Below are positions 1 through 64,000 of a stretch of DNA of 64,000 nt, one piece after another (position 1 is the stretch's first letter; every line of letters begins with the position of its first letter). The notes beneath the pieces were generated by a model. It made no database searches and had not been told where the DNA came from. It saw only the letters and a list, made by a program, of their open reading frames with translations. The DNA lies in the NCBI GenBank assembly GCA_902826615.1, contig CADEFN010000001.1, positions 744,001 to 808,000 of the forward strand, given 5' to 3'. Both the position numbers and the translations under genes were made by a program. The DNA is from an uncultured Gemmatimonadota bacterium (GTDB lineage: Bacteria; Gemmatimonadota; Gemmatimonadetes; Gemmatimonadales; Gemmatimonadaceae).

Positions 1-141
1 TTCGACACCTTCCACGCGCCGGGCAGTGGGCTCTCCGACGGCGAGACCAACTGGGTGCGATTCGAACTCGACGCAGCAGGGAAGGTGAGCACGATTGCCA
101 TGGAAGGGCTGGCGGAGTTTGCCAGGGTCAAGTCACCCTGA
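1..141 (+). CDS. C-terminal end of a DUF3471-like protein (partial)
   Basis: An open frame enters from the window edge and stops at 139-141; 46 residues are visible. The tail reads FDTFHAPGSG, then WVRFELDAAGKVSTIAM, which resembles the closing beta-strands of the DUF3471 domain found at the C-terminus of periplasmic beta-lactamase-fold serine hydrolases. The catalytic part lies outside the window, so the enzyme identity is an inference. It converges on the S9 peptidase gene, with a hairpin-rich gap between them. Confidence 0.6.
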   Translation, partial: FDTFHAPGSGLSDGETNWVRFELDAAGKVSTIAMEGLAEFARVKSP

Positions 142-189
142 GCGCGCAGCACCCCGGACAGGCAAGCTCCGACCTCCGCGCGCCTGACG

Positions 190-257
190 ACACTGGGCCC
201 TGACTTTCGTCAGGGAACGTTGCGCCACGCTCCCCGGCGAAAGCCGGGGCCCAGTGT
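190..257. terminator. Cruciform hairpin between convergent genes (terminator/REP-like)
   Basis: An 11-bp perfect inverted repeat (ACACTGGGCCC at 190-200, GGGCCCAGTGT at 247-257) encloses two smaller hairpins: CCCTGAC-TTTC-GTCAGGG (198-215) and CCCCGGC-GAAA-GCCGGGG (232-249). The outer arms overlap the inner stems, so alternative folds compete. It lies between two convergent genes and could terminate both. The two-hairpin shape is also typical of REP elements. Confidence 0.6.
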
Positions 258-266
258 CCTGGGCGC

Positions 267-2636
267 CTAACGTTTTCCCCGCAGATGCCGGTCGAAGAAC
301 GCTGCGGCCCGTTTGGACTGGTCAAAGCGGCTGATCTCCGTTTCCACCACGTGCGGCTCCATGGGGTAGTACATCACCTCGAAGTCCTTCTCCAGTTCGA
401 GCAGCCGCTGCACCAGGCGAGCCGTGTCCTGGAAATGCACGTTGTCGTCCACCAGCCCGTGCTCTATCAGCAGTTTGTCTCGCAACCCTTCGGCAAAGTA
501 GATGGGGCTCGACCGGCGATAGGCCAGCGTGTCGATCTGTGGCAGGCCGAGGATGCGGGTGGTCCACTCGTCGGAGTAGTGGGCCCAGTCGGTGACCGGC
601 GCGCGTGACACGCCGGCGGCGAAGACACCGGGATAGCGGAACTGCGACATCAGCGTCATGAATCCGCCATACGAGACGCCATACATCCCGATGCGGGTGG
701 AGTCGACTCCTGCGTTCCGCACCAGCCACTTGGCCGCCGCGACGGCACCATCCACGTCCTTGGCCCCCATGGCACCGGCAATGTCGGTGCGGTAGTCGCG
801 CCCGAAGCCGGCACTCCCTCGGTAGTCGAAGTCGAGCACCGTGTACCCTTGCTCGAGGAAGTAATGCAGCAGCCCCAGATGCCCACTCCACCCATACACC
901 GACCAGCCCAGATGGGCAAACTGCCGGTAGCCGCCGCCATGCACGTGGATGAGCGCGGCCCGTTCCTTGTTGGGGCTGGCGGGCCGGTAGAGTGCCGCAT
1001 ACACCGGGCGCCCATCGGGATGCGTGATCGAGACGATCTGCGGCGTGGCAAGACGTCGTGCGCGCAGTTCGTCGGTGCCGCTTTCGGTGACACGATGCTC
1101 CGCGGCCCCGTCTCGCACCTCGCGCACGTACAGGTCGGGGAGTGTGGACGCGCTGCTTCGGATGATCGCCACGCGGCTCCCATCGGGTGACAACACGCCG
1201 GCGTTGCGTCCTCCGCTGGTGGTCACACGCGAGAGTGCTCCACCACCAGCGGGCATGGTGTACAAATGATCCTCAGCAGCGTTGTCGCGGCTGGTCTGGA
1301 GGAGCCACGACGATCGGTCACGCGAGAGCGCTGCGCCGCGGACCTCCCAGGCCCCGCTCGTCACCGGTGCCAGCGTGCCCTCACGCGTGAGACGCATCAG
1401 GTGACTCCAGCCGCTGCGTTCCGACGCAAACACCAGGCTGCCGTCGGGGAGCCACTGCAACAACGAGGGATCGGTGTAGTTCACCTGGATCGGCGGGCCA
1501 CCGAGCCAGGCATCATCGTGGTCGTGTGCGAGGACGCGAAGGGTTGGTTGCGTGTCCAACGCCAGCTCAGCCAGCCAGAGGTCCTTTACATGCTCCCCCA
1601 CATACTGCACCACCGCACGCGAACCATCCGGACTCCAGAACGGTCCATGTGGCACCGTCGCCTGCGACCCCGCCTCTTTCAGGTCCACCCATTGCACGGC
1701 CACACTGTCTGCCGCGATCGTGGCGTTTGCACGAATCACTCCAAGCCTCAAGCGATCGCGTGGCTCACCGGCCTTGCCTCGTGCGGTGAGTGGCCGCGCG
1801 TACCCCGAGCCATCGGTGTAGTCCATGTACTGCGTGCTCTGCCGGTTTGTGGCGATAGTGCGCAGACGGAAGGTCAGCCACACGCCGTCAGGTGAGAGCT
1901 GGATGTTCTCGACCCGTGTTCCGGGTGCCGCCGGGATGGCCACTGGCCGGCCGACCGCCTGACGAGCGAGTGCGGCGCGTTCCGCCGACATGCGGATCCG
2001 CGCGCGCACCTGCGCCGAAAGCGCCCTGGCCTCCGCGGCCAGTAACTCGGATGCTGGTGTGCGCTTGGCGGGGTCAACCGTCACCCGCGTGGCAACCACC
2101 GACAGCGCGCCATCCCCTGCGGAGTAGCGGTACAGGGCTTCGCCAACCATGAAATGCAAGGCCCGACCTGACTCGGCGAAGCGGAGCTGGGTTGGGGCGG
2201 CATCGAGGGAGATCACACGTCGCGTATTGCCACCCTGCCAGAGAAACACCGACTGCGCCACCGTCCATGCGGCACGAGTCGCATCGCCGCTCCACACCAC
2301 CAACTCTCCGGGCACCTGCTCCAGGTCAGGTGTGGCTACCTGTTCAACCCACGTCCCATCGCGGTCTGTGCGATACCAGGCGTCGGACTCGGGCACGTCA
2401 TTGGAGGCCGGGCGGAGGTTCCATCGGAAGTAGAGATGCTGGCCATCGGGTGACCAGCGCACATCACGCGGGCCAAGGCCGAGCCATCGGTCGTTCCGTG
2501 AGGCGTCGCGCAGCGTAATCGGCTGTCGCGATGGCACCGTCGTGGTAGTCGTCTGGCGTACCGGCGTGGGCAATCGCGATTGTGCTTCGGCGAGTGTCGC
2601 AGCGGTAACGGCGACAAAAGTCAGGAGGGTGCGCAT
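267..2636 (-). CDS. S9 family prolyl oligopeptidase (DPP4-like), secreted
   Basis: 789-aa serine peptidase with an N-terminal beta-propeller and a C-terminal alpha/beta-hydrolase domain. The triad is visible: Ser655 in GVSYGGF, Asp730 in HGLVDDNVHF and His762 in EPHVVET, matching the dipeptidyl-peptidase IV layout. The start at 2636 is preferred because it gives a clean signal peptide (MRTLLTFVAVTAATLAEAQ); the open frame continues to 2708 but those residues are not signal-like. Propeller repeats of the WSPDG type are seen (WSPDGQHLYF, LSPDGVWL, LSPDGSRV). Such enzymes clip dipeptides from peptides in the periplasm. Confidence 0.93.
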   Translation of the reverse strand: MRTLLTFVAVTAATLAEAQSRLPTPVRQTTTTTVPSRQPITLRDASRNDRWLGLGPRDVRWSPDGQHLYFRWNLRPASNDVPESDAWYRTDRDGTWVEQVATPDLEQVPGELVVWSGDATRAAWTVAQSVFLWQGGNTRRVISLDAAPTQLRFAESGRALHFMVGEALYRYSAGDGALSVVATRVTVDPAKRTPASELLAAEARALSAQVRARIRMSAERAALARQAVGRPVAIPAAPGTRVENIQLSPDGVWLTFRLRTIATNRQSTQYMDYTDGSGYARPLTARGKAGEPRDRLRLGVIRANATIAADSVAVQWVDLKEAGSQATVPHGPFWSPDGSRAVVQYVGEHVKDLWLAELALDTQPTLRVLAHDHDDAWLGGPPIQVNYTDPSLLQWLPDGSLVFASERSGWSHLMRLTREGTLAPVTSGAWEVRGAALSRDRSSWLLQTSRDNAAEDHLYTMPAGGGALSRVTTSGGRNAGVLSPDGSRVAIIRSSASTLPDLYVREVRDGAAEHRVTESGTDELRARRLATPQIVSITHPDGRPVYAALYRPASPNKERAALIHVHGGGYRQFAHLGWSVYGWSGHLGLLHYFLEQGYTVLDFDYRGSAGFGRDYRTDIAGAMGAKDVDGAVAAAKWLVRNAGVDSTRIGMYGVSYGGFMTLMSQFRYPGVFAAGVSRAPVTDWAHYSDEWTTRILGLPQIDTLAYRRSSPIYFAEGLRDKLLIEHGLVDDNVHFQDTARLVQRLLELEKDFEVMYYPMEPHVVETEISRFDQSKRAAAFFDRHLRGKR

Positions 2637-2809
2637 GGGACTGGCGGTGGGGGGTCCCGGAATCTGCGCCGCGGTGAGGGCTCGCGCATCGGCGGCGTTT
2701 CGGCGCATGCGGGCATGATGTCGATTGCCCTCCCTTGGTCAGGGGAAACGTGCGGCGCCTTCCACCGTAGGTAGGCCCAGTCCCGTACCGCCCAAACTCC
2801 AGCCAAACC

Positions 2810-4021
2810 GTGAACCCGCTCCCAACCGCTGCCCGCATCGGGGCCGACGCCCTGCGCATCAACCCCCTGCGCACCGCCCTCTCCACGCTCGGCATGATCA
2901 TCGGGGTGGGCTCCCTCGTGGCCGTGTTGTCGTTAGGTGACGGGATGGAACGCACCGCACGAGCCCAGCTCCAGACCACCTCGCCCATCCAGGCCATCGG
3001 CATTTCGTCACGCACCACCGAGTCCGTGGATGGCGATCAGCTCCCGCTTCCGGACACGGTTGCCCTCACCCCGGCCGACCTCGACGCCATTCGCGCCATT
3101 CCGGGCGTGGCCATGGCCACCCTCACCCTGCAGATCCGTACCGAAGTCCGGCTCGACTCCATTCGCCGCATCGCCAGCCTGCGGGGTGCACTTGGCAATC
3201 CCGAGCCTGCGGAGCTGGCCGCTGGTCGACGGTTGCAGCCGGGTGACTCTGCTGCTGTTGTGTTGTCTGACCAGCTCGCGCGCCGGCTAGCGTCCGGTGG
3301 CAACACCGCCACCCTGCTTGGACGCACCCTCACGGTCGGCACACACCAGCTCGAAATCGTTGGCGTGCTGGCCCCCGGACCCGGCGCTCCCGTTGCCGCC
3401 GGCGACGTGCCGTATCCCATGACCGAAGTTCTGGTGCGTGCCCGTGGTCTCCCGCTCCCCATTCTGCTCGCCCAGGCGGCCCGCATCGAAGACGTCGCCC
3501 CGGCCCAGCAAGCGATCGAAAAACATCTCGCCACGCGTGCCACCGCACGCACGCCGCGCTTTGCGGTGGAGACCTACAAGGCAAGAGCGGCGCAGGCCGC
3601 CCAGGGCATTCTCATCTTCAAGCTCCTCATGGGGGCCATTACCGGCATTTCACTCCTGGTCGGCGGTATCGGCATCATGAACGTGCTCCTGGCCAGTGTG
3701 TCCGAACGCACCCGCGAAATCGGTATCCGGCGTGCCGCCGGCGCCACCCGCCGGGACATCATGCTGCAATTCCTCTCCGAGTCGGTGGCCATCGCCGCCT
3801 TTGGCTCGGTGATCGGCATTCTGCTCGGTCTCGTGGGGTCCTTCGGCATCACGGCCCTCATCCGGCGCTTTGCCCAGGCCGGCTTTATTCAGGCTTCTTT
3901 CAGCTTCGGGTCCCTGTTTGCTGCGGCCGGCGCCTCGCTTCTGGTAGGTCTCGTGTTCGGCACCTACCCGGCACGCCGCGCCGCTCAGCTTGACCCCATC
4001 GACGCCATCCGGCACGAGTAA
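2810..4021 (+). CDS. MacB/FtsX-family ABC transporter permease
   Basis: 403-aa membrane protein. TM1 lies near residues 22-45 (LSTLGMIIGVGSLVAVL), followed by a MacB_PCD-like periplasmic domain and three C-terminal helices of the FtsX domain (LLMGAITGISLLVGGIGIMN; FGSVIGILLGLVGSFG; AAAGASLLVGLVFG). It ends with the PARRAAQLDPIDAIRHE tail typical of MacB permeases. The start codon is GTG. No ATPase or membrane-fusion gene lies next to it, so it may pair with an unlinked ATPase or act in a mechanotransmission-type export system. Confidence 0.9.
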   Translation: MNPLPTAARIGADALRINPLRTALSTLGMIIGVGSLVAVLSLGDGMERTARAQLQTTSPIQAIGISSRTTESVDGDQLPLPDTVALTPADLDAIRAIPGVAMATLTLQIRTEVRLDSIRRIASLRGALGNPEPAELAAGRRLQPGDSAAVVLSDQLARRLASGGNTATLLGRTLTVGTHQLEIVGVLAPGPGAPVAAGDVPYPMTEVLVRARGLPLPILLAQAARIEDVAPAQQAIEKHLATRATARTPRFAVETYKARAAQAAQGILIFKLLMGAITGISLLVGGIGIMNVLLASVSERTREIGIRRAAGATRRDIMLQFLSESVAIAAFGSVIGILLGLVGSFGITALIRRFAQAGFIQASFSFGSLFAAAGASLLVGLVFGTYPARRAAQLDPIDAIRHE

Positions 4022-4141
4022 GGCGCAACCTCCTGCACCGTCGCGGGCCTCTTCGGTCACTCCGGGAATCCCTTCGCCGAGACTCGGGGTCTAACTTCTC
4101 TGCGGCCCGCCCGAGCGGTGTCGGAGACTCTTCCCATCTTT

Positions 4142-7100
4142 ATGAAAGCGCTGGCTGCACCGCGTCGCCTGCTTCTTCTCCTTGCCCTGCTGGCCGCGCC
4201 GGCCCTGCTCGTTGCGCAGGGCACCGTTGATGTCATCCGGGGGCGAGTGACCGGCCCCGAGCGCCTCCCACTCGAGGGGGTCGAGGTGACCGTCACGACG
4301 CTCTCCGGCGCCGTCAGCCGAAACGCCCGCACCGACCGCAACGGCCGATACATGGTCACCTTCCCGGGCGGCGACGGTGACTACTTCGTGAGTTTCCGGC
4401 AGATCGGGTTTTCGCCGCGCCGCTTCGAGATCAAGCGCATCGCCGACGAGGAAATCCTCGTGGCCGACGCCCAGCTTTCCCGCACCACGACCACCCTCGA
4501 CGAAGTCCGCATCACCGCCAATCGCAACCGCGTCAATCGGAACGAGGCGGCGCAGGACGTGGCCGGCACTGAGCGTGTTGTCAATCCCAACAACCTGGCG
4601 GCCAATCAGCAGGGCGACCTGGCGGCGCTTGCTGCCACCACCCCTGGTGTGCTCGCCGTTCCGGGTGCGGACGGCGATCCCTCCGGTTTCTCTGTGTTGG
4701 GCCTCGCCGCCGACCAGAACACCACCACACTCAACGGGCAGAACTTCGGCGCCAACGACCTCCCCCGCGACGCCATGGTGTCGGCGGCGCTCAACTCCTC
4801 GCCGTACGACGTCTCTCGCGGCGGATTCAGTGGCGCCAACTTCAACCTCCGCTCCCGCTCCGGCACCAACTTCATCCTTCGCACCAACTCCCTCAACCTC
4901 GACTCACCGGCCCTGCAGTGGACCGATCCGGCCGCGGCCGCACTGGGTCAGCAGTACTCCAACGGATCACTCGGCGGTCTCATCTCCGGTCCGCTCAAAC
5001 TCAACGCAGCCTTCTACAATCTCGCCTATCAGCTGGGGCGTCGCTCCAACGACCTGCAGACTCTGCTGAACACCGATCCCGTCGGCCTCCTTGCCTCCGG
5101 TATCTCGCCCGATTCGGTCACTCGGCTCATGGGGATCCTTGGCCGGCTTGCGGTGCCATCGACCACACCGGGAATTCCCTCCAACAGGCTGAGTGATCAG
5201 GGGTCACTCTTTGGCGGTATCGATCTCTCGCCGCCGTCGTCGCGCGCCGGGTCGGCCTACAGTGTTGGGGGCAACCTCTCCTGGAATCGATTCAATCCCG
5301 TCGGTGGCCAGCTCACCGAACTCCCCGCCCACAACGGCAATCGCACCAACTTCAACTCCGGTGTGCAGCTCCGGCACTCCACCTACTTCGGTTTCGGCGC
5401 CCTCAGCGAAACGGCGGTCTCGCTCAACGCCTCGCGCAACTCCGCGTCGCCCTATGTGGATCTGCCGAGTGGGAGTGTGCGGATCACGTCGGCGCTCGAG
5501 GATGGCACCAATGGGGTGAAGACGGTGCAGTTCGGCGGCAGCCCGTTCCTCAACAACACCTCCACCAACACCGGCATCAACTTCACCAACATTCTTTCCT
5601 GGTTCAGCAACAACAACAAACATCGCATCAAGCTCTCCACCGAGCTGCGCCGCGACGGCTTCGAGGTCGATCAGAGCAACAACCTCCTGGGGAGCTTCTT
5701 CTTCAATTCGTTAGGCGACCTCGAGGCGGGCCGCCCCGGCTCGTATTTCCGCCAGCTTCAGCGCCGTATCCGCAACGGCAATCAGATCACCGGTGCCCTT
5801 GCCCTTGGCGACTCGTACCGGGCCACGCAACGTTTCCAGCTGCAGTACGGTGTGCGGGTCGACGGCAACACCTTCGGCGTGTCGCCCAAACGAAACGCGC
5901 TCGTGGAGCAGGCCCTTGGTGTACGCAATGACGAGGTGCCTAACGGCGTGTACGTCTCGCCACGTGTGGGCTTTTCGTGGTCGTACGGTCAGGCCCCGCA
6001 GATTGGCGGCTTCGAGGGGGCGTTCCGCGGCCCGCGTGCGGTGGTGCGGGGAGGTGTCGGGGTCTTCCAGGGCACACCTGGCACGCAGTTGATCGGCTCC
6101 GCGCTCGACAACACCGGTCTGGCCAGTGGAGTGCAGCTCCTCAACTGCGCCGGGCTGGCCGTTCCGAATCCCCAGTGGGCGAAGTATCTCGCCGACCAGT
6201 CACAGATTCCCGTGGAGTGTGCTGATGGCACCAGCGGAACCATTTTCGCCAGTGGCGCGCCTAACGTTTCACTGTTCAACGAGAACTTCCGCGCCCCGCG
6301 CAGCCTTCGTGGGAATCTGCAGTGGAGTGGCGCCATTCTCCGCAACATCTTCAATGCCTCGTTTGAAGGCACCTACTCGCTGAACCTCGAGCAGCAGGGG
6401 TTCGTCGATCTCAACTTCAATCCCACGCAGCGCTTTGCCATGGCTGGTGAGGCTGGCCGGCCCGTGTACGTTCTCCCCACCAGCATCGACCCCGCCACCG
6501 GGCTGATTGCCGCCCGTGACGCCCGGGTGTCGCAGGATTTCAACCGGGTCACCGAAACCCGGTCGGATCTGCGGTCGGAGAGCCGTCAGCTGCGTGCGAG
6601 TCTCGCGCCGTTTGCGTTCAACTCGCGTTACAACTGGAATCTCACCTACGTCTACTCCAACGTGCGAGAGCGGGTGCGAGGATTCGGCACCAACACGGCC
6701 GGTGATCCGCTCAGTGTCGAGTGGGCCCGCACCAACTTCGACTCGCGTCATCAGGTGCAGTACTCGCTTTACTGGAACGCTTTCGACCTCATTCGCATCA
6801 ACTGGTTTGGCAACGTGCGCTCGGGTCTTCCCTTTACACCGGTTGTGCAGGGTGATGTGAATGGTGACGGCTACTCCAACGATCGCGCCTATATCCCGTC
6901 GACCATCAGCATCTCGAGCTCTGCAACACCAACAGGTGTTCAGGCCTTGATGGAGACCGCGACGGGGAGCGTGCGCGACTGCCTGCGTTCGCAGGCCGGC
7001 TCCATCGCGCGCCGCAACTCCTGTCAGGGGCCCTGGACCCACACCGCCAATCTCTCGGTGTCGTTCAATCCCATCAAGGTGCGCATGCCCCAGCGGGCCA

Positions 7101-7885
7101 CCCTGTCGTTCAATGTGTCCAACCCGTTAGGCGCGGCCGACATGCTGCTGCATAGCGATGACAAGCTGCGTGGCTGGGGACAGAACCCCACGCCCGATCC
7201 CACGCTGCTGGTTGTTCGTGGCTTTGACCGCGCGAACAACCGGTACATCTATGATGTGAACCAGCGCTTTGGGGCCACGGATCCCCGTTTCACGGCGTTT
7301 CGGCTTCCCGTCACTGTCACCGCGATGTTGCGGTTTGACGTCGGCCCGACCCGTGAACGGCAGTCGCTGGTCCAGCAGCTCAACCTTGGCCGTTCCATCG
7401 AGGGCAACAAGATGCCCGAGGGAATGCTCAAGGCGGTCTACGGCTCTGGTGGATTCGTGAACCCGCTGGCGAGCATTCTGCGTCAGGTCGACACCCTGCA
7501 ACTCACCGTGCCGCAGGCCGACTCGCTCGCCACACTCAATCGTTGGTACGTCATCCGCACCGACTCCGTCTGGACCCCGATCGCCAAGAAGTTCGCTGCA
7601 CTCCCTGATCGGTATGATGCGGACGAGGCCTATGGCATGTATCGTCAGGGACGTCGCGCAACGGTGGACCTGTTGCAACGCGTGGCCGCAGATGTCCGGG
7701 GCCTTCTCACGGCCGATCAGCGCCGCAAGCTCCCGCCCCTCGTCGCCAGCTATCTCGACCCGAGGTATCTCGCGTCGATCAGATCAGGCACCGCCGGTGC
7801 CGGAGGCGGCGGCGGCTTCCCCGGCGGCGGCCCCATCTTCATGGGCGGCGGCGGAGGAGGTGGCGCTCAGGTAATTGTGAGGTAG
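4142..7885 (+). CDS. TonB-dependent receptor with carboxypeptidase-regulatory N-domain
   Basis: 1247-aa outer-membrane receptor. The start at 4142 gives a signal peptide (MKALAAPRRLLLLLALLAAP...); a GTG eight codons earlier is in frame. After the signal comes a CarboxypepD_reg-like fold (GTVDVIRGRVTGPERLPLEG), a plug-like region (about residues 125-240) and a long barrel rich in NxTxNF-type strands. The C-terminus is unusual: a helical segment (DSLATLNRWYVIRTDSVW...) and then a Gly-rich tail of repeated GGGGG. Substrate unknown. The adjacent secreted peptidase and propeller protein fit nutrient scavenging. Confidence 0.9.
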   Translation: MKALAAPRRLLLLLALLAAPALLVAQGTVDVIRGRVTGPERLPLEGVEVTVTTLSGAVSRNARTDRNGRYMVTFPGGDGDYFVSFRQIGFSPRRFEIKRIADEEILVADAQLSRTTTTLDEVRITANRNRVNRNEAAQDVAGTERVVNPNNLAANQQGDLAALAATTPGVLAVPGADGDPSGFSVLGLAADQNTTTLNGQNFGANDLPRDAMVSAALNSSPYDVSRGGFSGANFNLRSRSGTNFILRTNSLNLDSPALQWTDPAAAALGQQYSNGSLGGLISGPLKLNAAFYNLAYQLGRRSNDLQTLLNTDPVGLLASGISPDSVTRLMGILGRLAVPSTTPGIPSNRLSDQGSLFGGIDLSPPSSRAGSAYSVGGNLSWNRFNPVGGQLTELPAHNGNRTNFNSGVQLRHSTYFGFGALSETAVSLNASRNSASPYVDLPSGSVRITSALEDGTNGVKTVQFGGSPFLNNTSTNTGINFTNILSWFSNNNKHRIKLSTELRRDGFEVDQSNNLLGSFFFNSLGDLEAGRPGSYFRQLQRRIRNGNQITGALALGDSYRATQRFQLQYGVRVDGNTFGVSPKRNALVEQALGVRNDEVPNGVYVSPRVGFSWSYGQAPQIGGFEGAFRGPRAVVRGGVGVFQGTPGTQLIGSALDNTGLASGVQLLNCAGLAVPNPQWAKYLADQSQIPVECADGTSGTIFASGAPNVSLFNENFRAPRSLRGNLQWSGAILRNIFNASFEGTYSLNLEQQGFVDLNFNPTQRFAMAGEAGRPVYVLPTSIDPATGLIAARDARVSQDFNRVTETRSDLRSESRQLRASLAPFAFNSRYNWNLTYVYSNVRERVRGFGTNTAGDPLSVEWARTNFDSRHQVQYSLYWNAFDLIRINWFGNVRSGLPFTPVVQGDVNGDGYSNDRAYIPSTISISSSATPTGVQALMETATGSVRDCLRSQAGSIARRNSCQGPWTHTANLSVSFNPIKVRMPQRATLSFNVSNPLGAADMLLHSDDKLRGWGQNPTPDPTLLVVRGFDRANNRYIYDVNQRFGATDPRFTAFRLPVTVTAMLRFDVGPTRERQSLVQQLNLGRSIEGNKMPEGMLKAVYGSGGFVNPLASILRQVDTLQLTVPQADSLATLNRWYVIRTDSVWTPIAKKFAALPDRYDADEAYGMYRQGRRATVDLLQRVAADVRGLLTADQRRKLPPLVASYLDPRYLASIRSGTAGAGGGGGFPGGGPIFMGGGGGGGAQVIVR

Positions 7886-7919
7886 GCCGAGTTGAACTGA
7901 TATGCTTCGTCGCGTTGGC

Positions 7920-7982
7920 GATCTGCCATCTGCCATCTGCCATCTGCCGTCTGTAATCTGCCGTCCCCCGTCTCCCGTCCCC
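7920..7982 (+). repeat. Nine-copy 7-bp tandem repeat in the leader of the next gene
   Basis: Nine in-phase heptamers: GATCTGC, CATCTGC (three times), CGTCTGT, AATCTGC, CGTCCCC, CGTCTCC, CGTCCCC. The array ends five bases before the ATG at 7988, so it occupies the place where a ribosome-binding site would be; no purine-rich site is visible there. Copy-number change could alter translation spacing. Confidence 0.85.
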
Positions 7983-7987
7983 TTCCA

Positions 7988-9418
7988 ATGCGCCTCCTCT
8001 CTGTCATCGCCCTCGCTGCGCTCGCCTCTCCCGCGTTAGCGCAGCAGCCCAAACCTCCCGCACCACGCCCACTCGGCGCGGTCGAGGCCAAGTCGGTCGA
8101 GTTGCTCGGCGCCGTCTCCACTGCGCGGGCCTTGCCTGGCGGCAAAGTGCTCGTGAATGACATCATCGGCCGGCGCGTCCTGCTGTTCGAGAAGGACCTC
8201 GCCACCTTCACGGTGGTGGCTGACACCACCCCGGCCACCGGAAACGCCTATTCTGGTCGAGCTGGTGGGCTCATTGCCTATCGCGGCGACTCGTCACTGT
8301 TTGTCGATCCGCAGGCCCTCTCGATGATGCTCATCGACCCGGCCGGCAAGCTGGGTCGAGTTATGTCGATCCCCAGACCTAACGAAGCGCAGGCTCTGGT
8401 GGCCGGGAATGGCGGGATTCCCGGCTTTGACGCCCAGGGACGCCTTGTCTATCGTGCGCCGCCGCAGCTCCGGTTCGGGCCAGGGGGGCCAGGGGGGCCT
8501 GGTGGTCCCGGAGGTGCCGGCAATCAGGTGCGTGTCGAGGCCAATCGTGGTGAGCCGGGACGTGGCGGGCTTCCCGCCGGCTTCCAGATGCCCGACTTCC
8601 CGGACACAAACGCCGTCGTGCGTGTTGAACTAGCCACCCGCAAGCTCGACACGGTTTCGTTTGTGAAGGTGCCAAAGTTCAAGATGTCCATGACGACCGA
8701 CACCTCGGGCCGCATGATGGTGGCACCCACCATTCACCCCCTCCCGCAGGTGGATGACTGGGCCGTGCTGGCCGATGGCAGCATCGCCGTCATTCGCGGG
8801 CTCGACTATCACATCGACTGGATCAAGGGCGACGGGTCGCGCGTGTCAACCGAACGGCTCCCCTTTGAGTGGCGCCAGCTCAACGATTCCAGCAAGGCGG
8901 TGTTCATCGATTCTGCCAGGGTGGCCATGGAAAAGCTGCGCGAGAATGCACAGCGCCAGATGGCCGAAAACCCCGGCCGGATGCCGCCAGCCATGGCTGA
9001 GGGTGCGGCGATGGCGGGAGCACCGGTGATGATTTTTCGCACAGAAGGAGGGCCACCAGCCGCTCGTGGTGCCGACGCCCCGCGACCGCGCGATCAAACC
9101 GGGCCGATGAACTTCCAGATGCCGGCCATCAAACTCGTCGAGCCTAACGAGCTTCCGGACTATGCGCCGCCCTTCAATCAGGGGGCAGCCCGCGCCGACA
9201 TGGACGGCAACGTCTGGGTGCGCACGTCCATCATCATGAATGGCGGCCCGATTTACGACGTGATCAGCGGGGAAGGAAAGCTGGTGGACCGCGTCTCGCT
9301 CCCTGCGGGCCGAGTGATTGCCGGCTTCGGCAAGGGCGGCGTGGTGTACATGGGCGTCCGCGAAGCCACCGGTGTCCGGCTCGAACAGGCTCGCCGAGTG
9401 GGGAGTACGCAGCCGTAG
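7988..9418 (+). CDS. Secreted protein, six-bladed-propeller-like (unknown function)
   Basis: 476 aa with a clear signal peptide (MRLLSVIALAALASPALAQ). The order of elements resembles periplasmic 6-bladed beta-propellers found in Gemmatimonadota: VKLLGAVST-type opening, FEKDLATFTVVAD, VDDWAVLADGSIAVIRGLDYHI, and the end segment VIAGFGKGGVVYMGVRE. A collagen-like GPGGPGGPGG stretch sits near residue 165, encoded by GGGGGGCCA-type repeats. No catalytic motif is recognised. Translation begins immediately after the heptamer array. It may be co-transcribed with the TonB receptor gene 102 bp upstream. Confidence 0.75.
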   Translation: MRLLSVIALAALASPALAQQPKPPAPRPLGAVEAKSVELLGAVSTARALPGGKVLVNDIIGRRVLLFEKDLATFTVVADTTPATGNAYSGRAGGLIAYRGDSSLFVDPQALSMMLIDPAGKLGRVMSIPRPNEAQALVAGNGGIPGFDAQGRLVYRAPPQLRFGPGGPGGPGGPGGAGNQVRVEANRGEPGRGGLPAGFQMPDFPDTNAVVRVELATRKLDTVSFVKVPKFKMSMTTDTSGRMMVAPTIHPLPQVDDWAVLADGSIAVIRGLDYHIDWIKGDGSRVSTERLPFEWRQLNDSSKAVFIDSARVAMEKLRENAQRQMAENPGRMPPAMAEGAAMAGAPVMIFRTEGGPPAARGADAPRPRDQTGPMNFQMPAIKLVEPNELPDYAPPFNQGAARADMDGNVWVRTSIIMNGGPIYDVISGEGKLVDRVSLPAGRVIAGFGKGGVVYMGVREATGVRLEQARRVGSTQP

Positions 9419-9467
9419 TGGCGTAACTTGGATCGCGCAGCGGACCAGAGTCTCCCCCGAATCGACG

Positions 9468-9923
9468 TCATTCGCGATCGCCCAGCTGTTCAAGATCGGC
9501 CAGATCTTTCCGGCGGCCGCTGGCCCGCTTGTTCTGTCGCAACCGGTCGAGATCCAAAAACGGAACTGCGCGGCCACGGATGACGTGCTCCACGCGTGCG
9601 TCCCACGCGGCGGTGAAGTCTTCGACGCCGCTGATCGCTGTCAGTACATCGATCCGGTTTGGCGGCACTCCAATTTGAATCACCATATTCGGTGTCGAGA
9701 GGTCTGCAGCCGTGACTCCGAGGGCTTCAAGCGGCGCGCCGAAGTGCACAAGTGCCTGCAGGGTCTTACTGGCGTTGACGGGATCAGGATCAACCCAGAC
9801 ATCAAGATCCTGTGTGGCCCGAGGAAATCCGTGGACCGCCATGGCGTGTGCGCCGACAACGACGTAACGCACACCAGCGTCCAGCAACGCCTCAAGGAGG
9901 GCGAACCAATCGTCCCCGATCAC
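9468..9923 (-). CDS. Nucleotidyltransferase of DUF6036/MNT type
   Basis: 151 aa. The N-terminal region has the minimal-nucleotidyltransferase pattern: VVVGAHAMAVHG (residues 21-32), then the metal-binding DLD pair (Asp39/Asp41) in RATQDLDVWVDPD. A central RIDVLTAISGV and a basic C-terminus follow. Such proteins are often the toxin or modifying partner of two-gene toxin-antitoxin-like systems. Its start codon overlaps the stop of the upstream small gene by 4 bp (ATGA), so the two are translationally coupled. The target is unknown. Confidence 0.85.
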   Translation of the reverse strand: MIGDDWFALLEALLDAGVRYVVVGAHAMAVHGFPRATQDLDVWVDPDPVNASKTLQALVHFGAPLEALGVTAADLSTPNMVIQIGVPPNRIDVLTAISGVEDFTAAWDARVEHVIRGRAVPFLDLDRLRQNKRASGRRKDLADLEQLGDRE

Positions 9924-10135
9924 GGCCGAAGGATGCGCACGGGCTGCCCGCGCTGGGTGGGCTCTGGTGCCAAGGCGGGACTGAACTCCACCATGCGAGC
10001 CGACAACACAGCGACCATTTCGAATCGCTCCTCGGCGCTCGTGCAGGTCGTGAGATCGTCTGAGGGCTCCTCGCCAAGCCGGAACATCCGCACCGGCATT
10101 GCGTCGCGCCGAGGTCGTTCTCCGTGAACGCTCAT
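9920..10135 (-). CDS. Small protein paired with the nucleotidyltransferase (antitoxin-like)
   Basis: 71 aa (or 59 aa if it starts at the internal ATG at 10099, MPVRMFRLGEEP). The sequence MFRLGEEPSDDLTTCTSAEERFEMVAVLS and the C-terminal RGQPVRILRP have the character of the short soluble proteins encoded just before DUF6036 nucleotidyltransferases in many genomes; this family link comes from memory and not from a search. The 4-bp overlap with the next gene supports reality. The start is uncertain because no ribosome-binding site is obvious before either ATG. Confidence 0.7.
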   Translation of the reverse strand: MSVHGERPRRDAMPVRMFRLGEEPSDDLTTCTSAEERFEMVAVLSARMVEFSPALAPEPTQRGQPVRILRP

Positions 10136-10311
10136 CTCAAAAACTTAACCGTCTGGCGAGCCGTCCGCAGCGAACGGATGACCATAGTAGGTGGCCCTTC
10201 GCCTCTTGACCACGCGCGACGGTCCAGGATGCGCCCCAAGGTCCTTGCGCCCCTCAGCAGAGTGTGAAGCTTCCGCGTAGCACGTCGTCTGCCGTCCCTT
10301 TCCGATCTCGC

Positions 10312-13300
10312 ATGCCCCGCCTCGCCCCTGTTGCCATCGCTGCGCTTCTCGCGCTCGCACCCGCCCTCCAGGCCCAGCCGCGCGCTACGGCAGTCTCGCT
10401 GCCTTCGCTGCCCTCCCTCGACACCACTCAGCTGGCGGCGCTCCGCTGGCGCGAGGTCGGACCCGCGCGTGGCGGACGCTCCGTCGCCGTCGCCGGCTCG
10501 GTGAAACGCCCCAATGAGTACTGGATGGGCACGACCGGCGGTGGTGTCTTCAAGACCACCGACGGGGGGCTCAACTGGGCACCGGTCAGCGATCGCTACT
10601 TTGGCGGCACCATCGGCGCCATCGCGGTGGATGAGCAGAATCCCGACATCGTCTGGGTGGGCGGTGGTGAGACCGACATCCGCGGCAACACCTCCTACGG
10701 CGACGGGCTCTTCAAGAGCAGCAACGCCGGGCGCACCTGGGAGCGACTCGGCTTCAAGGACGAGTTCATCTCGACCATCCGCATCCACCCCACCAACAGC
10801 AACGTCGCCTACATCGGCGTGTTTGGTGATGTGTTCAAGAGCGGCCCGCGCGGAGTCTACAAGACCACAGATGGCGGGAAGTCTTTCAGCCGTGTGCTCA
10901 ACGTGAACGACTCCACCGGGGTCGTCGACATCGGCATGGATGCCCAGAACCCCGAGGTGCTCTACGTCGCCATGTGGCAGGCGTGGCGCGCCCCATGGGG
11001 TATGTCGTCCGGTGGCATTCACTCGGCCATCTACAAGACCACAGATGGTGGCGCCACCTGGTCCAACCTGATGAAGGACGCCAAGGGGCTCCCCACCGGC
11101 ATGGTCGGCAAGATCGGGCTCGCCGTCTCGCCGGTGAAGAGCAGCATCATCTGGGCGCAGATCGAGCACGATAGCGGCGGCGTGTATCGCAGCGGAGATG
11201 GTGGTGCGACCTGGTCGTACATCAACCGGGAGCGCAAGCTACGGCAGCGTGCCTGGTACTACTCGCAGCTCACCGCCGACACGAAGGACACCAACATCGT
11301 CTACGCACAGAATGTCGGTTTCTTCCGCTCGCGTGATGGTGGCAAGACCTTCCCGCAGAGCATCCAGGTCCCGCACGGCGACAACCACGATCTCTGGATC
11401 GCGCCCGACAACAACCAGCGGATGGTTCAGGGGAACGATGGCGGGGCCAATGTGTCCACGAACGCCGGAGCCACCTGGACTGAGCAGGACTTTGCGACGG
11501 CGCAGTTCTATCACGTGACCACCACCAATGAGTGGCCCTACAAGATCTGTGGCGCGCAGCAGGACAACTCCACGCTGTGCGGGCCCAGCCGCAAGCAGGG
11601 CACCATCCAGATCAGTGACTGGTACGATGCCGGCGGTTGCGAAAGCGGGTACATCGCCAGCCATCCCCTCAAGCCTAACGTGACCTTTGCCGGGTGTTAC
11701 GGCGGCAATCTCGATCGCAAGGACCGCGACACCGATTTCACCCGCGACGTGACCGTGTACCCGCGCAATCCCATGGGTCACTCGTCCGAAGACATCAAGG
11801 TGCGCTTCAACTGGACCTTCCCGATCGTCTTCTCGCGTCACAACCCCAACGTGTTGTACGCCGCGGGTTCGCAGCTCTTCCGCTCTCTCAATGAAGGCGA
11901 GAGCTGGACTGCCGTGTCGCCCGAACTCGCCCGTCGCGATCCGAAGACGATGGGGCCGAGTGGTGGACCGATCACGAAGGATCAGACCGGTGTGGAGACC
12001 TACGGGATCATTTTCGCCTTTGACGAGAGCCCGGTGACACCGGGGCTGTTGTGGGCGGGCACCGACGACGGTCTGGTGTATGTCTCGCGGAACAACGGCG
12101 TGAAGTGGGACAATGTCACCCCGCCCGACATCGGTGACTTCTCCCGCGTCTCGATCATCGAGCCTTCTCGTTATGCAGCCGGTACAGCGTACGTGGCGGC
12201 CAATCGCTACGCGTTAGGCGATCGCAGGCCCATCTTCTTCAAGACCACCGACTACGGTCGCACCTGGACGGCCATCAACAAGGGCATCGAGGCTGATCAC
12301 TTTGCCCGGGTCATCCGTGAGGACCCGGTTCGTCGGGGTCTCCTGTTTGCGGGCACCGAACGTGGCGTCTACATGTCGTTTGACGATGGCGCCAACTGGC
12401 AGCCGCTGCAGCGCAACCTGCCGCCGGTGCCGGTGCACGACCTCACGCTCAAGGACAACGACCTGATTGCGGCCACCCATGGCCGGTCGTTCTGGGTGCT
12501 GGACGACATCTCGTCACTGCGTCAGGTGACACCGGCCACGCTGGCCAAGGCTGCGCACCTGTACAAACCCGCCGATGCCTTCCGCACACAGTGGGGTGGT
12601 GGCTTTGGTGGCGGCGGTGGTGGTGGCGGCGGTGCCAACCAGGTTGGTGCCAACCCGCGGGCCGGCGCCGTGCTGTGGTACTCGCTCAAGGAGGCCAACC
12701 AGAAGGTCACGCTCGACTTCATGGATGTGAAGGGCGAGGTGATCCAGAGCTTCACCAGTGAGCAGAGCACGGAGCAGGCGACCGACTCGGTCAACCGCGA
12801 GCGGTCACGTGCGGCGGCGATTGATTCGCTGGTTGGGCGTGGCATGAGTCGCGACAGCGCCACGCGTGTGATTGCAGCACGTCCTGCGGCGGGCGGTCCC
12901 GGTGGCGGCGGCGGTGGGTTTGGTGGTGGAACGCCTCCGCGTCCACGGGTGCCTAACCGCGCCGGGCTCAACACCTTCTCGTGGAATCTGCGCTACCCCG
13001 ATGCCGTGACGTTCGAGAACCTCATCATGTGGGCGGCCGGCACCACGGGCCCCGTGGCTCCTCCCGGGACCTATTCGGTGAAGCTCACGGTGAATGGTGA
13101 GTCACAGAGCCAGACCTTCCGGGTGCGCAAGGACCCGCGTTCGACGTCTACCGACGCGGATATCGCCGAGCAGTTCCGGCTGCTGCTTGCCATTCGGGAC
13201 AAGACCACGGAGGCCAACAACGCCGTGCGCATGGTGCGCAACATGCGCTGGAACGTTGGGGACCGGACGGGCAAGTTGACCGCTCAGCAGCAGGCGGAGT

Positions 13301-13650
13301 TCAAGTCGATTGCGGATGGGATGATGGGGGAGCTGACGAAGGCCGAGCAGGAGGCCTACCAGACAAAGAACGAAAGCAACCAGGACCCGCTGAACTTCCC
13401 CATCCGTCTTAACAACGAGATTGCGGGGGTTGCGAGTTATGTGGGGCAGGGCGAATATCGGCCGACGAAGCAGGCGTACGAGGTGTTCAACACGTTGTCG
13501 AAGGAGCTGGACGTTCACACGAAGGCGATCAAGCAGTCGATGGACCGGGATCTGCCGAAGTTGAACGCGATCTTGCGGGCGGCGGGGTTGCAGGAGTTGA
13601 AGCCGAGTACGGAGGAGATCAAGCCGCAGCGGGGGAATGTGGCGATGTAG
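10312..13650 (+). CDS. Secreted VPS10/sortilin-like Asp-box propeller protein
   Basis: 1112 aa starting at the ATG that gives a signal peptide (MPRLAPVAIAALLALAPALQ); a GTG 16 codons earlier is open but non-signal-like. At least nine Asp-box blades are seen (TTDGGLNW, SNAGRTW, TTDGGKSF, TTDGGATW, SGDGGATW, SRDGGKTF, TNAGATW, TTDYGRTW, SFDDGANW), as in sialidase/VPS10 propellers. The C-terminal third holds Gly-rich linkers, a beta-sandwich region (TFSWNLRYPDAVTFE) and a helical end. Proteins of this layout are abundant in Gemmatimonadota and their ligand is unknown; glycoside hydrolase activity should not be assumed. Confidence 0.88.
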   Translation: MPRLAPVAIAALLALAPALQAQPRATAVSLPSLPSLDTTQLAALRWREVGPARGGRSVAVAGSVKRPNEYWMGTTGGGVFKTTDGGLNWAPVSDRYFGGTIGAIAVDEQNPDIVWVGGGETDIRGNTSYGDGLFKSSNAGRTWERLGFKDEFISTIRIHPTNSNVAYIGVFGDVFKSGPRGVYKTTDGGKSFSRVLNVNDSTGVVDIGMDAQNPEVLYVAMWQAWRAPWGMSSGGIHSAIYKTTDGGATWSNLMKDAKGLPTGMVGKIGLAVSPVKSSIIWAQIEHDSGGVYRSGDGGATWSYINRERKLRQRAWYYSQLTADTKDTNIVYAQNVGFFRSRDGGKTFPQSIQVPHGDNHDLWIAPDNNQRMVQGNDGGANVSTNAGATWTEQDFATAQFYHVTTTNEWPYKICGAQQDNSTLCGPSRKQGTIQISDWYDAGGCESGYIASHPLKPNVTFAGCYGGNLDRKDRDTDFTRDVTVYPRNPMGHSSEDIKVRFNWTFPIVFSRHNPNVLYAAGSQLFRSLNEGESWTAVSPELARRDPKTMGPSGGPITKDQTGVETYGIIFAFDESPVTPGLLWAGTDDGLVYVSRNNGVKWDNVTPPDIGDFSRVSIIEPSRYAAGTAYVAANRYALGDRRPIFFKTTDYGRTWTAINKGIEADHFARVIREDPVRRGLLFAGTERGVYMSFDDGANWQPLQRNLPPVPVHDLTLKDNDLIAATHGRSFWVLDDISSLRQVTPATLAKAAHLYKPADAFRTQWGGGFGGGGGGGGGANQVGANPRAGAVLWYSLKEANQKVTLDFMDVKGEVIQSFTSEQSTEQATDSVNRERSRAAAIDSLVGRGMSRDSATRVIAARPAAGGPGGGGGGFGGGTPPRPRVPNRAGLNTFSWNLRYPDAVTFENLIMWAAGTTGPVAPPGTYSVKLTVNGESQSQTFRVRKDPRSTSTDADIAEQFRLLLAIRDKTTEANNAVRMVRNMRWNVGDRTGKLTAQQQAEFKSIADGMMGELTKAEQEAYQTKNESNQDPLNFPIRLNNEIAGVASYVGQGEYRPTKQAYEVFNTLSKELDVHTKAIKQSMDRDLPKLNAILRAAGLQELKPSTEEIKPQRGNVAM

Positions 13651-13743
13651 AGGTACTAGTAGTGCGCTGTCTGTACGAAAGATTGTCCCCGCCTCGGTCG
13701 CCTACACCACCCTCGCGGCATCTGGGCGCTAGCGTCCACCAAG

Positions 13744-15930
13744 ATGCTGCGCTGCGGGGCCTATGACTGCGGACCGAACATCCGTCGCTTTCCGCCAAGC
13801 CAATTCTCTATGGCACTCATCACCGCTTCGAGTCTTTCCGAGGGCCACTTCAGGCGCTCTCTGGCGACCCCTCTCTTTGAACCGGTAGGTGGAGACAAGG
13901 CGCTGGAGAAGATTACCGCTGCCCTTAAAGATCAGCGAGCAGTATTCTCAGTTGACCGGCCTGTGGAACCTCTGCTCATCCGCGACTGGGCGTTCTACCA
14001 ATCACACTATGTAGAGCCGAGGATCTTTTTCGGAACGGAGGTTGGTAAGGGCGACGTTCGTACACCAGATGAAGTCATTCAGCGCTTGCTGACGCCGCCG
14101 GCGACCGTGGCTCCGCGGAGAAACGATTTGGTGCTACTTACCGCCCACGCTGGCGCGGGGAAGACCAGCTTCTTGGCATATCTAATATCCAAACTCCTGC
14201 CCTCGCGAATTGAGACAAGGGCAGACATGTGGTTTGTACGCGTCGATCTCAATCAAGGAGAGCCGTTCTCGTCGTTTGAGAACTTCGTGCGCTACGTCGC
14301 TCGTTGCATCACTTCCAAAATGAGGCCGCCCGATGATAGCGCTCCACAAGCGGACCAAGAACGTTCGGTATTTCCGTCCTTGGTTCGTGAATGGGACGGT
14401 GATTCTCGAGATCTGCTCAAGCACCGGATTGGCGATGTCGACAAGGCAATCGCCGCGTTTGAGGGGCCCAGCAACGAAGCAGCGACACTGGAACGCTCAC
14501 TTCGGCTGTCTCTGAAGCGGCTGTTCGCCCTATTGAGAGCCAAGATGCCGCAAAGGCGGCCGGTTTTGATCTTGGACAATCCTGATCAACACCTGCTCCG
14601 CGACAAGCAGAGAAACGCATCGATCCTGTGGCAGTTTGTGTCGCAGGTCATCGACCACGACCCCGACCTTGGCGAGCTCGGAGCAACAATCCTCTTGGCA
14701 TTGAGGCCTGAGTCGCTCGATGGTTTGCGAATGCAGGCACCAACGCACGCGCAGTTCGGTTTGGTCGCAAAGGACTTCAGGTTCTTCTCCTTGGATTACA
14801 CGCCACTCAAAGAAGTCTTGACCGCTCGGGCTGGGCTCCTGAGCGAGATTGCGGCCGCTGACCCAGATGATGGTCGAGTGTTGAGGACCATGGCGACACT
14901 AATCCAGGAGCGTTTCGTCCCTGATGTGGGCAAGCTGCGGATTCTGGATGCGGTGGAGCGCTTGTTCAACAAGAACAGGCGACAAATACTCAGTCACCTT
15001 GATCACTACGCCTTCCTGTCGCGACACAGGAAGGAATCAGATGCAACCGATATCGCTGGAAGGCTTGTGACGACGTATCCGGTCGGCATCCTTGCCGCGA
15101 TTCTGAATGGGAGGGACCGGTTCTCCGAAGAGCATTGCTCGGTACCCAATGTCTATGCCATACGGCACTCAGAAGTCTCGGATCGTTGGGGAGGTACCTA
15201 TTGGCTCCCGCGGTTGTTGCTCGCAGCGATCAGGTCAACTCAGGGTGGAATCTCACGTGAGATGCTTCGAACTCTACTGTGTGGAACGGGAGGCTACACC
15301 AACGAGCTCGTCGACGCGGTGATAAGGCGCTTCGAGGACTATAACGGGCCCAACGTTATAGTGGAGAGAATGGCAAGCGTGGAAAAGGATCGAACCGTCT
15401 TGCGCGTCTTGCCTCGCGGCCAACTACTCATCGAGCCGCTGAATCCCGAGGACAAAATGCACAGACAGGTAACAGGCTTCCCCCTGTCGGAGAGCGTCAA
15501 CTATCTACAGGCAATTGCAGACGACCCTTGGCTCCCCCTTCCCGCAACGCTAAAAGCGCGGATCGCCGTGCTCGCGTCGGATGTCGCGCCACATACATAC
15601 AGTTCCCTCCTCCAGCCGGAGGCGACGTACCGAGCATCTCAGGCGGCCCTCATTGCGGAGAAGGCGCCAGCAGTCATGCATTTGGCAGTGCTCTTACATG
15701 AGGCATGGTGCTGGGAGACTCGCGTATATGAGCGTGCCTTTCTTCGGGTGATGGAACACACCTCCGGGAGATACCTGCCGAGAATGGACACGTTTGTCGA
15801 CGATAGAAAGGCCGAGCTCCTCCGCGTGCTGCCGAAGTGGAACATCAGCGAGCAGGTTGTCGATGGCATCGATACGCCAGGCTTGCGCGCGGCCATAAGG
15901 CAATCGATGGAAGAGTCATCAGTACGGTAG
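13744..15930 (+). CDS. Large P-loop NTPase of unknown family (possible defence gene)
   Basis: 728 aa (706 if it starts at the ATG at 13810, MALITASSLSEGHF; neither start has a good ribosome-binding site). Walker A is TAHAGAGKTSF with Lys140; a Walker B-like strand RPVLILDNPDQ lies at residues 272-282. The rest is mostly helical, without recognised repeats. The preceding segment (FYQSHYVEPRIFFGTEVGKG) and the partner gene suggest a two-component NTPase/membrane module. Codon third positions are visibly richer in A/T than in the flanking genes, consistent with recent transfer. It sits directly beside a restriction-modification system. No known family is claimed. Confidence 0.75.
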   Translation: MLRCGAYDCGPNIRRFPPSQFSMALITASSLSEGHFRRSLATPLFEPVGGDKALEKITAALKDQRAVFSVDRPVEPLLIRDWAFYQSHYVEPRIFFGTEVGKGDVRTPDEVIQRLLTPPATVAPRRNDLVLLTAHAGAGKTSFLAYLISKLLPSRIETRADMWFVRVDLNQGEPFSSFENFVRYVARCITSKMRPPDDSAPQADQERSVFPSLVREWDGDSRDLLKHRIGDVDKAIAAFEGPSNEAATLERSLRLSLKRLFALLRAKMPQRRPVLILDNPDQHLLRDKQRNASILWQFVSQVIDHDPDLGELGATILLALRPESLDGLRMQAPTHAQFGLVAKDFRFFSLDYTPLKEVLTARAGLLSEIAAADPDDGRVLRTMATLIQERFVPDVGKLRILDAVERLFNKNRRQILSHLDHYAFLSRHRKESDATDIAGRLVTTYPVGILAAILNGRDRFSEEHCSVPNVYAIRHSEVSDRWGGTYWLPRLLLAAIRSTQGGISREMLRTLLCGTGGYTNELVDAVIRRFEDYNGPNVIVERMASVEKDRTVLRVLPRGQLLIEPLNPEDKMHRQVTGFPLSESVNYLQAIADDPWLPLPATLKARIAVLASDVAPHTYSSLLQPEATYRASQAALIAEKAPAVMHLAVLLHEAWCWETRVYERAFLRVMEHTSGRYLPRMDTFVDDRKAELLRVLPKWNISEQVVDGIDTPGLRAAIRQSMEESSVR

Positions 15931-15978
15931 TGTCACTGCCTCTGTTCCTAAGAGGCCTTCACTCGCACCCCAATTCTG

Positions 15979-16722
15979 ATGTGGCAGACTTCTCCGCTTC
16001 TAGTGGTGGAGAGCGGCAGCCTGAACGACTCGACTGTGAGAGTTGACCTGCGCGCTCTGTCACAGGAGAAATGGGTCCGCGTGCAAGTTCCTCAGGTCGG
16101 AACGGATACTCTCGTGAGGGTTTCGAATGGACTCTTGGTGGCGCAATTGGGGCTTTCTCGACGGAACGTTCGATCAGGTCCGGTGTGGATTTTCCTCGCA
16201 GACTCCAGTGGGAATCGACAGGCGTTGACGGTGCTGACGACGCAGGTCACTCCGTTCGGTCAAGGTCGCTCAGCTGACATCCTGCCTTGGGTGACCAACT
16301 TCTGCTCGCTCTTCATTGCAGGTGCCGCTGTTTGGCTCACCATGAAGAGGGATAGATTCGCGAAGAGAAGCGATGCGGAGCAGAGGAACGGTCAAGTGAC
16401 GGCGACCGTGCGCGCCCTTGAGCTGTATTGCATGCAGCTGGAGAAGGGGTGGGATACTGCGTGCCGGGTTCACGATGTAGCGCCGGTGAGGGTACCACTG
16501 GCTGGAGTCCCCGAAGTCGTGAAGTCGCTAGGGCCACTTGCGAATGAGGTAGCGAGCGACGTGACTTCCGCACTTCTCCAACTCAGCAAGGCGGGAGAGT
16601 TGATCTCCTTCGAGCTTGGCACCGAAGCTCACGATCCAGCGAAGACAAGAGCTGAGTTCTCAAAAGTTCTGAGAAGTCAGCTTTCGCGGATACGGAAAGC
16701 CGTTGCCGACCGCCAATACTGA
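15979..16722 (+). CDS. Single-pass membrane protein, partner of the upstream NTPase
   Basis: 247 aa, unrecognised. The N-terminal 95 residues look like a beta-sandwich (VRVDLRALSQEKWVRVQVPQ; GPVWIFLADSSGNRQALTV). One membrane helix follows near residues 102-121 (LPWVTNFCSLFIAGAAVWLT) with positive residues after it, and a helical cytoplasmic domain ends in KVLRSQLSRIRKAVADRQY. It lies 48 bp after the NTPase gene on the same strand and shares its A/T-richer codon use, so the two probably form one operon. The first residues may be mis-assigned because no Shine-Dalgarno site precedes the ATG. Confidence 0.7.
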   Translation: MWQTSPLLVVESGSLNDSTVRVDLRALSQEKWVRVQVPQVGTDTLVRVSNGLLVAQLGLSRRNVRSGPVWIFLADSSGNRQALTVLTTQVTPFGQGRSADILPWVTNFCSLFIAGAAVWLTMKRDRFAKRSDAEQRNGQVTATVRALELYCMQLEKGWDTACRVHDVAPVRVPLAGVPEVVKSLGPLANEVASDVTSALLQLSKAGELISFELGTEAHDPAKTRAEFSKVLRSQLSRIRKAVADRQY

Positions 16723-16812
16723 ATCACTCGGGTTCCCTCTGGGGAGTCGACGCCGTTCATTCCGATGCACCCGGAGTTGCGCTGAGGGACTAATCGGTGA
16801 CACATTGACCCC

Positions 16813-18105
16813 ATGGCGTCCGCCCGAACAAACACCAAGACCCCCCTTCCATGCAAGGAAGTCCGGGACCTCCGAACCCTAAGTGGGCTCTCTCAGTCCG
16901 GACTCGCTGCAGCTATCGGGAAATCGCCGCGTACCATCAAGCGGTGGGAAAGCGGTGACGTTGAGCCCGACGTCTTGGCCCTCCGGGAGATGCGCCGCCA
17001 ATTCGGTTCGGCCGAGCGGGCCGTTCGCGAGGAACCAGCTTTCCACTTCATCGACCTCTTCGCTGGCATCGGCGGATTACGGCTTGGATTCGAGGGAATT
17101 GGAGGGAGGTGTGTGTTCACCTCCGAATGGGACGCACACTCCCAACGCACCTACCGCGCCAATTTCGGCGAGCACGACATCGCAGGCGATATCACGCAGA
17201 TCCATGCACGCGATATCCCGTCGCACGACGTCCTCCTCGCCGGGTTCCCATGCCAGCCGTTCAGCATAGCTGGCGTCTCGAAGAAGAACTCGCTCGGTCG
17301 TAAACACGGCTTTGATTGTGACACGCAGGGCACCCTTTTCTTCGACGTCGAACGCATCATCGCAGAACACCGCCCCAAGGCGTTCCTGCTCGAGAACGTC
17401 AAGAATCTCCAGAGTCACGACGGCGGAAGGACCTTTGCCGTCATCATGCACACCCTGCAAGAGAAGCTCGGCTACACGGTCAGCTACAAGGTGCAGGATG
17501 CGCGGCCGTTTGTGCCACAGCATCGGGAGCGCATCTTCCTGGTTGGGCTTCGCGAAGACACGGGCTTTGATTGGAAGGACGTGCGCATTCCCGAACGGGA
17601 CGACTGGCCGAAGTTGAGCAACATTCTCCACCCCGAGGATGGCACTGAGGAGCCCGAGGATCGATTCACCGATGAGCGTGGCAAGGTGCTCAAGAAGTAC
17701 GTGCTGACCGAACACCTGTGGCAGTACCTGCAAAACTACGCCGCCAAGCACAAGGCAGCTGGCAATGGCTTCGGCTTCGGGTTGGTTGGGCCTTCGGACA
17801 CTGCGAGAACGTTGTCGGCGCGTTACTACAAGGACGGCTCTGAAATCCTCGTGCGGCGGAAGCGCGGTAGTCCCCGGCGCTTGACACCAAGGGAATGCGC
17901 CCGTCTGATGGGATTCGACAGAGGCGCTCGCCGCTGGAACATTCGGGTGTCCGACACACAGGCATACCGACAGTTCGGCAACTCCGTCGTGGTGCCTCTC
18001 GTCGAAGCGATCGCGCGCGCGATGTCACCGCACATCATCGGCTCACGGCAGGTCGTGAAGAGGATGAAGCAGCTCGCCCTCTTTGCCTCCGCTGCCGCAG
18101 ACTGA
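16813..18105 (+). CDS. DNA (cytosine-5) methyltransferase, Dcm/EcoRII-like, with HTH N-domain
   Basis: 430 aa. Residues 17-70 form an XRE-type helix-turn-helix (LSQSGLAAAIGKSPRTIKRW). The catalytic core shows FIDLFAGIGG (79-88), the nucleophile Cys147 in GFPCQPFS, Glu194 in LLENVKNL, QHRERIF, and the end motif RLTPRECARLMGF. The variable region has GNGFGFG and ARTLSARYYKDGSEIL, which closely follow Dcm and M.EcoRII-type enzymes, so a CCNGG-class target is an inference. The HTH may autoregulate the operon. The vsr gene follows after 2 bp, and the cognate nuclease gene converges from the other strand. Confidence 0.95.
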   Translation: MASARTNTKTPLPCKEVRDLRTLSGLSQSGLAAAIGKSPRTIKRWESGDVEPDVLALREMRRQFGSAERAVREEPAFHFIDLFAGIGGLRLGFEGIGGRCVFTSEWDAHSQRTYRANFGEHDIAGDITQIHARDIPSHDVLLAGFPCQPFSIAGVSKKNSLGRKHGFDCDTQGTLFFDVERIIAEHRPKAFLLENVKNLQSHDGGRTFAVIMHTLQEKLGYTVSYKVQDARPFVPQHRERIFLVGLREDTGFDWKDVRIPERDDWPKLSNILHPEDGTEEPEDRFTDERGKVLKKYVLTEHLWQYLQNYAAKHKAAGNGFGFGLVGPSDTARTLSARYYKDGSEILVRRKRGSPRRLTPRECARLMGFDRGARRWNIRVSDTQAYRQFGNSVVVPLVEAIARAMSPHIIGSRQVVKRMKQLALFASAAAD

Positions 18106-18107
18106 CG

Positions 18108-18527
18108 TTGGCGGATATCGTAGACAAGGCAACTCGGAGCCGGATGATGTCCGGCATACGGGGCGGCGACACAAAGCCGGAGCTGCTTGTCAGGAGTTTC
18201 CTTCACCGGGCGGGCCTTCGCTTTCGCGTGCAGGTGCGGTCGCTCCCGGGTCGCCCCGACATTGTGTTGCGGCGCCATCGTACCGTGGTGCTTGTGCATG
18301 GCTGCTTCTGGCACCGGCACCCAGGTTGTCGCTACGCAACCACACCCGCGACCAATCGCGCTTTCTGGCGCATCAAGTTTGCGGAGAACGTGGCTCGCGA
18401 CACGCTCAAGCTGCGCGAACTGCGGAAGCTGGGGTGGAGACCCCTTGTCGTCTGGGAGTGTCAGTTGTCGCCGAAGCGGCTTGCACTGCTGGTTCACCGC
18501 ATCACCCGGCTGCCGCGCACGCATTGA
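18108..18527 (+). CDS. vsr: Very short patch repair endonuclease Vsr
   Basis: 139 aa from a TTG start 2 bp after the methylase stop. This start gives ADIVDKATRSRMMSGIRG, the normal Vsr N-terminus, so the longer frame from 17895 is rejected. Key residues fall at the same positions as in E. coli Vsr: Asp51 (PGRPDIVL), His64 and His69 (VHGCFWHRH), plus VWECQL near the end. It nicks T:G mismatches that arise from deamination of 5-methylcytosine, protecting the methylated sites. Its last 26 bp overlap the convergent nuclease gene. Confidence 0.95.
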   Translation: MADIVDKATRSRMMSGIRGGDTKPELLVRSFLHRAGLRFRVQVRSLPGRPDIVLRRHRTVVLVHGCFWHRHPGCRYATTPATNRAFWRIKFAENVARDTLKLRELRKLGWRPLVVWECQLSPKRLALLVHRITRLPRTH

Positions 18528-19848
18528 CGCTTTCCAGCGTGTGGTACAATCGCGCGATCTGGCTCGACTTCACCCGAAACTGATTTCGGCGTTTGATCAC
18601 CGGTCGCTCTGGATACTGCTCGGCTTTGACCGCGGGGTCGAGGTACACGGCACCGTCGACGATGGCGCTGAGAAAACGCTCGAACGACGTGCCGGTGCCG
18701 AGTCTGACCGACGCACCGAAGCGATACTGTCGTTGTGGCGCCTCTCTGCTTTCCGAGGGTACATACACGGCGAGTGCATGCTTCTTTCGCCAGTGTGCGA
18801 GGAGCCCATCGAACTTCCAGAGCGCGGCAGTCCTGTCCTGTGGGTCAACGAGGCAGATTCCGCCTGACGAGTCGGTGATGCGAGCCGTCGTCAGGTCATA
18901 CCCCTGCAGTTCCATGCGCAGCGAGGTAGTCCTGTCGACACGTTCGTTGCGATAAATGCCACCGAAGTTCAGCCGGTCGGCTCGCCCTTTCTTGTCAGGG
19001 TATCCGTAGCGCTCGAGGAAGGGCAGCACTCCTTCCTGGGCGTACATGCCGCCATTGGGCTCCGGCGTCATGAGGGTAATGGGACTGTCTTGCGGGCGCT
19101 CGAGTTTCCCGACGCCATGCTGCTTCACTTCCCAGCCGAGAAAGTCGGGAGCTGCGGTCCCGTTCGGAGTGATGCCGAGTTCAGCTTCCAGAGTGTAGCC
19201 ACCACAGTTTGGCGCTCTGCAGTCGAGCGAGTCACCGCGCGAGTCGAGCCGGCGCGAGGCAATCCATCCGCGATTGGCTATGTCACACAGAGCTCTGAGT
19301 AGCCTGACTCGTTCGTCGCGGGCTGTCACGGCGCCCATTGGCACGCGTTTGAAAACGCCGACGCTCTCCAGGCCCTCGAGGGCAAGGCACTCGCTAGCGA
19401 GAGGAGTGTTCTCCCTCGCGGCGGCGCCAATCACCCGCCCATCCGGGGTGACGCCGAGGAGGAGCACGCGACCTTCAGTGCGTGTCGTGCCGAGGGCGTC
19501 GGATGGCCGGTGGCTCTTGTCGACGCCAGTGAGGTAGCCGGAGAATCGTACTTCTGGGTACTGCGGGTAGAGAATGAGTTTGGCTTCCGGCGCGGGCCGT
19601 GTGGAGCCATCGGATCCGAGCCAGGAGAGATCGAGGGGGGCGCGGAAGAACGTTTCTGGGTGCTCGCTGGAAGTGGTGCCCGCCACGAGGGACTTCGAGG
19701 GGATGGTATTGAGGACTCCGAAGTCACCCCCGAGGTAGGGTTGGTTCTTGCTGTTGTCGTTTGGAGCCAGGGCCTTGAGGTAGAGGCGATTGACGCCATG
19801 GGCTGCCATGGCGGCCCTGATTGATTCGAGACTCCGAGTGTCAAGCAT
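18502..19848 (-). CDS. Type II restriction endonuclease, MvaI/BcnI family
   Basis: 448 aa. The C-terminal half has the family signature GGYTLEAELGITPNG followed by PDFLGWEVKQH, placing the PD-(D/E)XK residues at Asp235, Glu240 and Lys242. MvaI and BcnI cut CCWGG and CCSGG, which agrees with a Dcm-like partner methylase. The N-terminal ~190 residues form an additional domain not present in the short MvaI/BcnI enzymes (about 240 aa), so this is a longer variant; its role is unknown. It is convergent with dcm-vsr, with 26 bp of tail overlap. The start is at 19848; no ribosome-binding site is obvious. Confidence 0.9.
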   Translation of the reverse strand: MLDTRSLESIRAAMAAHGVNRLYLKALAPNDNSKNQPYLGGDFGVLNTIPSKSLVAGTTSSEHPETFFRAPLDLSWLGSDGSTRPAPEAKLILYPQYPEVRFSGYLTGVDKSHRPSDALGTTRTEGRVLLLGVTPDGRVIGAAARENTPLASECLALEGLESVGVFKRVPMGAVTARDERVRLLRALCDIANRGWIASRRLDSRGDSLDCRAPNCGGYTLEAELGITPNGTAAPDFLGWEVKQHGVGKLERPQDSPITLMTPEPNGGMYAQEGVLPFLERYGYPDKKGRADRLNFGGIYRNERVDRTTSLRMELQGYDLTTARITDSSGGICLVDPQDRTAALWKFDGLLAHWRKKHALAVYVPSESREAPQRQYRFGASVRLGTGTSFERFLSAIVDGAVYLDPAVKAEQYPERPVIKRRNQFRVKSSQIARLYHTLESVNACAAAG

Positions 19849-20055
19849 CGGTTGCCGCCAAGGGAGGGAAATCGCCCAAATGACAAGTAACGATCTAGCT
19901 CGTGGCCTTCGCTTTCGGCAAGAGCGCTCCCAGGCTGAGAAAACATCCTGCGGTGGCCGTCAAGGTTCTTGGGGCGGCTGGAGATGGTCGACTCGCGAAC
20001 ACTTTGGCCTCCGGTAGTGTGCGTGCGACAACCTCAGCAAAGGAACAGCGAACCA

Positions 20056-21078
20056 ATGGGTCGTCCCGTTTCCAAGTCATTTCGCCCGGACTCAGCGCTG
20101 CTTCGACGAATGAAGAAGCGTGACCTGCTTCCAGGTGAGATCGCCGATTTGCTAAAGCTATCCGATTGGTGCCGTCTCGCCGCGTACAGCAGCATGTCCG
20201 GTGACACTGCAACAAGTGTCGCTCGTGAAAACGTGGACTGGATCAAGTTCAGGCAGTTCACCACCCGCAAGTCTGCACGACTGCTATCGCACAAGGGGGT
20301 CCAGTGGGTTTCGTACGGATATCGGACAGCTCGAGGGATCTGGAGTGACACTCCCAGCATCGTGGTCTTCGTGCGCAAGAAGTGGCCGGTCGTCGCACGC
20401 TCAGCACTTCCAGCGAGTGAGGTGCTACCCCGCTTCTTGCGCGATGAGCGTGGTCGTCGTGTCGCGGTCGACGTTGTTGAAGTCGGCAAACTGAGACAAA
20501 CCGCACAGCTGGCCGTTGGCGATCGTATCGACCCTGGCCTTAGCTACGGAACTCTCGGCTTCTTTGCTCGCGAGCGCACGAGCGGCGGTCCTGTTGCTGT
20601 GACGGCGGCTCACGTGCTGAAGGAGTTCAAGGCGGGCGACACAATCCTGGTGCAGGAGCGTGGGAGCCACCAGAAAAGGGTCCTTGGTGTACGCCTCATG
20701 AGCAGTCCAGAAGCGGATATCGTGGCTGTGAGCGCAGCTGGACACCAGAGCGTCAATGCCCTTCCCGGCAGCCCACCGTTGCGTGGGATCCGTGACGTTT
20801 CGCCGCATGATGTGGGAGAGTCCTTTCGCTCATTCGGCTCCACGACGGCAGAGGTTGTAAACGGGGTCATGGAATCGCCCGGCGCGTGCGGCTCAAACCT
20901 CCCAATACGCCATCCGATTGTAGTTCGCATGCCCGTCAGTCCCGGCGATTCGGGGGCTCTCCTGGTCGACACGTACAACTACGCGGCCGGGCTTCTCCAC
21001 GGCTACTGCACCGCCGACCCCGGTCTCGCGGTGTTTACTCCTCTCAAGGCGGGCCTCTCCGCTATAGGGTGCATATGA
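20056..21078 (+). CDS. Trypsin-like serine protease (S1 fold)
   Basis: 340 aa. The start at 20056 is preferred because AAAGGAAC lies just upstream; an in-frame start at 19969 has no such site. A chymotrypsin-fold triad is visible: His186 in AVTAAHVL, Asp221 in EADIVAV and Ser299 in SPGDSGALLVD. No signal peptide is seen. The first ~150 residues form a separate domain (GVQWVSYGYRTARGIWSDTPSIVVFV) that may be a partner-binding module. The stop codon overlaps the next start (ATGA). Trypsin-like proteases of this kind occur in NTP-dependent conflict systems together with caspases and CHAT proteins; a role here is inferred only from context. Confidence 0.85.
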   Translation: MGRPVSKSFRPDSALLRRMKKRDLLPGEIADLLKLSDWCRLAAYSSMSGDTATSVARENVDWIKFRQFTTRKSARLLSHKGVQWVSYGYRTARGIWSDTPSIVVFVRKKWPVVARSALPASEVLPRFLRDERGRRVAVDVVEVGKLRQTAQLAVGDRIDPGLSYGTLGFFARERTSGGPVAVTAAHVLKEFKAGDTILVQERGSHQKRVLGVRLMSSPEADIVAVSAAGHQSVNALPGSPPLRGIRDVSPHDVGESFRSFGSTTAEVVNGVMESPGACGSNLPIRHPIVVRMPVSPGDSGALLVDTYNYAAGLLHGYCTADPGLAVFTPLKAGLSAIGCI

Positions 21079-22550
21079 AACGAACACTGATCATGCTGAC
21101 GCTCCTGACTTTCACGGCTTCGGTTGGAGTAGCACAAGATACCGCAGCACCTGCACGAGCTGTTGCTAGTGGAATAGTGACTGTCACCATTACCAAAGAG
21201 GGCAACGATTTCAAGCTGACCCCTAGTCACGATTCGCTTGCAGTGACCGAAGCCGCGAAGGTGAATATCACTTGGAGCAGGGGCCTTGGTGTAAGCAAGG
21301 CACAATTGCTCGTCGGATTTGATGGAGTCCTGAACCGTCTTGGGGATACGACCACAACGACGGACTCGACGCACATCACCGCCACATGGGAACCTCCCCT
21401 AGAGGAGGTCCGCAAGGCCAAAGTACTCGCGGTACAACTCGACTCCTTGCCCAACACCCGCGCAAGGATCGTTCTAAAGCTGTCCCCCACTCAAGACCAG
21501 GTACCAGCATGCCGGTACCCCGCGGGGATCGACTCCGCGATCAAGAGTGCGAACGATCTCAACAAGTCACATGGCTGGTTTCAGGGATGGAGCACACCGA
21601 AGGCGGCCGGATTGGTCATGGATGCTGATGGCCGCATACTCGCCGCGCCTCACGACGGCATCAGGGAAGATCAGAGCGTTCATGCCTGGCTAGTGCCAAG
21701 TCCGACGCGGGCGCTCACGAGCGAGATGGTTGCACGATCGACCCCGACTCGCACGAGTGGCGCCATTCAGATAGCGGGTGAGCCCCCCGTGCCGCCAGCA
21801 ATCCCTACGGGGTCTGGGGCGTCCCCGAGTGCCTGTATGGGGCCACAAGCAATCAGCTACTTCGCTCCAGGCCCTGCAACGATCACCCTCACGCGTGCTT
21901 CAACTGAGAAGGACAAGACTGATCGAGTAAAGGTCGCCGAGTTTGCCGTTCGCGTTCGCAAGCTTTACCACGGTCACATCACTGCGGGCTTTGCGAGGAC
22001 CAGAGTCATCGACCCGCAGTTCGCGCTCACAACAACGGCGGGCAAGACCGGTGGCGACAACCCAAAGGACACCACCTACACAGTACTGCGTGATGGGGCA
22101 GACTCCAGCGAGAGGTTCGTGCCGGTGGTGTTCTTGACCGGGTTCTTTCCGTCACCTGCCGATCTTGATGGTCCGCACGCGTATCGCGACCTCAGTTGGT
22201 GGATCTCTCCCTCGATCGGATTCAACCCCAGCCGATTGACAGACGAGATATTTGTCGGTGGCACCACTCATCTAGGGCGCATTGTTACGCTCAACTACGG
22301 GTGGCACTTCGCCAGGGGCAAGACCCTGAGAAACGCTTTGGCGGACACCGCAACGCCGTACAAGGGTCCCGCCGACAACCTTCCGACTCGGTCAACGACC
22401 CGTCGGGCAAGCTTCGTGGCGTTCGCGGTTGATGGAGCGGCAGCCGGGACATGGCTGTCGGCCGGGGTCAAGAACATCCTCGGCGGACTGCTGGCGCCCG
22501 TCACCAAAGCCGAGCCAGAACCCGTCAAGGAAGAAAAGGACAAACCATGA
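21075..22550 (+). CDS. Secreted protein of unknown function, trypsin operon
   Basis: 491 aa starting at the ATG overlapping the protease stop. A signal peptide is clear (MKRTLIMLTLLTFTASVGVAQ). Residues 30-150 look like beta-sandwich strands (VTVTITKEGNDFKLTPSHDSL; RARIVLKLSP); the end contains FVAFAVDGAAAGTWLSAGVKNILGG, which resembles a barrel or membrane-associated segment. The tail is Lys/Glu-rich. No family is recognised. The 4-bp overlaps at both ends show that it is made together with the protease and the lipoprotein. Confidence 0.75.
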   Translation: MKRTLIMLTLLTFTASVGVAQDTAAPARAVASGIVTVTITKEGNDFKLTPSHDSLAVTEAAKVNITWSRGLGVSKAQLLVGFDGVLNRLGDTTTTTDSTHITATWEPPLEEVRKAKVLAVQLDSLPNTRARIVLKLSPTQDQVPACRYPAGIDSAIKSANDLNKSHGWFQGWSTPKAAGLVMDADGRILAAPHDGIREDQSVHAWLVPSPTRALTSEMVARSTPTRTSGAIQIAGEPPVPPAIPTGSGASPSACMGPQAISYFAPGPATITLTRASTEKDKTDRVKVAEFAVRVRKLYHGHITAGFARTRVIDPQFALTTTAGKTGGDNPKDTTYTVLRDGADSSERFVPVVFLTGFFPSPADLDGPHAYRDLSWWISPSIGFNPSRLTDEIFVGGTTHLGRIVTLNYGWHFARGKTLRNALADTATPYKGPADNLPTRSTTRRASFVAFAVDGAAAGTWLSAGVKNILGGLLAPVTKAEPEPVKEEKDKP

Positions 22551-23371
22551 ACTGCGAACTCTGGAACTGTCTTCCCGTCAACCAAAAAGAGTCGGGTCGG
22601 CGAACTCGGTATCCCATGGGTTGGGCGTTCTTGGCCTCTCTGTCGATCGCAGGATGTGCGCCACTCTCTCTTCCTGACGTGGTCCCTGCAACTGATTTGC
22701 CCCAGTTTGCGTCGGCGCAGAACGAAGTCCAGATATCTCAGAGCTTCAACGAGGTCGACCCAAGCTGGGTTGTGGGTGCCCTGGTCCATCTCAGCTCCGG
22801 TAAGGTCCTGGCCCTGGACTCCTACCTGAAGCCCGGGACGAAACCCTCGGTGGCCCCGCTAACCGATGTTGTGTTCAAGGACTTTGTCGAGAATTCAGTG
22901 GCGAGCAACGCCGCATGGCTGGATTTCGCCAAGGCACAGGTGAGCAACAACACGCGGGTTGAGGTCTCGGTCACAAAGACAATGAAGGTTTCGATCGAGA
23001 ACACGAGCGTGGATCGGGAGAGACTCGTCAGTCAATTGAAAGCAAGACGCATAGCTCGCCGTGAGGACTACGGGGTGATCATCGGCTACGTTAGCTACAT
23101 GCTCTCTGCCAGCTACTTTCGGGACCAGAGTGCTGAGGGGAGTGCTGCGGGCTACGGCGCAAAGATTGGAGGCAATTGGTACAGCAAAGTTGGGTCCTCG
23201 GCCGCTGCCCATCGGATCGTGGCAATCTGGGCGCCGCTACCCTTCGTAATCGACCGGACTCGCGATACGCTGGTCACGGACCTCACCGAGGCGGCTGCGG
23301 ACGCTATTGAGCGACACTCGTTGGTGGTGTCCCAGCTGAAGGTCATGACCGCACTAAGAATACAGAACTGA
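22547..23371 (+). CDS. Lipoprotein of unknown function, trypsin operon
   Basis: 274 aa from the ATG that overlaps the previous stop (ATGA); an internal ATG at 22616 would give a more conventional lipoprotein signal, MGWAFLASLSIAGC, with the lipobox Cys next to APLSLP. The mature part is mixed alpha/beta: FNEVDPSWVVGALVHLSSGKVLAL, EVSVTKTMKVSIENTSVDRERLV, and a late hydrophobic strand AHRIVAIWAPLPFVID. Unrecognised. It is the third gene of a tightly coupled unit with the trypsin-like protease, and it converges on the caspase gene with 135 bp between. Confidence 0.75.
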   Translation: MNCELWNCLPVNQKESGRRTRYPMGWAFLASLSIAGCAPLSLPDVVPATDLPQFASAQNEVQISQSFNEVDPSWVVGALVHLSSGKVLALDSYLKPGTKPSVAPLTDVVFKDFVENSVASNAAWLDFAKAQVSNNTRVEVSVTKTMKVSIENTSVDRERLVSQLKARRIARREDYGVIIGYVSYMLSASYFRDQSAEGSAAGYGAKIGGNWYSKVGSSAAAHRIVAIWAPLPFVIDRTRDTLVTDLTEAAADAIERHSLVVSQLKVMTALRIQN

Positions 23372-23506
23372 TTGTGAAAGGCAGGTCCCGAAGCCTCCGA
23401 GGATACAGACGGTCATATTCGGTGGATGCGCAGCAAACTCAGTGAGTAGTCAGGCGCACCATCGCTGTGCGCCGTCCCGCCGTAGTCAACGGTTCGGCAC
23501 CAAAGG

Positions 23507-24307
23507 TCAAAACGGCATCCGTCCGTTCGCCCAGGAGAGCGAAAGTGGGCTGCAGAACGGTGTCTGAACGCGCGGTGTCCGCAGGTTCACCTCGTGGGCA
23601 AGGTCTGCGAACGGAAGCATTGGCTGCTTCTCCCACACCTGCAGAAGGGCATCTGTGAACCAGCCCAGTCTGGGACCCTCAAACGCAAGCTCGGACTCTC
23701 CGCACGCGGCGATCAGCTCCACGTTCGCCCGCAGGATCTGCTGCCGTTCGCCAGGCCTCAGCCGAGGTTGAAGGTCGCAGCTCGACGCGAGCGCTCGGTA
23801 AGCCTCCAGAGCGGTCGTCGGAGAAAAACCGCGCGCAGGCGCCCCGGTGGGCGGAAGCACGCGTGGGCTCTCCCAGACGTCGGCTGCCCCACTGTGGCAG
23901 CAGTCAGCGATGACCAGGACCTCCACTCCCGGCTGGAATTCGGCAAGTGCGATGTAGAGCGCGTGGTCGATGATCTCGCCATCGTAGAGGCACCAGGTCT
24001 CGTTCTTGCCATCCCTTTCGGACCAGGAAGGATCGGGTACCTGCGAACCATGTCCGGCAAAGAACAGCACGAACACGTCGCCGGGACTTGAATAGGTCCG
24101 CGCGGCATGTGCCAGGTTGTGCAAAAGCAAGTCTCGCGTTGCGCGGTCACCAAGGACCGGCCCGCCTGACTGAATGTTGAAGTCCTTCGCGCGCAGAAAG
24201 TCCGCTACTTCCCACGCATCGCGCTCCGCTGCGCGAAGCTGCGGAGGCGCGACGCCGTAAAGTCCCGGATTTACGGCGTTAACACCAAGAGTCAGTGCTC
24301 CACGCAT
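23507..24307 (-). CDS. Caspase-fold cysteine peptidase (C14/metacaspase-like)
   Basis: 266 aa. The catalytic dyad is visible: His86 in FFAGHGSQ and Cys137 in VIADCCHSGA, with the usual preceding strands (MRGALTLGVNAV, DVFVLFFAGH, EVLVIADCC). The protein is little more than the p20-p10 core and has no signal peptide, so it should act in the cytoplasm. It is the last gene of a run read from the ECF sigma factor at about 30.1 kb through the CHAT gene, and lies 12 bp after the unknown 301-aa protein. Bacterial caspases in such settings are often activated by an upstream sensor. Confidence 0.92.
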   Translation of the reverse strand: MRGALTLGVNAVNPGLYGVAPPQLRAAERDAWEVADFLRAKDFNIQSGGPVLGDRATRDLLLHNLAHAARTYSSPGDVFVLFFAGHGSQVPDPSWSERDGKNETWCLYDGEIIDHALYIALAEFQPGVEVLVIADCCHSGAADVWESPRVLPPTGAPARGFSPTTALEAYRALASSCDLQPRLRPGERQQILRANVELIAACGESELAFEGPRLGWFTDALLQVWEKQPMLPFADLAHEVNLRTPRVQTPFCSPLSLSWANGRMPF

Positions 24308-24319
24308 TGGTCAGCCTGC

Positions 24320-25225
24320 TCACTTCGCGTAGGCAGCCGGGAAGCATCCGGCTGAAGAACCCGGGTTACGGGCGCGGAGCGCGCCAACCTCGTGCTGTTT
24401 CACATACGGGGCCTTCAGCTCCTCCCAGTGAGTCGCAGGGTCGACATTGGTCATCCAGTACAGCCACTTGAAATCGTGATCGGCGATCGAGCCATCGCTT
24501 GCGGACTCGGCGCGCGCGTCTTCAAATCCTGCGTCGTCGAAGCCTGACAGCTGCGCCACAGAGGCCCACTCGTCGTCGTAGTGGTAAAGGAACGCCTTTG
24601 GCCTGTTCGCATCGAGCACAAGCGAAGTCACCGTACCCTCCTCTGTCGCGATCGAAATCGTCGCCGTCGGTGCATTCGAACGCCACGCCACGTGAGCGGC
24701 AGGGCCCGCGTGCGGATCGAGCTCCCCCTTAGCGTGGTCTTGTGCGGTGCGCCAGGGACCCTGCTGTTCATTGGCAGACATTGCTCCACCGGAAATGCGG
24801 ACCAGAGACGTCACGTTTGACGTCGTCTTGCTCCCATTCCTCCCTGTTGCGACACGGTACTCCACAAGCCGGACGTCCGCCGTTTTCAGTTTAACCCGCG
24901 ACCGTGAAGCTTTCGCCTGCTTGGCCTTGATGGCTGCCAGCGTCGCCTTGATCGCTTCGTGAAAGTCCTGCACACGCGCAAAGGAGGACTGCAGCACGCA
25001 GTCGCCACCGAAGGCGTCAGCCACTTGAACAGTGGTTCCATCGAGATTGTGACGCGAGACGATGTTTCCCAATGAGTCGAGAACCACCAGCCGGGCGTAG
25101 TGAAGGGGCAACTTCCCCTTCGACTCGCGGGTATTTGGCATGGCATACGCATCCAGCACACGGGTGTTGTTGCGCTCCACCGTGGTGAACAGCCCGACCC
25201 CGCGAAAATTGACCTCGACGCTCAC
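24320..25225 (-). CDS. Unknown protein between the CHAT and caspase genes
   Basis: 301 aa from a GTG start with a strong site GGAGGGGAGAC directly before it; a longer frame to 25273 lacks this. The sequence begins MSVEVNFRGVGLFTTVERNN and ends with a region rich in aromatic residues (DHDFKWLYWMTNVDPATHWEE). No signal peptide, membrane helix or family is recognised. Its place, 63 bp after the CHAT gene and 12 bp before the caspase gene, suggests a regulator, adaptor or substrate of the caspase. Confidence 0.75.
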   Translation of the reverse strand: MSVEVNFRGVGLFTTVERNNTRVLDAYAMPNTRESKGKLPLHYARLVVLDSLGNIVSRHNLDGTTVQVADAFGGDCVLQSSFARVQDFHEAIKATLAAIKAKQAKASRSRVKLKTADVRLVEYRVATGRNGSKTTSNVTSLVRISGGAMSANEQQGPWRTAQDHAKGELDPHAGPAAHVAWRSNAPTATISIATEEGTVTSLVLDANRPKAFLYHYDDEWASVAQLSGFDDAGFEDARAESASDGSIADHDFKWLYWMTNVDPATHWEELKAPYVKQHEVGALRARNPGSSAGCFPAAYAK

Positions 25226-25288
25226 GTCTCCCCTCCAGTGTTGGGTTCGCCTGGAGGCAAGACGGCCATGCATGGCGGAATTCCCCAG

Positions 25289-28200
25289 CTAGCGTGTATC
25301 GAGTCTCACTGCAGCCCACGTTTGCGGGCCGATACTCCCGGAGCGCCACACTTGCCGCTGAACCTGCGCAAGCGCCTCCGCAGGAGTGGCACCCTCTAGC
25401 AGGTAACCATGAAAAGCCGCCATGAAGGGCTCCGCACTACGATCATCAAGCTCCCAGAGAGTGCTCACAACCGCGCGCGTCCCCGCATCAAGGAAGGCGC
25501 GTGGCAGTCCCTGCAAGTCAGTTACTCGTCGAGAAATGCTGCTGGTGGTGGCACACGCCGAAAGGACCGCGAGAGAGAGGCTTCGCAGGTCAAGCCGCCT
25601 GATGTCGCGCGCCGAGACCACATTGCTATCGCGTTCACCACCTGAAGTGGCCATGACGAAGTAAGACCGATCCGCCCCGGCGGGCGAGATGCGGGCGTGG
25701 CCGGCGAAGTGCAGCAACTCCGTCGTGGGCAGTGACTGGAGCATCCATCGGCGCGTTGCCTCGCGGCCCCGGGTTGCCGCTACGGCCCCGTACGCTGACG
25801 CTACCCGATCACTCTCAGCATCAGCATGTTGAAGTGGTCGCAACTCGGGGAACAGCTGCTGGTCATGCGACGGGGCACCGACGACGAGCACCCGACTGGC
25901 GGCGGCCCGGGGCGTGGGTGCGTCCCGGCGAGTCAATCCCGCAAGCGTCTGGACAAAGCGCAAAGAGTGCCGTTGGACCAGCGGGCCGCCAGCGATCGGC
26001 AGGGCCGCAAAGGGAAGGGCACCAAGCGCTCCATCCGAGAGGAGCACAAGTTGGTCGCCGTCGGAGGAGGCCGAGAGCGCATCCCCGATGAGGCTCTGCG
26101 CGAACGCGGCGGTCGCAGCATCATCCCCCCGAAGACCCGGACGGATGCCTCGAACAGTGTAACTCACCAGCGAACGGATCGAATCACTGCTTGTCTGGTG
26201 TACTCGCACCATGAGACGCTTCCCGCGCTTTGTCCAGACGACGAGCTGCTCGGGGAGCGCCGCGAACGCCACCGCGGTCTGACCTGCGGGAACCGGGGTG
26301 CTCAGAAAAGATTCGGCATCCTGCTGCGACTCACCGAGCAGCTGAGAGTACGCCCGCAGGGCTCCCAGGGTATCCTGCGCGGCGACGCGAACCACGATGC
26401 GCTGGGCCATAAGCTCTCGTCGAAGGGCCATCTGCAGCATGCGCGAGCGTTCGTCCGCCCCCGCGTCCGCAACCGCTACCTCATCGGCCAGCGAGTCAAG
26501 CTGGACTACCCCTGCGGCAGTGTCACCGCGCACGATAGACAATCTGGCCATTTGCCAGCGGACATCGGTCATCACCCAGCGGCTGCCTTGTGACGCAAAG
26601 AATGCCCGGCCGCGCTCAAGTCGGGCGAGGGCATCCGTGGCCTCGGAGTTCCGTGCAAGGCGTGCCGCTGCCAGTGCGTAGTCAGCTTCGGCGCGCGCTC
26701 GAAGACCGGGGCCAAGCCCCGCGGTGAACTCACTGGCGGCGCGCAACACGGCTCGTGACGAATCCGGCTGTCCGGTGGCTTCGAGCGCAGCGGAAAGCGC
26801 GAGGAGCGATTCGAGGAGGTCTCCTGGACGTCCGGTTTCCCGCGCCACAGTGGTCGCTTCCTGCTGCATGGCCAGCGCCGCATGCGGGAGACGCAAATCG
26901 GTCAGCATTTGCGCGAGTGCATCGAGAGGCTCCCAGCGGCTGACGGCGGGAATCGGTACACGCCGGTGCTGAAGGCTTGCCAGGGCGGCATCCATCGCGT
27001 CCGTGTCCCGACCGAGCTGCGCGAGCACCAGAGCCCGCTGCGAAAGAGTGCGGGCGCGATTGTTCATCTCGCCGATGCGTTCGAAGGTCTGTGCCGCCTC
27101 GAGGTATGCTCGTTCTGATGCGGTCAGTACTCGAGGGACTTCGGAGAGATAGAGCGCTCCAAGCCACGTGGCGCGACCCGCAAAGGCAAAGTTGTGCGCA
27201 CCCCTGGCCCGTGCAGCCAGTTGCTCAAACGTCCGAGAGCTGATCTCCCGCCTCCCCATACGCATTACGGTGAAGGCGTGCAGAAGCTCACTCGAGAACG
27301 AGAGTGTGGGAGCAATGGGTCGCAGTCGCCTGATTGCCGCCTCGAAGTATGAGGCAGCGGAATCGTGTTGCTGTGCCCCGAGAAAACGCGACCCGGTTGT
27401 CGCCTCGAGGAGACCCCTCGCGAACGCGTCGGGTGAGACGAATGAGGCTCTCTCCGCCTCCTGTCCCAGGTGCATGACCGTGGAATCGCCCGAGTACCCG
27501 GCAATGATGGATCCGATCTCGAGCACTCGGCTCCGGGCCAGATCCGCGAGCCGCCGGTCATCATCTCGGACACTCCGCGCCCAGAGCACGAGGAGCGAAT
27601 CCATGACCAATTCTCTCGCCCGCTGAGGCTCCCTCTTGACCGAATCCGCGAAGTGCGAGTAAGGCAAGCCACCACCAGCACTCAAACGTTTGAGCGCATC
27701 AAGTCGTCTCCTTCCCTCCGCGACCCAGCCACCATCACCTCCGGCCCGCGCCAGGAAGTCTTCCCATGCAGTGGCTCCGGCCGTGACAAGGCCGATCTGC
27801 TCCCGGATAAGGGCCCTGTTGAATGCCACTTGGTCCCCGGCCCCGGGCATGCGGCTGGCATGCTCGATGGCGTCAAGCGCAAGAAACACATCGCTCGCCG
27901 CGCGGGTGTGAGATGCACGAATAAGGTAGGCAACCGCAAGGTCGTTCATCAGATGTGCGTCACCAGGCAGCAGCTGCGCGACCTGCTCAAGGCGTTGCAC
28001 CGCCAGCTCCACTATCGACTCGCGTTTGTCAGCCAACAGCAGGTCGATCAAGGCGCCTGCCCACAATTGCCCGGCACCGTAGGAGCCCTCGCGGCCCGCG
28101 AGAGACGAAGCGATCTCGCCGAGCCTGGAGGCGAGGAAATTCGAGCTGAACGCGGCGCAGCCAACACTGAAGGCGGTCGTGTCCGGGTTTGCGCACGCAG

Positions 28201-28402
28201 TGAAGCGGATACTGCCATGCAAGCGCGCGGTGAAGGGACGAGTCCCCGCGACTGTCGCCGCTACTTCGTCAGCAGGCGATGGGGCTGGCGTGCGTTTGTA
28301 TTCCTGGCATGCCCCTGCGGCAACGCAAAGGAGGAGCAGCTTGCGCAGAATCGGCCTAACGGCTGCCAGCCGAGAACGCACGCTCGAGAATTGCGCCATC
28401 AT
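25289..28402 (-). CDS. CHAT-domain protein with lipoprotein-like N-terminus and TPR-like helices
   Basis: 1037 aa. The start region reads LRKLLLLCVAAGACQEYKR, a hydrophobic stretch ending in a possible lipobox Cys, so an envelope anchor is likely. Residues ~80-720 are helical repeats of TPR type (alanine-rich). The C-terminal CHAT domain, a caspase-clan protease fold, keeps His902 (LLHFAGHA) and Cys950 (VLSACATT). The gene starts inside the end of the preceding gene (47-bp overlap). The neighbouring ECF sigma factor, subtilase and caspase suggest a proteolytic signalling chain. Confidence 0.88.
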   Translation of the reverse strand: MMAQFSSVRSRLAAVRPILRKLLLLCVAAGACQEYKRTPAPSPADEVAATVAGTRPFTARLHGSIRFTACANPDTTAFSVGCAAFSSNFLASRLGEIASSLAGREGSYGAGQLWAGALIDLLLADKRESIVELAVQRLEQVAQLLPGDAHLMNDLAVAYLIRASHTRAASDVFLALDAIEHASRMPGAGDQVAFNRALIREQIGLVTAGATAWEDFLARAGGDGGWVAEGRRRLDALKRLSAGGGLPYSHFADSVKREPQRARELVMDSLLVLWARSVRDDDRRLADLARSRVLEIGSIIAGYSGDSTVMHLGQEAERASFVSPDAFARGLLEATTGSRFLGAQQHDSAASYFEAAIRRLRPIAPTLSFSSELLHAFTVMRMGRREISSRTFEQLAARARGAHNFAFAGRATWLGALYLSEVPRVLTASERAYLEAAQTFERIGEMNNRARTLSQRALVLAQLGRDTDAMDAALASLQHRRVPIPAVSRWEPLDALAQMLTDLRLPHAALAMQQEATTVARETGRPGDLLESLLALSAALEATGQPDSSRAVLRAASEFTAGLGPGLRARAEADYALAAARLARNSEATDALARLERGRAFFASQGSRWVMTDVRWQMARLSIVRGDTAAGVVQLDSLADEVAVADAGADERSRMLQMALRRELMAQRIVVRVAAQDTLGALRAYSQLLGESQQDAESFLSTPVPAGQTAVAFAALPEQLVVWTKRGKRLMVRVHQTSSDSIRSLVSYTVRGIRPGLRGDDAATAAFAQSLIGDALSASSDGDQLVLLSDGALGALPFAALPIAGGPLVQRHSLRFVQTLAGLTRRDAPTPRAAASRVLVVGAPSHDQQLFPELRPLQHADAESDRVASAYGAVAATRGREATRRWMLQSLPTTELLHFAGHARISPAGADRSYFVMATSGGERDSNVVSARDIRRLDLRSLSLAVLSACATTSSISRRVTDLQGLPRAFLDAGTRAVVSTLWELDDRSAEPFMAAFHGYLLEGATPAEALAQVQRQVWRSGSIGPQTWAAVRLDTR

Positions 28403-29309
28403 CGACCGGCGACCAGCGGTCGCCGGAGAGGCGAACCATCAAGGTGTCGAGTGCAGCCCGGATGGTCGCGAGCTGTTCACGTTCGCCGCCGCCAGACATG
28501 GGTAGCCCGGCCAGAATCTCCTTGAGTTGCTCGTACGCCTTTCGGCGCACTGCGGGCCGTTCCATGGCACCTGCCAGGCTGGCTCCGCGGACCGTTTCCA
28601 TCCACACGCCGACATCGTACCACGAGGGGTGTCCGGCTATCGCCCGGAGTTGACTGCTGAAAGACGGATCCCGGAATGTCCTGCCTGCGCTGTCGGAGCG
28701 GGCTCGTACCGCTAGGGCAGAGCCTCCGGGGCGACGCTCGGCAAGTGTCGCAAGTTCATCAACCGCGGAAGATCTCAAGGTCTCATCCTGCATCGCGGCT
28801 GCGCGCTGTGCGAGTGTGGCGTACACCCCCATCCGCAACGCAGAGAGTGAGAGAATGGCATCGTCGCTTGAACCCCGGGTTGCCCCCCATCCATGCATCA
28901 CCATGGAGTCGCGGAGCGAGGCAGACACGCTCCCGTTGCCACGACTATTCGTGAGTGGGCTGGCAGGGTTGAGCTCGGGCGTAGGATCGCGGCGCGCCAC
29001 CAGTAGTAGCAGGACTGCGGCGACGGCTGAACCAGCGGCACCATACCAGATTGGTCTAGACCTGATGGCGCGGCCGGGGAGAGGAGGCATGGCCTGCAGC
29101 GACCCACCATCACCTGGTCTCCCCGCATCACTTCCATCCGTCTCAGCGCGGATAGCCGAGAGCAGCACTTCACGGTCTGCAGGCGAATCAGCGAGTATGC
29201 TGAGCACGTCCTCACGTATCTCGGTCGGCAACTTGCCCGACAGAAAGTCGGCGAGCGTGGCCGCGTCGATGCGAGGTCGATCCAGCGATCCGGACGGCAT
29301 TGAGGTCAT
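28356..29309 (-). CDS. Single-pass membrane protein, likely anti-sigma factor
   Basis: 317 aa from the ATG that overlaps the sigma-factor stop (ATGA, 29306-29309). The N-terminal 55 residues (IDAATLADFLSGKLPTEIREDVLSILADSP) resemble a zinc-free anti-sigma domain; one membrane helix lies at residues 88-105 (WYGAAGSAVAAVLLLLVA) and the rest is helical and probably periplasmic. Its position directly after an ECF-type sigma factor supports the anti-sigma role. The classical HX3CX2C motif is absent. Confidence 0.75.
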   Translation of the reverse strand: MTSMPSGSLDRPRIDAATLADFLSGKLPTEIREDVLSILADSPADREVLLSAIRAETDGSDAGRPGDGGSLQAMPPLPGRAIRSRPIWYGAAGSAVAAVLLLLVARRDPTPELNPASPLTNSRGNGSVSASLRDSMVMHGWGATRGSSDDAILSLSALRMGVYATLAQRAAAMQDETLRSSAVDELATLAERRPGGSALAVRARSDSAGRTFRDPSFSSQLRAIAGHPSWYDVGVWMETVRGASLAGAMERPAVRRKAYEQLKEILAGLPMSGGGEREQLATIRAALDTLMVRLSGDRWSPVDDGAILERAFSAGSR

Positions 29310-30100
29310 GGTGTTTGTCCGTCCGAGTGCAGGTCGATCACGGACCTGACATCTTCCGGCCGGATACCAGCAGCCGTCAGGCATGCGCGAAGTTGATCGA
29401 GGATCCTGTCAAGGCGACGGTAGAGTGGTTTTGACTCCACACCAAGAGCACGCGCGATCTCCGGCATTTTCGCGCCATCTTGAAACCGCATTCTCGCGAT
29501 GACCTGGTCTTCGAGGGGCAGACTGGAGAAGGCACGACGCAATGCGTCATCGACCTTCGAGCGCAGCTCCGAAGATTCAAGGATGTCGGCCGGACTTCCG
29601 TGAGCAGCGATACCGCTGGCGTTCGAAACGTCGACGTCGCGATCGCGAACGCGACGTGGCAATTCACCAATGATTGCACGGAGTTCGCGTTCGGTAAGCG
29701 AGGAATCGCGCGAGCGCATCACCTGAATGGCCTGCTGCGCTGTCATTCCGTCGCGAATCGTGAGCTGTTCAAGCTGGACGGCAACAGCGCCAACTCGACG
29801 CGCCACAGCTGACGGACGCCACCGCCCCCACACATGGTTGCGGTAATCAATGAGCAGGTGCGCAAGGGTCACTCGGAGGTAGGAAACGTCAGTGAAGCGC
29901 TCACCCGCTACGCGCACGGCGGCATAGTCGTCGCGAATGAGGTGTTCCTGTGCCCACGCGGCGAACTCCTCGCCGTCCTCGGGCAGGAGTCCCGAGGTAC
30001 GCAAGAGTCGATCAAGGACAAGCCACACCGTCGGCAGCGACGATGTGAACACCGATTCAGCCCGGCTACGCTCCTCTGGGGTCGCGGCGCGTCCGTGCAC
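29306..30100 (-). CDS. ECF-type RNA polymerase sigma factor
   Basis: About 264 aa if translation starts at the GTG at 30100; another GTG at 30052 is possible, and the open frame to 30349 is not protein-like. Sigma region 2 lies in LVLDRLLRTSGLLPEDGEEF to RVTLAHLLIDYRNHVWGRW. Region 4 is AFSSLPLEDQVIARMRFQDG with the helix-turn-helix KMPEIARALGVESKPLYRRL. It heads a same-strand run with its anti-sigma-like protein, the CHAT gene and the caspase gene, and is divergent from the subtilase gene. It probably controls the locus. Confidence 0.85.
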   Translation of the reverse strand: MHGRAATPEERSRAESVFTSSLPTVWLVLDRLLRTSGLLPEDGEEFAAWAQEHLIRDDYAAVRVAGERFTDVSYLRVTLAHLLIDYRNHVWGRWRPSAVARRVGAVAVQLEQLTIRDGMTAQQAIQVMRSRDSSLTERELRAIIGELPRRVRDRDVDVSNASGIAAHGSPADILESSELRSKVDDALRRAFSSLPLEDQVIARMRFQDGAKMPEIARALGVESKPLYRRLDRILDQLRACLTAAGIRPEDVRSVIDLHSDGQTP

Positions 30101-30419
30101 TCTTTGGCCCCGGCCTGAGTGAAAGCCGGAACCTACTTCGTCGGGATGTGGGTTGGCTAGCGCTGCCCCACTTCCTCCGTCTGTACTAACAAGTCGCAGT
30201 TTTCGCACGTGGCTCGTAGTCCCCCCGGGGCACACCGGCATCCAAAGCATAGACGGCCATCCGCGCCCCGATTCACACGTGTGGGCGCGAGCTCGCGTCA
30301 CAGTCCAGCATGCGACCGCCACGCCACCAGGGCATTCGGGGAAAGTCACTGGGCCTGTCCGTCATCCGCCTTCGCAAAGGAAAACTCCACACGAAACTCA
30401 AGAGACAAGGAGGATGGAC
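30101..30419. other. Divergent promoter region between sigma and subtilase genes
   Basis: 319 bp without a gene. It holds a perfect 10-bp palindrome CACACGTGTG (30274-30283) and, at its end, the strong ribosome-binding site AAGGAGG (30407-30413) of the subtilase. No confident -35/-10 pair was recognised. Confidence 0.5.
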
Positions 30420-32081
30420 ATGACGAAACGCAACATCATCATCGAGCTCAAACACACCGCGGACCTCGCGTCGGCCGCCGTTGCTGCCTCACCCGAAGCG
30501 ACGCTGGACACCGCCCTCGTACCGAAGATCGCGGGCCTTACGATCGACAAGTCCTTCGCCCCAGCCTCGCTGCCTTCCACCACGCCGACGTCGGCGATGG
30601 ACGCTCCATACGTCTCGGGTTGGAAGCTCGATGTGTCCCTTGATCCGAAGGACGCGACCTACATCGTGCGAGGCGAAGCCGACGAGTCGAAGATCGAGGA
30701 GATTGCGGCTCACAAGTCAGTCGTCGGTGTCTATGCCGATGTTGCGATCGAGGAGGCGATCATCTGTCCGGGAAGTCCACCCATGGGGACTCATCTCGAT
30801 GTAGAGCGGTTACTCTGCGTTCCAGCCCTCGGCCGTGCCGGGATGAATGGCACCGGAGTGCTTGTGGCGATTGTGGACACCGGGATCAATCAGGCCCACC
30901 TGGCAGCGCGAGGTCGCCCCATCACCGTTGATGTTGCGCGAAGCTGGGTGCCCGCGGCAGGCATGACGCCCGGGGCGGCCCCGGTCAGTCACGGAACGAT
31001 GTGTGCCTTTGACGCCGCTATCGCTGCCCCTCGGGCAACCTTTCTCGACATCCAGCTGCTTCGGTCCAGCGCCGTGGGCTTCACAGGTCTTCTGTCGGAC
31101 GCAGTCCGAGCGTATCGGCACCTGATCAACGTCATGACTGCTCCGCGGCGCATCGGCGAGGCGCGATCGTTGGTAGTCAACAACAGCTGGGGCATGTTCC
31201 ATCCGAGCTGGGATTTGCCGGTGGGCCACCCCGGTAACTACTCCGACAATCCCAACCACCCGTTCAATCGCATTGTTGGTGCGCTTGAACGTGAGGGGGC
31301 CGACATTCTCTTCGCAGCGGGCAACTGCGGTGCCAACTGCCCGGATGGTCGGTGCCAGAATGTCACGGCTAACGCCATATACGGCGCCAACGGACACCCC
31401 TCGGTTCTCACCATAGGTGGCGTCGACATCTCGAACACACGAGTGGGCTACTCGAGCCAGGGTCCGGGACGGTTGTCGCGTAACAAACCGGATCTCTGCG
31501 GCTACACACACTTTGCTGGATCAGGTGTCTACGCGGCAGATGGTGGTACTTCGGCGGCAACCCCTGTCGTGGCCGGAGTGGTGGCCGCTTTGCGCACGAA
31601 ACTCCCGTTCATCCCCGGCAATCCGGCGGCGACGCCCGCGGCGATTCGGGCGCGCCTGCGCACAACCGCTCGTGACCTGGGCACGGCGGGGTTTGATTTC
31701 GACCACGGTTTCGGCGTGGTGGGTGCATGCGCGCTCGTTCCACGGACACCTCTCCCGAGCATCTGCCAGCGGTTCCCCAAACTATGCAGCGAGCGCCCAT
31801 GGGACTTCTGCAGACGTTTCCCGCATCTCTGTCGGCCTCCGTTTCCGCAGCCGGGCGCTCCGCGGCCGGGCTTCGATCTTACCGGGGGGGATGAGTGGGA
31901 ACCCGCTGTTCCGGCCGACTTCGATGAGGCGGGAGATGGGCTGGAGATGGTTTCGGAGGCGTGGTATGCGGGGTACGATACTGGGACGCAGGCCTCGGTT
32001 GCGAAAAAGCCGAAGACTGGTGGGTGCGGGTGCGGCTGTGACGGAGAAAAACGCGGTGCTGCCAGGACGTCGCAAGAGTAA
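30420..32081 (+). CDS. Subtilisin-like serine protease (S8) with I9-type propeptide and Cys-rich tail
   Basis: 553 aa. The ATG at 30420 is chosen because AAGGAGG lies 6 bp upstream; the ATG at 30414 directly abuts that site. Residues 5-115 look like an inhibitor I9 propeptide, ending VVGVYADVAIEE. The triad is complete: Asp153 (AIVDTGIN), His191 (SHGTMCA), Ser378 (GGTSAATPVVAG), with Asn302 (AAGNCG) for the oxyanion hole. The C-terminal extension has two copies of C-x-RFP-x-LC and then GGCGCGC. No classical signal peptide is present. It is divergent from the sigma-CHAT-caspase run. Confidence 0.93.
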   Translation: MTKRNIIIELKHTADLASAAVAASPEATLDTALVPKIAGLTIDKSFAPASLPSTTPTSAMDAPYVSGWKLDVSLDPKDATYIVRGEADESKIEEIAAHKSVVGVYADVAIEEAIICPGSPPMGTHLDVERLLCVPALGRAGMNGTGVLVAIVDTGINQAHLAARGRPITVDVARSWVPAAGMTPGAAPVSHGTMCAFDAAIAAPRATFLDIQLLRSSAVGFTGLLSDAVRAYRHLINVMTAPRRIGEARSLVVNNSWGMFHPSWDLPVGHPGNYSDNPNHPFNRIVGALEREGADILFAAGNCGANCPDGRCQNVTANAIYGANGHPSVLTIGGVDISNTRVGYSSQGPGRLSRNKPDLCGYTHFAGSGVYAADGGTSAATPVVAGVVAALRTKLPFIPGNPAATPAAIRARLRTTARDLGTAGFDFDHGFGVVGACALVPRTPLPSICQRFPKLCSERPWDFCRRFPHLCRPPFPQPGAPRPGFDLTGGDEWEPAVPADFDEAGDGLEMVSEAWYAGYDTGTQASVAKKPKTGGCGCGCDGEKRGAARTSQE

Positions 32082-32165
32082 GTAAAGCGGTGCGCGCTTC
32101 GCCCGCGGCCATGCCGCGGGCGCGGCGCTACCAACGGCTCGGCCATTCAGCAACGGACAACACAG

Positions 32166-32450
32166 ATGTATAGCCTGATGTTCCAGTTCAGACATCGCGG
32201 TGACCCGCCAACCCTGGACTCGGTTCGCTCGGCCTACGGCTTGGTCGGGGGAGATGTGGATGAGGCATTTGGTGTAGTCGCAACTGACCAGGCTGAGGGT
32301 CTTTACGTGGTGCTGCTCACACCTCTCGCGGCAAGGCAAGTAGAGGCAGCGCTGGCGCGGTCGCCGCGGGATCCTGCGGTTGGAGTCTTTTCGAACCCAC
32401 GCGTCGAGCCGATGGGCGATGGTGGCACAGGGTCATTCGGTCCGGTGTGA
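32166..32450 (+). CDS. Small protein resembling a stand-alone I9 propeptide/inhibitor
   Basis: 94 aa, 84 bp after the subtilase. Predicted elements run beta (YSLMFQFR), alpha (LDSVRSAYGL), beta (EAFGVVATD), beta (LYVVLLTP), alpha (ARQVEAALARS), beta (AVGVFSNPRVEP), the order of the I9 fold. Its end, AVGVFSNPRVEP, aligns with VVGVYADVAIEE, the last strand of the neighbouring protease's own propeptide. This points to a soluble inhibitor or trans-acting foldase for the subtilase; it is an inference from pattern and position. The ATG at 32166 has a weak upstream site (GGACAACACAG). Confidence 0.65.
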   Translation: MYSLMFQFRHRGDPPTLDSVRSAYGLVGGDVDEAFGVVATDQAEGLYVVLLTPLAARQVEAALARSPRDPAVGVFSNPRVEPMGDGGTGSFGPV

Positions 32451-33069
32451 TAACCAGGCGAAATTTTCGCCAGAGCCTCGGCACAAGTTCACCGTATTGA
32501 CAAGCGGCACTGAACATGGCCAGCCTGTCGTGCGAGGGATCGCCAACTGTGCACGCGTGTCTTCGCCGAGAAGCGGCACGGAGCATTTCGCCCCTGCCAT
32601 TTCGACACCCCTCCCCACTTCCTTCCCTCTCCACACAGCCGAGTGCCCACTCTGCACAACCAAGTGCTCACCCTGCACAGCCAGTGAAACACCGCCGCCA
32701 ACCGCCTAAAACCCCGCTCCACCGCCCCCTCACCCAACTCAGCCGCGGTAAATCCAGCCCTGCCACCGCTCCACCGCGCCCAGCGACAGGGAAACCTGTT
32801 TCTCATCTGTAGCCATCTCGCCACACCAACTTCACGCTGTGCATCGGCTGAGCAACGTCCGGCATCGGCATTGATCCGCGCAACTCGGCTCCGCGCCCAC
32901 CCGGCACACACAGCAGCACGCGCAAATCTGCCCCGGCTGCCGACCCGAACACGAGAGATCTCCACGCGCAAGCGATCCATGCAACGGCGCCCAATCGCCG
33001 ATGCCAGCGGCGAGCCCCATGGCGATAGAGCGCATCCGCGTCGCCAGGCAGCTTCAACACTCCTCGCGA
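32451..33069. other. Gene-poor stretch downstream of the protease locus
   Basis: No convincing gene. Open frames on both strands are arginine/cysteine-rich and lack sensible starts. Two tandem 21-bp units occur at 32638-32658 and 32659-32679 (both containing AGTGCYCAC and CTGCACA), the same period as the larger array that follows. Confidence 0.5.
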
Positions 33070-33680
33070 GGCACAATGCCATGCAATGAATGCACTCCCT
33101 CAGTCACGCGACGCGCAGGATCGCGCAAACCTCGCGCTGGCAACGCGATACGTCGCACAGTGGCGAGTGCAACACACGTCGCGCTGTGCGCAAGCCGGCG
33201 GACCCCGCGTACACCACGCGCGGTGAGACGATCACTCGCGGCCGCGCCCGGTGCGCACGTATCAAGAGTGAGCACGCGACACTCAGCTTGGGGAACAGGG
33301 CCCTCAGCCCGGGGCATTCCCACTCCAGATGCGGAGCCAATCACACGTATTGGAGAACATCCTGCACGGTCCTGAGCGCATCCAGCTCAGTCATGCGCTC
33401 GGGCCGCACAGCTTTCGGTACATTCCGCGCAGCTTCGGGTGCATACTGCACACCTCCGGGTACACGACGCGCAGCCACGTGAACAGCTATCGTTAGGCCA
33501 GGCAAGTGATGTTCAGCGAACGGAGCACGGCATTCAGCACCGGGAAACGTCGGCGGTGTGCCACAAACAGGACGCAGAGTGATGGGAGCACGCGACATGG
33601 AAACAGATTCTCAACGCGCACTCCCATCACCGGCTCGCGACATCTGCGATCACTACGCACAGCTACGGAAACATTTCCAT
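33070..33680 (-). repeat. Degenerate 21-bp tandem repeat array (heptapeptide-repeat relic?)
   Basis: About 29 units of 21 bp can be laid end to end. The best block, 33280-33488, has units such as CGCACAGCTTTCGG + TACATTC, CGCGCAGCTTCGGG + TGCATAC and TGCACACCTCCGGG + TACACGA. The approximate plus-strand consensus is CgCtCAGCttcGGGtaCATtC. One unit (33301-33320) is 20 bp. Read on the minus strand, the consensus gives a heptapeptide near N-V-P-E-A-x-R (seen as YAPEAAR, NVPKAVR), but stops and the 20-bp unit break the frame. It may be a decayed coiled-coil or repeat gene, or a non-coding array. There are no spacers, so it is not CRISPR. Confidence 0.65.
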
Positions 33681-33721
33681 GAGGCGGCGCTACTGCCATT
33701 TGTGCAGCCGCCACCTCCAGC

Positions 33722-34117
33722 TCAAGGTTCCAGCCGAGCGCACGCGTACAAGAGCCGAGCCATGCGGTCGCGTTCCTTGGCGCACTGGCCCGCCAGCAAC
33801 TGACCGAGCCGCCGGTTGATTGAGTCGAGCGCCAGACGTTCGGCGCGCTGGTGCTCCGCCATCACTGAATCCTGTGATGCATTCCGGCTTTCGAGAGCAT
33901 GACTCGCCGAATCCTGCCGCACGTTCACTTGCTCCATCGCGGCAAGACGGCGCGAAGGCGGCAAGGTCTGGAATCCCAGCGCCCCGACCACAGTGCCGGC
34001 GATACCCAGAACCCACCACCCCTTCTGCAGGTCTGCCACACCTGCTGACGTGAAAACAGGGCGTGTGCTCGCTGGTCCGCTGCGGCGGCGCAATGAAGGC
34101 CGTTTGGCGCGTGTCAT
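33722..34117 (-). CDS. Small membrane protein with coiled-coil tail
   Basis: 131 aa, starting at the ATG that overlaps the preceding stop (ATGA, 34114-34117). A basic N-terminus (TRAKRPSLRRRSG) is followed by a membrane helix near residues 33-52 (GWWVLGIAGTVVGALGFQTL) and a helical tail (MEQVNVRQDSASHALESRNA) with QLLAGQCAKERDRMARLL near the end. Unrecognised. It is the last gene of a four-gene unit in which every junction is a 4-bp overlap. Confidence 0.7.
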   Translation of the reverse strand: MTRAKRPSLRRRSGPASTRPVFTSAGVADLQKGWWVLGIAGTVVGALGFQTLPPSRRLAAMEQVNVRQDSASHALESRNASQDSVMAEHQRAERLALDSINRRLGQLLAGQCAKERDRMARLLYACARLEP

Positions 34118-34437
34118 GGGCGCCCTCTCCGCGTGAGGCGTCCAACGCTCCACCCGGAAATTTCGCCGCCGTCGGCGCACGGTCTGAGCAACCGTGCTCG
34201 CGACCGCGCTCGCCGCATCGCTCTCCAGGCACGTCCCGCCGCCGCCGCCTCGGGCTTCCTGGCCCGGCACAACTCGTCAGGCCCCATCATATAGATGGCA
34301 ATCAGCCCCTCCTGCTCGAGATCATCGGCCAGATCACGATCGCCGCGGCTAAGCGAGGCCGCCATGCCCCGGATTACCGGCCGCACTTTCGGCGAGAGCC
34401 GACGGAACCAGGAATGACGTTTTGTTCGGCGGCTCAT
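34114..34437 (-). CDS. Short sigma-factor-like protein with only a region 2-like segment
   Basis: 107 aa. DRDLADDLEQEGLIAIYMMG matches the sigma-70 region 2 core (the D-x-x-Q-E-G-hydrophobic pattern), but the protein ends soon after in a basic stretch (RAWRAMRRARSRARLL) and has no region 4 helix-turn-helix. It could be a reduced sigma, a decoy, or a core-binding regulator. It overlaps both neighbours by ATGA, so it is embedded in the operon and not a random fragment. Confidence 0.65.
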   Translation of the reverse strand: MSRRTKRHSWFRRLSPKVRPVIRGMAASLSRGDRDLADDLEQEGLIAIYMMGPDELCRARKPEAAAAGRAWRAMRRARSRARLLRPCADGGEISGWSVGRLTRRGRP

Positions 34438-34943
34438 GCGGCCACCTCCCGCTCCCAGTCGGCCCAGCGGATCACCTGGTCACCGCGCGAAGGACCACAC
34501 CAGCGCCTGATATACACACCCTGCATCCACCCGGCGCTTTCGTCGTCAGGCAGGGCAAACAACACTTCGCACTCGGCCGGCGCCTGACCCGAAGGTACGC
34601 CGTACTGCAGCACCCGAGTCACGATGGCAACAACACCGGGAAAGAAGGGGTCGTTGTCGGCAATTGCGACAAAGTCCCCGGGTCGCGCCACGGCCCGCGT
34701 GAGGCACTGACGCCGGGCAAATTCTCGCAGCGCCTTCACCGACGTGAGCTGCGCCAGCGGCCAGGGCGACAGGTGCACCACCGGATCACGATGACTTGCA
34801 ATCCCGATCCGATGGATCAGTGCGAGGTCGGCGGGACACTCGCCGCGCCATCCAAAACGCATTGCGGGATTTGGCCGCGAAGCCACCTCGTCGAGGAGAT
34901 GGTACACCGCGGCCAGGAAGAGTGGTGGCGAAAGTGGGGTCAT
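34434..34943 (-). CDS. Unknown 169-aa protein of the four-gene unit
   Basis: 169 aa, no recognised family. Visible segments are LFLAAVYHLLDEVASRPNPA (helical), REFARRQCLTRAVARPGDFVAIADN and a mixed strand region VVAIVTRVLQYGVPSG followed by ECEVLFALPDDESAGWMQGVYIRRW, which resembles a small beta-barrel protein-interaction fold. No signal peptide or membrane helix. Coupled by ATGA at both ends. Confidence 0.65.
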   Translation of the reverse strand: MTPLSPPLFLAAVYHLLDEVASRPNPAMRFGWRGECPADLALIHRIGIASHRDPVVHLSPWPLAQLTSVKALREFARRQCLTRAVARPGDFVAIADNDPFFPGVVAIVTRVLQYGVPSGQAPAECEVLFALPDDESAGWMQGVYIRRWCGPSRGDQVIRWADWEREVAA

Positions 34944-35290
34944 GGCTGAGTGGGGGAGGTGGGGTTGGTCTCTTCGCTGCCCCTTTGCACGGGGTTTGGG
35001 GCAAATCGCGACTCGGCTGCGAGATACGCGTCCACACGACCGGCGCCGAGTGCCTGCTGCGCGAGCTGTTTCACTATGAGCGGTGGTGCGGAGTGCCGGA
35101 GTCGCCGGGGTCGGCCAGGACGACCGTGCAGCTGAATACTTCGGCGATGTGCCATCAGCCGCACGGCCATTGGCGTGCGACCCAGCGCCCGCGCAATGGC
35201 TCTGGTGGGCACCCTCTCGGTTGCGAGCCGTTGCAGGGTGCGCTCTTCAATGGATGTCCAGCGTCGCATGCGAACCGGCATGTCATTCAT
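34940..35290 (-). CDS. SANT/Myb-like DNA-binding protein, first gene of the unit
   Basis: 116 aa from the ATG at 35290, chosen because GAGGA lies 6 bp before it (an ATG two codons earlier touches the site). RRWTSIEERTLQRLATERVP followed by TRAIARALGRTPMAVRLMAHR is a SANT/GcrA-like helix-turn-helix. The C-terminal part is Pro/Arg-rich and probably disordered. It is the first gene after the 33-bp element at 35338-35370, so it is likely under the control of the same factor as the sigma operon at 36.7 kb. Confidence 0.7.
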   Translation of the reverse strand: MNDMPVRMRRWTSIEERTLQRLATERVPTRAIARALGRTPMAVRLMAHRRSIQLHGRPGRPRRLRHSAPPLIVKQLAQQALGAGRVDAYLAAESRFAPNPVQRGSEETNPTSPTQP

Positions 35291-35337
35291 CGGCATTCCT
35301 CGTCAGGCAGAAAGTCACGTGAGCGTCACGTCCATAC

Positions 35338-35370
35338 CCATATACTGCCGCGAGATGCCCAAACGCGTCA
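35338..35370 (-). promoter_or_regulatory. 33-bp shared promoter-like element, copy A
   Basis: Read on the minus strand, TGACGCGTTTGGG-C-ATCTCG-C-GGCAGTATATGG. It matches 31 of 33 bases with the plus-strand element at 36656-36688. It lies about 48 bp before the first start codon of the four-gene unit. The placement and inverse orientation relative to copy B suggest a sigma-dependent promoter or an operator. Confidence 0.7.
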
Positions 35371-35457
35371 CGCGAGTTGTGGTGAAAACAGACGCAGCGT
35401 CACGCGAAAACCGTCCGCGTTGCGCGAAACCTGTTTCAAAGGCACTTGCTCATTAGA

Positions 35458-35479
35458 GAGTCACACGACGGCGTGACTC
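35458..35479. promoter_or_regulatory. Perfect inverted repeat upstream of the 236-aa gene
   Basis: GAGTCAC (35458-35464), an 8-nt loop, GTGACTC (35473-35479). It lies 85 bp before the ATG at 35564 in the divergent gap with the four-gene unit. It may be an operator or a weak hairpin. Confidence 0.4.
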
Positions 35480-35563
35480 GGCAAGTGTCGTCAAACGGGA
35501 AGGGGCGCCCACCGACGATGAGGCACTAAAACGCCCCGCACACCTCCATCAGAGGACCGCCAT

Positions 35564-36274
35564 ATGAAGAGCAGGGAGAAGGAAGCCATTCGGGTCTTTC
35601 GCCACGTGCGTGACTTCCTCAAGGCCGAGCCACCCGAAGTGGGCTTCGGCAGTGTGAGTGGAGTGGTCGCTCAGCTTGAGGACGCGATCGCCAGGCTCGA
35701 GGGGTACGCCCGGGACCAGGACGCACGCTCACGCACGGCCAAGGCTGCAACGCTGGTCAAGCGCGCGCAGATCAGCGCCATCCGCAGGGAGTTCATCCGG
35801 CCGGTGGTGAGTGGTGCACTCACACTTTTCCCGTCGGGTAACGCCATTCCCGCGGCGCTCCAGATGCCGAAGGCACGTGACTCAATCGGGCTCATCGCCG
35901 CTGCCGAAGCGATGGCGCAGGCCGCCACACCGTACAAGGAAGAGTTTCTGGGGGCGGGACTTCCGGCCGACTTCATCGACCGGATTCTCAAAGCGGTGGC
36001 AACACTGCGTGAACATGTTGACGCACGCGGCGCGGAGTTTGGGCGTCGCACCGCGTCAACGGCGGGTCTTCGCAAGGAATACCGCCGCGGACGTGAAGTG
36101 GTGCGCATGCTCGATGCCATGGTGGCACCCCGCCTTGCATCGAACCCCGCGCGTTTCGCCGAGTGGCGGACGATCTCCCGTTTCGCGCGGCGCCCTGTGA
36201 CGGCACTCGTGGCGGAACCGGAAACGCCAGCGCCCCTCCCGCCAGCCGACGAGACCACCGGAATCGCGGCGTAA
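35564..36274 (+). CDS. Unknown all-helical cytoplasmic protein
   Basis: 236 aa. It begins MKSREKEAIRVFRHVRDFLK; AGAGGAC lies upstream of the ATG. The composition is helical throughout (VAQLEDAIARLEGYARDQDA; ILKAVATLREHVDA), with no signal peptide or membrane segment. The C-terminus is Pro/Ala-rich. No family is recognised. It is followed 46 bp later by a DUF2188 gene and a terminator, so the two form a short transcription unit. Confidence 0.75.
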   Translation: MKSREKEAIRVFRHVRDFLKAEPPEVGFGSVSGVVAQLEDAIARLEGYARDQDARSRTAKAATLVKRAQISAIRREFIRPVVSGALTLFPSGNAIPAALQMPKARDSIGLIAAAEAMAQAATPYKEEFLGAGLPADFIDRILKAVATLREHVDARGAEFGRRTASTAGLRKEYRRGREVVRMLDAMVAPRLASNPARFAEWRTISRFARRPVTALVAEPETPAPLPPADETTGIAA

Positions 36275-36319
36275 CCAGGGCAGCCCTTTCAGTCACTCAA
36301 CCACAAAGGGAGAAACCCC

Positions 36320-36565
36320 ATGTCAGCCAGGTCGAGGAAACAGAACATTCATGTTGTCCCGGCAGGTCGCGGCTTTGTCGCCCGCCGTGCGCGGGGGCGC
36401 CGCCTCATGCGTCTGCCGGCGACGCAGCGTGAGGCGATTGTGTGCGCCGTGCGGGAGGCGCGCCGTCGCCGGGTGGAAGTGGTGATTCACCGCCCCAATG
36501 GGCAGATACGGGACTCGGACAGCTACGGCCCAGAATCCCGCCGCCATCGGGATCTGAAGCACTAG
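36320..36565 (+). CDS. DUF2188 domain protein
   Basis: 81 aa. The pattern IHVVPAGRGFVARRARGR, then LPATQREAIVCAVREARRRR, then VEVVIHRPNGQIRDSDSYG fits DUF2188, a small beta-beta-alpha-beta domain. Its closing motif (VIHRxxGxIRxxxSYG) is almost canonical. AAAGGGAGAAA upstream is a good ribosome-binding site. The function of the family is not known. It ends just before a strong hairpin. Confidence 0.9.
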   Translation: MSARSRKQNIHVVPAGRGFVARRARGRRLMRLPATQREAIVCAVREARRRRVEVVIHRPNGQIRDSDSYGPESRRHRDLKH

Positions 36566-36576
36566 GGTGCGGAACG

Positions 36577-36606
36577 CGGGAATCCTCAGGCGCCTGGGGG
36601 TTCCCG
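36577..36606 (+). terminator. Intrinsic terminator-like hairpin after the DUF2188 gene
   Basis: CGGGAATCCTCAGG pairs with CCTGGGGGTTCCCG across a CG centre (12 of 14 positions complementary) and is followed by TTTCGTT. This separates the DUF2188 unit from the sigma operon. Confidence 0.65.
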
Positions 36607-36655
36607 TTTCGTTCCGGGGCCCCGCCGGACCAGTACCACGTTCTGAAAACTCCTA

Positions 36656-36688
36656 TGACGCGTTTGGGAATCTCGTGGCAGTATATGG
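36656..36688 (+). promoter_or_regulatory. 33-bp shared promoter-like element, copy B
   Basis: TGACGCGTTTGGG-A-ATCTCG-T-GGCAGTATATGG, 31 of 33 bases identical to the inverted copy at 35338-35370. It lies 60 bp before the ATG of the ECF sigma factor at 36748. Self-regulation by that sigma factor and co-regulation of the divergent unit is the simplest reading. Confidence 0.7.
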
Positions 36689-36747
36689 ATAGGAGGGCGT
36701 TGATCCCGTAGTTGGCCTCGTGTCCCCAGACCGCGACCGATCCGAAG

Positions 36748-37344
36748 ATGAACACCAACGTGCCATTGCCAGGCTCGACCGTATCAGGCAGGTGGACCCC
36801 GGCACCGTTCCGGGGTCTCGGTGCTGCCTATCGGGCGGAGTGCAAGCGACTTCTCTCCTTTGCCATTCGATTCCTCCCGCACCATGAGGCCGAGGACGCG
36901 GTGCAGGATGCCATGATGACCTGTCTGGACAAGCTCAGGAGCGGGACTATGAGCGGGGAGCCCGGTCAGTTCGAAGCGGCACTCTTCCGGCGGGTGGTCG
37001 ATACCTCCCGAATGCGGCGGCGCCAACTGGCCCGGCGTATGCCCTTCGAGAAACTGTTCATTCCTCCGCGCGAAGCACTGGTGCGGCTCACGGAAACCTC
37101 GCTCGACGCCGAGTCGGACGAACTCCGGCAACACGTCAACAGGATCCTCGGTGCCATGCCACGGCGATGGGCACAGGTCTTTCTCCTGAATCACGATCAC
37201 GGCCTCTCCTACGCAGCCATTGCGCCTCTCATGCGGATCACGGAAGGCGCGGCGCGCTCATACTTCTCGAAGGCGTGTGCACGACTGCGAAGGGAACTCG
37301 CCGGAGTCGGTCTGGAGCCGGAAGGATGGGAGGCTGACGAATGA
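36748..37344 (+). CDS. ECF-type sigma factor
   Basis: 198 aa from the ATG at 36748 (MNTNVPLPG); an in-frame TTG at 36712 is possible. Region 2: FAIRFLPHHEAEDAVQDAMM and FRRVVDTSRMRRRQL. Region 4: ILGAMPRRWAQVFLLNHDHG with the helix-turn-helix SYAAIAPLMRITEGAARSYF. It overlaps the FecR-like gene by 4 bp (ATGA). The 33-bp element upstream suggests autoregulation. Confidence 0.88.
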   Translation: MNTNVPLPGSTVSGRWTPAPFRGLGAAYRAECKRLLSFAIRFLPHHEAEDAVQDAMMTCLDKLRSGTMSGEPGQFEAALFRRVVDTSRMRRRQLARRMPFEKLFIPPREALVRLTETSLDAESDELRQHVNRILGAMPRRWAQVFLLNHDHGLSYAAIAPLMRITEGAARSYFSKACARLRRELAGVGLEPEGWEADE

Positions 37345-38180
37345 ACGAAGGCACCATTCTGCAGCAGATCGATGAGCCACTGATGCCCGATGAGGTGGCA
37401 TTCGAAGCGGCGGCTGACGCACAGGAGCCGGTCGACGAACAGATGCAGCACCTCGCCGACTACTTCGCTGGAGCCCTCTCGCCGGAGGAAGCCGATGCCG
37501 TGCAGGCGCGTCTCAATACTGATGGCGACTACGTCGAGTGGGCTGAGCCTCTGCTCAGCATGCGCCGCCTGCGCACACCCGCAGTCGAGGCGGTGACCCA
37601 GGCGGAGGTGAACGCAATCATCCACCGGCTGCGTCACGACCCGCACGGAACCGGGCGTGCATCACGCAAGGAACGTCTGTGGAAGGTTCTGCGCGAGCTC
37701 TTCACGGTCGCCTTCGCCGTCTTTGTGCTGGTGTGGAGTGTGTTCTACCTCGGTGGCGACAAGCTGCGCCCGAAGGTTCAGCGGGTGGCACCCACCGGGG
37801 GCGGTGGCACCGAGGTGGCGCGTGTTACTGACTTCACCGTCAATGTCACCGGGGGAGGTGAGTTTACCTGGCGTACACTGCCGGATAGTGAAGGTGTATT
37901 TCACGCCACCCTCGATGGGGCCGCCCTCCTCACGGCCTTTGCCGGAGCCCGAGGCTTATTGCATGTGCGTACGCCGGTGGCAGAGGTTCGTTTTGGCACG
38001 GGCAGCGCGACCGTCGATGCAACGGACCCTACGGTCACACGCGTTACCCTCAGCAACGGCAGGCTGTCCGTCGCTGGCCGCAAGAAGGGGACGGTGATGC
38101 CGTATCGCGAGATGGTGCCAGGCGAGACACTACTGATCCGTAGTGGTGCCGATCCCGAGCTTGGCGTGAGGGACCCATGA
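37341..38180 (+). CDS. FecR-like anti-sigma/transmembrane regulator
   Basis: 279 aa. The cytoplasmic N-terminus (HLADYFAGALSPEEADAVQA) resembles an anti-sigma domain. One membrane helix lies at residues 120-137 (LFTVAFAVFVLVWSVFYL), and the periplasmic part matches the FecR fold (HVRTPVAEVRFGTGSATVDA; VTRVTLSNGRLSVAG; MVPGETLLIRSG). It probably holds the sigma factor inactive until a signal is sensed in the periplasm. ATGA overlaps occur at both ends. Confidence 0.85.
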   Translation: MNEGTILQQIDEPLMPDEVAFEAAADAQEPVDEQMQHLADYFAGALSPEEADAVQARLNTDGDYVEWAEPLLSMRRLRTPAVEAVTQAEVNAIIHRLRHDPHGTGRASRKERLWKVLRELFTVAFAVFVLVWSVFYLGGDKLRPKVQRVAPTGGGGTEVARVTDFTVNVTGGGEFTWRTLPDSEGVFHATLDGAALLTAFAGARGLLHVRTPVAEVRFGTGSATVDATDPTVTRVTLSNGRLSVAGRKKGTVMPYREMVPGETLLIRSGADPELGVRDP

Positions 38181-38257
38181 CAAGAAAACTCCTGCAGATC
38201 GTACTTGGGGCGATAGCCCTCGTCGCACTGGGTGTGTTGCTGGCCACACGAACATGA
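38177..38257 (+). CDS. 26-aa single-pass membrane microprotein
   Basis: The peptide is MTRKLLQIVLGAIALVALG followed by VLLATRT. It has a basic start, one hydrophobic helix and a basic end. The ATG overlaps the FecR-like stop (38177-38180) and its own stop overlaps the next start (38254-38257), both as ATGA. These double junctions strongly support a real gene despite the length. It may modulate the FecR-like protein or the membrane-anchored 299-aa protein. Confidence 0.7.
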   Translation: MTRKLLQIVLGAIALVALGVLLATRT

Positions 38258-39153
38258 TCCTTCACGGACATCACATGCTTTCAATCAACTTCTCGTCGGC
38301 TGGTTTGTGGCGGAATGTCATCCTCGCGGTGGGGCTCGGGGTGATCGCGGTGCCCGAGGTTCAGCGCATGCTGTACCCGGCTATTCCCAAAATCACGCTC
38401 CCCGCGAAAACCCCCAGCGGGATGTTTCTCGAGTCGTCCTTCATGGTGAGACTCGGCGCACACGAGGGTGATGCGATGCCAGTGCAGATTGGTGCCTGGC
38501 GCCAGGGAGGGATCGGGTCCTTCGGGCTCGCCGACGCCGAGCGTGTGGTGCGCGATGTACTCCGGGCTCGTCGGGCTGCGGTCGTGCAAGTCAGGGAACG
38601 GACCATGAATGACTTCCCCAGTTTGCCGGGAGACCATGCGCGTCTGGCACTCGTGCTGTCTGAGGACATGGTCGAGGTGCGGCTCACCATACACTGTCCG
38701 CCGCAAGGCGCCGAGCGCGTGGGGGATGTGGCCCTCGGGTACGACAAGTTGTCGAGAGTTGCCGGTACCACGGGGGAGAGCCTGGCGGATGAACTGCACT
38801 ACAGCCTGTCCAGGGTTGCAGGAGAGCGCTGTGTCTCAGCCGACGACTGGTACATCCCTGACAGGGCGACCGCGGTGCGATTCACGGACGACGAAGTGAT
38901 GGTGCGGCTCGGCGATCCCATTCCCGTGAGGGACGTCCAGGTTTCGGTCACATCGCCCCAACCGAAGGACAGCCTGTTTCTCTTTCCCTCGCTACGAGTG
39001 GCGGATACAACGATTGCCCGGATCACCGCGCTGGGCATTGAAGGGCAGCGCACTGGTATCACAGTCCTCGAGGCGAGGCAGGGAACGATGATGAAGGGAG
39101 TGCGTGGGGAGGGGAAAGTCGTTGCCCGGGTCAGGCTGGTTGTGCGGGAGTAG
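38254..39153 (+). CDS. Membrane-anchored protein of the ECF/FecR operon, unknown function
   Basis: 299 aa. A hydrophobic helix lies at residues 18-36 (LWRNVILAVGLGVIAVPEV); the remainder is probably periplasmic and beta-rich (ARLALVLSEDMVEVRLTIHC; VMVRLGDPIPVRDVQVSV). No recognised domain. The end, GITVLEARQGTMMKGVRG, resembles Ig-like bacterial domains, which is a weak impression. Last gene of the operon. Confidence 0.7.
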   Translation: MILHGHHMLSINFSSAGLWRNVILAVGLGVIAVPEVQRMLYPAIPKITLPAKTPSGMFLESSFMVRLGAHEGDAMPVQIGAWRQGGIGSFGLADAERVVRDVLRARRAAVVQVRERTMNDFPSLPGDHARLALVLSEDMVEVRLTIHCPPQGAERVGDVALGYDKLSRVAGTTGESLADELHYSLSRVAGERCVSADDWYIPDRATAVRFTDDEVMVRLGDPIPVRDVQVSVTSPQPKDSLFLFPSLRVADTTIARITALGIEGQRTGITVLEARQGTMMKGVRGEGKVVARVRLVVRE

Positions 39154-39210
39154 CCAGTCGAGCGGGCGCTTGCTGAGTGAGAAATACGTCACGCGACGAG
39201 CACTACCCGA

Positions 39211-40620
39211 TCAGCCGTCTGTCTGCAACAAGCCATTGAGCGTAACCACTTCGAGCCCCCCCAAAGCAGGTCGCTTGCCAGCGACTGCAGGGACAAAGAG
39301 GGCCCGAACCACTTCTCTTCGCTCAAGCCCCGGAGGAAGGGGTCGTGCCAGTAATGCGCGTCCCGCCTCCCGGATTTCAGAGGCCCGCACCGGCCGATCC
39401 CGGAACCACGCCTCGCCCACTAGCGTCGTCTTGCCGCTCACCGCATCCGCCACGAGATCCCATTCAGGATCGTTGCCGTGCCAATGACGATGGGCCGGAC
39501 GCCACGGGCCCAGCGACGCGATCTGGCTCGACCCGGCCCGCAAACTGCCAATAGCCTGTCGACACATCTCCTCCCAGGCCTGTCCGAGCAACCCTGGCCA
39601 ATGGGAAGCGAGCGTTGCCGTACGCGAAAGCCGGGTGCCAGCGATGAGCGCACCGCGGTTGGGTGCCACTACCCTGAACCAGAGACGCAGAAACGGATCA
39701 TCCAGCTTGTAGAGACTGCGTTTCCCTCCACGTAACGGTTCTCCATACGGCGTCTCACGACGTACGAACCCAAGGCTCAGCAGCCGATCGAGCGGGCGCG
39801 CCAGGGACGTGGCCGGACGTCCAAGCCGACCCGCAATCTCCGAGACGCGATGTGCGCCGCCACCGATGGCGTCGAGCAAGGGCCGTATCTCCAGCGCGGG
39901 TGGCGTCTCCTCAAGCAAGAGACGCTCCGGTTCCGTGAAGAGCGGGCCAGCAGGATCCAGCGCGAGAGCGACCACGCGTTCTTCGACGCTGCCGCTGGTC
40001 TGTGCGGCCAGCTCCCAGTACCGGGGAACACCACCCCACGCTGCCCAGTGTTTCACGAGATCGACGGGTGCCAGACGCCCCATCGCCCCAGGGAGATACC
40101 TGGGCGCAAGCGGACGCAGGTCGAGCAGGAGTTGTGCGCGTCCGTACAGCGGAGCGGCGGCGTCCAAGACCAGCCCCTGCATCATTCGCTGACTCGATCC
40201 AGCAATCACGAGGGTGATCCCGGCTCGTTTGGCCTCGTGATCCACCCAGCGCTGCAACACGCTCGGAAGCTCGGGCGAGGCGGCCACCAGGTATGGTAGT
40301 TCGTCGATGATGACCGGCCCGCGAAAGCCGAGCGCTCGCGCGTCGGTGGCCAGACGACTGAGGAGCCGCTCCCAGTCTGGGTAGGTGACATCTCCGAATC
40401 CCGGCAGGACCTGGGCTATCGCCCGCGCCGTAAAGTCTCGCTGCACGGCCGCGTCGGACTGGTCGGCCACGATGTAGACGCCGCCAGTTCGGCGGCACGA
40501 CTCCAGCAAGAGACGAGTTTTTCCAATGCGACGCCGGCCCCATACCACCCCGAGGGCGGGAGCATTCTTGTGGATGCGATCGAGGGCATCCAGTTCGCTG
40601 GACCGGTTAAGGAATAACAT
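39211..40620 (-). CDS. AAA-family ATPase with DUF234-like C-terminal domain
   Basis: 469 aa from MLFLNRSSELDAL (five codons inside the longest frame). Walker A is GRRRIGKT (residues 28-35); Walker B-like GPVIIDELPYLV; sensor-like LVIAGSSQRMM. A winged-helix segment follows (RVSEIAGRLGRPATSLARPL). The C-terminus (NDPEWDLVADAVSGKTTLVG) fits the DUF234 nuclease-like fold, but the expected Lys of the E-x-K motif is replaced (GEAWF). Such ATPases are widespread in archaea and bacteria with unknown targets. The start codon lies inside an inverted repeat. Confidence 0.88.
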   Translation of the reverse strand: MLFLNRSSELDALDRIHKNAPALGVVWGRRRIGKTRLLLESCRRTGGVYIVADQSDAAVQRDFTARAIAQVLPGFGDVTYPDWERLLSRLATDARALGFRGPVIIDELPYLVAASPELPSVLQRWVDHEAKRAGITLVIAGSSQRMMQGLVLDAAAPLYGRAQLLLDLRPLAPRYLPGAMGRLAPVDLVKHWAAWGGVPRYWELAAQTSGSVEERVVALALDPAGPLFTEPERLLLEETPPALEIRPLLDAIGGGAHRVSEIAGRLGRPATSLARPLDRLLSLGFVRRETPYGEPLRGGKRSLYKLDDPFLRLWFRVVAPNRGALIAGTRLSRTATLASHWPGLLGQAWEEMCRQAIGSLRAGSSQIASLGPWRPAHRHWHGNDPEWDLVADAVSGKTTLVGEAWFRDRPVRASEIREAGRALLARPLPPGLERREVVRALFVPAVAGKRPALGGLEVVTLNGLLQTDG

Positions 40621-40849
40621 TATGCAGTGTAGCATAATGCTCAGGTGAATAATTCACAACTATTCCGCGGTTCCACAAGAGAAGGCCGGCTTGGTGGGTC
40701 TCAGGGCGATGTACGCGCCGTAAGCGTTCGCATGCTGGCGCCCCCACCCGGCACTCCCACACCCGAATCACCCGCCATCCATCCGCCCGCAACACCCGCG
40801 CAACCCGCGGGTCACCTGTTGGACGCCGAAACCGAGCAGGTTGTACCAA
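40607..40849 (-). pseudogene. Vsr-like endonuclease fragment (C-terminal part only)
   Basis: The frame reads GDPRVARVLRADGWRVIRVWECRV, which matches the last ~40 residues of Vsr (GWRPLVVWECQL in the intact copy at 18.1 kb). The catalytic N-terminal two-thirds are missing. The homology begins at about 40815, exactly where the NaeI-like remnant begins on the other strand, so a deletion has joined the two. The tail beyond the homology is probably random. Confidence 0.65.
40618..40639. promoter_or_regulatory. Inverted repeat over the ATPase start codon (operator-like)
   Basis: CATTATGC (40618-40625), AGTGTA spacer, GCATAATG (40632-40639): perfect 8-bp arms. The ATPase start codon is the CAT at 40618-40620 read on the minus strand, so a repressor bound here, or an RNA stem, would block translation or transcription. 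This A/T-rich patch stands out from its surroundings. Confidence 0.55.
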
Positions 40850-41289
40850 CCCTCGAGCGCATCTGTGCCGACCGCCGCAAGACTCCTGGGGCGGTGTTCA
40901 AAGGCATCGTGCAGTAGGCGTTCGATGAAGTCATCGACGGGCCACGAACGGGACGATTCTCCATTGATCCGCTGGAGAAGACCGAAAAGACCTACGTCGG
41001 CGCCAGGATCGAGATCATTCTGCGTTCTGAGCTTGAACCTGAGAAGGGGAGCGGAATCGACCTCGTCGTTGGCGGGATTCCCGTCGACGTGAAGTGGCCC
41101 GAAACCCAGGCCTGGATGATCGCCCGTGAGAACGTGGGCAAGATCTGCCTCGGACTCGGGCTGAAGAGGGGCGGGAACACTTTTGGCGTCGGCGTCTTCA
41201 GGGCATCGCCACACCGCCTGCGAAGCGGGAAGAACCAGGACAAGTAGTCGAGCCTCTCCGCCGCCGGGCGCCGCACAACCTTCGTGTAA
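40809..41289 (+). pseudogene. NaeI-like restriction endonuclease remnant with in-frame stops
   Basis: One frame reads AETEQVVPTLERICADRRKT, AVFKGIVQ, stop (TAG 40915-40917), AFDEVIDGPRTGRFSIDPLE, KTEKTYVGARIEIILRSELE, GIDLVVGGIPVDVKWPE, AWMIARENVGKICL, GKNQDK, stop (TAG 41245-41247), SSLSAAGRR, stop (TAA 41287-41289). This follows the NaeI catalytic domain, with the active-site D and D-x-K (VDVKW) kept. The C-terminal DNA-binding domain is gone. The first TAG sits where a Gln (CAG) would be expected. A decayed gene, not a working enzyme. Confidence 0.8.
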
Positions 41290-41453
41290 GCACCAGTCTT
41301 CCAGCTATCACCGTGAGCTACACTCCTGTAGAGTCCGCCAGAAGCCTGCGGTGTCTCCGACTCTCGGCGGCCAGTGCGCATCCCCGAAAGGACCTCCGCC
41401 TATCACTTGCTACCCTCTCGTGTTAGGATGCCTAAGACACCTCTGCGGGAGCT

Positions 41454-43118
41454 ATGGGGCGGATCCTTCTGCTGGTGCTGGCGTGCGCGTACGTGCTTGG
41501 GGTCGCTCGCAACCAGGTGCTGACCGGGGACCCGACGTACTACATCGGGCTTGCACAATCCCTCCTCGGCGGCCACGGCTACACCATCGCCGGCGTGCCC
41601 CACACCGCCTATCCTCCGGGATTGCCCCTGCTCCTGCTGCTCCCCCTGAGCCTCCCCGGGCCAAGTGTGCTCGTTGCCCAATTGCTGGTCGCGAGCTTCG
41701 CACCTCTGTCGCTGCTCGCGGTGCTCGCCTGGCTACGTAAGCACACACCGGCGGCCTCGCTCCCCATCTCTGCCCTCACCGTCGGTTCCTTCGCATTCTT
41801 CAGCCTGGCTACCCTGGGCGTGAATTCGGAACTCCCCTACCTCGCAGTAACCGCCACTGCCCTTGTCTTGGCCGCCAGGCACCAGGACCAACCTGGATGG
41901 TGTGTGGCCGCTGTGGTCGCGCTCGCCGTGCTAGCGGTGATGCTGCGCACGATTGGTGTAGCGCTCCCACTCGCCTTCCTCGCTGCCTGGATCCATCGGC
42001 GTATGCGCCGCGTGGCGCGCAACTCGACGGACACCCTTCTGCTCGCTGGCGGCACCGCTGGACTGATCGCGATCGCGGCCTGGTTCGCATGGGGGGCCGT
42101 GCATCCGCCCTCCGAGGAGAACTACCTGCGCCTCCTGCTGCTCGAGGACCCGCATGTGCCGGACCTTGGCGCGGTCTCTCCGTGGGAAGTGATCAGTCGA
42201 ATGCCGCGAGCCCTCCTGATGCAGGTCGCGCACCTCGGGGAACTGCTGACCGGCCTCTCCTGGATACTGCCTTCGTGGTTTTCCCCGCTTGTGGTGGTAC
42301 CAGCCCTCGCCATGGTCGTCGGGCTGTGGCGTGAGCTGCAGCGCGAGAATCCGGTGGTCGGCTGGTACCTGCTTGGTTATGGGGGCATCCTGCTGATCTG
42401 GCCATTTGACGAGGGCGTTCGCTTTTTGCTGCCGGTGCTGCCGATGGCGCTTGCCGTTGGATGGAATGGCGCCGTCCACACCATTCGCTCGTCAGGCACG
42501 CCGAGTACCTGGAGACTCGCGGGAGCGGCGTGTTTGCTCCCTGCCGCGATGGCAGCGGCGGGAGCTGGTGGGTTTCCCGCAGGCTCGCGTCAGGGCGCGG
42601 CAATTGTCGCGGTGTGGGTACTGGGCGCGGTGTGCTGTGTGGTGCTGAGCTGGGATGCAGTCCGCAGGTTGGTGTCACGTCGTGTCCCTCTGCTCGTGGT
42701 ACTCTACCTCCTCGTCAATGTGGCGCTCAACGCCAGACGCATCGTTCCGACGGCGCTTGCGAACCTCCGAGGTGTGGATGGCTCCACCCATGCGGCGCTG
42801 CGTCCTGCCCTCGAGTGGCTAAACCGGAACACCGAGCCTGACGACGTGGTGATGGCTGCGCCCCCTTTCAACTCCGCCGTCAGGTTCTACACCAGCCGTC
42901 GCACGGCAACGTTACCATCCACGGCAGATACCGCTCGACTCAGACTCGCGTTGAGCAGTACCGCGCCGCACTACCTTCTCATCGTCGACGCTTCGCAATC
43001 GCCGTACTACCTGCCTACCGAACAAGAACGCCTCTCACTGCTCCGTACCCTGGCTGATCCACCCCAGCTGGCGGAGGTGTATCGGCAGGGTGTGGGCGTG
43101 GTGTACCGGGTGCGCTGA
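41454..43118 (+). CDS. GT39-like polytopic glycosyltransferase (GT-C fold)
   Basis: 554 aa with about ten hydrophobic helices. The first loop has GDPTYYIGLAQSLLGGHGY and TAYPPGLPLLL, the acidic loop and 'YPPG' region of lipid-linked sugar transferases (PMT/ArnT class). The C-terminal soluble end (LEWLNRNTEPDDVVMAAPPF) is typical of these proteins. It would transfer a sugar from a polyprenyl donor to an envelope acceptor. GCGGGAGCT precedes the ATG. No adjoining sugar genes, so the substrate is unknown. Confidence 0.85.
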   Translation: MGRILLLVLACAYVLGVARNQVLTGDPTYYIGLAQSLLGGHGYTIAGVPHTAYPPGLPLLLLLPLSLPGPSVLVAQLLVASFAPLSLLAVLAWLRKHTPAASLPISALTVGSFAFFSLATLGVNSELPYLAVTATALVLAARHQDQPGWCVAAVVALAVLAVMLRTIGVALPLAFLAAWIHRRMRRVARNSTDTLLLAGGTAGLIAIAAWFAWGAVHPPSEENYLRLLLLEDPHVPDLGAVSPWEVISRMPRALLMQVAHLGELLTGLSWILPSWFSPLVVVPALAMVVGLWRELQRENPVVGWYLLGYGGILLIWPFDEGVRFLLPVLPMALAVGWNGAVHTIRSSGTPSTWRLAGAACLLPAAMAAAGAGGFPAGSRQGAAIVAVWVLGAVCCVVLSWDAVRRLVSRRVPLLVVLYLLVNVALNARRIVPTALANLRGVDGSTHAALRPALEWLNRNTEPDDVVMAAPPFNSAVRFYTSRRTATLPSTADTARLRLALSSTAPHYLLIVDASQSPYYLPTEQERLSLLRTLADPPQLAEVYRQGVGVVYRVR

Positions 43119-43188
43119 CGCCCAGCACGAGCTGATTCTGGGTCAAGCGAACCATGCGCCGTGAAGGGCCCTCGCTACCTTCTCTCAC

Positions 43189-43704
43189 ATGATCTTGCAT
43201 CGATGGACTGGCCTTGTGGCCATCTGCCTTTTGGGGGCCACGACGGCGGGTGCCCAGGAATCCGTTCGTTTTGCGGCGGGAGCGGGACCGTTCAAGGTCG
43301 ATCGCCTGGCCGGGACGCCGACCGTGCCATCACTCAGCATACACAAGCCATTTGGGCGGCGCGCCATCGCCGGTGGACGCCTGGGCCTTATCCGCAGCGC
43401 TGGCTTCTACACGCTCGACGCGCTGGTCATCGACCTGGAACTGGGTTACCGCTCCCGGCCGGCGCGTGTGGAGTGGACGCTCGCAGCGGGACCGTGGGGC
43501 ATGCTGGGTGGCGACGGCGATGGAACACCGTACGTGCACATCGGCGGACTCGGTACGGTGGGCACCACCTGGTGGGCGCTTCCCCGTGTTGGTCTGACGG
43601 CAGCCGGCAGCGGGCGTCTGTGGGTCAGTCGTCAGGGCGATCGAGCGACGCCGAGTGCGATGGTTGGCGTGGTGGTGCGACGCCGCGCGCCGCTTACGCC
43701 GTAG
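43189..43704 (+). CDS. Secreted/outer-membrane protein, unknown
   Basis: 171 aa with a signal peptide (MILHRWTGLVAICLLGATTAGAQ) and alternating strands (VDRLAGTPTVPSLSIHKPF; RVEWTLAAGPWGMLGGDGDG) typical of small beta-barrels. No recognised family. It follows the glycosyltransferase by 70 bp. Confidence 0.7.
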   Translation: MILHRWTGLVAICLLGATTAGAQESVRFAAGAGPFKVDRLAGTPTVPSLSIHKPFGRRAIAGGRLGLIRSAGFYTLDALVIDLELGYRSRPARVEWTLAAGPWGMLGGDGDGTPYVHIGGLGTVGTTWWALPRVGLTAAGSGRLWVSRQGDRATPSAMVGVVVRRRAPLTP

Positions 43705-43752
43705 GCGCGGGAGCCATAACGTCCAGCATCTTCTGCCCGCCCCCCGCCTCCG

Positions 43753-44223
43753 ATGCGCCGCACCCCACTGCTCCTCCTGGCTGCAACCGCCGCGTGTTCA
43801 TCGGCACCCGCTGTGATTCCCGAGCCCGTGGTGCCCGCGGAGAAGCCGGTCCAGCTGGCTCCCCCGGACTCGGCGCTGGCATGCAGTGAGTGGGTGCGCC
43901 GCGCCGTGGCCTCACCGGACATGGACGTCGAAAAGGTGCCGGAGCCTCTGGCCTATGTGCCTGCGCCCATCCCCAAACGATTGCCAGCAAACGTCTATGA
44001 CAAATCGGGGCGCGCCGAGATCAAGGTGAAGGTCCTCGTCGACACACTCGGCAAGGCCGACATGAACACCTTTACCGTCGTCACCACTACCAGCCCGCGG
44101 CTCACCACCAGTGTGAAGGCCGCGGTGGCCAAGTGGAGCTTCCGCCCTGCCGAAATCTGGGGGTGCAAGGTGCCGCGCAATTTCAATTGGGGCGCGGCCG
44201 CCACCAAAGCGAAGTCTCGTTAG
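43753..44223 (+). CDS. TonB C-terminal-like energy transducer/lipoprotein
   Basis: 156 aa. A signal ending in AATAAC suggests a lipoprotein, though the lipobox is weak. A Pro-rich linker (VIPEPVVPAEKPVQLAPPD) precedes a TonB_C-like domain: GRAEIKVKVLVDTLGKADMN then VKAAVAKWSFRPAEI, with a final strand. Without an inner-membrane helix it cannot be a classical TonB; it may be a partner of TonB receptors. Confidence 0.75.
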   Translation: MRRTPLLLLAATAACSSAPAVIPEPVVPAEKPVQLAPPDSALACSEWVRRAVASPDMDVEKVPEPLAYVPAPIPKRLPANVYDKSGRAEIKVKVLVDTLGKADMNTFTVVTTTSPRLTTSVKAAVAKWSFRPAEIWGCKVPRNFNWGAAATKAKSR

Positions 44224-44232
44224 GTACGCGGG

Positions 44233-45348
44233 TTAGCGCCGCGCCTTCCAGAGGGCGAGAACTTCGCGCTCACGCTCTGGTGTGATCCAGCGGAAGTTGG
44301 GCTGCTGGCCGGCGGGCAACATGGCGAGCCGTTTGGGCCAGTCGGCGAGGGTGTCGCGCAAGGTCTCTGCCATCGGCCGGAAGGTGAGCCCCGCTGCAAT
44401 CGCCTTGCGATTGTTGATCTGCAGGTGATGCATGTTCTCACCTTCGGGAATCATCCACGGAATGGCGTACGTCATCTTCTGCTCGCGCAGAAAGGCGAGG
44501 TCGGTCACCCACACCGGTGTCGAGTCGGGTTTGAGTGTGGCCCGCGCTTCCCTGATGAAGTCACCCCACGACAGGCGCTGCGCAGGGCCGGTGACGTTGA
44601 ACGTTCCCCCGCGCTTCTCCTCGACGATCTTGATCATGAAGGCGACGAGGTCCCGTACGTCGACAAACTGCGAAGGGTGTTCGGGCAATCCGGGAACCAG
44701 GATTTCTCCACCACGTGCAAAGCGCTGCGGCCAGTACGAGAAGCGATCGGTGTTGTCGCCAGGTCCCACGATGTACCCCGGCCGCACCACAATCCCGCGA
44801 TCGCCGAACACCTGCCGCACTACCTGCTCCGACTGCGCCTTGCGCACACCGTAGTCGGGGGAGTTGGCCGGCTCGGTGATGACCGGCGCGGTCTCGTCGT
44901 TCTGAGGCGTGAGATAGGGAAGGAAGACGCCAGTCGATGAGACAAACAGGTAAGTGCCAGAGTCCTTGAGCAGCGTGGCCGACTGACGCACCCAGCGCGG
45001 GTCGGTGGCGGAGTCGTCGAACACCGCATCCCATTTGCGCCCTTCGAGTGCGCGAAGGTTGCCCTGGGGAATGGTGTCGTTGATCATCCGGTCGCCTACC
45101 AGCCGTTCGATGCCCGCGGGAAGAGAGGCATCGCGTCGGCCGCGCGTGAAGATGCTGACGCTGTGTCCACGCGCGACAAGCTGATTGACGATGTGCGGGC
45201 CGATAAAGCCCGTCCCCCCGAGGACCAGCACTCGCATGGGTGCGGGCCGAGGCTGTCCGGTCGACTCGGCGAGGACTGCCCTGCTTCCCACCACCAGCGC
45301 ACCGGTGGCTGCGGTGCCCGTCTTGAGAAAATCGCGTCGTGTGAACAT
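44233..45348 (-). CDS. NAD-dependent epimerase/dehydratase with Tat signal
   Basis: 371 aa from the ATG at 45348. A twin-arginine signal (MFTRRDFLKTGTAATGALVV) is followed by a Rossmann start VLVLGGTGFIGPHIV. The extended-SDR Tyr-Lys pair is DYGVRKAQSEQ, with Ser in LFVSSTGVF. A long C-terminal domain follows (SWGDFIREARATLKPD). A Tat-exported SDR is unusual since the cofactor is loaded before export. Substrate unknown. A longer frame to 45531 is not protein-like. Confidence 0.88.
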   Translation of the reverse strand: MFTRRDFLKTGTAATGALVVGSRAVLAESTGQPRPAPMRVLVLGGTGFIGPHIVNQLVARGHSVSIFTRGRRDASLPAGIERLVGDRMINDTIPQGNLRALEGRKWDAVFDDSATDPRWVRQSATLLKDSGTYLFVSSTGVFLPYLTPQNDETAPVITEPANSPDYGVRKAQSEQVVRQVFGDRGIVVRPGYIVGPGDNTDRFSYWPQRFARGGEILVPGLPEHPSQFVDVRDLVAFMIKIVEEKRGGTFNVTGPAQRLSWGDFIREARATLKPDSTPVWVTDLAFLREQKMTYAIPWMIPEGENMHHLQINNRKAIAAGLTFRPMAETLRDTLADWPKRLAMLPAGQQPNFRWITPEREREVLALWKARR

Positions 45349-45556
45349 AAGCGCCTCAGCGTTCCGGGGGGTCTGCGTCGTGGGAAAGCTACCGGGAAAA
45401 CACGAGCCCCGCCGGGGGATGGGGATGTGACGTTCCACAGCAGGGTGGGGCCGAGTGAGGGCTGGATACTCCACAGGAGGCCGTGGTGTGATGTCGGGTC
45501 TTCCGCTGGTTCTGCGCAGAGGAGGGGGCAACCCAACATCTACCAGGGATATCTCA

Positions 45557-46228
45557 ATGTTTGAACGTTCTCCCCGCCACCCGCGGCTGCGATGGAGCCT
45601 TTCGCTCGCTGTCCTGTCTGTCGGCTACCTTGGCGCCTACGCCGTCTCGCAGCCCGAGGCCAATGCTGCCGTGGTTTCGGCGGTCACTGCGGACACCACC
45701 TGGCTGGCGTCGGTCAAGGCAAAACACCGGCAGCTGTTTGATGCACCGGCGCCTGGCGGCGGCATTCCGTTGATCCACGTGATGAATTACTACGACACCT
45801 ACAACTCCGTGTTTGGGGTGACGGACAAGGACATCGACGGGGTGCTGACCTTCTACGGGAGCACCACCTTCTTTGGTCTCGACGACAGCATGTGGGCCAA
45901 GTACAAACTCGGGGAGTTCCTGAATGAGAAGGACGGCAAGGGCACCCCGTTCACGAGCAATCCCTGGCGTACGAGCCCGACCATCATCGGTCAGAGCATG
46001 CCAGCGGCGTCGGTGGAATCACTGCAGAAGCGTGGCGCCACCTTCATCCTCTGCAACAACGCCCTCGGCATTTTCGCGGGGATGGTGGCGCAGCAGCGCG
46101 GACTCCAGGCCGGCGCGGTCCTCGCGGACATGAAGGCACACATCCTTCCCGGTGTGCGGCTTGTGCCGGCGATGGTGATTGCGATCGAGCAGGCGCAGGA
46201 AGCGGGGATCGCCTATCACCGCCAGTAG
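45557..46228 (+). CDS. DsrE-like secreted protein
   Basis: 223 aa from the ATG with CAGGGAT upstream. A signal or anchor (LRWSLSLAVLSVGYLGAYAV) precedes a DsrE-like fold: IPLIHVMNYYDTYNSVFG, VLTFYGSTTFFGLDDSMWAK, and GATFILCNNALGIFAGMV with a conserved Cys in the LCNNAL motif; it ends RLVPAMVIAIEQAQEAGIAY. Related families handle sulfur relay, but the exported versions have no proven role. Confidence 0.82.
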   Translation: MFERSPRHPRLRWSLSLAVLSVGYLGAYAVSQPEANAAVVSAVTADTTWLASVKAKHRQLFDAPAPGGGIPLIHVMNYYDTYNSVFGVTDKDIDGVLTFYGSTTFFGLDDSMWAKYKLGEFLNEKDGKGTPFTSNPWRTSPTIIGQSMPAASVESLQKRGATFILCNNALGIFAGMVAQQRGLQAGAVLADMKAHILPGVRLVPAMVIAIEQAQEAGIAYHRQ

Positions 46229-46249
46229 GGCCGGGTGCGATTAACCGGG

Positions 46250-46272
46250 GAGCCGCGTGTGATGCGCGGCTC
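46250..46272. terminator. Hairpin between convergent genes
   Basis: GAGCCGCG (46250-46257), 7-nt loop, CGCGGCTC (46265-46272), followed by TTCG. It lies between the DsrE-like gene and the convergent matrixin-like gene and probably terminates both. Confidence 0.6.
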
Positions 46273-46280
46273 TTCGCTGC

Positions 46281-46937
46281 CTAACGCGACGCGACCGCGT
46301 TGCCGGGGCAGGATGCCCGGGCGTACACATCTCGCGCCATCCGCACGTCGGTTCGTGTAATCGACGAGACCAGCGGCCTCGGCGACATGAGGGCGAGCGG
46401 GCTCGTCGCGTGCGGCACGCCTAACGAATGACCGAGCTCATGCATCAACGTGGCCACTTGCTCGCCGACCGAGTACGCCACGCCAGCCGGGGAGGTCTCG
46501 GCGATGGCGATATGGGCACGCACGATCGTGCCTGACAGGTCGCGGGTCAGACGTGTCAGCCCAGCCTGATACTGCGCGAGTTGCGGGGAGCCCGCCGAGT
46601 CGGCCGGGATGGAGCGGACGATGAATACGCGGACGTCGGCCCGGGCGAAGTCATCTGTGGGAAGCAACCGAATGGGGAGTTCGAGGAGGTTCCACGACTC
46701 GGTGGCGGTACGAAGGCGTTCTGCCCCGAAGAAACTCCAGCCGTCGAGCGTGCCCTGGTCGGGTGCAAGCGCCACCCGGAGCACACGCTTCCCCGACTCG
46801 GGAATGGGCCATCGGGCCTCGGCAGCGATGCACGGGATTGGGCCCGATACGCTGCCATGCATGGGCGACTGCCCTGCACAGGCGGTGACGGTGAGGACCA
46901 GAAGGGACGAAAGCAGGATGGATGGAACGCATTTCAT
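46281..46937 (-). CDS. Matrixin-like zinc metalloprotease lipoprotein
   Basis: 218 aa. Lipobox TVTAC with Cys20. The zinc site is HELGHSLGVPH (His166, Glu167, His170, His176) with the Met-turn LALMSP near residue 184, the metzincin pattern. Upstream: DVRVFIVRSIPADSAG and RAHIAIAETSPAG. The short length is near that of minimal matrixins. It should sit on the outer surface or periplasm as a lipoprotein. Divergent from the sigma gene at 47143. Confidence 0.88.
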   Translation of the reverse strand: MKCVPSILLSSLLVLTVTACAGQSPMHGSVSGPIPCIAAEARWPIPESGKRVLRVALAPDQGTLDGWSFFGAERLRTATESWNLLELPIRLLPTDDFARADVRVFIVRSIPADSAGSPQLAQYQAGLTRLTRDLSGTIVRAHIAIAETSPAGVAYSVGEQVATLMHELGHSLGVPHATSPLALMSPRPLVSSITRTDVRMARDVYARASCPGNAVASR

Positions 46938-47142
46938 GGCAGCGGCTCCTTCCAGGGGTTTCGGCGCCTCTCAGTCACTCGACGGTATCAATAGCGTCAA
47001 AGTCACGTAACAGACAAGCGGGGGGCTTGTAACAATCGTGGGCGGTCAGCTATAGGGCGAGCTGGACTGGCCAGCCCCTTCTCCCGCGCAAAACAGGGGT
47101 CTCGGTCGTTCGCGATGCACGCGGCCGCGGGTAGTTTTCCGC

Positions 47143-47688
47143 ATGACCTTGCCGGGCGACCTCTCCCAGGCCCTCGAGGGCGTGATCGAGAAGTTCCGCG
47201 CCATGGTGACAAGTGTCGGTGCGCGTCACGCGCTCCGGGGCGCGGACCTCGATGAACTCGTCCAGGACGTCCGCATCCGGCTTTGGCGCGGACGAACGAC
47301 GAGTGAGGAGATTCAGGCACTCCCGACGTCATACATATACCAGGCCGCGATGAGTTCGGCCGTGGACATGTTGCGTCGCCGCCGGCGTGATGCCGACCGG
47401 GCCGCAGATGCGCCGGACGAAGAATTGGCGCAGGTCCCGCACCGGGCGGCCACCGAACAGGCGGCCGAGCTGGGGGATCTGGAACGGGCGGTGGAGCGGG
47501 CCCTCGCGCGGCTGGTGCCGTCGCGGCGGATGGTGGTGCGGATGGCGCTGGCAGGCTACGACCGGCAACAGATTGCGGATCGTTTGGGCTGGAGCGACGG
47601 CAAGGTGCGCAACCTGCTGTCGCGCGGCATGGACGACTTGCGCACACATCTCGCACCATTGCGACCGGAGGGCGCCACTCGTGAATGA
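47143..47688 (+). CDS. ECF-type sigma factor
   Basis: 181 aa. Region 2: ALRGADLDELVQDVRIRLWR and SYIYQAAMSSAVDMLRRRRR. Region 4: RLVPSRRMVVRMALAGYDRQ with the helix-turn-helix QQIADRLGWSDGKVRNLLSR. It overlaps the anti-sigma gene by 8 bp. A preceding 205-bp divergent gap holds no recognised promoter. Confidence 0.88.
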   Translation: MTLPGDLSQALEGVIEKFRAMVTSVGARHALRGADLDELVQDVRIRLWRGRTTSEEIQALPTSYIYQAAMSSAVDMLRRRRRDADRAADAPDEELAQVPHRAATEQAAELGDLERAVERALARLVPSRRMVVRMALAGYDRQQIADRLGWSDGKVRNLLSRGMDDLRTHLAPLRPEGATRE

Positions 47689-48289
47689 CACCACCCTGCG
47701 TGAGACGTATGCGCGACTCATGTCCGCGCGCCGGAGCGACCGGCGTGAGTGCCCGTCACCCGAGGTCATCCTCGCCCTTGCCACGGCCGCCAGCCACGAC
47801 GACAGGTCGGCCGTCACCTTCGATCACGTGATGGGATGTGAAGCCTGTGTCGCCGAGTACGAACTGCTGCGCTCGGTCCATGTGGCGGGCCAGCCGAAGG
47901 CGCGTGCCGAGATCCGGCGCTGGGCCCCGCTGGCGCTGGCGGCGTCCGCGCTTCTGATAGTTGGAGTGGCCACGACCGTCATGCGCTCGAACGAACAGAT
48001 GCGCGGAACAACGAGTGGTGTAGCCACAGCTGAGCTGTCTCAGGTGCGCCGTGGGGACTCGCTGCGGCTGGCCTGGCCCGCGGTTTCAGGCGCTGACGCT
48101 TATCGCGTGGAAGTGCTCGACAGTCAGGGAGAACTGCTGGGCGATGCCACAACCGGTGACACCACCGTGGCCTTCGGGCCCGACGTGATCCCGCGCTCGG
48201 CGACGGAAGTGGATTGGCTGCTGGTCACGCGACGCGCCGACGGGAACGAACAGCGTGCTCCCCTTCGGCGCGTGCGAATCGTACCCTGA
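47681..48289 (+). CDS. Zinc anti-sigma factor (ZAS type)
   Basis: 202 aa from the GTG at 47681 inside the sigma-factor end. The zinc motif HVMGCEAC (His49-x3-Cys53-x2-Cys56) is the redox-sensitive anti-sigma signature. One membrane helix follows at residues 81-99 (WAPLALAASALLIVGVATT); the periplasmic part resembles a fibronectin-like sandwich (LRLAWPAVSGADAYRVEVLD). It should inhibit the adjacent sigma factor. Confidence 0.85.
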   Translation: MNDTTLRETYARLMSARRSDRRECPSPEVILALATAASHDDRSAVTFDHVMGCEACVAEYELLRSVHVAGQPKARAEIRRWAPLALAASALLIVGVATTVMRSNEQMRGTTSGVATAELSQVRRGDSLRLAWPAVSGADAYRVEVLDSQGELLGDATTGDTTVAFGPDVIPRSATEVDWLLVTRRADGNEQRAPLRRVRIVP

Positions 48290-48302
48290 GTACGGGTGGA
48301 GC

Positions 48303-48884
48303 CTAACGGGCCCCGATGCGAACTCCGACCACCACCGGAAGGTGGCTGTGCTCGCTTCCCGGAACCGCGGCATAACGCCCCTCGGCGAAAAATCCGGCCT
48401 TGCCACGCTGAACCAGCACGCCCCCACCGACGCCGAAGGTGAGACCGTTCTCGCGCTCGGAGTAGCCTTCGCCGCCCCCGCCGAAGCCGTCGTAGCTCGA
48501 CGAATATCCGACTGAAGAGAGACCGGCTCCAGCGAGAAGGTAGGGCCGCGCCGCGCCTGCACCCGAGCCGAGGTGGTACAACACGTCACCGGTGAGAGCA
48601 AACGGTTTGCTGGTGCCGTCAATGCCGAGGCCACCATTGCTCGCGCCAAACGATCCGTACGACGCGGTGGCTCGGACTTCGATGGCTTTGTTGGCGAGCG
48701 CGGTGCCCACGCCGGCCGAGAGGGACCAGCCCATGTCGAACGCATCACCGAAGGTGCCGACGGGGAGGGCAGGGCCGGCGGAAAACATGCCGAAGAACTT
48801 TCTGCTCTGTGCCTCGCCGTTGAGAGGCAAGACGACAGACGCGGTGGTCAGGAGGAGAAGGAATACTCTATTGGATGTGCGCAT
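48303..48884 (-). CDS. Outer-membrane beta-barrel protein
   Basis: 193 aa with a signal peptide (FLLLLTTASVVLPLNGEAQS) and about eight amphipathic strands (FGMFSAGPALPVGTFGDAF; RPYLLAGAGLSSVGYSSS; VVVGVRIGAR at the end). OmpW/OprF-like small barrel; exact family unknown. It converges with the anti-sigma gene, 13 bp apart. Confidence 0.82.
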   Translation of the reverse strand: MRTSNRVFLLLLTTASVVLPLNGEAQSRKFFGMFSAGPALPVGTFGDAFDMGWSLSAGVGTALANKAIEVRATASYGSFGASNGGLGIDGTSKPFALTGDVLYHLGSGAGAARPYLLAGAGLSSVGYSSSYDGFGGGGEGYSERENGLTFGVGGGVLVQRGKAGFFAEGRYAAVPGSEHSHLPVVVGVRIGAR

Positions 48885-48970
48885 CTCGCGGCTCCGAAAA
48901 AGGGATGACGGGCCAGACGGCCCATTCCCCGGGTGATACGTTCGGAGCGTGCCAGCGTCTCACCTGCCCT

Positions 48971-51673
48971 TCAGCGAAGGGCGATGGGGCTGGAGGCGTT
49001 GCCGACAATCCGGAATGCGGCCCACGTGAGGGGTGCGTCGCCGCGGCGCAAGCTGGCTCGTTGCGCCTCACGCAGGGCGTCGCCGAGTGAACGACCGCTG
49101 GCCAGTCCGGCATAGAGCTGGTCCACCACCCACCCAATCTCACCATCGCGAATGCGCCAGCTGGTGGTCACGACACTGCGCGCGCCGGCGCGCAGAAAGG
49201 CGCTGGTGAGGCCCGTGGCTCCTTCACCTGCAACAAGCTCGCCGTTGTTTGTCTCGCACGCCGACAGCACCACGGTTGCGCCGTCGAGCCGGAGGGCGGC
49301 AATCTCTCCTGCGTAGAGCACTCCGTCCTCGCCGCCGCCCGGCGCGAGCATGAGGGCCGCCTGGCGTCCATCCCATGCATCCACGACGCCATGGGCGGCC
49401 ACATGAAGCAGCCGCACCTCGCCCGCTCCATTTCGTTTGACCTCGGCTTCGCTCGCGGTCTGCCCCACGCGGGCCACGGCGCCGGGAACACGCCGCGCGA
49501 GGGCTGCCACCTCGCGTCTCGCGCCCGGAAGGGCGCCAAGTGTTCGAGTGGGCAATTGCGGGTCCCCAAACGCAACAATGGAGCCGGTGGCGGGCGTCCG
49601 TTGCGTCCAGAGCGAGTGCGCGATGGCCAGTGATGGCATGTACGACACACCAAAGCGCTCTACAACATGCCGGTTGCCGGTCAGCAGCAGGGCTTCGAAT
49701 GGCACGAGATGCAGCAGGTCATCAGGGACAATGACGAGCCGCTCGATGCCAGCGGAGTCGAGGCTCGGTACCAGGGGGTCGAGGAGCATCCCGCCCACTT
49801 CACGCGCCGCGCCGCTCACGGCACGTCCGGCGCTGATGGTGGCGAGGAGGCGCTGCACTCGAGGCGCGATTCCGTCCAGCGGCCCGATCAGCACGGGCCA
49901 TGCAGCGCTCCGCGTGAGGATGAGTGCCGCCGAGGAGTCGCGTCCGCGAGTCGTCACAAAGACAACGGCGGCGGTTTGTGCATCAGGGAGTGCACGCTGC
50001 AGCTCGCTCAGCGCGGGAATCTCCTGCTCTCGCGTGGTGGTGGAACTCCCAGCCCACGCCCCTGCTTCGGCGAGTTGTTCACGCAGCTGACGGGCCCGTT
50101 GCGACTCGGAGAGCCGCATTGCGTCGGCCATGCGCCCTCGCCGAGCCAGTTGGACGATCAGACGCGCGCCGTACGACGCGGCGCCGCGATCGCTCGTATT
50201 GGCAAAGCGACGGAGCGCGCTGTCTGTGAGCGTGGCCCGCCAGCGGTTGTGCGATTGCTCGGCGTCGAGTGCCATACGCGCCGCGCCGTCACTGTCACCA
50301 GCGCTCACGAGGACGAGGGCATGCATGAGCTGGATGGACAGCCGCACGTGGTGCTGACTCGAGTGAAAGACGCGGAGCGCCTCGGCGAGTGCAGTGCCGG
50401 CGTCATCCCAACGCTCCTCGAGAATGGCCAGCTCGCTCTCGAAGAGCAATGCGGAGGGCTCGAGCCCCGACAGCTGCGCTCCCCGACCGAGCTCTCGCCA
50501 GGACGCCAGGGCGGCCCGGGTCTGCGAGGCGTTGCCGGCATTCAGTGCCTGACGAATGCGGGTGGCGAGCGCGGTACTTCGCCCGGAGACATCGCCCGCC
50601 TCACGTGAGGCCGCCTCGAGGGCGTCCAGGAGACGCCATCCACGTTCGTAGTCGCCGGCGCCGAACGCCGCCGTGGCACGCATCCGGAGTACTGCGCGCT
50701 GGCCCTCGGCGTCGTCGCTCCGGCTCATCATGGTATCGGCGATGGCAAGCCATCGCTGCGTCTCTCCCGCGTTGTTGAGCGTACTCGCAAGCGAGGCACG
50801 CGAGAGCGCCGTCCACGCTTGAGCATCCACACTTCCCGACGCCCGTGCTGCCGTCCACGCCTCACCAAGCATCCGGCTGCCACGGGCGTGTTGCCCCAGC
50901 TGCGTGAGATAGAAACCCTGCCACTGCTGTGCGGCCGCAAGACCTGCGAGATCGCCCGACGCCCGCTGCAATGCAATGGTGGTGTCCATGGCCACACGTA
51001 GGGAGTCGGTGACTCCTGCGCGGGCAAAGGAGGTGGCGCGCACAAAGTGACAGGCCGAGGCGAGTCGCTTGCTGCCCGCGCTGCGCGCCGCGTTGACCCC
51101 GAGTTGCGCGAAACGCCGCATGGAGGGCAGGTCACCCCGAATGGAGGCGTTGCCCGCACGCCGGCAGTGCAACACCGATGCCTGACGAGGACGCAGCAAT
51201 GCACCCGCTGCTTCGGCGCTGTCGAGCAAGGGATCTGCGCTGGCTGCCGAACGCACGCGGCGCGCGATCCCCGCGCGCAAGAGGAGCGCGTCGATGGCGG
51301 TGTCGGTGTCATTGGCCACGAAGGCGGCCTGCTGTGCCCCGACCAACAGGTCGTTGGCGTGGCGGTTATTGCCACGGGTGACGCTGACACGTGCGAGCCC
51401 AACAAGAGCCTGCCGCGCGATGGCGTCGCTCGGCGTCGAGCGTGCCGCGAGGGTCAGAAGGGAATCTGCCTGACGATGCTGATAGAGGTGCGAGGCGGCG
51501 AGCCCGCGCGCCAGCAATGCGCTCCGATCGCCGGCCGGGTTGCGGCGCCACCGTTCCAGCCAGGCGCGCAACGTGCCATTTTCGGCAGCCTGCGCGGCGC
51601 CGTCGACGATGCTGCGTGTGTCCGTCGGCTGGGCGGTTTGGAGAAGGGCGGCGAAGGCAAGGACCGACAGCAT
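48971..51673 (-). CDS. CHAT-domain protein with helical repeats, secreted/periplasmic
   Basis: 900 aa from MLSVLAFAALLQTAQPTDTR, which looks like a short signal sequence; the frame extends to 51823 without coding character. The middle is alanine-rich helical TPR-like repeats. The C-terminal CHAT protease-like domain keeps His761 (LHVAAHG) and Cys806 (VLSACETN). Beside an ECF/anti-sigma pair, it is a second, unrelated-context copy of the architecture at 25.3 kb. Confidence 0.85.
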   Translation of the reverse strand: MLSVLAFAALLQTAQPTDTRSIVDGAAQAAENGTLRAWLERWRRNPAGDRSALLARGLAASHLYQHRQADSLLTLAARSTPSDAIARQALVGLARVSVTRGNNRHANDLLVGAQQAAFVANDTDTAIDALLLRAGIARRVRSAASADPLLDSAEAAGALLRPRQASVLHCRRAGNASIRGDLPSMRRFAQLGVNAARSAGSKRLASACHFVRATSFARAGVTDSLRVAMDTTIALQRASGDLAGLAAAQQWQGFYLTQLGQHARGSRMLGEAWTAARASGSVDAQAWTALSRASLASTLNNAGETQRWLAIADTMMSRSDDAEGQRAVLRMRATAAFGAGDYERGWRLLDALEAASREAGDVSGRSTALATRIRQALNAGNASQTRAALASWRELGRGAQLSGLEPSALLFESELAILEERWDDAGTALAEALRVFHSSQHHVRLSIQLMHALVLVSAGDSDGAARMALDAEQSHNRWRATLTDSALRRFANTSDRGAASYGARLIVQLARRGRMADAMRLSESQRARQLREQLAEAGAWAGSSTTTREQEIPALSELQRALPDAQTAAVVFVTTRGRDSSAALILTRSAAWPVLIGPLDGIAPRVQRLLATISAGRAVSGAAREVGGMLLDPLVPSLDSAGIERLVIVPDDLLHLVPFEALLLTGNRHVVERFGVSYMPSLAIAHSLWTQRTPATGSIVAFGDPQLPTRTLGALPGARREVAALARRVPGAVARVGQTASEAEVKRNGAGEVRLLHVAAHGVVDAWDGRQAALMLAPGGGEDGVLYAGEIAALRLDGATVVLSACETNNGELVAGEGATGLTSAFLRAGARSVVTTSWRIRDGEIGWVVDQLYAGLASGRSLGDALREAQRASLRRGDAPLTWAAFRIVGNASSPIALR

Positions 51674-51692
51674 AGGTGGAGAAGATAGGAAG

Positions 51693-51712
51693 GTTCCCGC
51701 TTCCGCGGGAAC
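51693..51712. repeat. REP-like hairpin in a divergent gap
   Basis: GTTCCCGC-TTCC-GCGGGAAC, a perfect 8-bp stem, followed by GACG, matches the shape of bacterial REP elements. Because the flanking genes are divergent, it is unlikely to be a terminator. A weaker relative (GTTCCCGC...GCGGATAC) occurs at about 55215-55233. Confidence 0.6.
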
Positions 51713-51808
51713 GACGTGCTGCTTACGGTGACAGGTATCACCCACATTTGGTGGGACGGCGCGACTCAGGCACAACGACCGGGATCCGGGGGTAGACCCG
51801 GCAACCCA

Positions 51809-52444
51809 ATGACACGAGGGCATTTCGTGAACCCACTCATTCGAGCGGCGACAGTATCGGCTTTGCTGGCAACAGTTGGGGCACAGGCGCAGGGGCAGGC
51901 ACAGATCGGCGTGATTGCCGGGGCCACCTTCTCCACCCTTCGTGGGGTGGACAACCTCGACACCCGAACGGGGTTGATCGGCGGTCTTTCGCTGGTGCTC
52001 CCTGGGGGTGGCATTTTCGCGTGGCAGCCGGAGCTCCTCTTCACCAGCAAGGGAGCCAAGGGGACCAACAGCGGCCCCAGTGGCCTCAAGCTGAACTATG
52101 TCGAAGTGCCGATTCTGCTCCGGCTCTCACCGGTATCGGTGTCGGGCGTGCGGCCACATGTGTACGCTGGTCCGTCATTTGGGCTGGAGCTAAGCTGCAC
52201 GGTGCAGGGGACCGGTGGCGATTGTGACGACGTGCCTTCGATTACCACCAAAAGCGTCGACATTGGCGGCGTGGCCGGTGGTGGGGTGACCTTCGACGTC
52301 GGTGGAGCCCTGCTGACGGGCGGGGCGCGTTACACCTTTGGCGTCTCCAAAGTGGCGGAGTTCGATGTGAGCACGGCACGTGAGGCGGCACGCAATGGTG
52401 CCTTTGCCTTGTACGCCGGCATTGGGTTCAAGCTGGGCAAATGA
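51809..52444 (+). CDS. PorT-like outer-membrane beta-barrel
   Basis: 211 aa (a GTG at 51827 is an alternative start). Signal peptide, then IGVIAGATFSTLRGVDNLDT, FAWQPELLFTSKGAKG, LNYVEVPILLRLSPVSVSGV, RPHVYAGPSFGLELSCTVQG: this is the outer_membrane beta-barrel_2 (PorT) layout, ending in FALYAGIGFKLGK. Confidence 0.88.
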   Translation: MTRGHFVNPLIRAATVSALLATVGAQAQGQAQIGVIAGATFSTLRGVDNLDTRTGLIGGLSLVLPGGGIFAWQPELLFTSKGAKGTNSGPSGLKLNYVEVPILLRLSPVSVSGVRPHVYAGPSFGLELSCTVQGTGGDCDDVPSITTKSVDIGGVAGGGVTFDVGGALLTGGARYTFGVSKVAEFDVSTAREAARNGAFALYAGIGFKLGK

Positions 52445-52460
52445 TGCGTGGTGTCGGGCG

Positions 52461-53891
52461 TCAGCTGCGTCGGGCACCCGCGTAGAGCTGCTCATACAAC
52501 GATGCGGCATGTGCCCACGAGTTGTCTTCGCGCATGCCGCGCTGGCGGAGCAGGGCCCATCCCTCGGTGGTGTAGGCGACGAGTGCCCGCGCAATGGCAT
52601 CGGCGAAGTGTTGTGCTTCGTACGGGTGGAAACGGAACCCGTTGCCCTCATACCCTTCCTGCACGGTGTCACTGAGGCCGCCGGTGGCCCTGACGATCGG
52701 CACACTCCCGTAACGCAGCGCAATCATCTGCCCGAGCCCGCACGGCTCAAATCGCGAAGGCATCAGGAACATGTCGCTCCCGGCGTAGATGCGTTGCGCG
52801 AGCGCGGCGTCAAAGCCGATGTGCGCATGCACCCGCTGCGGATAACTTGCCGCATGCCACCGGAACACCCCTTCCCAGTGGGCATTGCCCGAGCCGAGGA
52901 GCACGAGCTGGGCCCCCGTTTCCCTGAGAAACCAGGGCATCACCTGTTCGAGCAGGTCGAGTCCCTTCTGCTCGACGAGCCGGGTGACAATGCCGATGAG
53001 GGGAGTACTCGCATCTTCGGTGAGACCGAGTTCGTGCTGCAGGGCTGCCTTGCACGCCGCCTTGCCTGATGGATCGGTGGCATCGTACGGCGCGGCGATA
53101 CGCGGATCGGTCGAGGGGTCGAAGAGGGTGGTGTCGATCCCGTTGAGGATCCCCGCAAAACGGTTGCGCCGCCCGCGCAGGAGGGCGTCGAGTCCTTCGC
53201 CGTATTCACCCGTCATGACTTCTTCGGCGTAGGTGGGGCTCACGGTACTCACGATGTCGCTGTAAAAGATGCCGCGCGCCATGAAGTTGAAGGCTCCGGC
53301 GATGCGAGGGCCCATTCTCTGCTCGATCATCTCTCCCGATGACAAACCGGCGAGAGCAGCGGTCGTTGGCGGGCAGGCACCCTGATAGGCCAGGTTATGG
53401 ATGGTGAACACCGTGCCGACGTGCCCGAAGGTGTAGGCGTGGGTGGTCTTGATGTAGTTGACCACCAGCGCGGCGTGCCAGTCGTGACAGTGGACGATGG
53501 TGGGCTGCCAACCATCCACCTCACGCAGGTGCTGCATGAGATCCATCACGCCACGCGCAAAGAGGATGAAGCGGCGATGGTCGTCCTGTTCTCCGTAGAT
53601 GGCGCTCCGCTCAAAGGCGGCGGGGATGTCCAGGAGGTAGGTCGGGGTAGGACCATCGGTCGTACGCCAGACGCGCTGCTCCTCCGACTGCTCGCCAATG
53701 GTGAGGAAGGAGGCGGCGATGGGGCCATCCATGGCTACCCCTTTCTCGCGGAGCACCCGGTACCGGGGCATTACCACACGAACGTCATGGCCGCGCGCGC
53801 GCAGCGCAGCCGGGAGGGCGCCGGCCACATCGGCGAGGCCACCGGTCTTGATGAAGGGATCGACTTCTGCGGCCACAAAGAGAACATTCAT
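52461..53891 (-). CDS. glgA: Glycogen synthase (ADP-glucose type)
   Basis: 476 aa, GT5/GT-B fold. It starts [22 protein letters not shown], with Lys15 of the ADP-glucose KTGGL site; [18 protein letters not shown] and [20 protein letters not shown] give the second substrate site. Full length for GlgA. It transfers glucose from ADP-glucose to a growing alpha-1,4-glucan. Divergent from glgC with only 58 bp between, so they share a regulatory region. Confidence 0.96.
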
Positions 53892-53949
53892 GGCCGAACC
53901 TTACGCCCGACCCGGCCGGGACGCAAAGCGCACAGACCTCGCTGACCCC

Positions 53950-55212
53950 ATGACCACACAGCCTCGTAGCGGAATCGCCCGAAACACCATGGCCTACGTT
54001 CTCGCCGGGGGACGCGGCTCGCGGCTGTACGAGCTCACCGACCGCCGGGCCAAGCCTGCGGTGTTCTTCGGGGGCAAGGCACGCATCATCGACTTTGCCT
54101 TGTCGAATGCGATCAACTCCGGCATCCGGCGTATTGGTGTCGCCACGCAATACAAGGCGCATTCGCTCATCAGGCACCTGCAGCGAGGCTGGAACTTCCT
54201 GCGCCCCGAACGCAACGAAAGCTTCGACATCCTCCCCGCGAGCCAGCGGGTGAGCGAAACGCAGTGGTACGATGGGACGGCCGACGCGGTCTACCAGAAC
54301 ATGGACATCATCGAGGCCTATCACCCGGAGTTCATGGTGATCCTCGCGGGTGATCACATCTACAAGATGGACTACGAGCTGATGCTGCAGCAGCACGTGG
54401 ACCAGGGCGCTGATGTCACCGTTGGTGTGCTCGAAGTGCCGCGCATGGAGGCCACAGGTTTTGGTGTGATGCATGTCGATGCGCACGATCGCATCATCAC
54501 CTTCCTGGAGAAGCCGAAAGATCCGCCCGGCATTCCCGGCAATCCGGAGATGGCGCTGGCCAGCATGGGGATCTACGTCTTCAAGACGACGTACCTCTTC
54601 GAGCTGCTCAAACGCGACGCCGCACTCGAAGGGTCCACCCGCGACTTCGGCAAGGACATCATTCCGTATGTGGTGTCGAGTGGAAAGGCGGTGGCGCATC
54701 GCTTCAGCCGATCCTGCGTCAAGTCAGATGCCGAGTCGGAGGCCTACTGGCGCGATGCCGGGACGATTGATGCCTACTGGGAGGCCAATATCGACCTCAC
54801 CTCGGTAGTCCCCTCCCTCGATCTCTTCGACCACAACTGGCCGATCTGGACCTATGCGGAAGTCACACCACCGGCCAAGTTCGTTCATAACGAGGATGGG
54901 CGGCGTGGCATGGCACTCAACTCCCTCGTCTCGGGCGGCTGCATCATTTCCGGTGCCGCCTTGTACAAAAGCCTGCTCTTCACGGGAGTGAAAATTCACT
55001 CCTACGCCAAACTGGAGGGAGCGGTAATCCAGCCTTACGTGAACATCGGGCGTGGCGCGCGGCTCCAGAATGTGGTGGTCGATCGCGGGGTGCAGATCCC
55101 CGCCGGAATGGTGGTGGGTGAGGACCCGGTGGAGGATGCCAAGCGCTTCAGGCGTTCGGAGAAGGGACGGGTGCTGATCACCCAGCCGATGATCGACAAG
55201 CTGAAGGGATAG
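53950..55212 (+). CDS. glgC: Glucose-1-phosphate adenylyltransferase
   Basis: 420 aa. [20 protein letters not shown] is the nucleotide-binding signature, followed by [32 protein letters not shown] is the metal-binding region and [13 protein letters not shown] the sugar site; the left-handed helix end is [20 protein letters not shown]. It makes ADP-glucose for GlgA. The start at 53950 begins [14 protein letters not shown]; the frame upstream overlaps glgA on the other strand and is not used. Confidence 0.97.
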
Positions 55213-55314
55213 GGTTCCCGCTCAGGCGGATACCACCTGTCGCGGCCCCTACTTTGCACTCCCCGTTCCCGCGCCCCATGTTGGGGGCGACTGAACACCG
55301 GGGAGGGTGGGGAA

Positions 55315-58116
55315 ATGCCGGCACCACAGTTCGTTCCGCTGTCACTCGACGAGTTTCGCAAACTGGTCGACCGTTTTGACTTTTCGGCCCGGAAGATCAC
55401 CGAAGTCCACATGCATCACACCTGGCGTCCTCGTCAGGTGGACTTCAAGGGGCTCGCGTCGATCGTGGCGATGTGGCAATTCCACACGCAGACCAACAAG
55501 TGGTCCGACATCGCCCAGCATGTCACCATCGATCCGCAGGGGGTGATCTGGACAGGCCGCAGCTGGAAACAGCCGCCGGCCTCGTCAGGCGGACACAACG
55601 GAACCTCGCGTGCCGGTCCGTTCATGTTCGAGATGATCGGCGACTTCGACAAGGGCAAGGAGTCGCTCACCGGCAAACAACTGGAAGCCGTGATCGGTGT
55701 GATCACCGCCATCCAGAAGCGCAATGGACTGGCGCCCGAGTCGCTCAAGTTCCACAACCAGCTCGGTTCGCCGAAAACCTGCCCCGGGAGCGGCATCAGG
55801 TACGAAGACATCCTGGCGCAGGTGAAGACGGCCCACCTGGCGACGACCTCGACGACACGGAGCATCGCGAAGAGCAAGAAGCCGGAAGCGACGTCGGCCT
55901 TTGTGAAGGATGAATCACGTATTGCCGACGCACTTCAGGTGCTGGCGGCCTCCACCCGCGCCACCGAGGAGCCCCTGGCCGGCATGGAGCAGATGGAAGG
56001 GGAGCCGGACTTCGAGGCGGAGCAGGCCCGCGGTGCCGGCCTGGTGGAGCGCCCCGCGGGAGCACGCGCGGTCAGGGACACGCTCGATGCGGCTGGCTTT
56101 GCCAGGTTGCGCCCGCATGTGATCAACCTGGTGCAGGGTGATTTTGTCCCGTCGGGCATTTACCAAACATCCAAAGCTGACGTCGAGGCGATCTTCACCG
56201 AACACCTGGCTCGGCGCGTGGCGTCGGCGACGGCGGAGAAGCCGCTCCGGGTGATGTTGTGGGCGCATGGCGGGCTCGTCAGTGAGCGGAATGGATTGCG
56301 CGGTGCGGCGCGCATGCTCGACTGGTGGCTGCAGAATGGTGTCTACCCGCTCCACTTCATCTGGGAAACCGGGGCGATGGAAACCATCGCGCAGCTGGTC
56401 AGCGGCGCGGGGGCACGTGCCCCGGCCGTTGGGGCGCGCGATCTCTGGGACCACACCACCGATCCGCTGATCGAACGGCTCACACGCCCGTTAGGCATGC
56501 CGCTCTGGTCGGGCATGAAACGCAGCGCCGAGCGGGCCTCGGCGCCCGGAGGCGGGGCACACCTGGTGGCCGAGCATCTGGCGAAGTTCGTCAAGGCCAA
56601 CAAACACGTGGAAGTGCACGCGGCGGGCCACAGCGCGGGGTCGATCTTTCATTCGCACCTGCTCCCCACGCTTGTCGCGAAGGGAGTGACGGTGAAGACC
56701 CTGAGTCTTCTGGCACCCGCAGTACGTGTGGACACCTTTGTCGATCAGCTGCTGCCACTCGTTGGGCCGAAGAAGGGAATCCAGGAGCTCGCGCTCTTCA
56801 CGATGGCGCAGGACTGGGAAAAACAGGACCAGTGCGCCAAGCTGTATCGCAAGTCGCTGCTGTATCTCGTGAGCCTGGCCTTCGAGCCGGGAGGGAAAAC
56901 CCCCATCCTCGGGCTCGAGGAATGCCTGCGCGCCGACGACGACTGCCGTGCCCTGTTCGGAATCGGTAGTGGCGCCGGGATGGCCGAAGTGATCTGGTCG
57001 AAGTCGGTCCCGACGATGGGACGCCATTCGTCGCGCGCCACCGCACATGGGGAGTTCGACGAGGATCCCGCCACCATGAACAGCGTGGTGCGTCGCGTGC
57101 TGGGGAAAGATGACGTCGCGGATATACATGGCATGCCCGAGCCGGATGGTTCGCGCACTGTCAGCACCGACGATGACGACATGCCGGCCGAACTGGCGCT
57201 CTTCATGCGCCCCGACATCCAGGCGAGTTCGGTGGCTCCGGCGACCAGTGGGGCGTACAGGAAGAAGCCGACCGTCACTGGTGCAGCCGGTGGCAGGCGC
57301 TTTGCACTCCTGGTCGGTATCAACAACTATCCGACGGCCCCCCTCGAAGCCTGTGTCTCCGACACCGAACGCTGGGCGGCCGCACTCGGCAAACTCGGGT
57401 TTGCTGACACCACACGTCTCATCAACGACGAAGCCACGCGCGCGAAAATCCTCGAGGCACTGCGGAAGATGGTGCGCGAGGCCGAGAGTGGAGATGTGAT
57501 GGTGTTCCAGTTTGCGGGCCACGGCACACAGCTCCCAGATCTCGATGGCGATGAGGACGGGGATGGTCAGGATGAAGCACTCTGCCCTTACGACTTCGAC
57601 GCCGGCAACTTCCTGATCGACGACGACATCAAGGAGGTGTTCGCCGGGCTTCCCGCTGGCGTCAACCTCACCTGCTTTATCGACTGCTGTCACTCCGGCA
57701 CCATCACGCGATTCGCCGTTGCGCAGAGCGGCCGGGTGATGGGCGTGCGTGGCGGGGTACCAAAAGCCCGCTTCATTCGGGTGAAGGAGCCGGTCATCGA
57801 GAAGTATCGAAAGGCGCGGGCGAAGGCGGCCACTCGGGCACTCAAGCGGGTGGTCAGCGGCAGCAGCACCATGCACGAAGTGGTCTTCAGTGCCTGCCGT
57901 CCCGATCAGGTCGCCTTCGAAAGTGGTGGCCAGGGGGACTTCACGCGGATTGCCACGGAACTGCTGGAGAACGGGCTGCGCAATGACAGCCATGCCGACT
58001 TCATCGAACGTGTGCGACGCGAGTTCGGAGCCAATCCGCGCCAGGAGCCGCAGCTGGACTGTGCGCCCAACCTGCGTGACGCCTTGTTGCTCGACGTCGC
58101 CGAATCGGAGGAGTGA
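55315..58116 (+). CDS. Three-domain fusion: amidase, serine-hydrolase-like, caspase
   Basis: 933 aa. Residues 1-160 are Amidase_2/PGRP-like: HMHHTW with His34/His35, His147 in KFHNQLGSPK, and KTCPG. Residues ~300-500 look like an alpha/beta hydrolase (LRVMLWAHGGLVSE; VEVHAAGHSAGSIF with candidate nucleophile Ser440). Residues 661-900 are a caspase domain: FALLVGINNYPTAPLEAC, His736 (FAGHGTQ) and Cys792 (IDCCHSGT), with an acidic segment DLDGDEDGDGQDEA. No signal peptide is visible. Full-length homologues with this order are not known to me. It overlaps the metallopeptidase gene by 4 bp (GTGA). Confidence 0.85.
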   Translation: MPAPQFVPLSLDEFRKLVDRFDFSARKITEVHMHHTWRPRQVDFKGLASIVAMWQFHTQTNKWSDIAQHVTIDPQGVIWTGRSWKQPPASSGGHNGTSRAGPFMFEMIGDFDKGKESLTGKQLEAVIGVITAIQKRNGLAPESLKFHNQLGSPKTCPGSGIRYEDILAQVKTAHLATTSTTRSIAKSKKPEATSAFVKDESRIADALQVLAASTRATEEPLAGMEQMEGEPDFEAEQARGAGLVERPAGARAVRDTLDAAGFARLRPHVINLVQGDFVPSGIYQTSKADVEAIFTEHLARRVASATAEKPLRVMLWAHGGLVSERNGLRGAARMLDWWLQNGVYPLHFIWETGAMETIAQLVSGAGARAPAVGARDLWDHTTDPLIERLTRPLGMPLWSGMKRSAERASAPGGGAHLVAEHLAKFVKANKHVEVHAAGHSAGSIFHSHLLPTLVAKGVTVKTLSLLAPAVRVDTFVDQLLPLVGPKKGIQELALFTMAQDWEKQDQCAKLYRKSLLYLVSLAFEPGGKTPILGLEECLRADDDCRALFGIGSGAGMAEVIWSKSVPTMGRHSSRATAHGEFDEDPATMNSVVRRVLGKDDVADIHGMPEPDGSRTVSTDDDDMPAELALFMRPDIQASSVAPATSGAYRKKPTVTGAAGGRRFALLVGINNYPTAPLEACVSDTERWAAALGKLGFADTTRLINDEATRAKILEALRKMVREAESGDVMVFQFAGHGTQLPDLDGDEDGDGQDEALCPYDFDAGNFLIDDDIKEVFAGLPAGVNLTCFIDCCHSGTITRFAVAQSGRVMGVRGGVPKARFIRVKEPVIEKYRKARAKAATRALKRVVSGSSTMHEVVFSACRPDQVAFESGGQGDFTRIATELLENGLRNDSHADFIERVRREFGANPRQEPQLDCAPNLRDALLLDVAESEE

Positions 58117-59990
58117 CCGTGCCTGCGAAGAAGATCACACGGGCTGCTTTCACGCTCGGCCAAGGTGTGGAGCGAGCGTATCGTGTGCTGCCATACGAGC
58201 GGAAGCTTACCGATCCGGTCTACCGGCCGCTGCGGATTTTTGCGCTCGACCCGTCGGCGTCACGGCTGCACGGCAATGTGGCCCGCGTGGATGTGCCATA
58301 CGAACCGTTGCTGCCCGGACCGCAGGGGCAGGTGTTCGAAGTCGATGCGCGGGAGTTCGACGCCGAAGGCGACGTGGTCGCGGCCCATCGCGCCCTCGAT
58401 CTCGAAGATGCGCGATACATGCTGGCGGGGGGAATCGAACCCACGCAGTCCGACCCGCGCTTTCACGCGCAGATGGTGTACGCGGTCTGCGCCACCCTGT
58501 ATCAGCGCTTCAAGGAGGCGCTGGGACGCAGCGTGGCATGGGGCTTCGCCGCCGATGACAGTGAGGATACGCCCCTGCGCCTTCGGCTCAAGCCGTTAGG
58601 CGTGCCGGAGGAGAATGCCTACTACGATCCGGACACCGGCGAACTGATCTTCGGATTCTACCCCGCCGACGCCAAGGCCACCGTGGGACGCAATCTGCCG
58701 AGGGGCAGCGTGTTCACCTGTCTTGGTCACGACATTGTGGCGCATGAATGCACGCATGCCTTGCTCGACGGCTTGCGGGCGCACTTCACCACCACCACCC
58801 ACATCGATGTCGCGGCCTTCCACGAAGGCTTTGCCGATATCGTGGCGTTGCTCCAGCGGTTTTCCCACAAGGACGTGGTGCGCGAAGCACTCCGCGCCTC
58901 ACGCGGGCGCCTCGACGTACAGCGGCTCACCGGAATCGGGCAGCAATTCGGCGAGACCTCGGGGGATTTCGGCCCCATCCGCAATGCGATCGACTACACG
59001 GTCGATGAGAAGGGGAAGCGGACGTATCAGGTGACGTATGACAAATCACGGGAAGCACACGACCGCGGGCGTATTCTCTGCGCGGCCGTGTACGAGGCCT
59101 TTGTCACCATCTACGATCGCAAACGTGGCAAGTACATGCGGATGGCGACTGCGGGGTCGGGCTACACCGATCCGCGTAACGAACTCCCGTCGGATCTCCT
59201 GGAGGTCCTGACCGATCTCGCCCGATCGACGGCGGGGCAGTTCCTCAACATGTGTATCCGCGCCATCGACTATTGCCCACCCGTCGACATTCGTTTCGGT
59301 GACTACCTGCGCGCGGTGATTACGGCAGATCGCGAGATGGTGCCGGACGATCCACATGGGTATCGCGAGGCATGGATCGACGCCTTTCAGCAACGCAAGG
59401 TGTATCCCGACGATGTCCCCAACCTTGGCGAAGACGCCCTGGTGTGGCGCCCACCTCTCACGAAGTTGCCCACGGTGGATGCGCTGAGTTTTGCGGAGCT
59501 GGCCTTTGATGGAGATCCGGGGCGTGTACCGCGACGGAATGAGTTGCGTCGTCAGGCAACGGAAATCGGAAAACTCGTGACCCACCCCGACTTCATGAGC
59601 GAGTTCGGGCTCGTCGACCCCGAAGGCAGAAAACCCGCGGGTGTTGAGGAAGTCGGGATTCCATCGGTGCAGTCCGTGCGAGTGGCGCGGCGCGTGGGCC
59701 CCGACTCAACCGTTGCGTTCGACCTCGTCGCCGAGGTGACGCAGCGCGTCGTGCGCCGGCACAAGGGAAAGCGATTCGAGTTGTACGGTGGCGCGACGGT
59801 CCTGATCGGCCCGTGGGGCAATGTGACGTACGTGATCCGCAAACGTGCGATGCACGAGTACCGCGATGCCCAGGCGCTCGACTTCATTACCTCGCTCGAA
59901 GGGCGCACCTACTGGAACTCGAAGGGTGCGTTTGTGACGCCACGGCGTGCCGCGTTCAAGCTGGTGCATAAGCGGAGACGGGGCGCGTAG
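58113..59990 (+). CDS. Gluzincin-type zinc metallopeptidase coupled to the caspase fusion
   Basis: 625 aa. Zinc motif VAHECTHALLDG with His211, Glu212, His215, and the third ligand Glu238 in FHEGFADIVAL, a thermolysin-like (M4-type) arrangement. N-terminal ~200 residues and C-terminal ~250 residues have no recognised domain. No signal peptide, so cytoplasmic unless exported by another route. It begins at the GTG overlapping the fusion stop (or at the next GTG, 58119). The pairing suggests one partner activates or is degraded by the other. Confidence 0.85.
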   Translation: MTVPAKKITRAAFTLGQGVERAYRVLPYERKLTDPVYRPLRIFALDPSASRLHGNVARVDVPYEPLLPGPQGQVFEVDAREFDAEGDVVAAHRALDLEDARYMLAGGIEPTQSDPRFHAQMVYAVCATLYQRFKEALGRSVAWGFAADDSEDTPLRLRLKPLGVPEENAYYDPDTGELIFGFYPADAKATVGRNLPRGSVFTCLGHDIVAHECTHALLDGLRAHFTTTTHIDVAAFHEGFADIVALLQRFSHKDVVREALRASRGRLDVQRLTGIGQQFGETSGDFGPIRNAIDYTVDEKGKRTYQVTYDKSREAHDRGRILCAAVYEAFVTIYDRKRGKYMRMATAGSGYTDPRNELPSDLLEVLTDLARSTAGQFLNMCIRAIDYCPPVDIRFGDYLRAVITADREMVPDDPHGYREAWIDAFQQRKVYPDDVPNLGEDALVWRPPLTKLPTVDALSFAELAFDGDPGRVPRRNELRRQATEIGKLVTHPDFMSEFGLVDPEGRKPAGVEEVGIPSVQSVRVARRVGPDSTVAFDLVAEVTQRVVRRHKGKRFELYGGATVLIGPWGNVTYVIRKRAMHEYRDAQALDFITSLEGRTYWNSKGAFVTPRRAAFKLVHKRRRGA

Positions 59991-60005
59991 GCTAGCCCGG
60001 TGGGC

Positions 60006-60022
60006 CTCCCGCCAGGCGGGAG
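60006..60022 (+). terminator. GC hairpin after the metallopeptidase gene
   Basis: CTCCCG-CCAGG-CGGGAG, then TTTCG. Short but followed by three T, it could end the fusion-metallopeptidase operon. Confidence 0.45.
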
Positions 60023-60115
60023 TTTCGATGAGAGGAGGACGCGTTTCGCGGGGCGACGGCTTGCGCCGCCGCGACCGGGCGAGAGGTTTACGCCTTCCCC
60101 GCCGCCTCATATCTC

Positions 60116-63100
60116 ATGCGATTTGCCCTCGGACTCGTCTGCACGCTCGTGGCCACCACCCTCGCTGCGCAGGCCGCGCCTCCCGATACCAGCTGGGACC
60201 CCACCAAACCTCGGGGTCGCACGCGAGAAATCGATTTCACCACGACTGAGGGCACCTGGACCAACGTCGATCAGTCGACTGATGGGCAGTTCATTGTCTT
60301 CGACCTGCTGAGCCACATCTACCGGATGCCGGCGAGTGGTGGCACGGCGACGTCGATCACCCAGAACAGCGGCATCGCCACGAACTTTGCGCCACGCATT
60401 TCTCCCGACGGCAAGTCGATCGCCTTCATCTCGGATCGCAAGGGACAGAACAATCTCTGGGTGATGGACGCCGACGGCGCGAACCCGCGCCCGGTGGCCA
60501 TTGATCCGACGTCGCGCTTCAACTTTCCGGTGTGGACGGCCGACGGGCAATACATCATCGTGGTCAAGATGGCCGGGTTCGGCAATCGATCACTTGTCAT
60601 GTATCACAAGGATGGTGGCTCCGGAGTGGTACTGGTCAAGGGAGAAACAGGGAGCAACCCGTTCCGGCCGAGTATGTCGCAGGATGGGCGTTATCTCTAC
60701 TATGACGTCTACACGGCGCGACCGACGGGTTTCTGGGGGCAGGAAGACGTACTGAAGGGCACCGTTCAGCTGCACCGGTATGACATGCGCACGGGCGTTG
60801 TTCGCCCGATCACCTCGGGTGAAGCGCAGCAGCAGGATCGCGCCACCAGCGGCGGTGCCTACGCGGCTGAGCCGAGCCCCGATGGCCGGTATCTGGCATT
60901 CATGCGCAAGGTGCCGGGCGGCACGCTGGAGTACAAAGGACAGGTGTTCGGGCCACGCAGTGCGCTCTGGACCCGCGATCTGCGCTCGGGTGAAGAACGC
61001 ATGATCATGGATCCGGTTGAAATGGACTTGAGTGAGGAGAGCATTCCGCTCAACGGATCGTACCCGATGTACCGTTGGACGGCGGACGGTCGCAGCATCG
61101 TCATTCATCAGGGCGGCAAGATCCGGCGACTCGATGTGAGCACGGGCACGGTCGCCACCATCCCGTTCTCGGCGCGGGTGCAGCGCACCATCTCGGAGAC
61201 CATCGCCACCGTCAACCGGATCAGTGACGGCCCGGTAAACGTGCGGTTCATTCGCTGGGCATCGGCGTCGCCCGACGGGCGCACACTGGTCTTCCAGGCG
61301 TTAGGCAGGTTGTGGGTGCAGCCCCTGCCCAGTGGCACACCACGCCGTCTCACACCGGCCACCTTCGGCCCCATGGAGTTTCAGCCGGCATGGTCCCCCG
61401 ATGGGTCGAGCATCGCCTTCACCTCTGTGGACTCGGTGAATCGGGGCGCATTGTGGCGAGTGCCGGCCGCGGGTGGCACACCCCAGCGCCTGACGAGTGC
61501 GGCCGGTGAGTACCTGAGCCCCACCTGGACACCGGACGGGCGCGAGATTGTGGTGGCGCGTGGGTCGGGCGCCACGGCGCGGGCCTCGACGCTCAGCCGC
61601 AACGGAGTGTTTGACCTGGTGCGGTTGCCCGCTGGCGGTGGCGAGGAGACCGAGGTGGTGCAGGTGCGTGGGGGCGGATTCGGCTTTGCCGAGCTGCGTT
61701 CGACCGTTGGCTCCAACGGACGCCTCTACTGGTCGACGTCGAAAGTCTTCGGCCCGCCTAACGATCTCGGCCGCCCGCCCACCGGGGTCGAGGTGTCGTC
61801 CATCCGGCTCGATGGGACGGACAAGAAGGTGCATCTCAACGTGAAGGACTCCGACGATGCCGCCGTGTCACCCGACGGCCGCTGGGTGGCGTTCACGCAG
61901 GGCGCCAATGTCTACCTGTCGCCTCTCCCGGTGGGCGGGACAGGAAGTGAGGTGCCGCTGGTTGCCAAACAGGGAGCAGCGCTCCCGGTCACGCCGCTCT
62001 CCACGGAAGGCGGGCTCCACCCACGCTGGCGCAATGCGACGACGGTCGACTTTGCGAGCGCCAATCGGGTGTATTCGCACGACGCCGCGGCCAAGCGCAC
62101 CGATACAACCTCGGTGACACTCAGCGCGCCACGTGCGATTGCCGCGGGCACCATCGCCATCACCGGCGCGCGCATCGTCACGCTCGACAACAAGCGTGTG
62201 ATTCCCCGTGGCACCATCGTGGTGAAGGCAGGCCGCATCACCTGCGTGGGATCGTGCAGCACCACCGGCGCCGATCGCGTGATCAACGCCAGCGGCAAGA
62301 CGATCATTCCCGGCTGGGTTGATATGCATGCGCACCATCACCGTGAACACATGGCGATGATGCCGGCGAACAACTTCGAGTCGGCTATTTACCTGGCCTA
62401 TGGTGTGACCACCACCAGTGATCCGTCGACGTCATCCATCGCGGCCTTCCCCACGGCGGAGATGATCGAGACGGGCGACATGATCGGGCCGCGCGTCTTC
62501 AGTGTGGCCGAAGCCCTCACGGACGGCGACACCCCCGCCACCAACGATGTCACCAGCCGCGATATCGCCCGCACCGAGGTGCGGAGACGGATGTCGTGGG
62601 GCGCCGTGCTGCTCAAGCAGTACCTGCAGCCTACACGCCAGCAGCGTCAGTGGTCTGTGGACGCCGCGCGCGAGGCCGGGTTGCGTGTGACCGCCGAGGG
62701 CAGTGATGACATGAATCACAAGCTCGGCATGATCATGGACGGACACAACGGGGGAGAACATCTCACGGTGCAGTCCCCGCTCTATGGCGACTTCACCACC
62801 TTTGTGGGTCAGGCGAAGTACTTCTACTCACACACCCCGCTGGTCAGCGGGTACGGCGCCTGGAACGAGGAGTACTTCTGGCAGGAGAGCCCCATCTGGC
62901 AGGACGTCAAGCAGGGCAAGTGGACGCCATGGCGTCAGCTGATACCGCACACCCGGCGTTTCATTCAGCGACCGGTGACCGACTACTCCAAGGACATCGT
63001 ATCGCAGGAGATCGCGGACATCGTGGCCGCTGGTGGTTATTCAGCGGTAGGTTCCCACGGTCAGCAGCCCGGACTCGGCTCACACTGGGATGTCTGGATG

Positions 63101-63418
63101 GCGGCCAAAGCTTCGGGCAACATGGGGGCCCTCGAGATTGCGTCGATGCATGGTGCGAAGTTCCTGGGGATGGACCAGGACCTCGGCTCGATCACTGTCG
63201 GGAAACTCGCCGATCTGATGGTGCTCAACGGCAATCCGCTCGACGACATTCGGCAGACCGGCAACATCCAGTATGTCATGAAGGCCGGCACGTTGTACGA
63301 CGCGATGTCGCTGGATGAAGTCTGGCCGCGTCAGAAGCGGTACGGTGACAACTACTGGTATGTGCCGGAGATGTACAAGCGCGACACGAAGGCGGTGGGG
63401 ACGTTCGACCGGAAGTAG
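60116..63418 (+). CDS. Secreted amidohydrolase with TolB-like N-terminal propeller
   Basis: 1100 aa. Signal MRFALGLVCTLVATTLAAQA. The first ~650 residues hold TolB/WD40 blades (APRISPDGKSIAFISD; EPSPDGRYLAFMRK; PAWSPDGSSIAFTS). The C-terminal domain is amidohydrolase: GWVDMHAHHHREH (metal HxH) near residue 740, VGSHGQQPGL, and the end motif LGSITVGKLADLMVLNGNP. These periplasmic proteins are common in Gemmatimonadota; the substrate, perhaps a peptide or cyclic amide, is unknown. Confidence 0.92.
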   Translation: MRFALGLVCTLVATTLAAQAAPPDTSWDPTKPRGRTREIDFTTTEGTWTNVDQSTDGQFIVFDLLSHIYRMPASGGTATSITQNSGIATNFAPRISPDGKSIAFISDRKGQNNLWVMDADGANPRPVAIDPTSRFNFPVWTADGQYIIVVKMAGFGNRSLVMYHKDGGSGVVLVKGETGSNPFRPSMSQDGRYLYYDVYTARPTGFWGQEDVLKGTVQLHRYDMRTGVVRPITSGEAQQQDRATSGGAYAAEPSPDGRYLAFMRKVPGGTLEYKGQVFGPRSALWTRDLRSGEERMIMDPVEMDLSEESIPLNGSYPMYRWTADGRSIVIHQGGKIRRLDVSTGTVATIPFSARVQRTISETIATVNRISDGPVNVRFIRWASASPDGRTLVFQALGRLWVQPLPSGTPRRLTPATFGPMEFQPAWSPDGSSIAFTSVDSVNRGALWRVPAAGGTPQRLTSAAGEYLSPTWTPDGREIVVARGSGATARASTLSRNGVFDLVRLPAGGGEETEVVQVRGGGFGFAELRSTVGSNGRLYWSTSKVFGPPNDLGRPPTGVEVSSIRLDGTDKKVHLNVKDSDDAAVSPDGRWVAFTQGANVYLSPLPVGGTGSEVPLVAKQGAALPVTPLSTEGGLHPRWRNATTVDFASANRVYSHDAAAKRTDTTSVTLSAPRAIAAGTIAITGARIVTLDNKRVIPRGTIVVKAGRITCVGSCSTTGADRVINASGKTIIPGWVDMHAHHHREHMAMMPANNFESAIYLAYGVTTTSDPSTSSIAAFPTAEMIETGDMIGPRVFSVAEALTDGDTPATNDVTSRDIARTEVRRRMSWGAVLLKQYLQPTRQQRQWSVDAAREAGLRVTAEGSDDMNHKLGMIMDGHNGGEHLTVQSPLYGDFTTFVGQAKYFYSHTPLVSGYGAWNEEYFWQESPIWQDVKQGKWTPWRQLIPHTRRFIQRPVTDYSKDIVSQEIADIVAAGGYSAVGSHGQQPGLGSHWDVWMAAKASGNMGALEIASMHGAKFLGMDQDLGSITVGKLADLMVLNGNPLDDIRQTGNIQYVMKAGTLYDAMSLDEVWPRQKRYGDNYWYVPEMYKRDTKAVGTFDRK

Positions 63419-63710
63419 GGAGCGGCTCACAAAGCTGCCCTCGGCAGTGTCAAAGTCGGTGACAACTCGACGGCGGACCTGGAGGTGACTCGGGCGGGTC
63501 CCGGAGTGCTGCCTCCGGATCCCGTCCTCAGACTTCTGACACGGAACACCTTAGTGGGCTAGTCCAGAAGTATGTTGACAGGATTTGAGATAAGTCGCTG
63601 GGACCGAGAGTGTGTCGCGCCTAACGATAGGCCTGCGGTGCCGTTGACGTGGGCCGCATCGGATTGCCGCGCATCGCGTATGAAGGGGCTGCTCTCGTCG
63701 AAGTTCGTCG
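63419..63710. other. Gap between the amidohydrolase and the last gene
   Basis: 292 bp without a supported gene. It contains one GCCTAACG octamer at 63619-63626. No clear hairpin or promoter. Confidence 0.4.
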
Positions 63711-64000
63711 CTACTTGTTTCCGGCTCCCTTGCGAGCAGCCCGGGCGGCCTCCTTCTCGGCCTTCTTCTTCGCGGCGGCTTCTAGGACTTGATCTATTCC
63801 ATCTACAAGACGCTTCCTCGCGACCTGCAGGGCGTCTTCGGAGTCGAGCTTGGAGACCGGCTCATAGAGGCGCGTGAGAAGCTGGGCATGTGCGGAGTTC
63901 AGCCATCGCAACGCCTGTAGGATGTCCGCGTAGCGCGCGCTTGGAGACGGGCTCTTGTCGGTTTTCGCCCAGATCGGTTCGTGGTGAAAGACGCGATTCC
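63711..64000 (-). CDS. C-terminal part of an unknown protein (partial)
   Basis: The minus-strand frame is open from the window edge to the stop at 63711-63713; about 95 residues are visible. It reads RVFHHEPIWAKTDKSPSPSA, RYADILQALRWLNSAHAQLL, then a charged helical tail ending EKEAARAARKGAGNK. The Lys/Ala tail is likely a coiled coil or disordered. No family recognised; a TTG at 63909-63911 is an unlikely start because coding character continues upstream of it. Confidence 0.6.
   Translation of the reverse strand, partial: NRVFHHEPIWAKTDKSPSPSARYADILQALRWLNSAHAQLLTRLYEPVSKLDSEDALQVARKRLVDGIDQVLEAAAKKKAEKEAARAARKGAGNK

Follow-up and report, generated by a model that had tools for sequence, protein, structure and literature searches.

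A recurrent ECF sigma factor module in Gemmatimonadota with a TPR–CHAT protease, a caspase and a new protein family

Genes at the locus

The window, the 64,000-nucleotide stretch analysed here, derives from an uncultured Gemmatimonadota member, a soil-type bacterium. As read from the sequence, the genes at 20056–32450 are three units and not a single system (Table 1): a minus-strand run of ECF sigma factor, one-TM anti-sigma factor, lipoprotein TPR–CHAT protease, protein U and caspase; a divergent subtilase gene with a gene for a 94-aa protein; and a trypsin operon that faces the run. The open reading frames, strands and overlaps given in a preliminary description of this DNA all hold, and catalytic residues are intact in every protease that it named, including the trypsin triad (His186/Asp221/Ser299).

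Table 1. Features of the locus and the evidence for their assignment (window coordinates).
Feature	Coordinates	Strand	Evidence and remarks
AAA protein	13744..15930		Separated from the module by restriction-modification genes
Unit 3	20056-23371	+	Operon; faces minus-strand run
Trypsin-like protease (NAL1-like)	20056..21078	+	Pfam NAL1_N 1.6e-6; judged outside module
Secreted protein	21075..22550	+	ATGA overlap with trypsin gene; outside module
Lipoprotein	22547..23371	+	ATGA overlap with secreted-protein gene; lipobox IAGC; outside module
Unit 1	23507-30100	-	Single overlapping operon
Caspase-family (C14, metacaspase-like) protease	23507..24307	-	PF00656 2.7e-14
U protein, 301 aa	24320..25225	-	GTG start; beta-rich; no signal peptide
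TPR–CHAT protease, lipoprotein	25289..28402	-	PF12770 1.9e-47; lipobox AGAC
Membrane anti-sigma factor	28356..29309	-	Position, one TM helix, N-terminal anti-sigma-like stretch
ECF sigma factor	29306..30100	-	TIGR02937 7.5e-9, below its curated cut-off; GTG start at 30100 assumed, uncertain
Predicted ECF-type promoter	30339..30363	+	GGGAAA-N12-GTCCGTC; 50 bp before subtilase ATG
Unit 2	30414-32450	+	Divergent from minus-strand run
Subtilase (S8)	30414..32081	+	PF00082 3e-24; no signal peptide; predicted sigma target
94-aa protein	32166..32450	+	Paired with subtilase; no Pfam match

The sigma factor has a region 4 domain and its gene adjoins that of the TM anti-sigma factor, with an ATGA overlap at the ECF stop, as in a sigma/anti-sigma pair. 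The anti-sigma-like protein is without a Pfam match; its predicted topology is a cytoplasmic N-terminal part, one TM helix and an outer domain. This family adjoins the ECF gene in 30 of 34 loci. The TPR–CHAT protease carries a His motif (HFAGHA) and a Cys motif (SACATT), and among its relatives the catalytic His is kept in 46/46 and the Cys in 44/46. Every complete TPR–CHAT copy has an N-terminal anchor (lipobox or TM), and the sequence places the protein, anchored, outside the cytoplasm. Acidobacteriota encode a zf-HC2–TM–TPR–CHAT fusion next to an ECF gene, anti-sigma factor and protease in one chain (L135 and L127: zf-HC2 1.9e-7 and 5.4e-8; CHAT 2e-50 and 5.8e-29), whose zf-HC2 domain is the stretch homologous to the window anti-sigma factor. 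We link CHAT to the anti-sigma factor because these fusions join both functions. The L127 fusion retains neither catalytic residue of CHAT; in this protein at least, CHAT therefore has a non-catalytic role.

The caspase contains both C14 p20 motifs (FAGHGS and ADCCHS), with His and Cys conserved in 24/24 relatives, and its closest solved structure is GSU0716 (3bij, 1.5e-35). Module caspases, that of the window included, form one supported clade (97/99). The module's sigma factor, its caspase and, in Gemmatimonadota, U lack an export signal, and the caspase is predicted to be cytoplasmic.

A previously undescribed protein family

Protein U has no sequence match in Pfam or the PDB, and the 301-aa protein alone, used as a query against genome contigs, found nothing. 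Its family emerged only on aligning the genes next to CHAT in relatives; profile scans from wide alignments, in which the conserved stretches are absent, gave nothing. The 26 aligned members share an invariant Gly9, His42 and Cys294, and U has no TM helix. We conclude that U is a previously undescribed family. Because the AF2 model of the window protein was poor (pLDDT 56.5), a Longimicrobium-type relative was modelled (pLDDT 78.5, pTM 0.85), which returned no PDB fold match. U is patchily distributed (11/298 phylum genomes); weak homologues in Acidobacteriota carry a Tat-type signal, which those of Gemmatimonadota lack. The gene after U encodes a caspase, a subtilase or a Swt1-like HEPN protein. 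Since U usually lies beside CHAT while the downstream gene varies, it is probably a partner, adaptor or substrate that joins the protease arm to an effector.

Recurrence of the caspase run and isolation of the trypsin operon

Comparison across genomes indicates that sigma–anti-sigma–CHAT–U–caspase is a real module whose genes are inherited together, their association being well above chance. The identical order (ECF–anti-sigma–CHAT–U–C14) occurs on one Gemmatimonadota contig (L122, JAQBPY010000340.1), and a second family, the Longimicrobium-type genomes (L104–L109, L132 and L133), holds the same parts, rearranged. Across 17 loci collected with ECF similarity as the sole criterion, an anti-sigma factor is present in 14, CHAT in 11, U in 10 (plus 2 weak) and a caspase in 4. 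ECF relatives in module loci are 32–44% identical; several ECF relatives (L060, L128 and L134) have neither anti-sigma factor nor CHAT. The window genome also carries a second, paralogous module (L059).

The preliminary description had asked whether the trypsin operon and the caspase run stay together in unrelated lineages, and took adjacency in this strain alone as a refutation. By this measure the caspase run holds up, with its order kept on the L122 contig, its parts in Longimicrobium-type genomes and its catalytic residues conserved, and the trypsin operon, seen beside it only here, does not. A trypsin match exists in 3/298 phylum genomes, its own counted, and in none of the others was it seen beside the module. 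The Trypsin_2 match of this ORF (2.2e-4) falls below cut-off. No relative of the secreted protein was found among the 298 genomes, and the secreted neighbour of the L138 trypsin has no significant similarity to it (best E 0.11). The promoter motif described below has no site before this operon, which appears almost strain-specific, and its membership of the system is not upheld.

A promoter shared with other modules

When bipartite words in front of ECF genes were enumerated, none stood out above shuffles; k-mer enrichment revealed an element, GGRAW-N11..13-GTCCG[TA]C. In related modules it is repeatedly present, in sense orientation, ahead of the genes for the anti-sigma factor, U and a kinase. 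Its spacer optimum is sharp, with 4/18/12 matches at spacers 11/12/13 and never more than 2 at any other length, and the reversed control has no match at spacers 11–13. The whole genome holds about 10 exact matches, of which the subtilase site is the only intergenic one directly ahead of a gene. From the co-occurrence of element and modules we infer that the promoter is recognised by the module sigma factor; against this, neither the window ECF gene nor the second module has an exact site in front of it. The suggested link between subtilase and sigma–CHAT–caspase system gains a basis in a promoter common to other modules. Predicted regulon members differ by lineage and include a LuxR-type regulator in L131 and a kinase in L066.

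Subtilase relatives outside modules are 42–48% identical. The pair of subtilase and small protein was rejected as a fixed part of the module, as it occurs elsewhere, convergent, without it. The 94-aa protein is possibly an inhibitor or chaperone, and related small proteins lie beside the same subtilase in L158 and L159; Pfam lends no support to its earlier 'I9-like' label.

Discussion

The unit has the look of a switch worked by one protease to control others. In our main reading, to which we give a probability of roughly 0.55, the minus-strand run is a sigma signalling module in which CHAT cuts the anti-sigma factor and the freed sigma factor induces proteases or other effectors. A periplasmic ligand or damage signal would bind the TPR part and activate the CHAT protease, which would make a site-1-like cut in the outer part of the anti-sigma factor; later cuts would fall to housekeeping proteases of the RseP/ClpXP type. 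Freed sigma factor would then transcribe its regulon, in the window the subtilase and in Longimicrobium-type loci a U–caspase–small-CHAT operon. Sensing by CHAT or the anti-sigma factor in place of an NTPase, and a route from envelope to cytoplasm, had been suggested before, and the topology fits (exported TPR–CHAT, membrane anti-sigma factor, cytoplasmic caspase). That this extracytoplasmic switch arms the cytoplasmic caspase or subtilase through U as an adaptor is a more tentative proposal.

An ordinary envelope-stress regulator, with caspase and subtilase as regulatory or quality-control regulon members and no part in conflict or cell death, is a possibility we regard as somewhat unlikely: exported CHAT and membrane anti-sigma factor do recall RseA/DegS logic, the predicted regulon varies between lineages, and padloc has no match for sigma factor, anti-sigma factor, CHAT or U, but the alternation of caspase, subtilase and HEPN after U resembles exchangeable effectors, and U itself is patchy. 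CHAT might instead be a ligand-sensing scaffold that controls the anti-sigma factor by binding, leaving its cleavage to housekeeping proteases. The direct fusion could act by conformational change, and its L127 form lacks catalytic residues; the retention of the Cys in 44 of 46 CHAT domains and of the His in all 46 makes this improbable. The single cascade first proposed, with trypsin operon, CHAT, caspase and subtilase working together, has in its favour that the operons are close and face each other; with a trypsin found in so few genomes and not seen beside another module, a secreted partner without relatives in 298 genomes, lower G+C in the 14–22 kb stretch and no sigma promoter, we consider it extremely unlikely.

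Several known systems share parts of this logic. In the Craspase side arm of type III-E CRISPR (Csx29, TPR–CHAT; Csx30, anti-sigma; CASP-sigma; PMC10028731), TPR–CHAT is encoded together with a protein that inhibits an ECF-like sigma factor, and sigma release is protease-controlled; the module resembles it in both, with inhibition and release as predictions. What sets the module apart is an exported CHAT anchored at the membrane, a TM anti-sigma factor, and U with a caspase or subtilase after these; no CRISPR array was found in 10–45 kb of the window, and the proteins scanned include no neighbour of Cas7-11 type. In RseA/DegS/RseP–RpoE a one-TM anti-sigma factor holds an ECF sigma factor, as predicted for the module, and the candidate trigger is again an extracytoplasmic protease, but the module's candidate site-1 protease is a same-operon TPR–CHAT, not a PDZ-trypsin, and the module itself includes effector proteases. 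The ECF54 group, modelled from Geodermatophilus, also has CHAT and subtilase genes (and carboxypeptidase) near the ECF gene but is described as lacking an anti-sigma factor (PMC8999054), which the module has, separate or CHAT-fused. EACC1/EACC2 systems pair a caspase with a constant partner, and EACC2 neighbourhoods include an ECF sigma factor and a TPR protein (PMC7159879, PMC8195603); the module differs in its separate U, exported TPR–CHAT and TM anti-sigma factor. Its caspase scores 34 bits against the EACC1-type model NF047832 (cut-off 140), and U, unlike the EACC1 TM protein, has no TM. No NTPase was found among the module genes, as VMAP/iSTAND/NTPase conflict systems would have. We regard the module as a probable new form of proteolysis-controlled ECF signalling.

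Little is known about what bacterial caspases and CHAT proteases do, and the module supplies a testable circuit: a sensor-protease, its likely target (the anti-sigma factor), a predicted promoter and a few effector proteases. It also introduces, in U, a new family without a recognised fold match. A non-CRISPR parallel to the Csx29–Csx30–sigma arm would bear on the origin of that arm. If the more tentative proposal above is true, a bacterial caspase pathway would be under envelope-derived transcriptional control, resembling the Craspase sigma arm in membrane-bound form and without CRISPR.

A recurrent ECF sigma–CHAT module

All gene positions in the preliminary description of this locus were borne out, and the catalytic residues of the trypsin, CHAT and caspase proteins are all in place. 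The minus-strand set encodes ECF sigma, anti-sigma, TPR-CHAT, a 301-aa protein (hereafter U) and a caspase; the anti-sigma and sigma genes share an ATGA overlap, TPR-CHAT overlaps anti-sigma by 46 bp and U lies 12 bp from the caspase gene. Genes for a subtilase and a 94-aa protein are divergent from sigma, and plus-strand trypsin-like, secreted-protein and lipoprotein genes are coupled by ATGA overlaps.

Scanning genome contigs by ECF similarity alone gave 17 loci, with anti-sigma (14), CHAT (11), U (10, plus 2 weak) and caspase (4) within 7 kb of the ECF gene; the U E-values in this count are flattered by a model containing many of those members, most of which an earlier 8-seed model also recovered. 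All searches combined gave 34 distinct ECF loci (anti-sigma 30, CHAT 25, U 22 plus 2 weak, caspase 11), and because part of this set was picked by CHAT similarity, the 17 loci form the fairer sample. Gene order at one relative's locus, L122, is exactly that of the window module. Longimicrobium-type loci (L104–L109, L132, L133) have a divergent layout, ECF–anti-sigma against U–caspase–small CHAT, with TPR-CHAT facing. A second module in the window's own genome (L059, contig 3) comprises ECF, anti-sigma, CHAT, U and a Swt1-like HEPN protein (PF18731, 5.5e-13), and subtilases follow U at L057, L066 (twice) and L102. In a tree of 24 caspases, all ten U-adjacent ones fall in one branch (support 97/99) together with the L121 caspase, whose locus is of the same type; this branch is separate from other caspases of the same phylum.

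Related genes were noted elsewhere. The window holds a second caspase behind Amidase_2 (55315–58116; PF01510 2e-9, PF00656 2.1e-28), a peptidoglycan amidase–caspase fusion whose caspase branch differs from that of the module; a further ECF sigma gene with a second TPR-CHAT (47143–51823; PF12770 3.3e-53) and no U nearby; and a further sigma and one-TM anti-sigma-like pair (36712–38180), just past the gene-poor stretch at 32.5–36.5 kb. At L105–L108, a single-domain CHAT lacking TPR and signal peptide is located after the caspase. Close by, in L108, are several short peptides with K-K-L-S-L-K-type leaders, which resemble lanthipeptide precursors.

The U family and anti-sigma–CHAT fusions

Searched singly, the window U appeared an orphan. 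Its relatives (270–360 aa) are encoded directly after CHAT and share with it an opening, I-x-F-x-G-L-x-L-F-V ... V-L-M-P, and have a Cys near the C-terminus; many carry a late D-F-K-W-L-Y stretch, and Gly, His, Pro and Cys are invariant in an alignment of 26. No Pfam family fits. AlphaFold2 gave a confident β-rich model of the L132 U (pLDDT 78.5, pTM 0.85) that found no match in the PDB, which is not proof of a new fold.

Two Acidobacteriota loci (L135, L127) encode, after ECF, a single chain of zf-HC2, TM helix, TPRs and CHAT. Of the evidence for joint action of anti-sigma and CHAT across the membrane, this fusion is the strongest. The Tat-signal proteins that follow bear a weak likeness to U (E 2e-4 and 0.008 against the U profile; E 5e-4 but probability 31 percent by profile comparison). 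The CHAT domain of the L127 fusion (10791–14084) no longer has its His and Cys.

A shared predicted promoter element

ECF promoters take the form GGAA, about 16 bases, CGTC. K-mer enrichment upstream of ECF genes yielded a two-part element, GG[AG]A[AT]-N11..13-GTCCG[TA]C, that has this form. When all spacers between 4 and 25 were tallied across 39 module loci, those of 11, 12 and 13 gave 4, 18 and 12 matches (overlapping registers included; about 20 distinct sites) and any other at most 2; the reversed pattern gave none at 11–13, and 14 control loci one match. Since the element derives from ECF-upstream regions, it is the sites upstream of anti-sigma, kinase and other genes that count as independent; those listed in the table lie roughly 27–97 bp before their genes. 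Some matches fall within coding sequence and are probably due to chance. The own genome has about ten exact matches to a narrower pattern against four for the control, and the sole intergenic one just before a gene start is the window subtilase site.

Features of the locus and predicted promoter sites
Feature	Position or locus	Strand or placement
Restriction-modification island, low G+C, adjoining trypsin operon	13744–19848	
Trypsin-like protein, NAL1_N similarity	20056–21078	+
Element before window subtilase (predicted)	30339–30363	sense, 50 bp upstream of ATG
Element before anti-sigma genes	L057, L058, L063, L131	sense
Element before U genes	L105, L106, L107, L133	sense
Element before kinase gene	L066	sense

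Extent of the module

The preliminary description had joined the trypsin operon to the CHAT–caspase run in one system. We reject this reading: a trypsin match occurs in only two other genomes of 298, neither seen adjoining a module (one contig is a short 4.1 kb), and no site of the element lies upstream of the operon. The operon stands at the edge of a lower-G+C stretch (0.57–0.60) that also contains the restriction-modification cluster, with genes for an AAA-type NTPase (weak mads_8 match), a 247-aa protein, a C5-methylase with HTH, Vsr and an MvaI/BcnI restriction endonuclease. The subtilase and small protein, possibly a protease and its inhibitor, are kept in other families as a convergent two-gene pair by itself (L155–L160); the window seems to have put this pair under the module's promoter.

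Comparison and proposed mechanism

The closest design is the Csx29–Csx30–CASP-sigma arm of type III-E CRISPR (PMC10028731), from which the module differs in having no CRISPR parts and an exported protease. CHAT and subtilase neighbours are known for ECF54, which was taken to be without anti-sigma (PMC8999054), and in EACC2 systems a caspase is found together with ECF and TPR genes (PMC8195603). We found no description of the module's combination of parts in the open-licence papers searched.

From the observed layout, conservation, anchors, catalytic residues, fusion and promoter element, we propose that CHAT would be activated outside the cytoplasm and cut the anti-sigma; the released sigma would then induce anti-sigma, U and effector proteases. 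U may serve as substrate, adaptor or inhibitor, and the output of the module may be killing, defence or repair.
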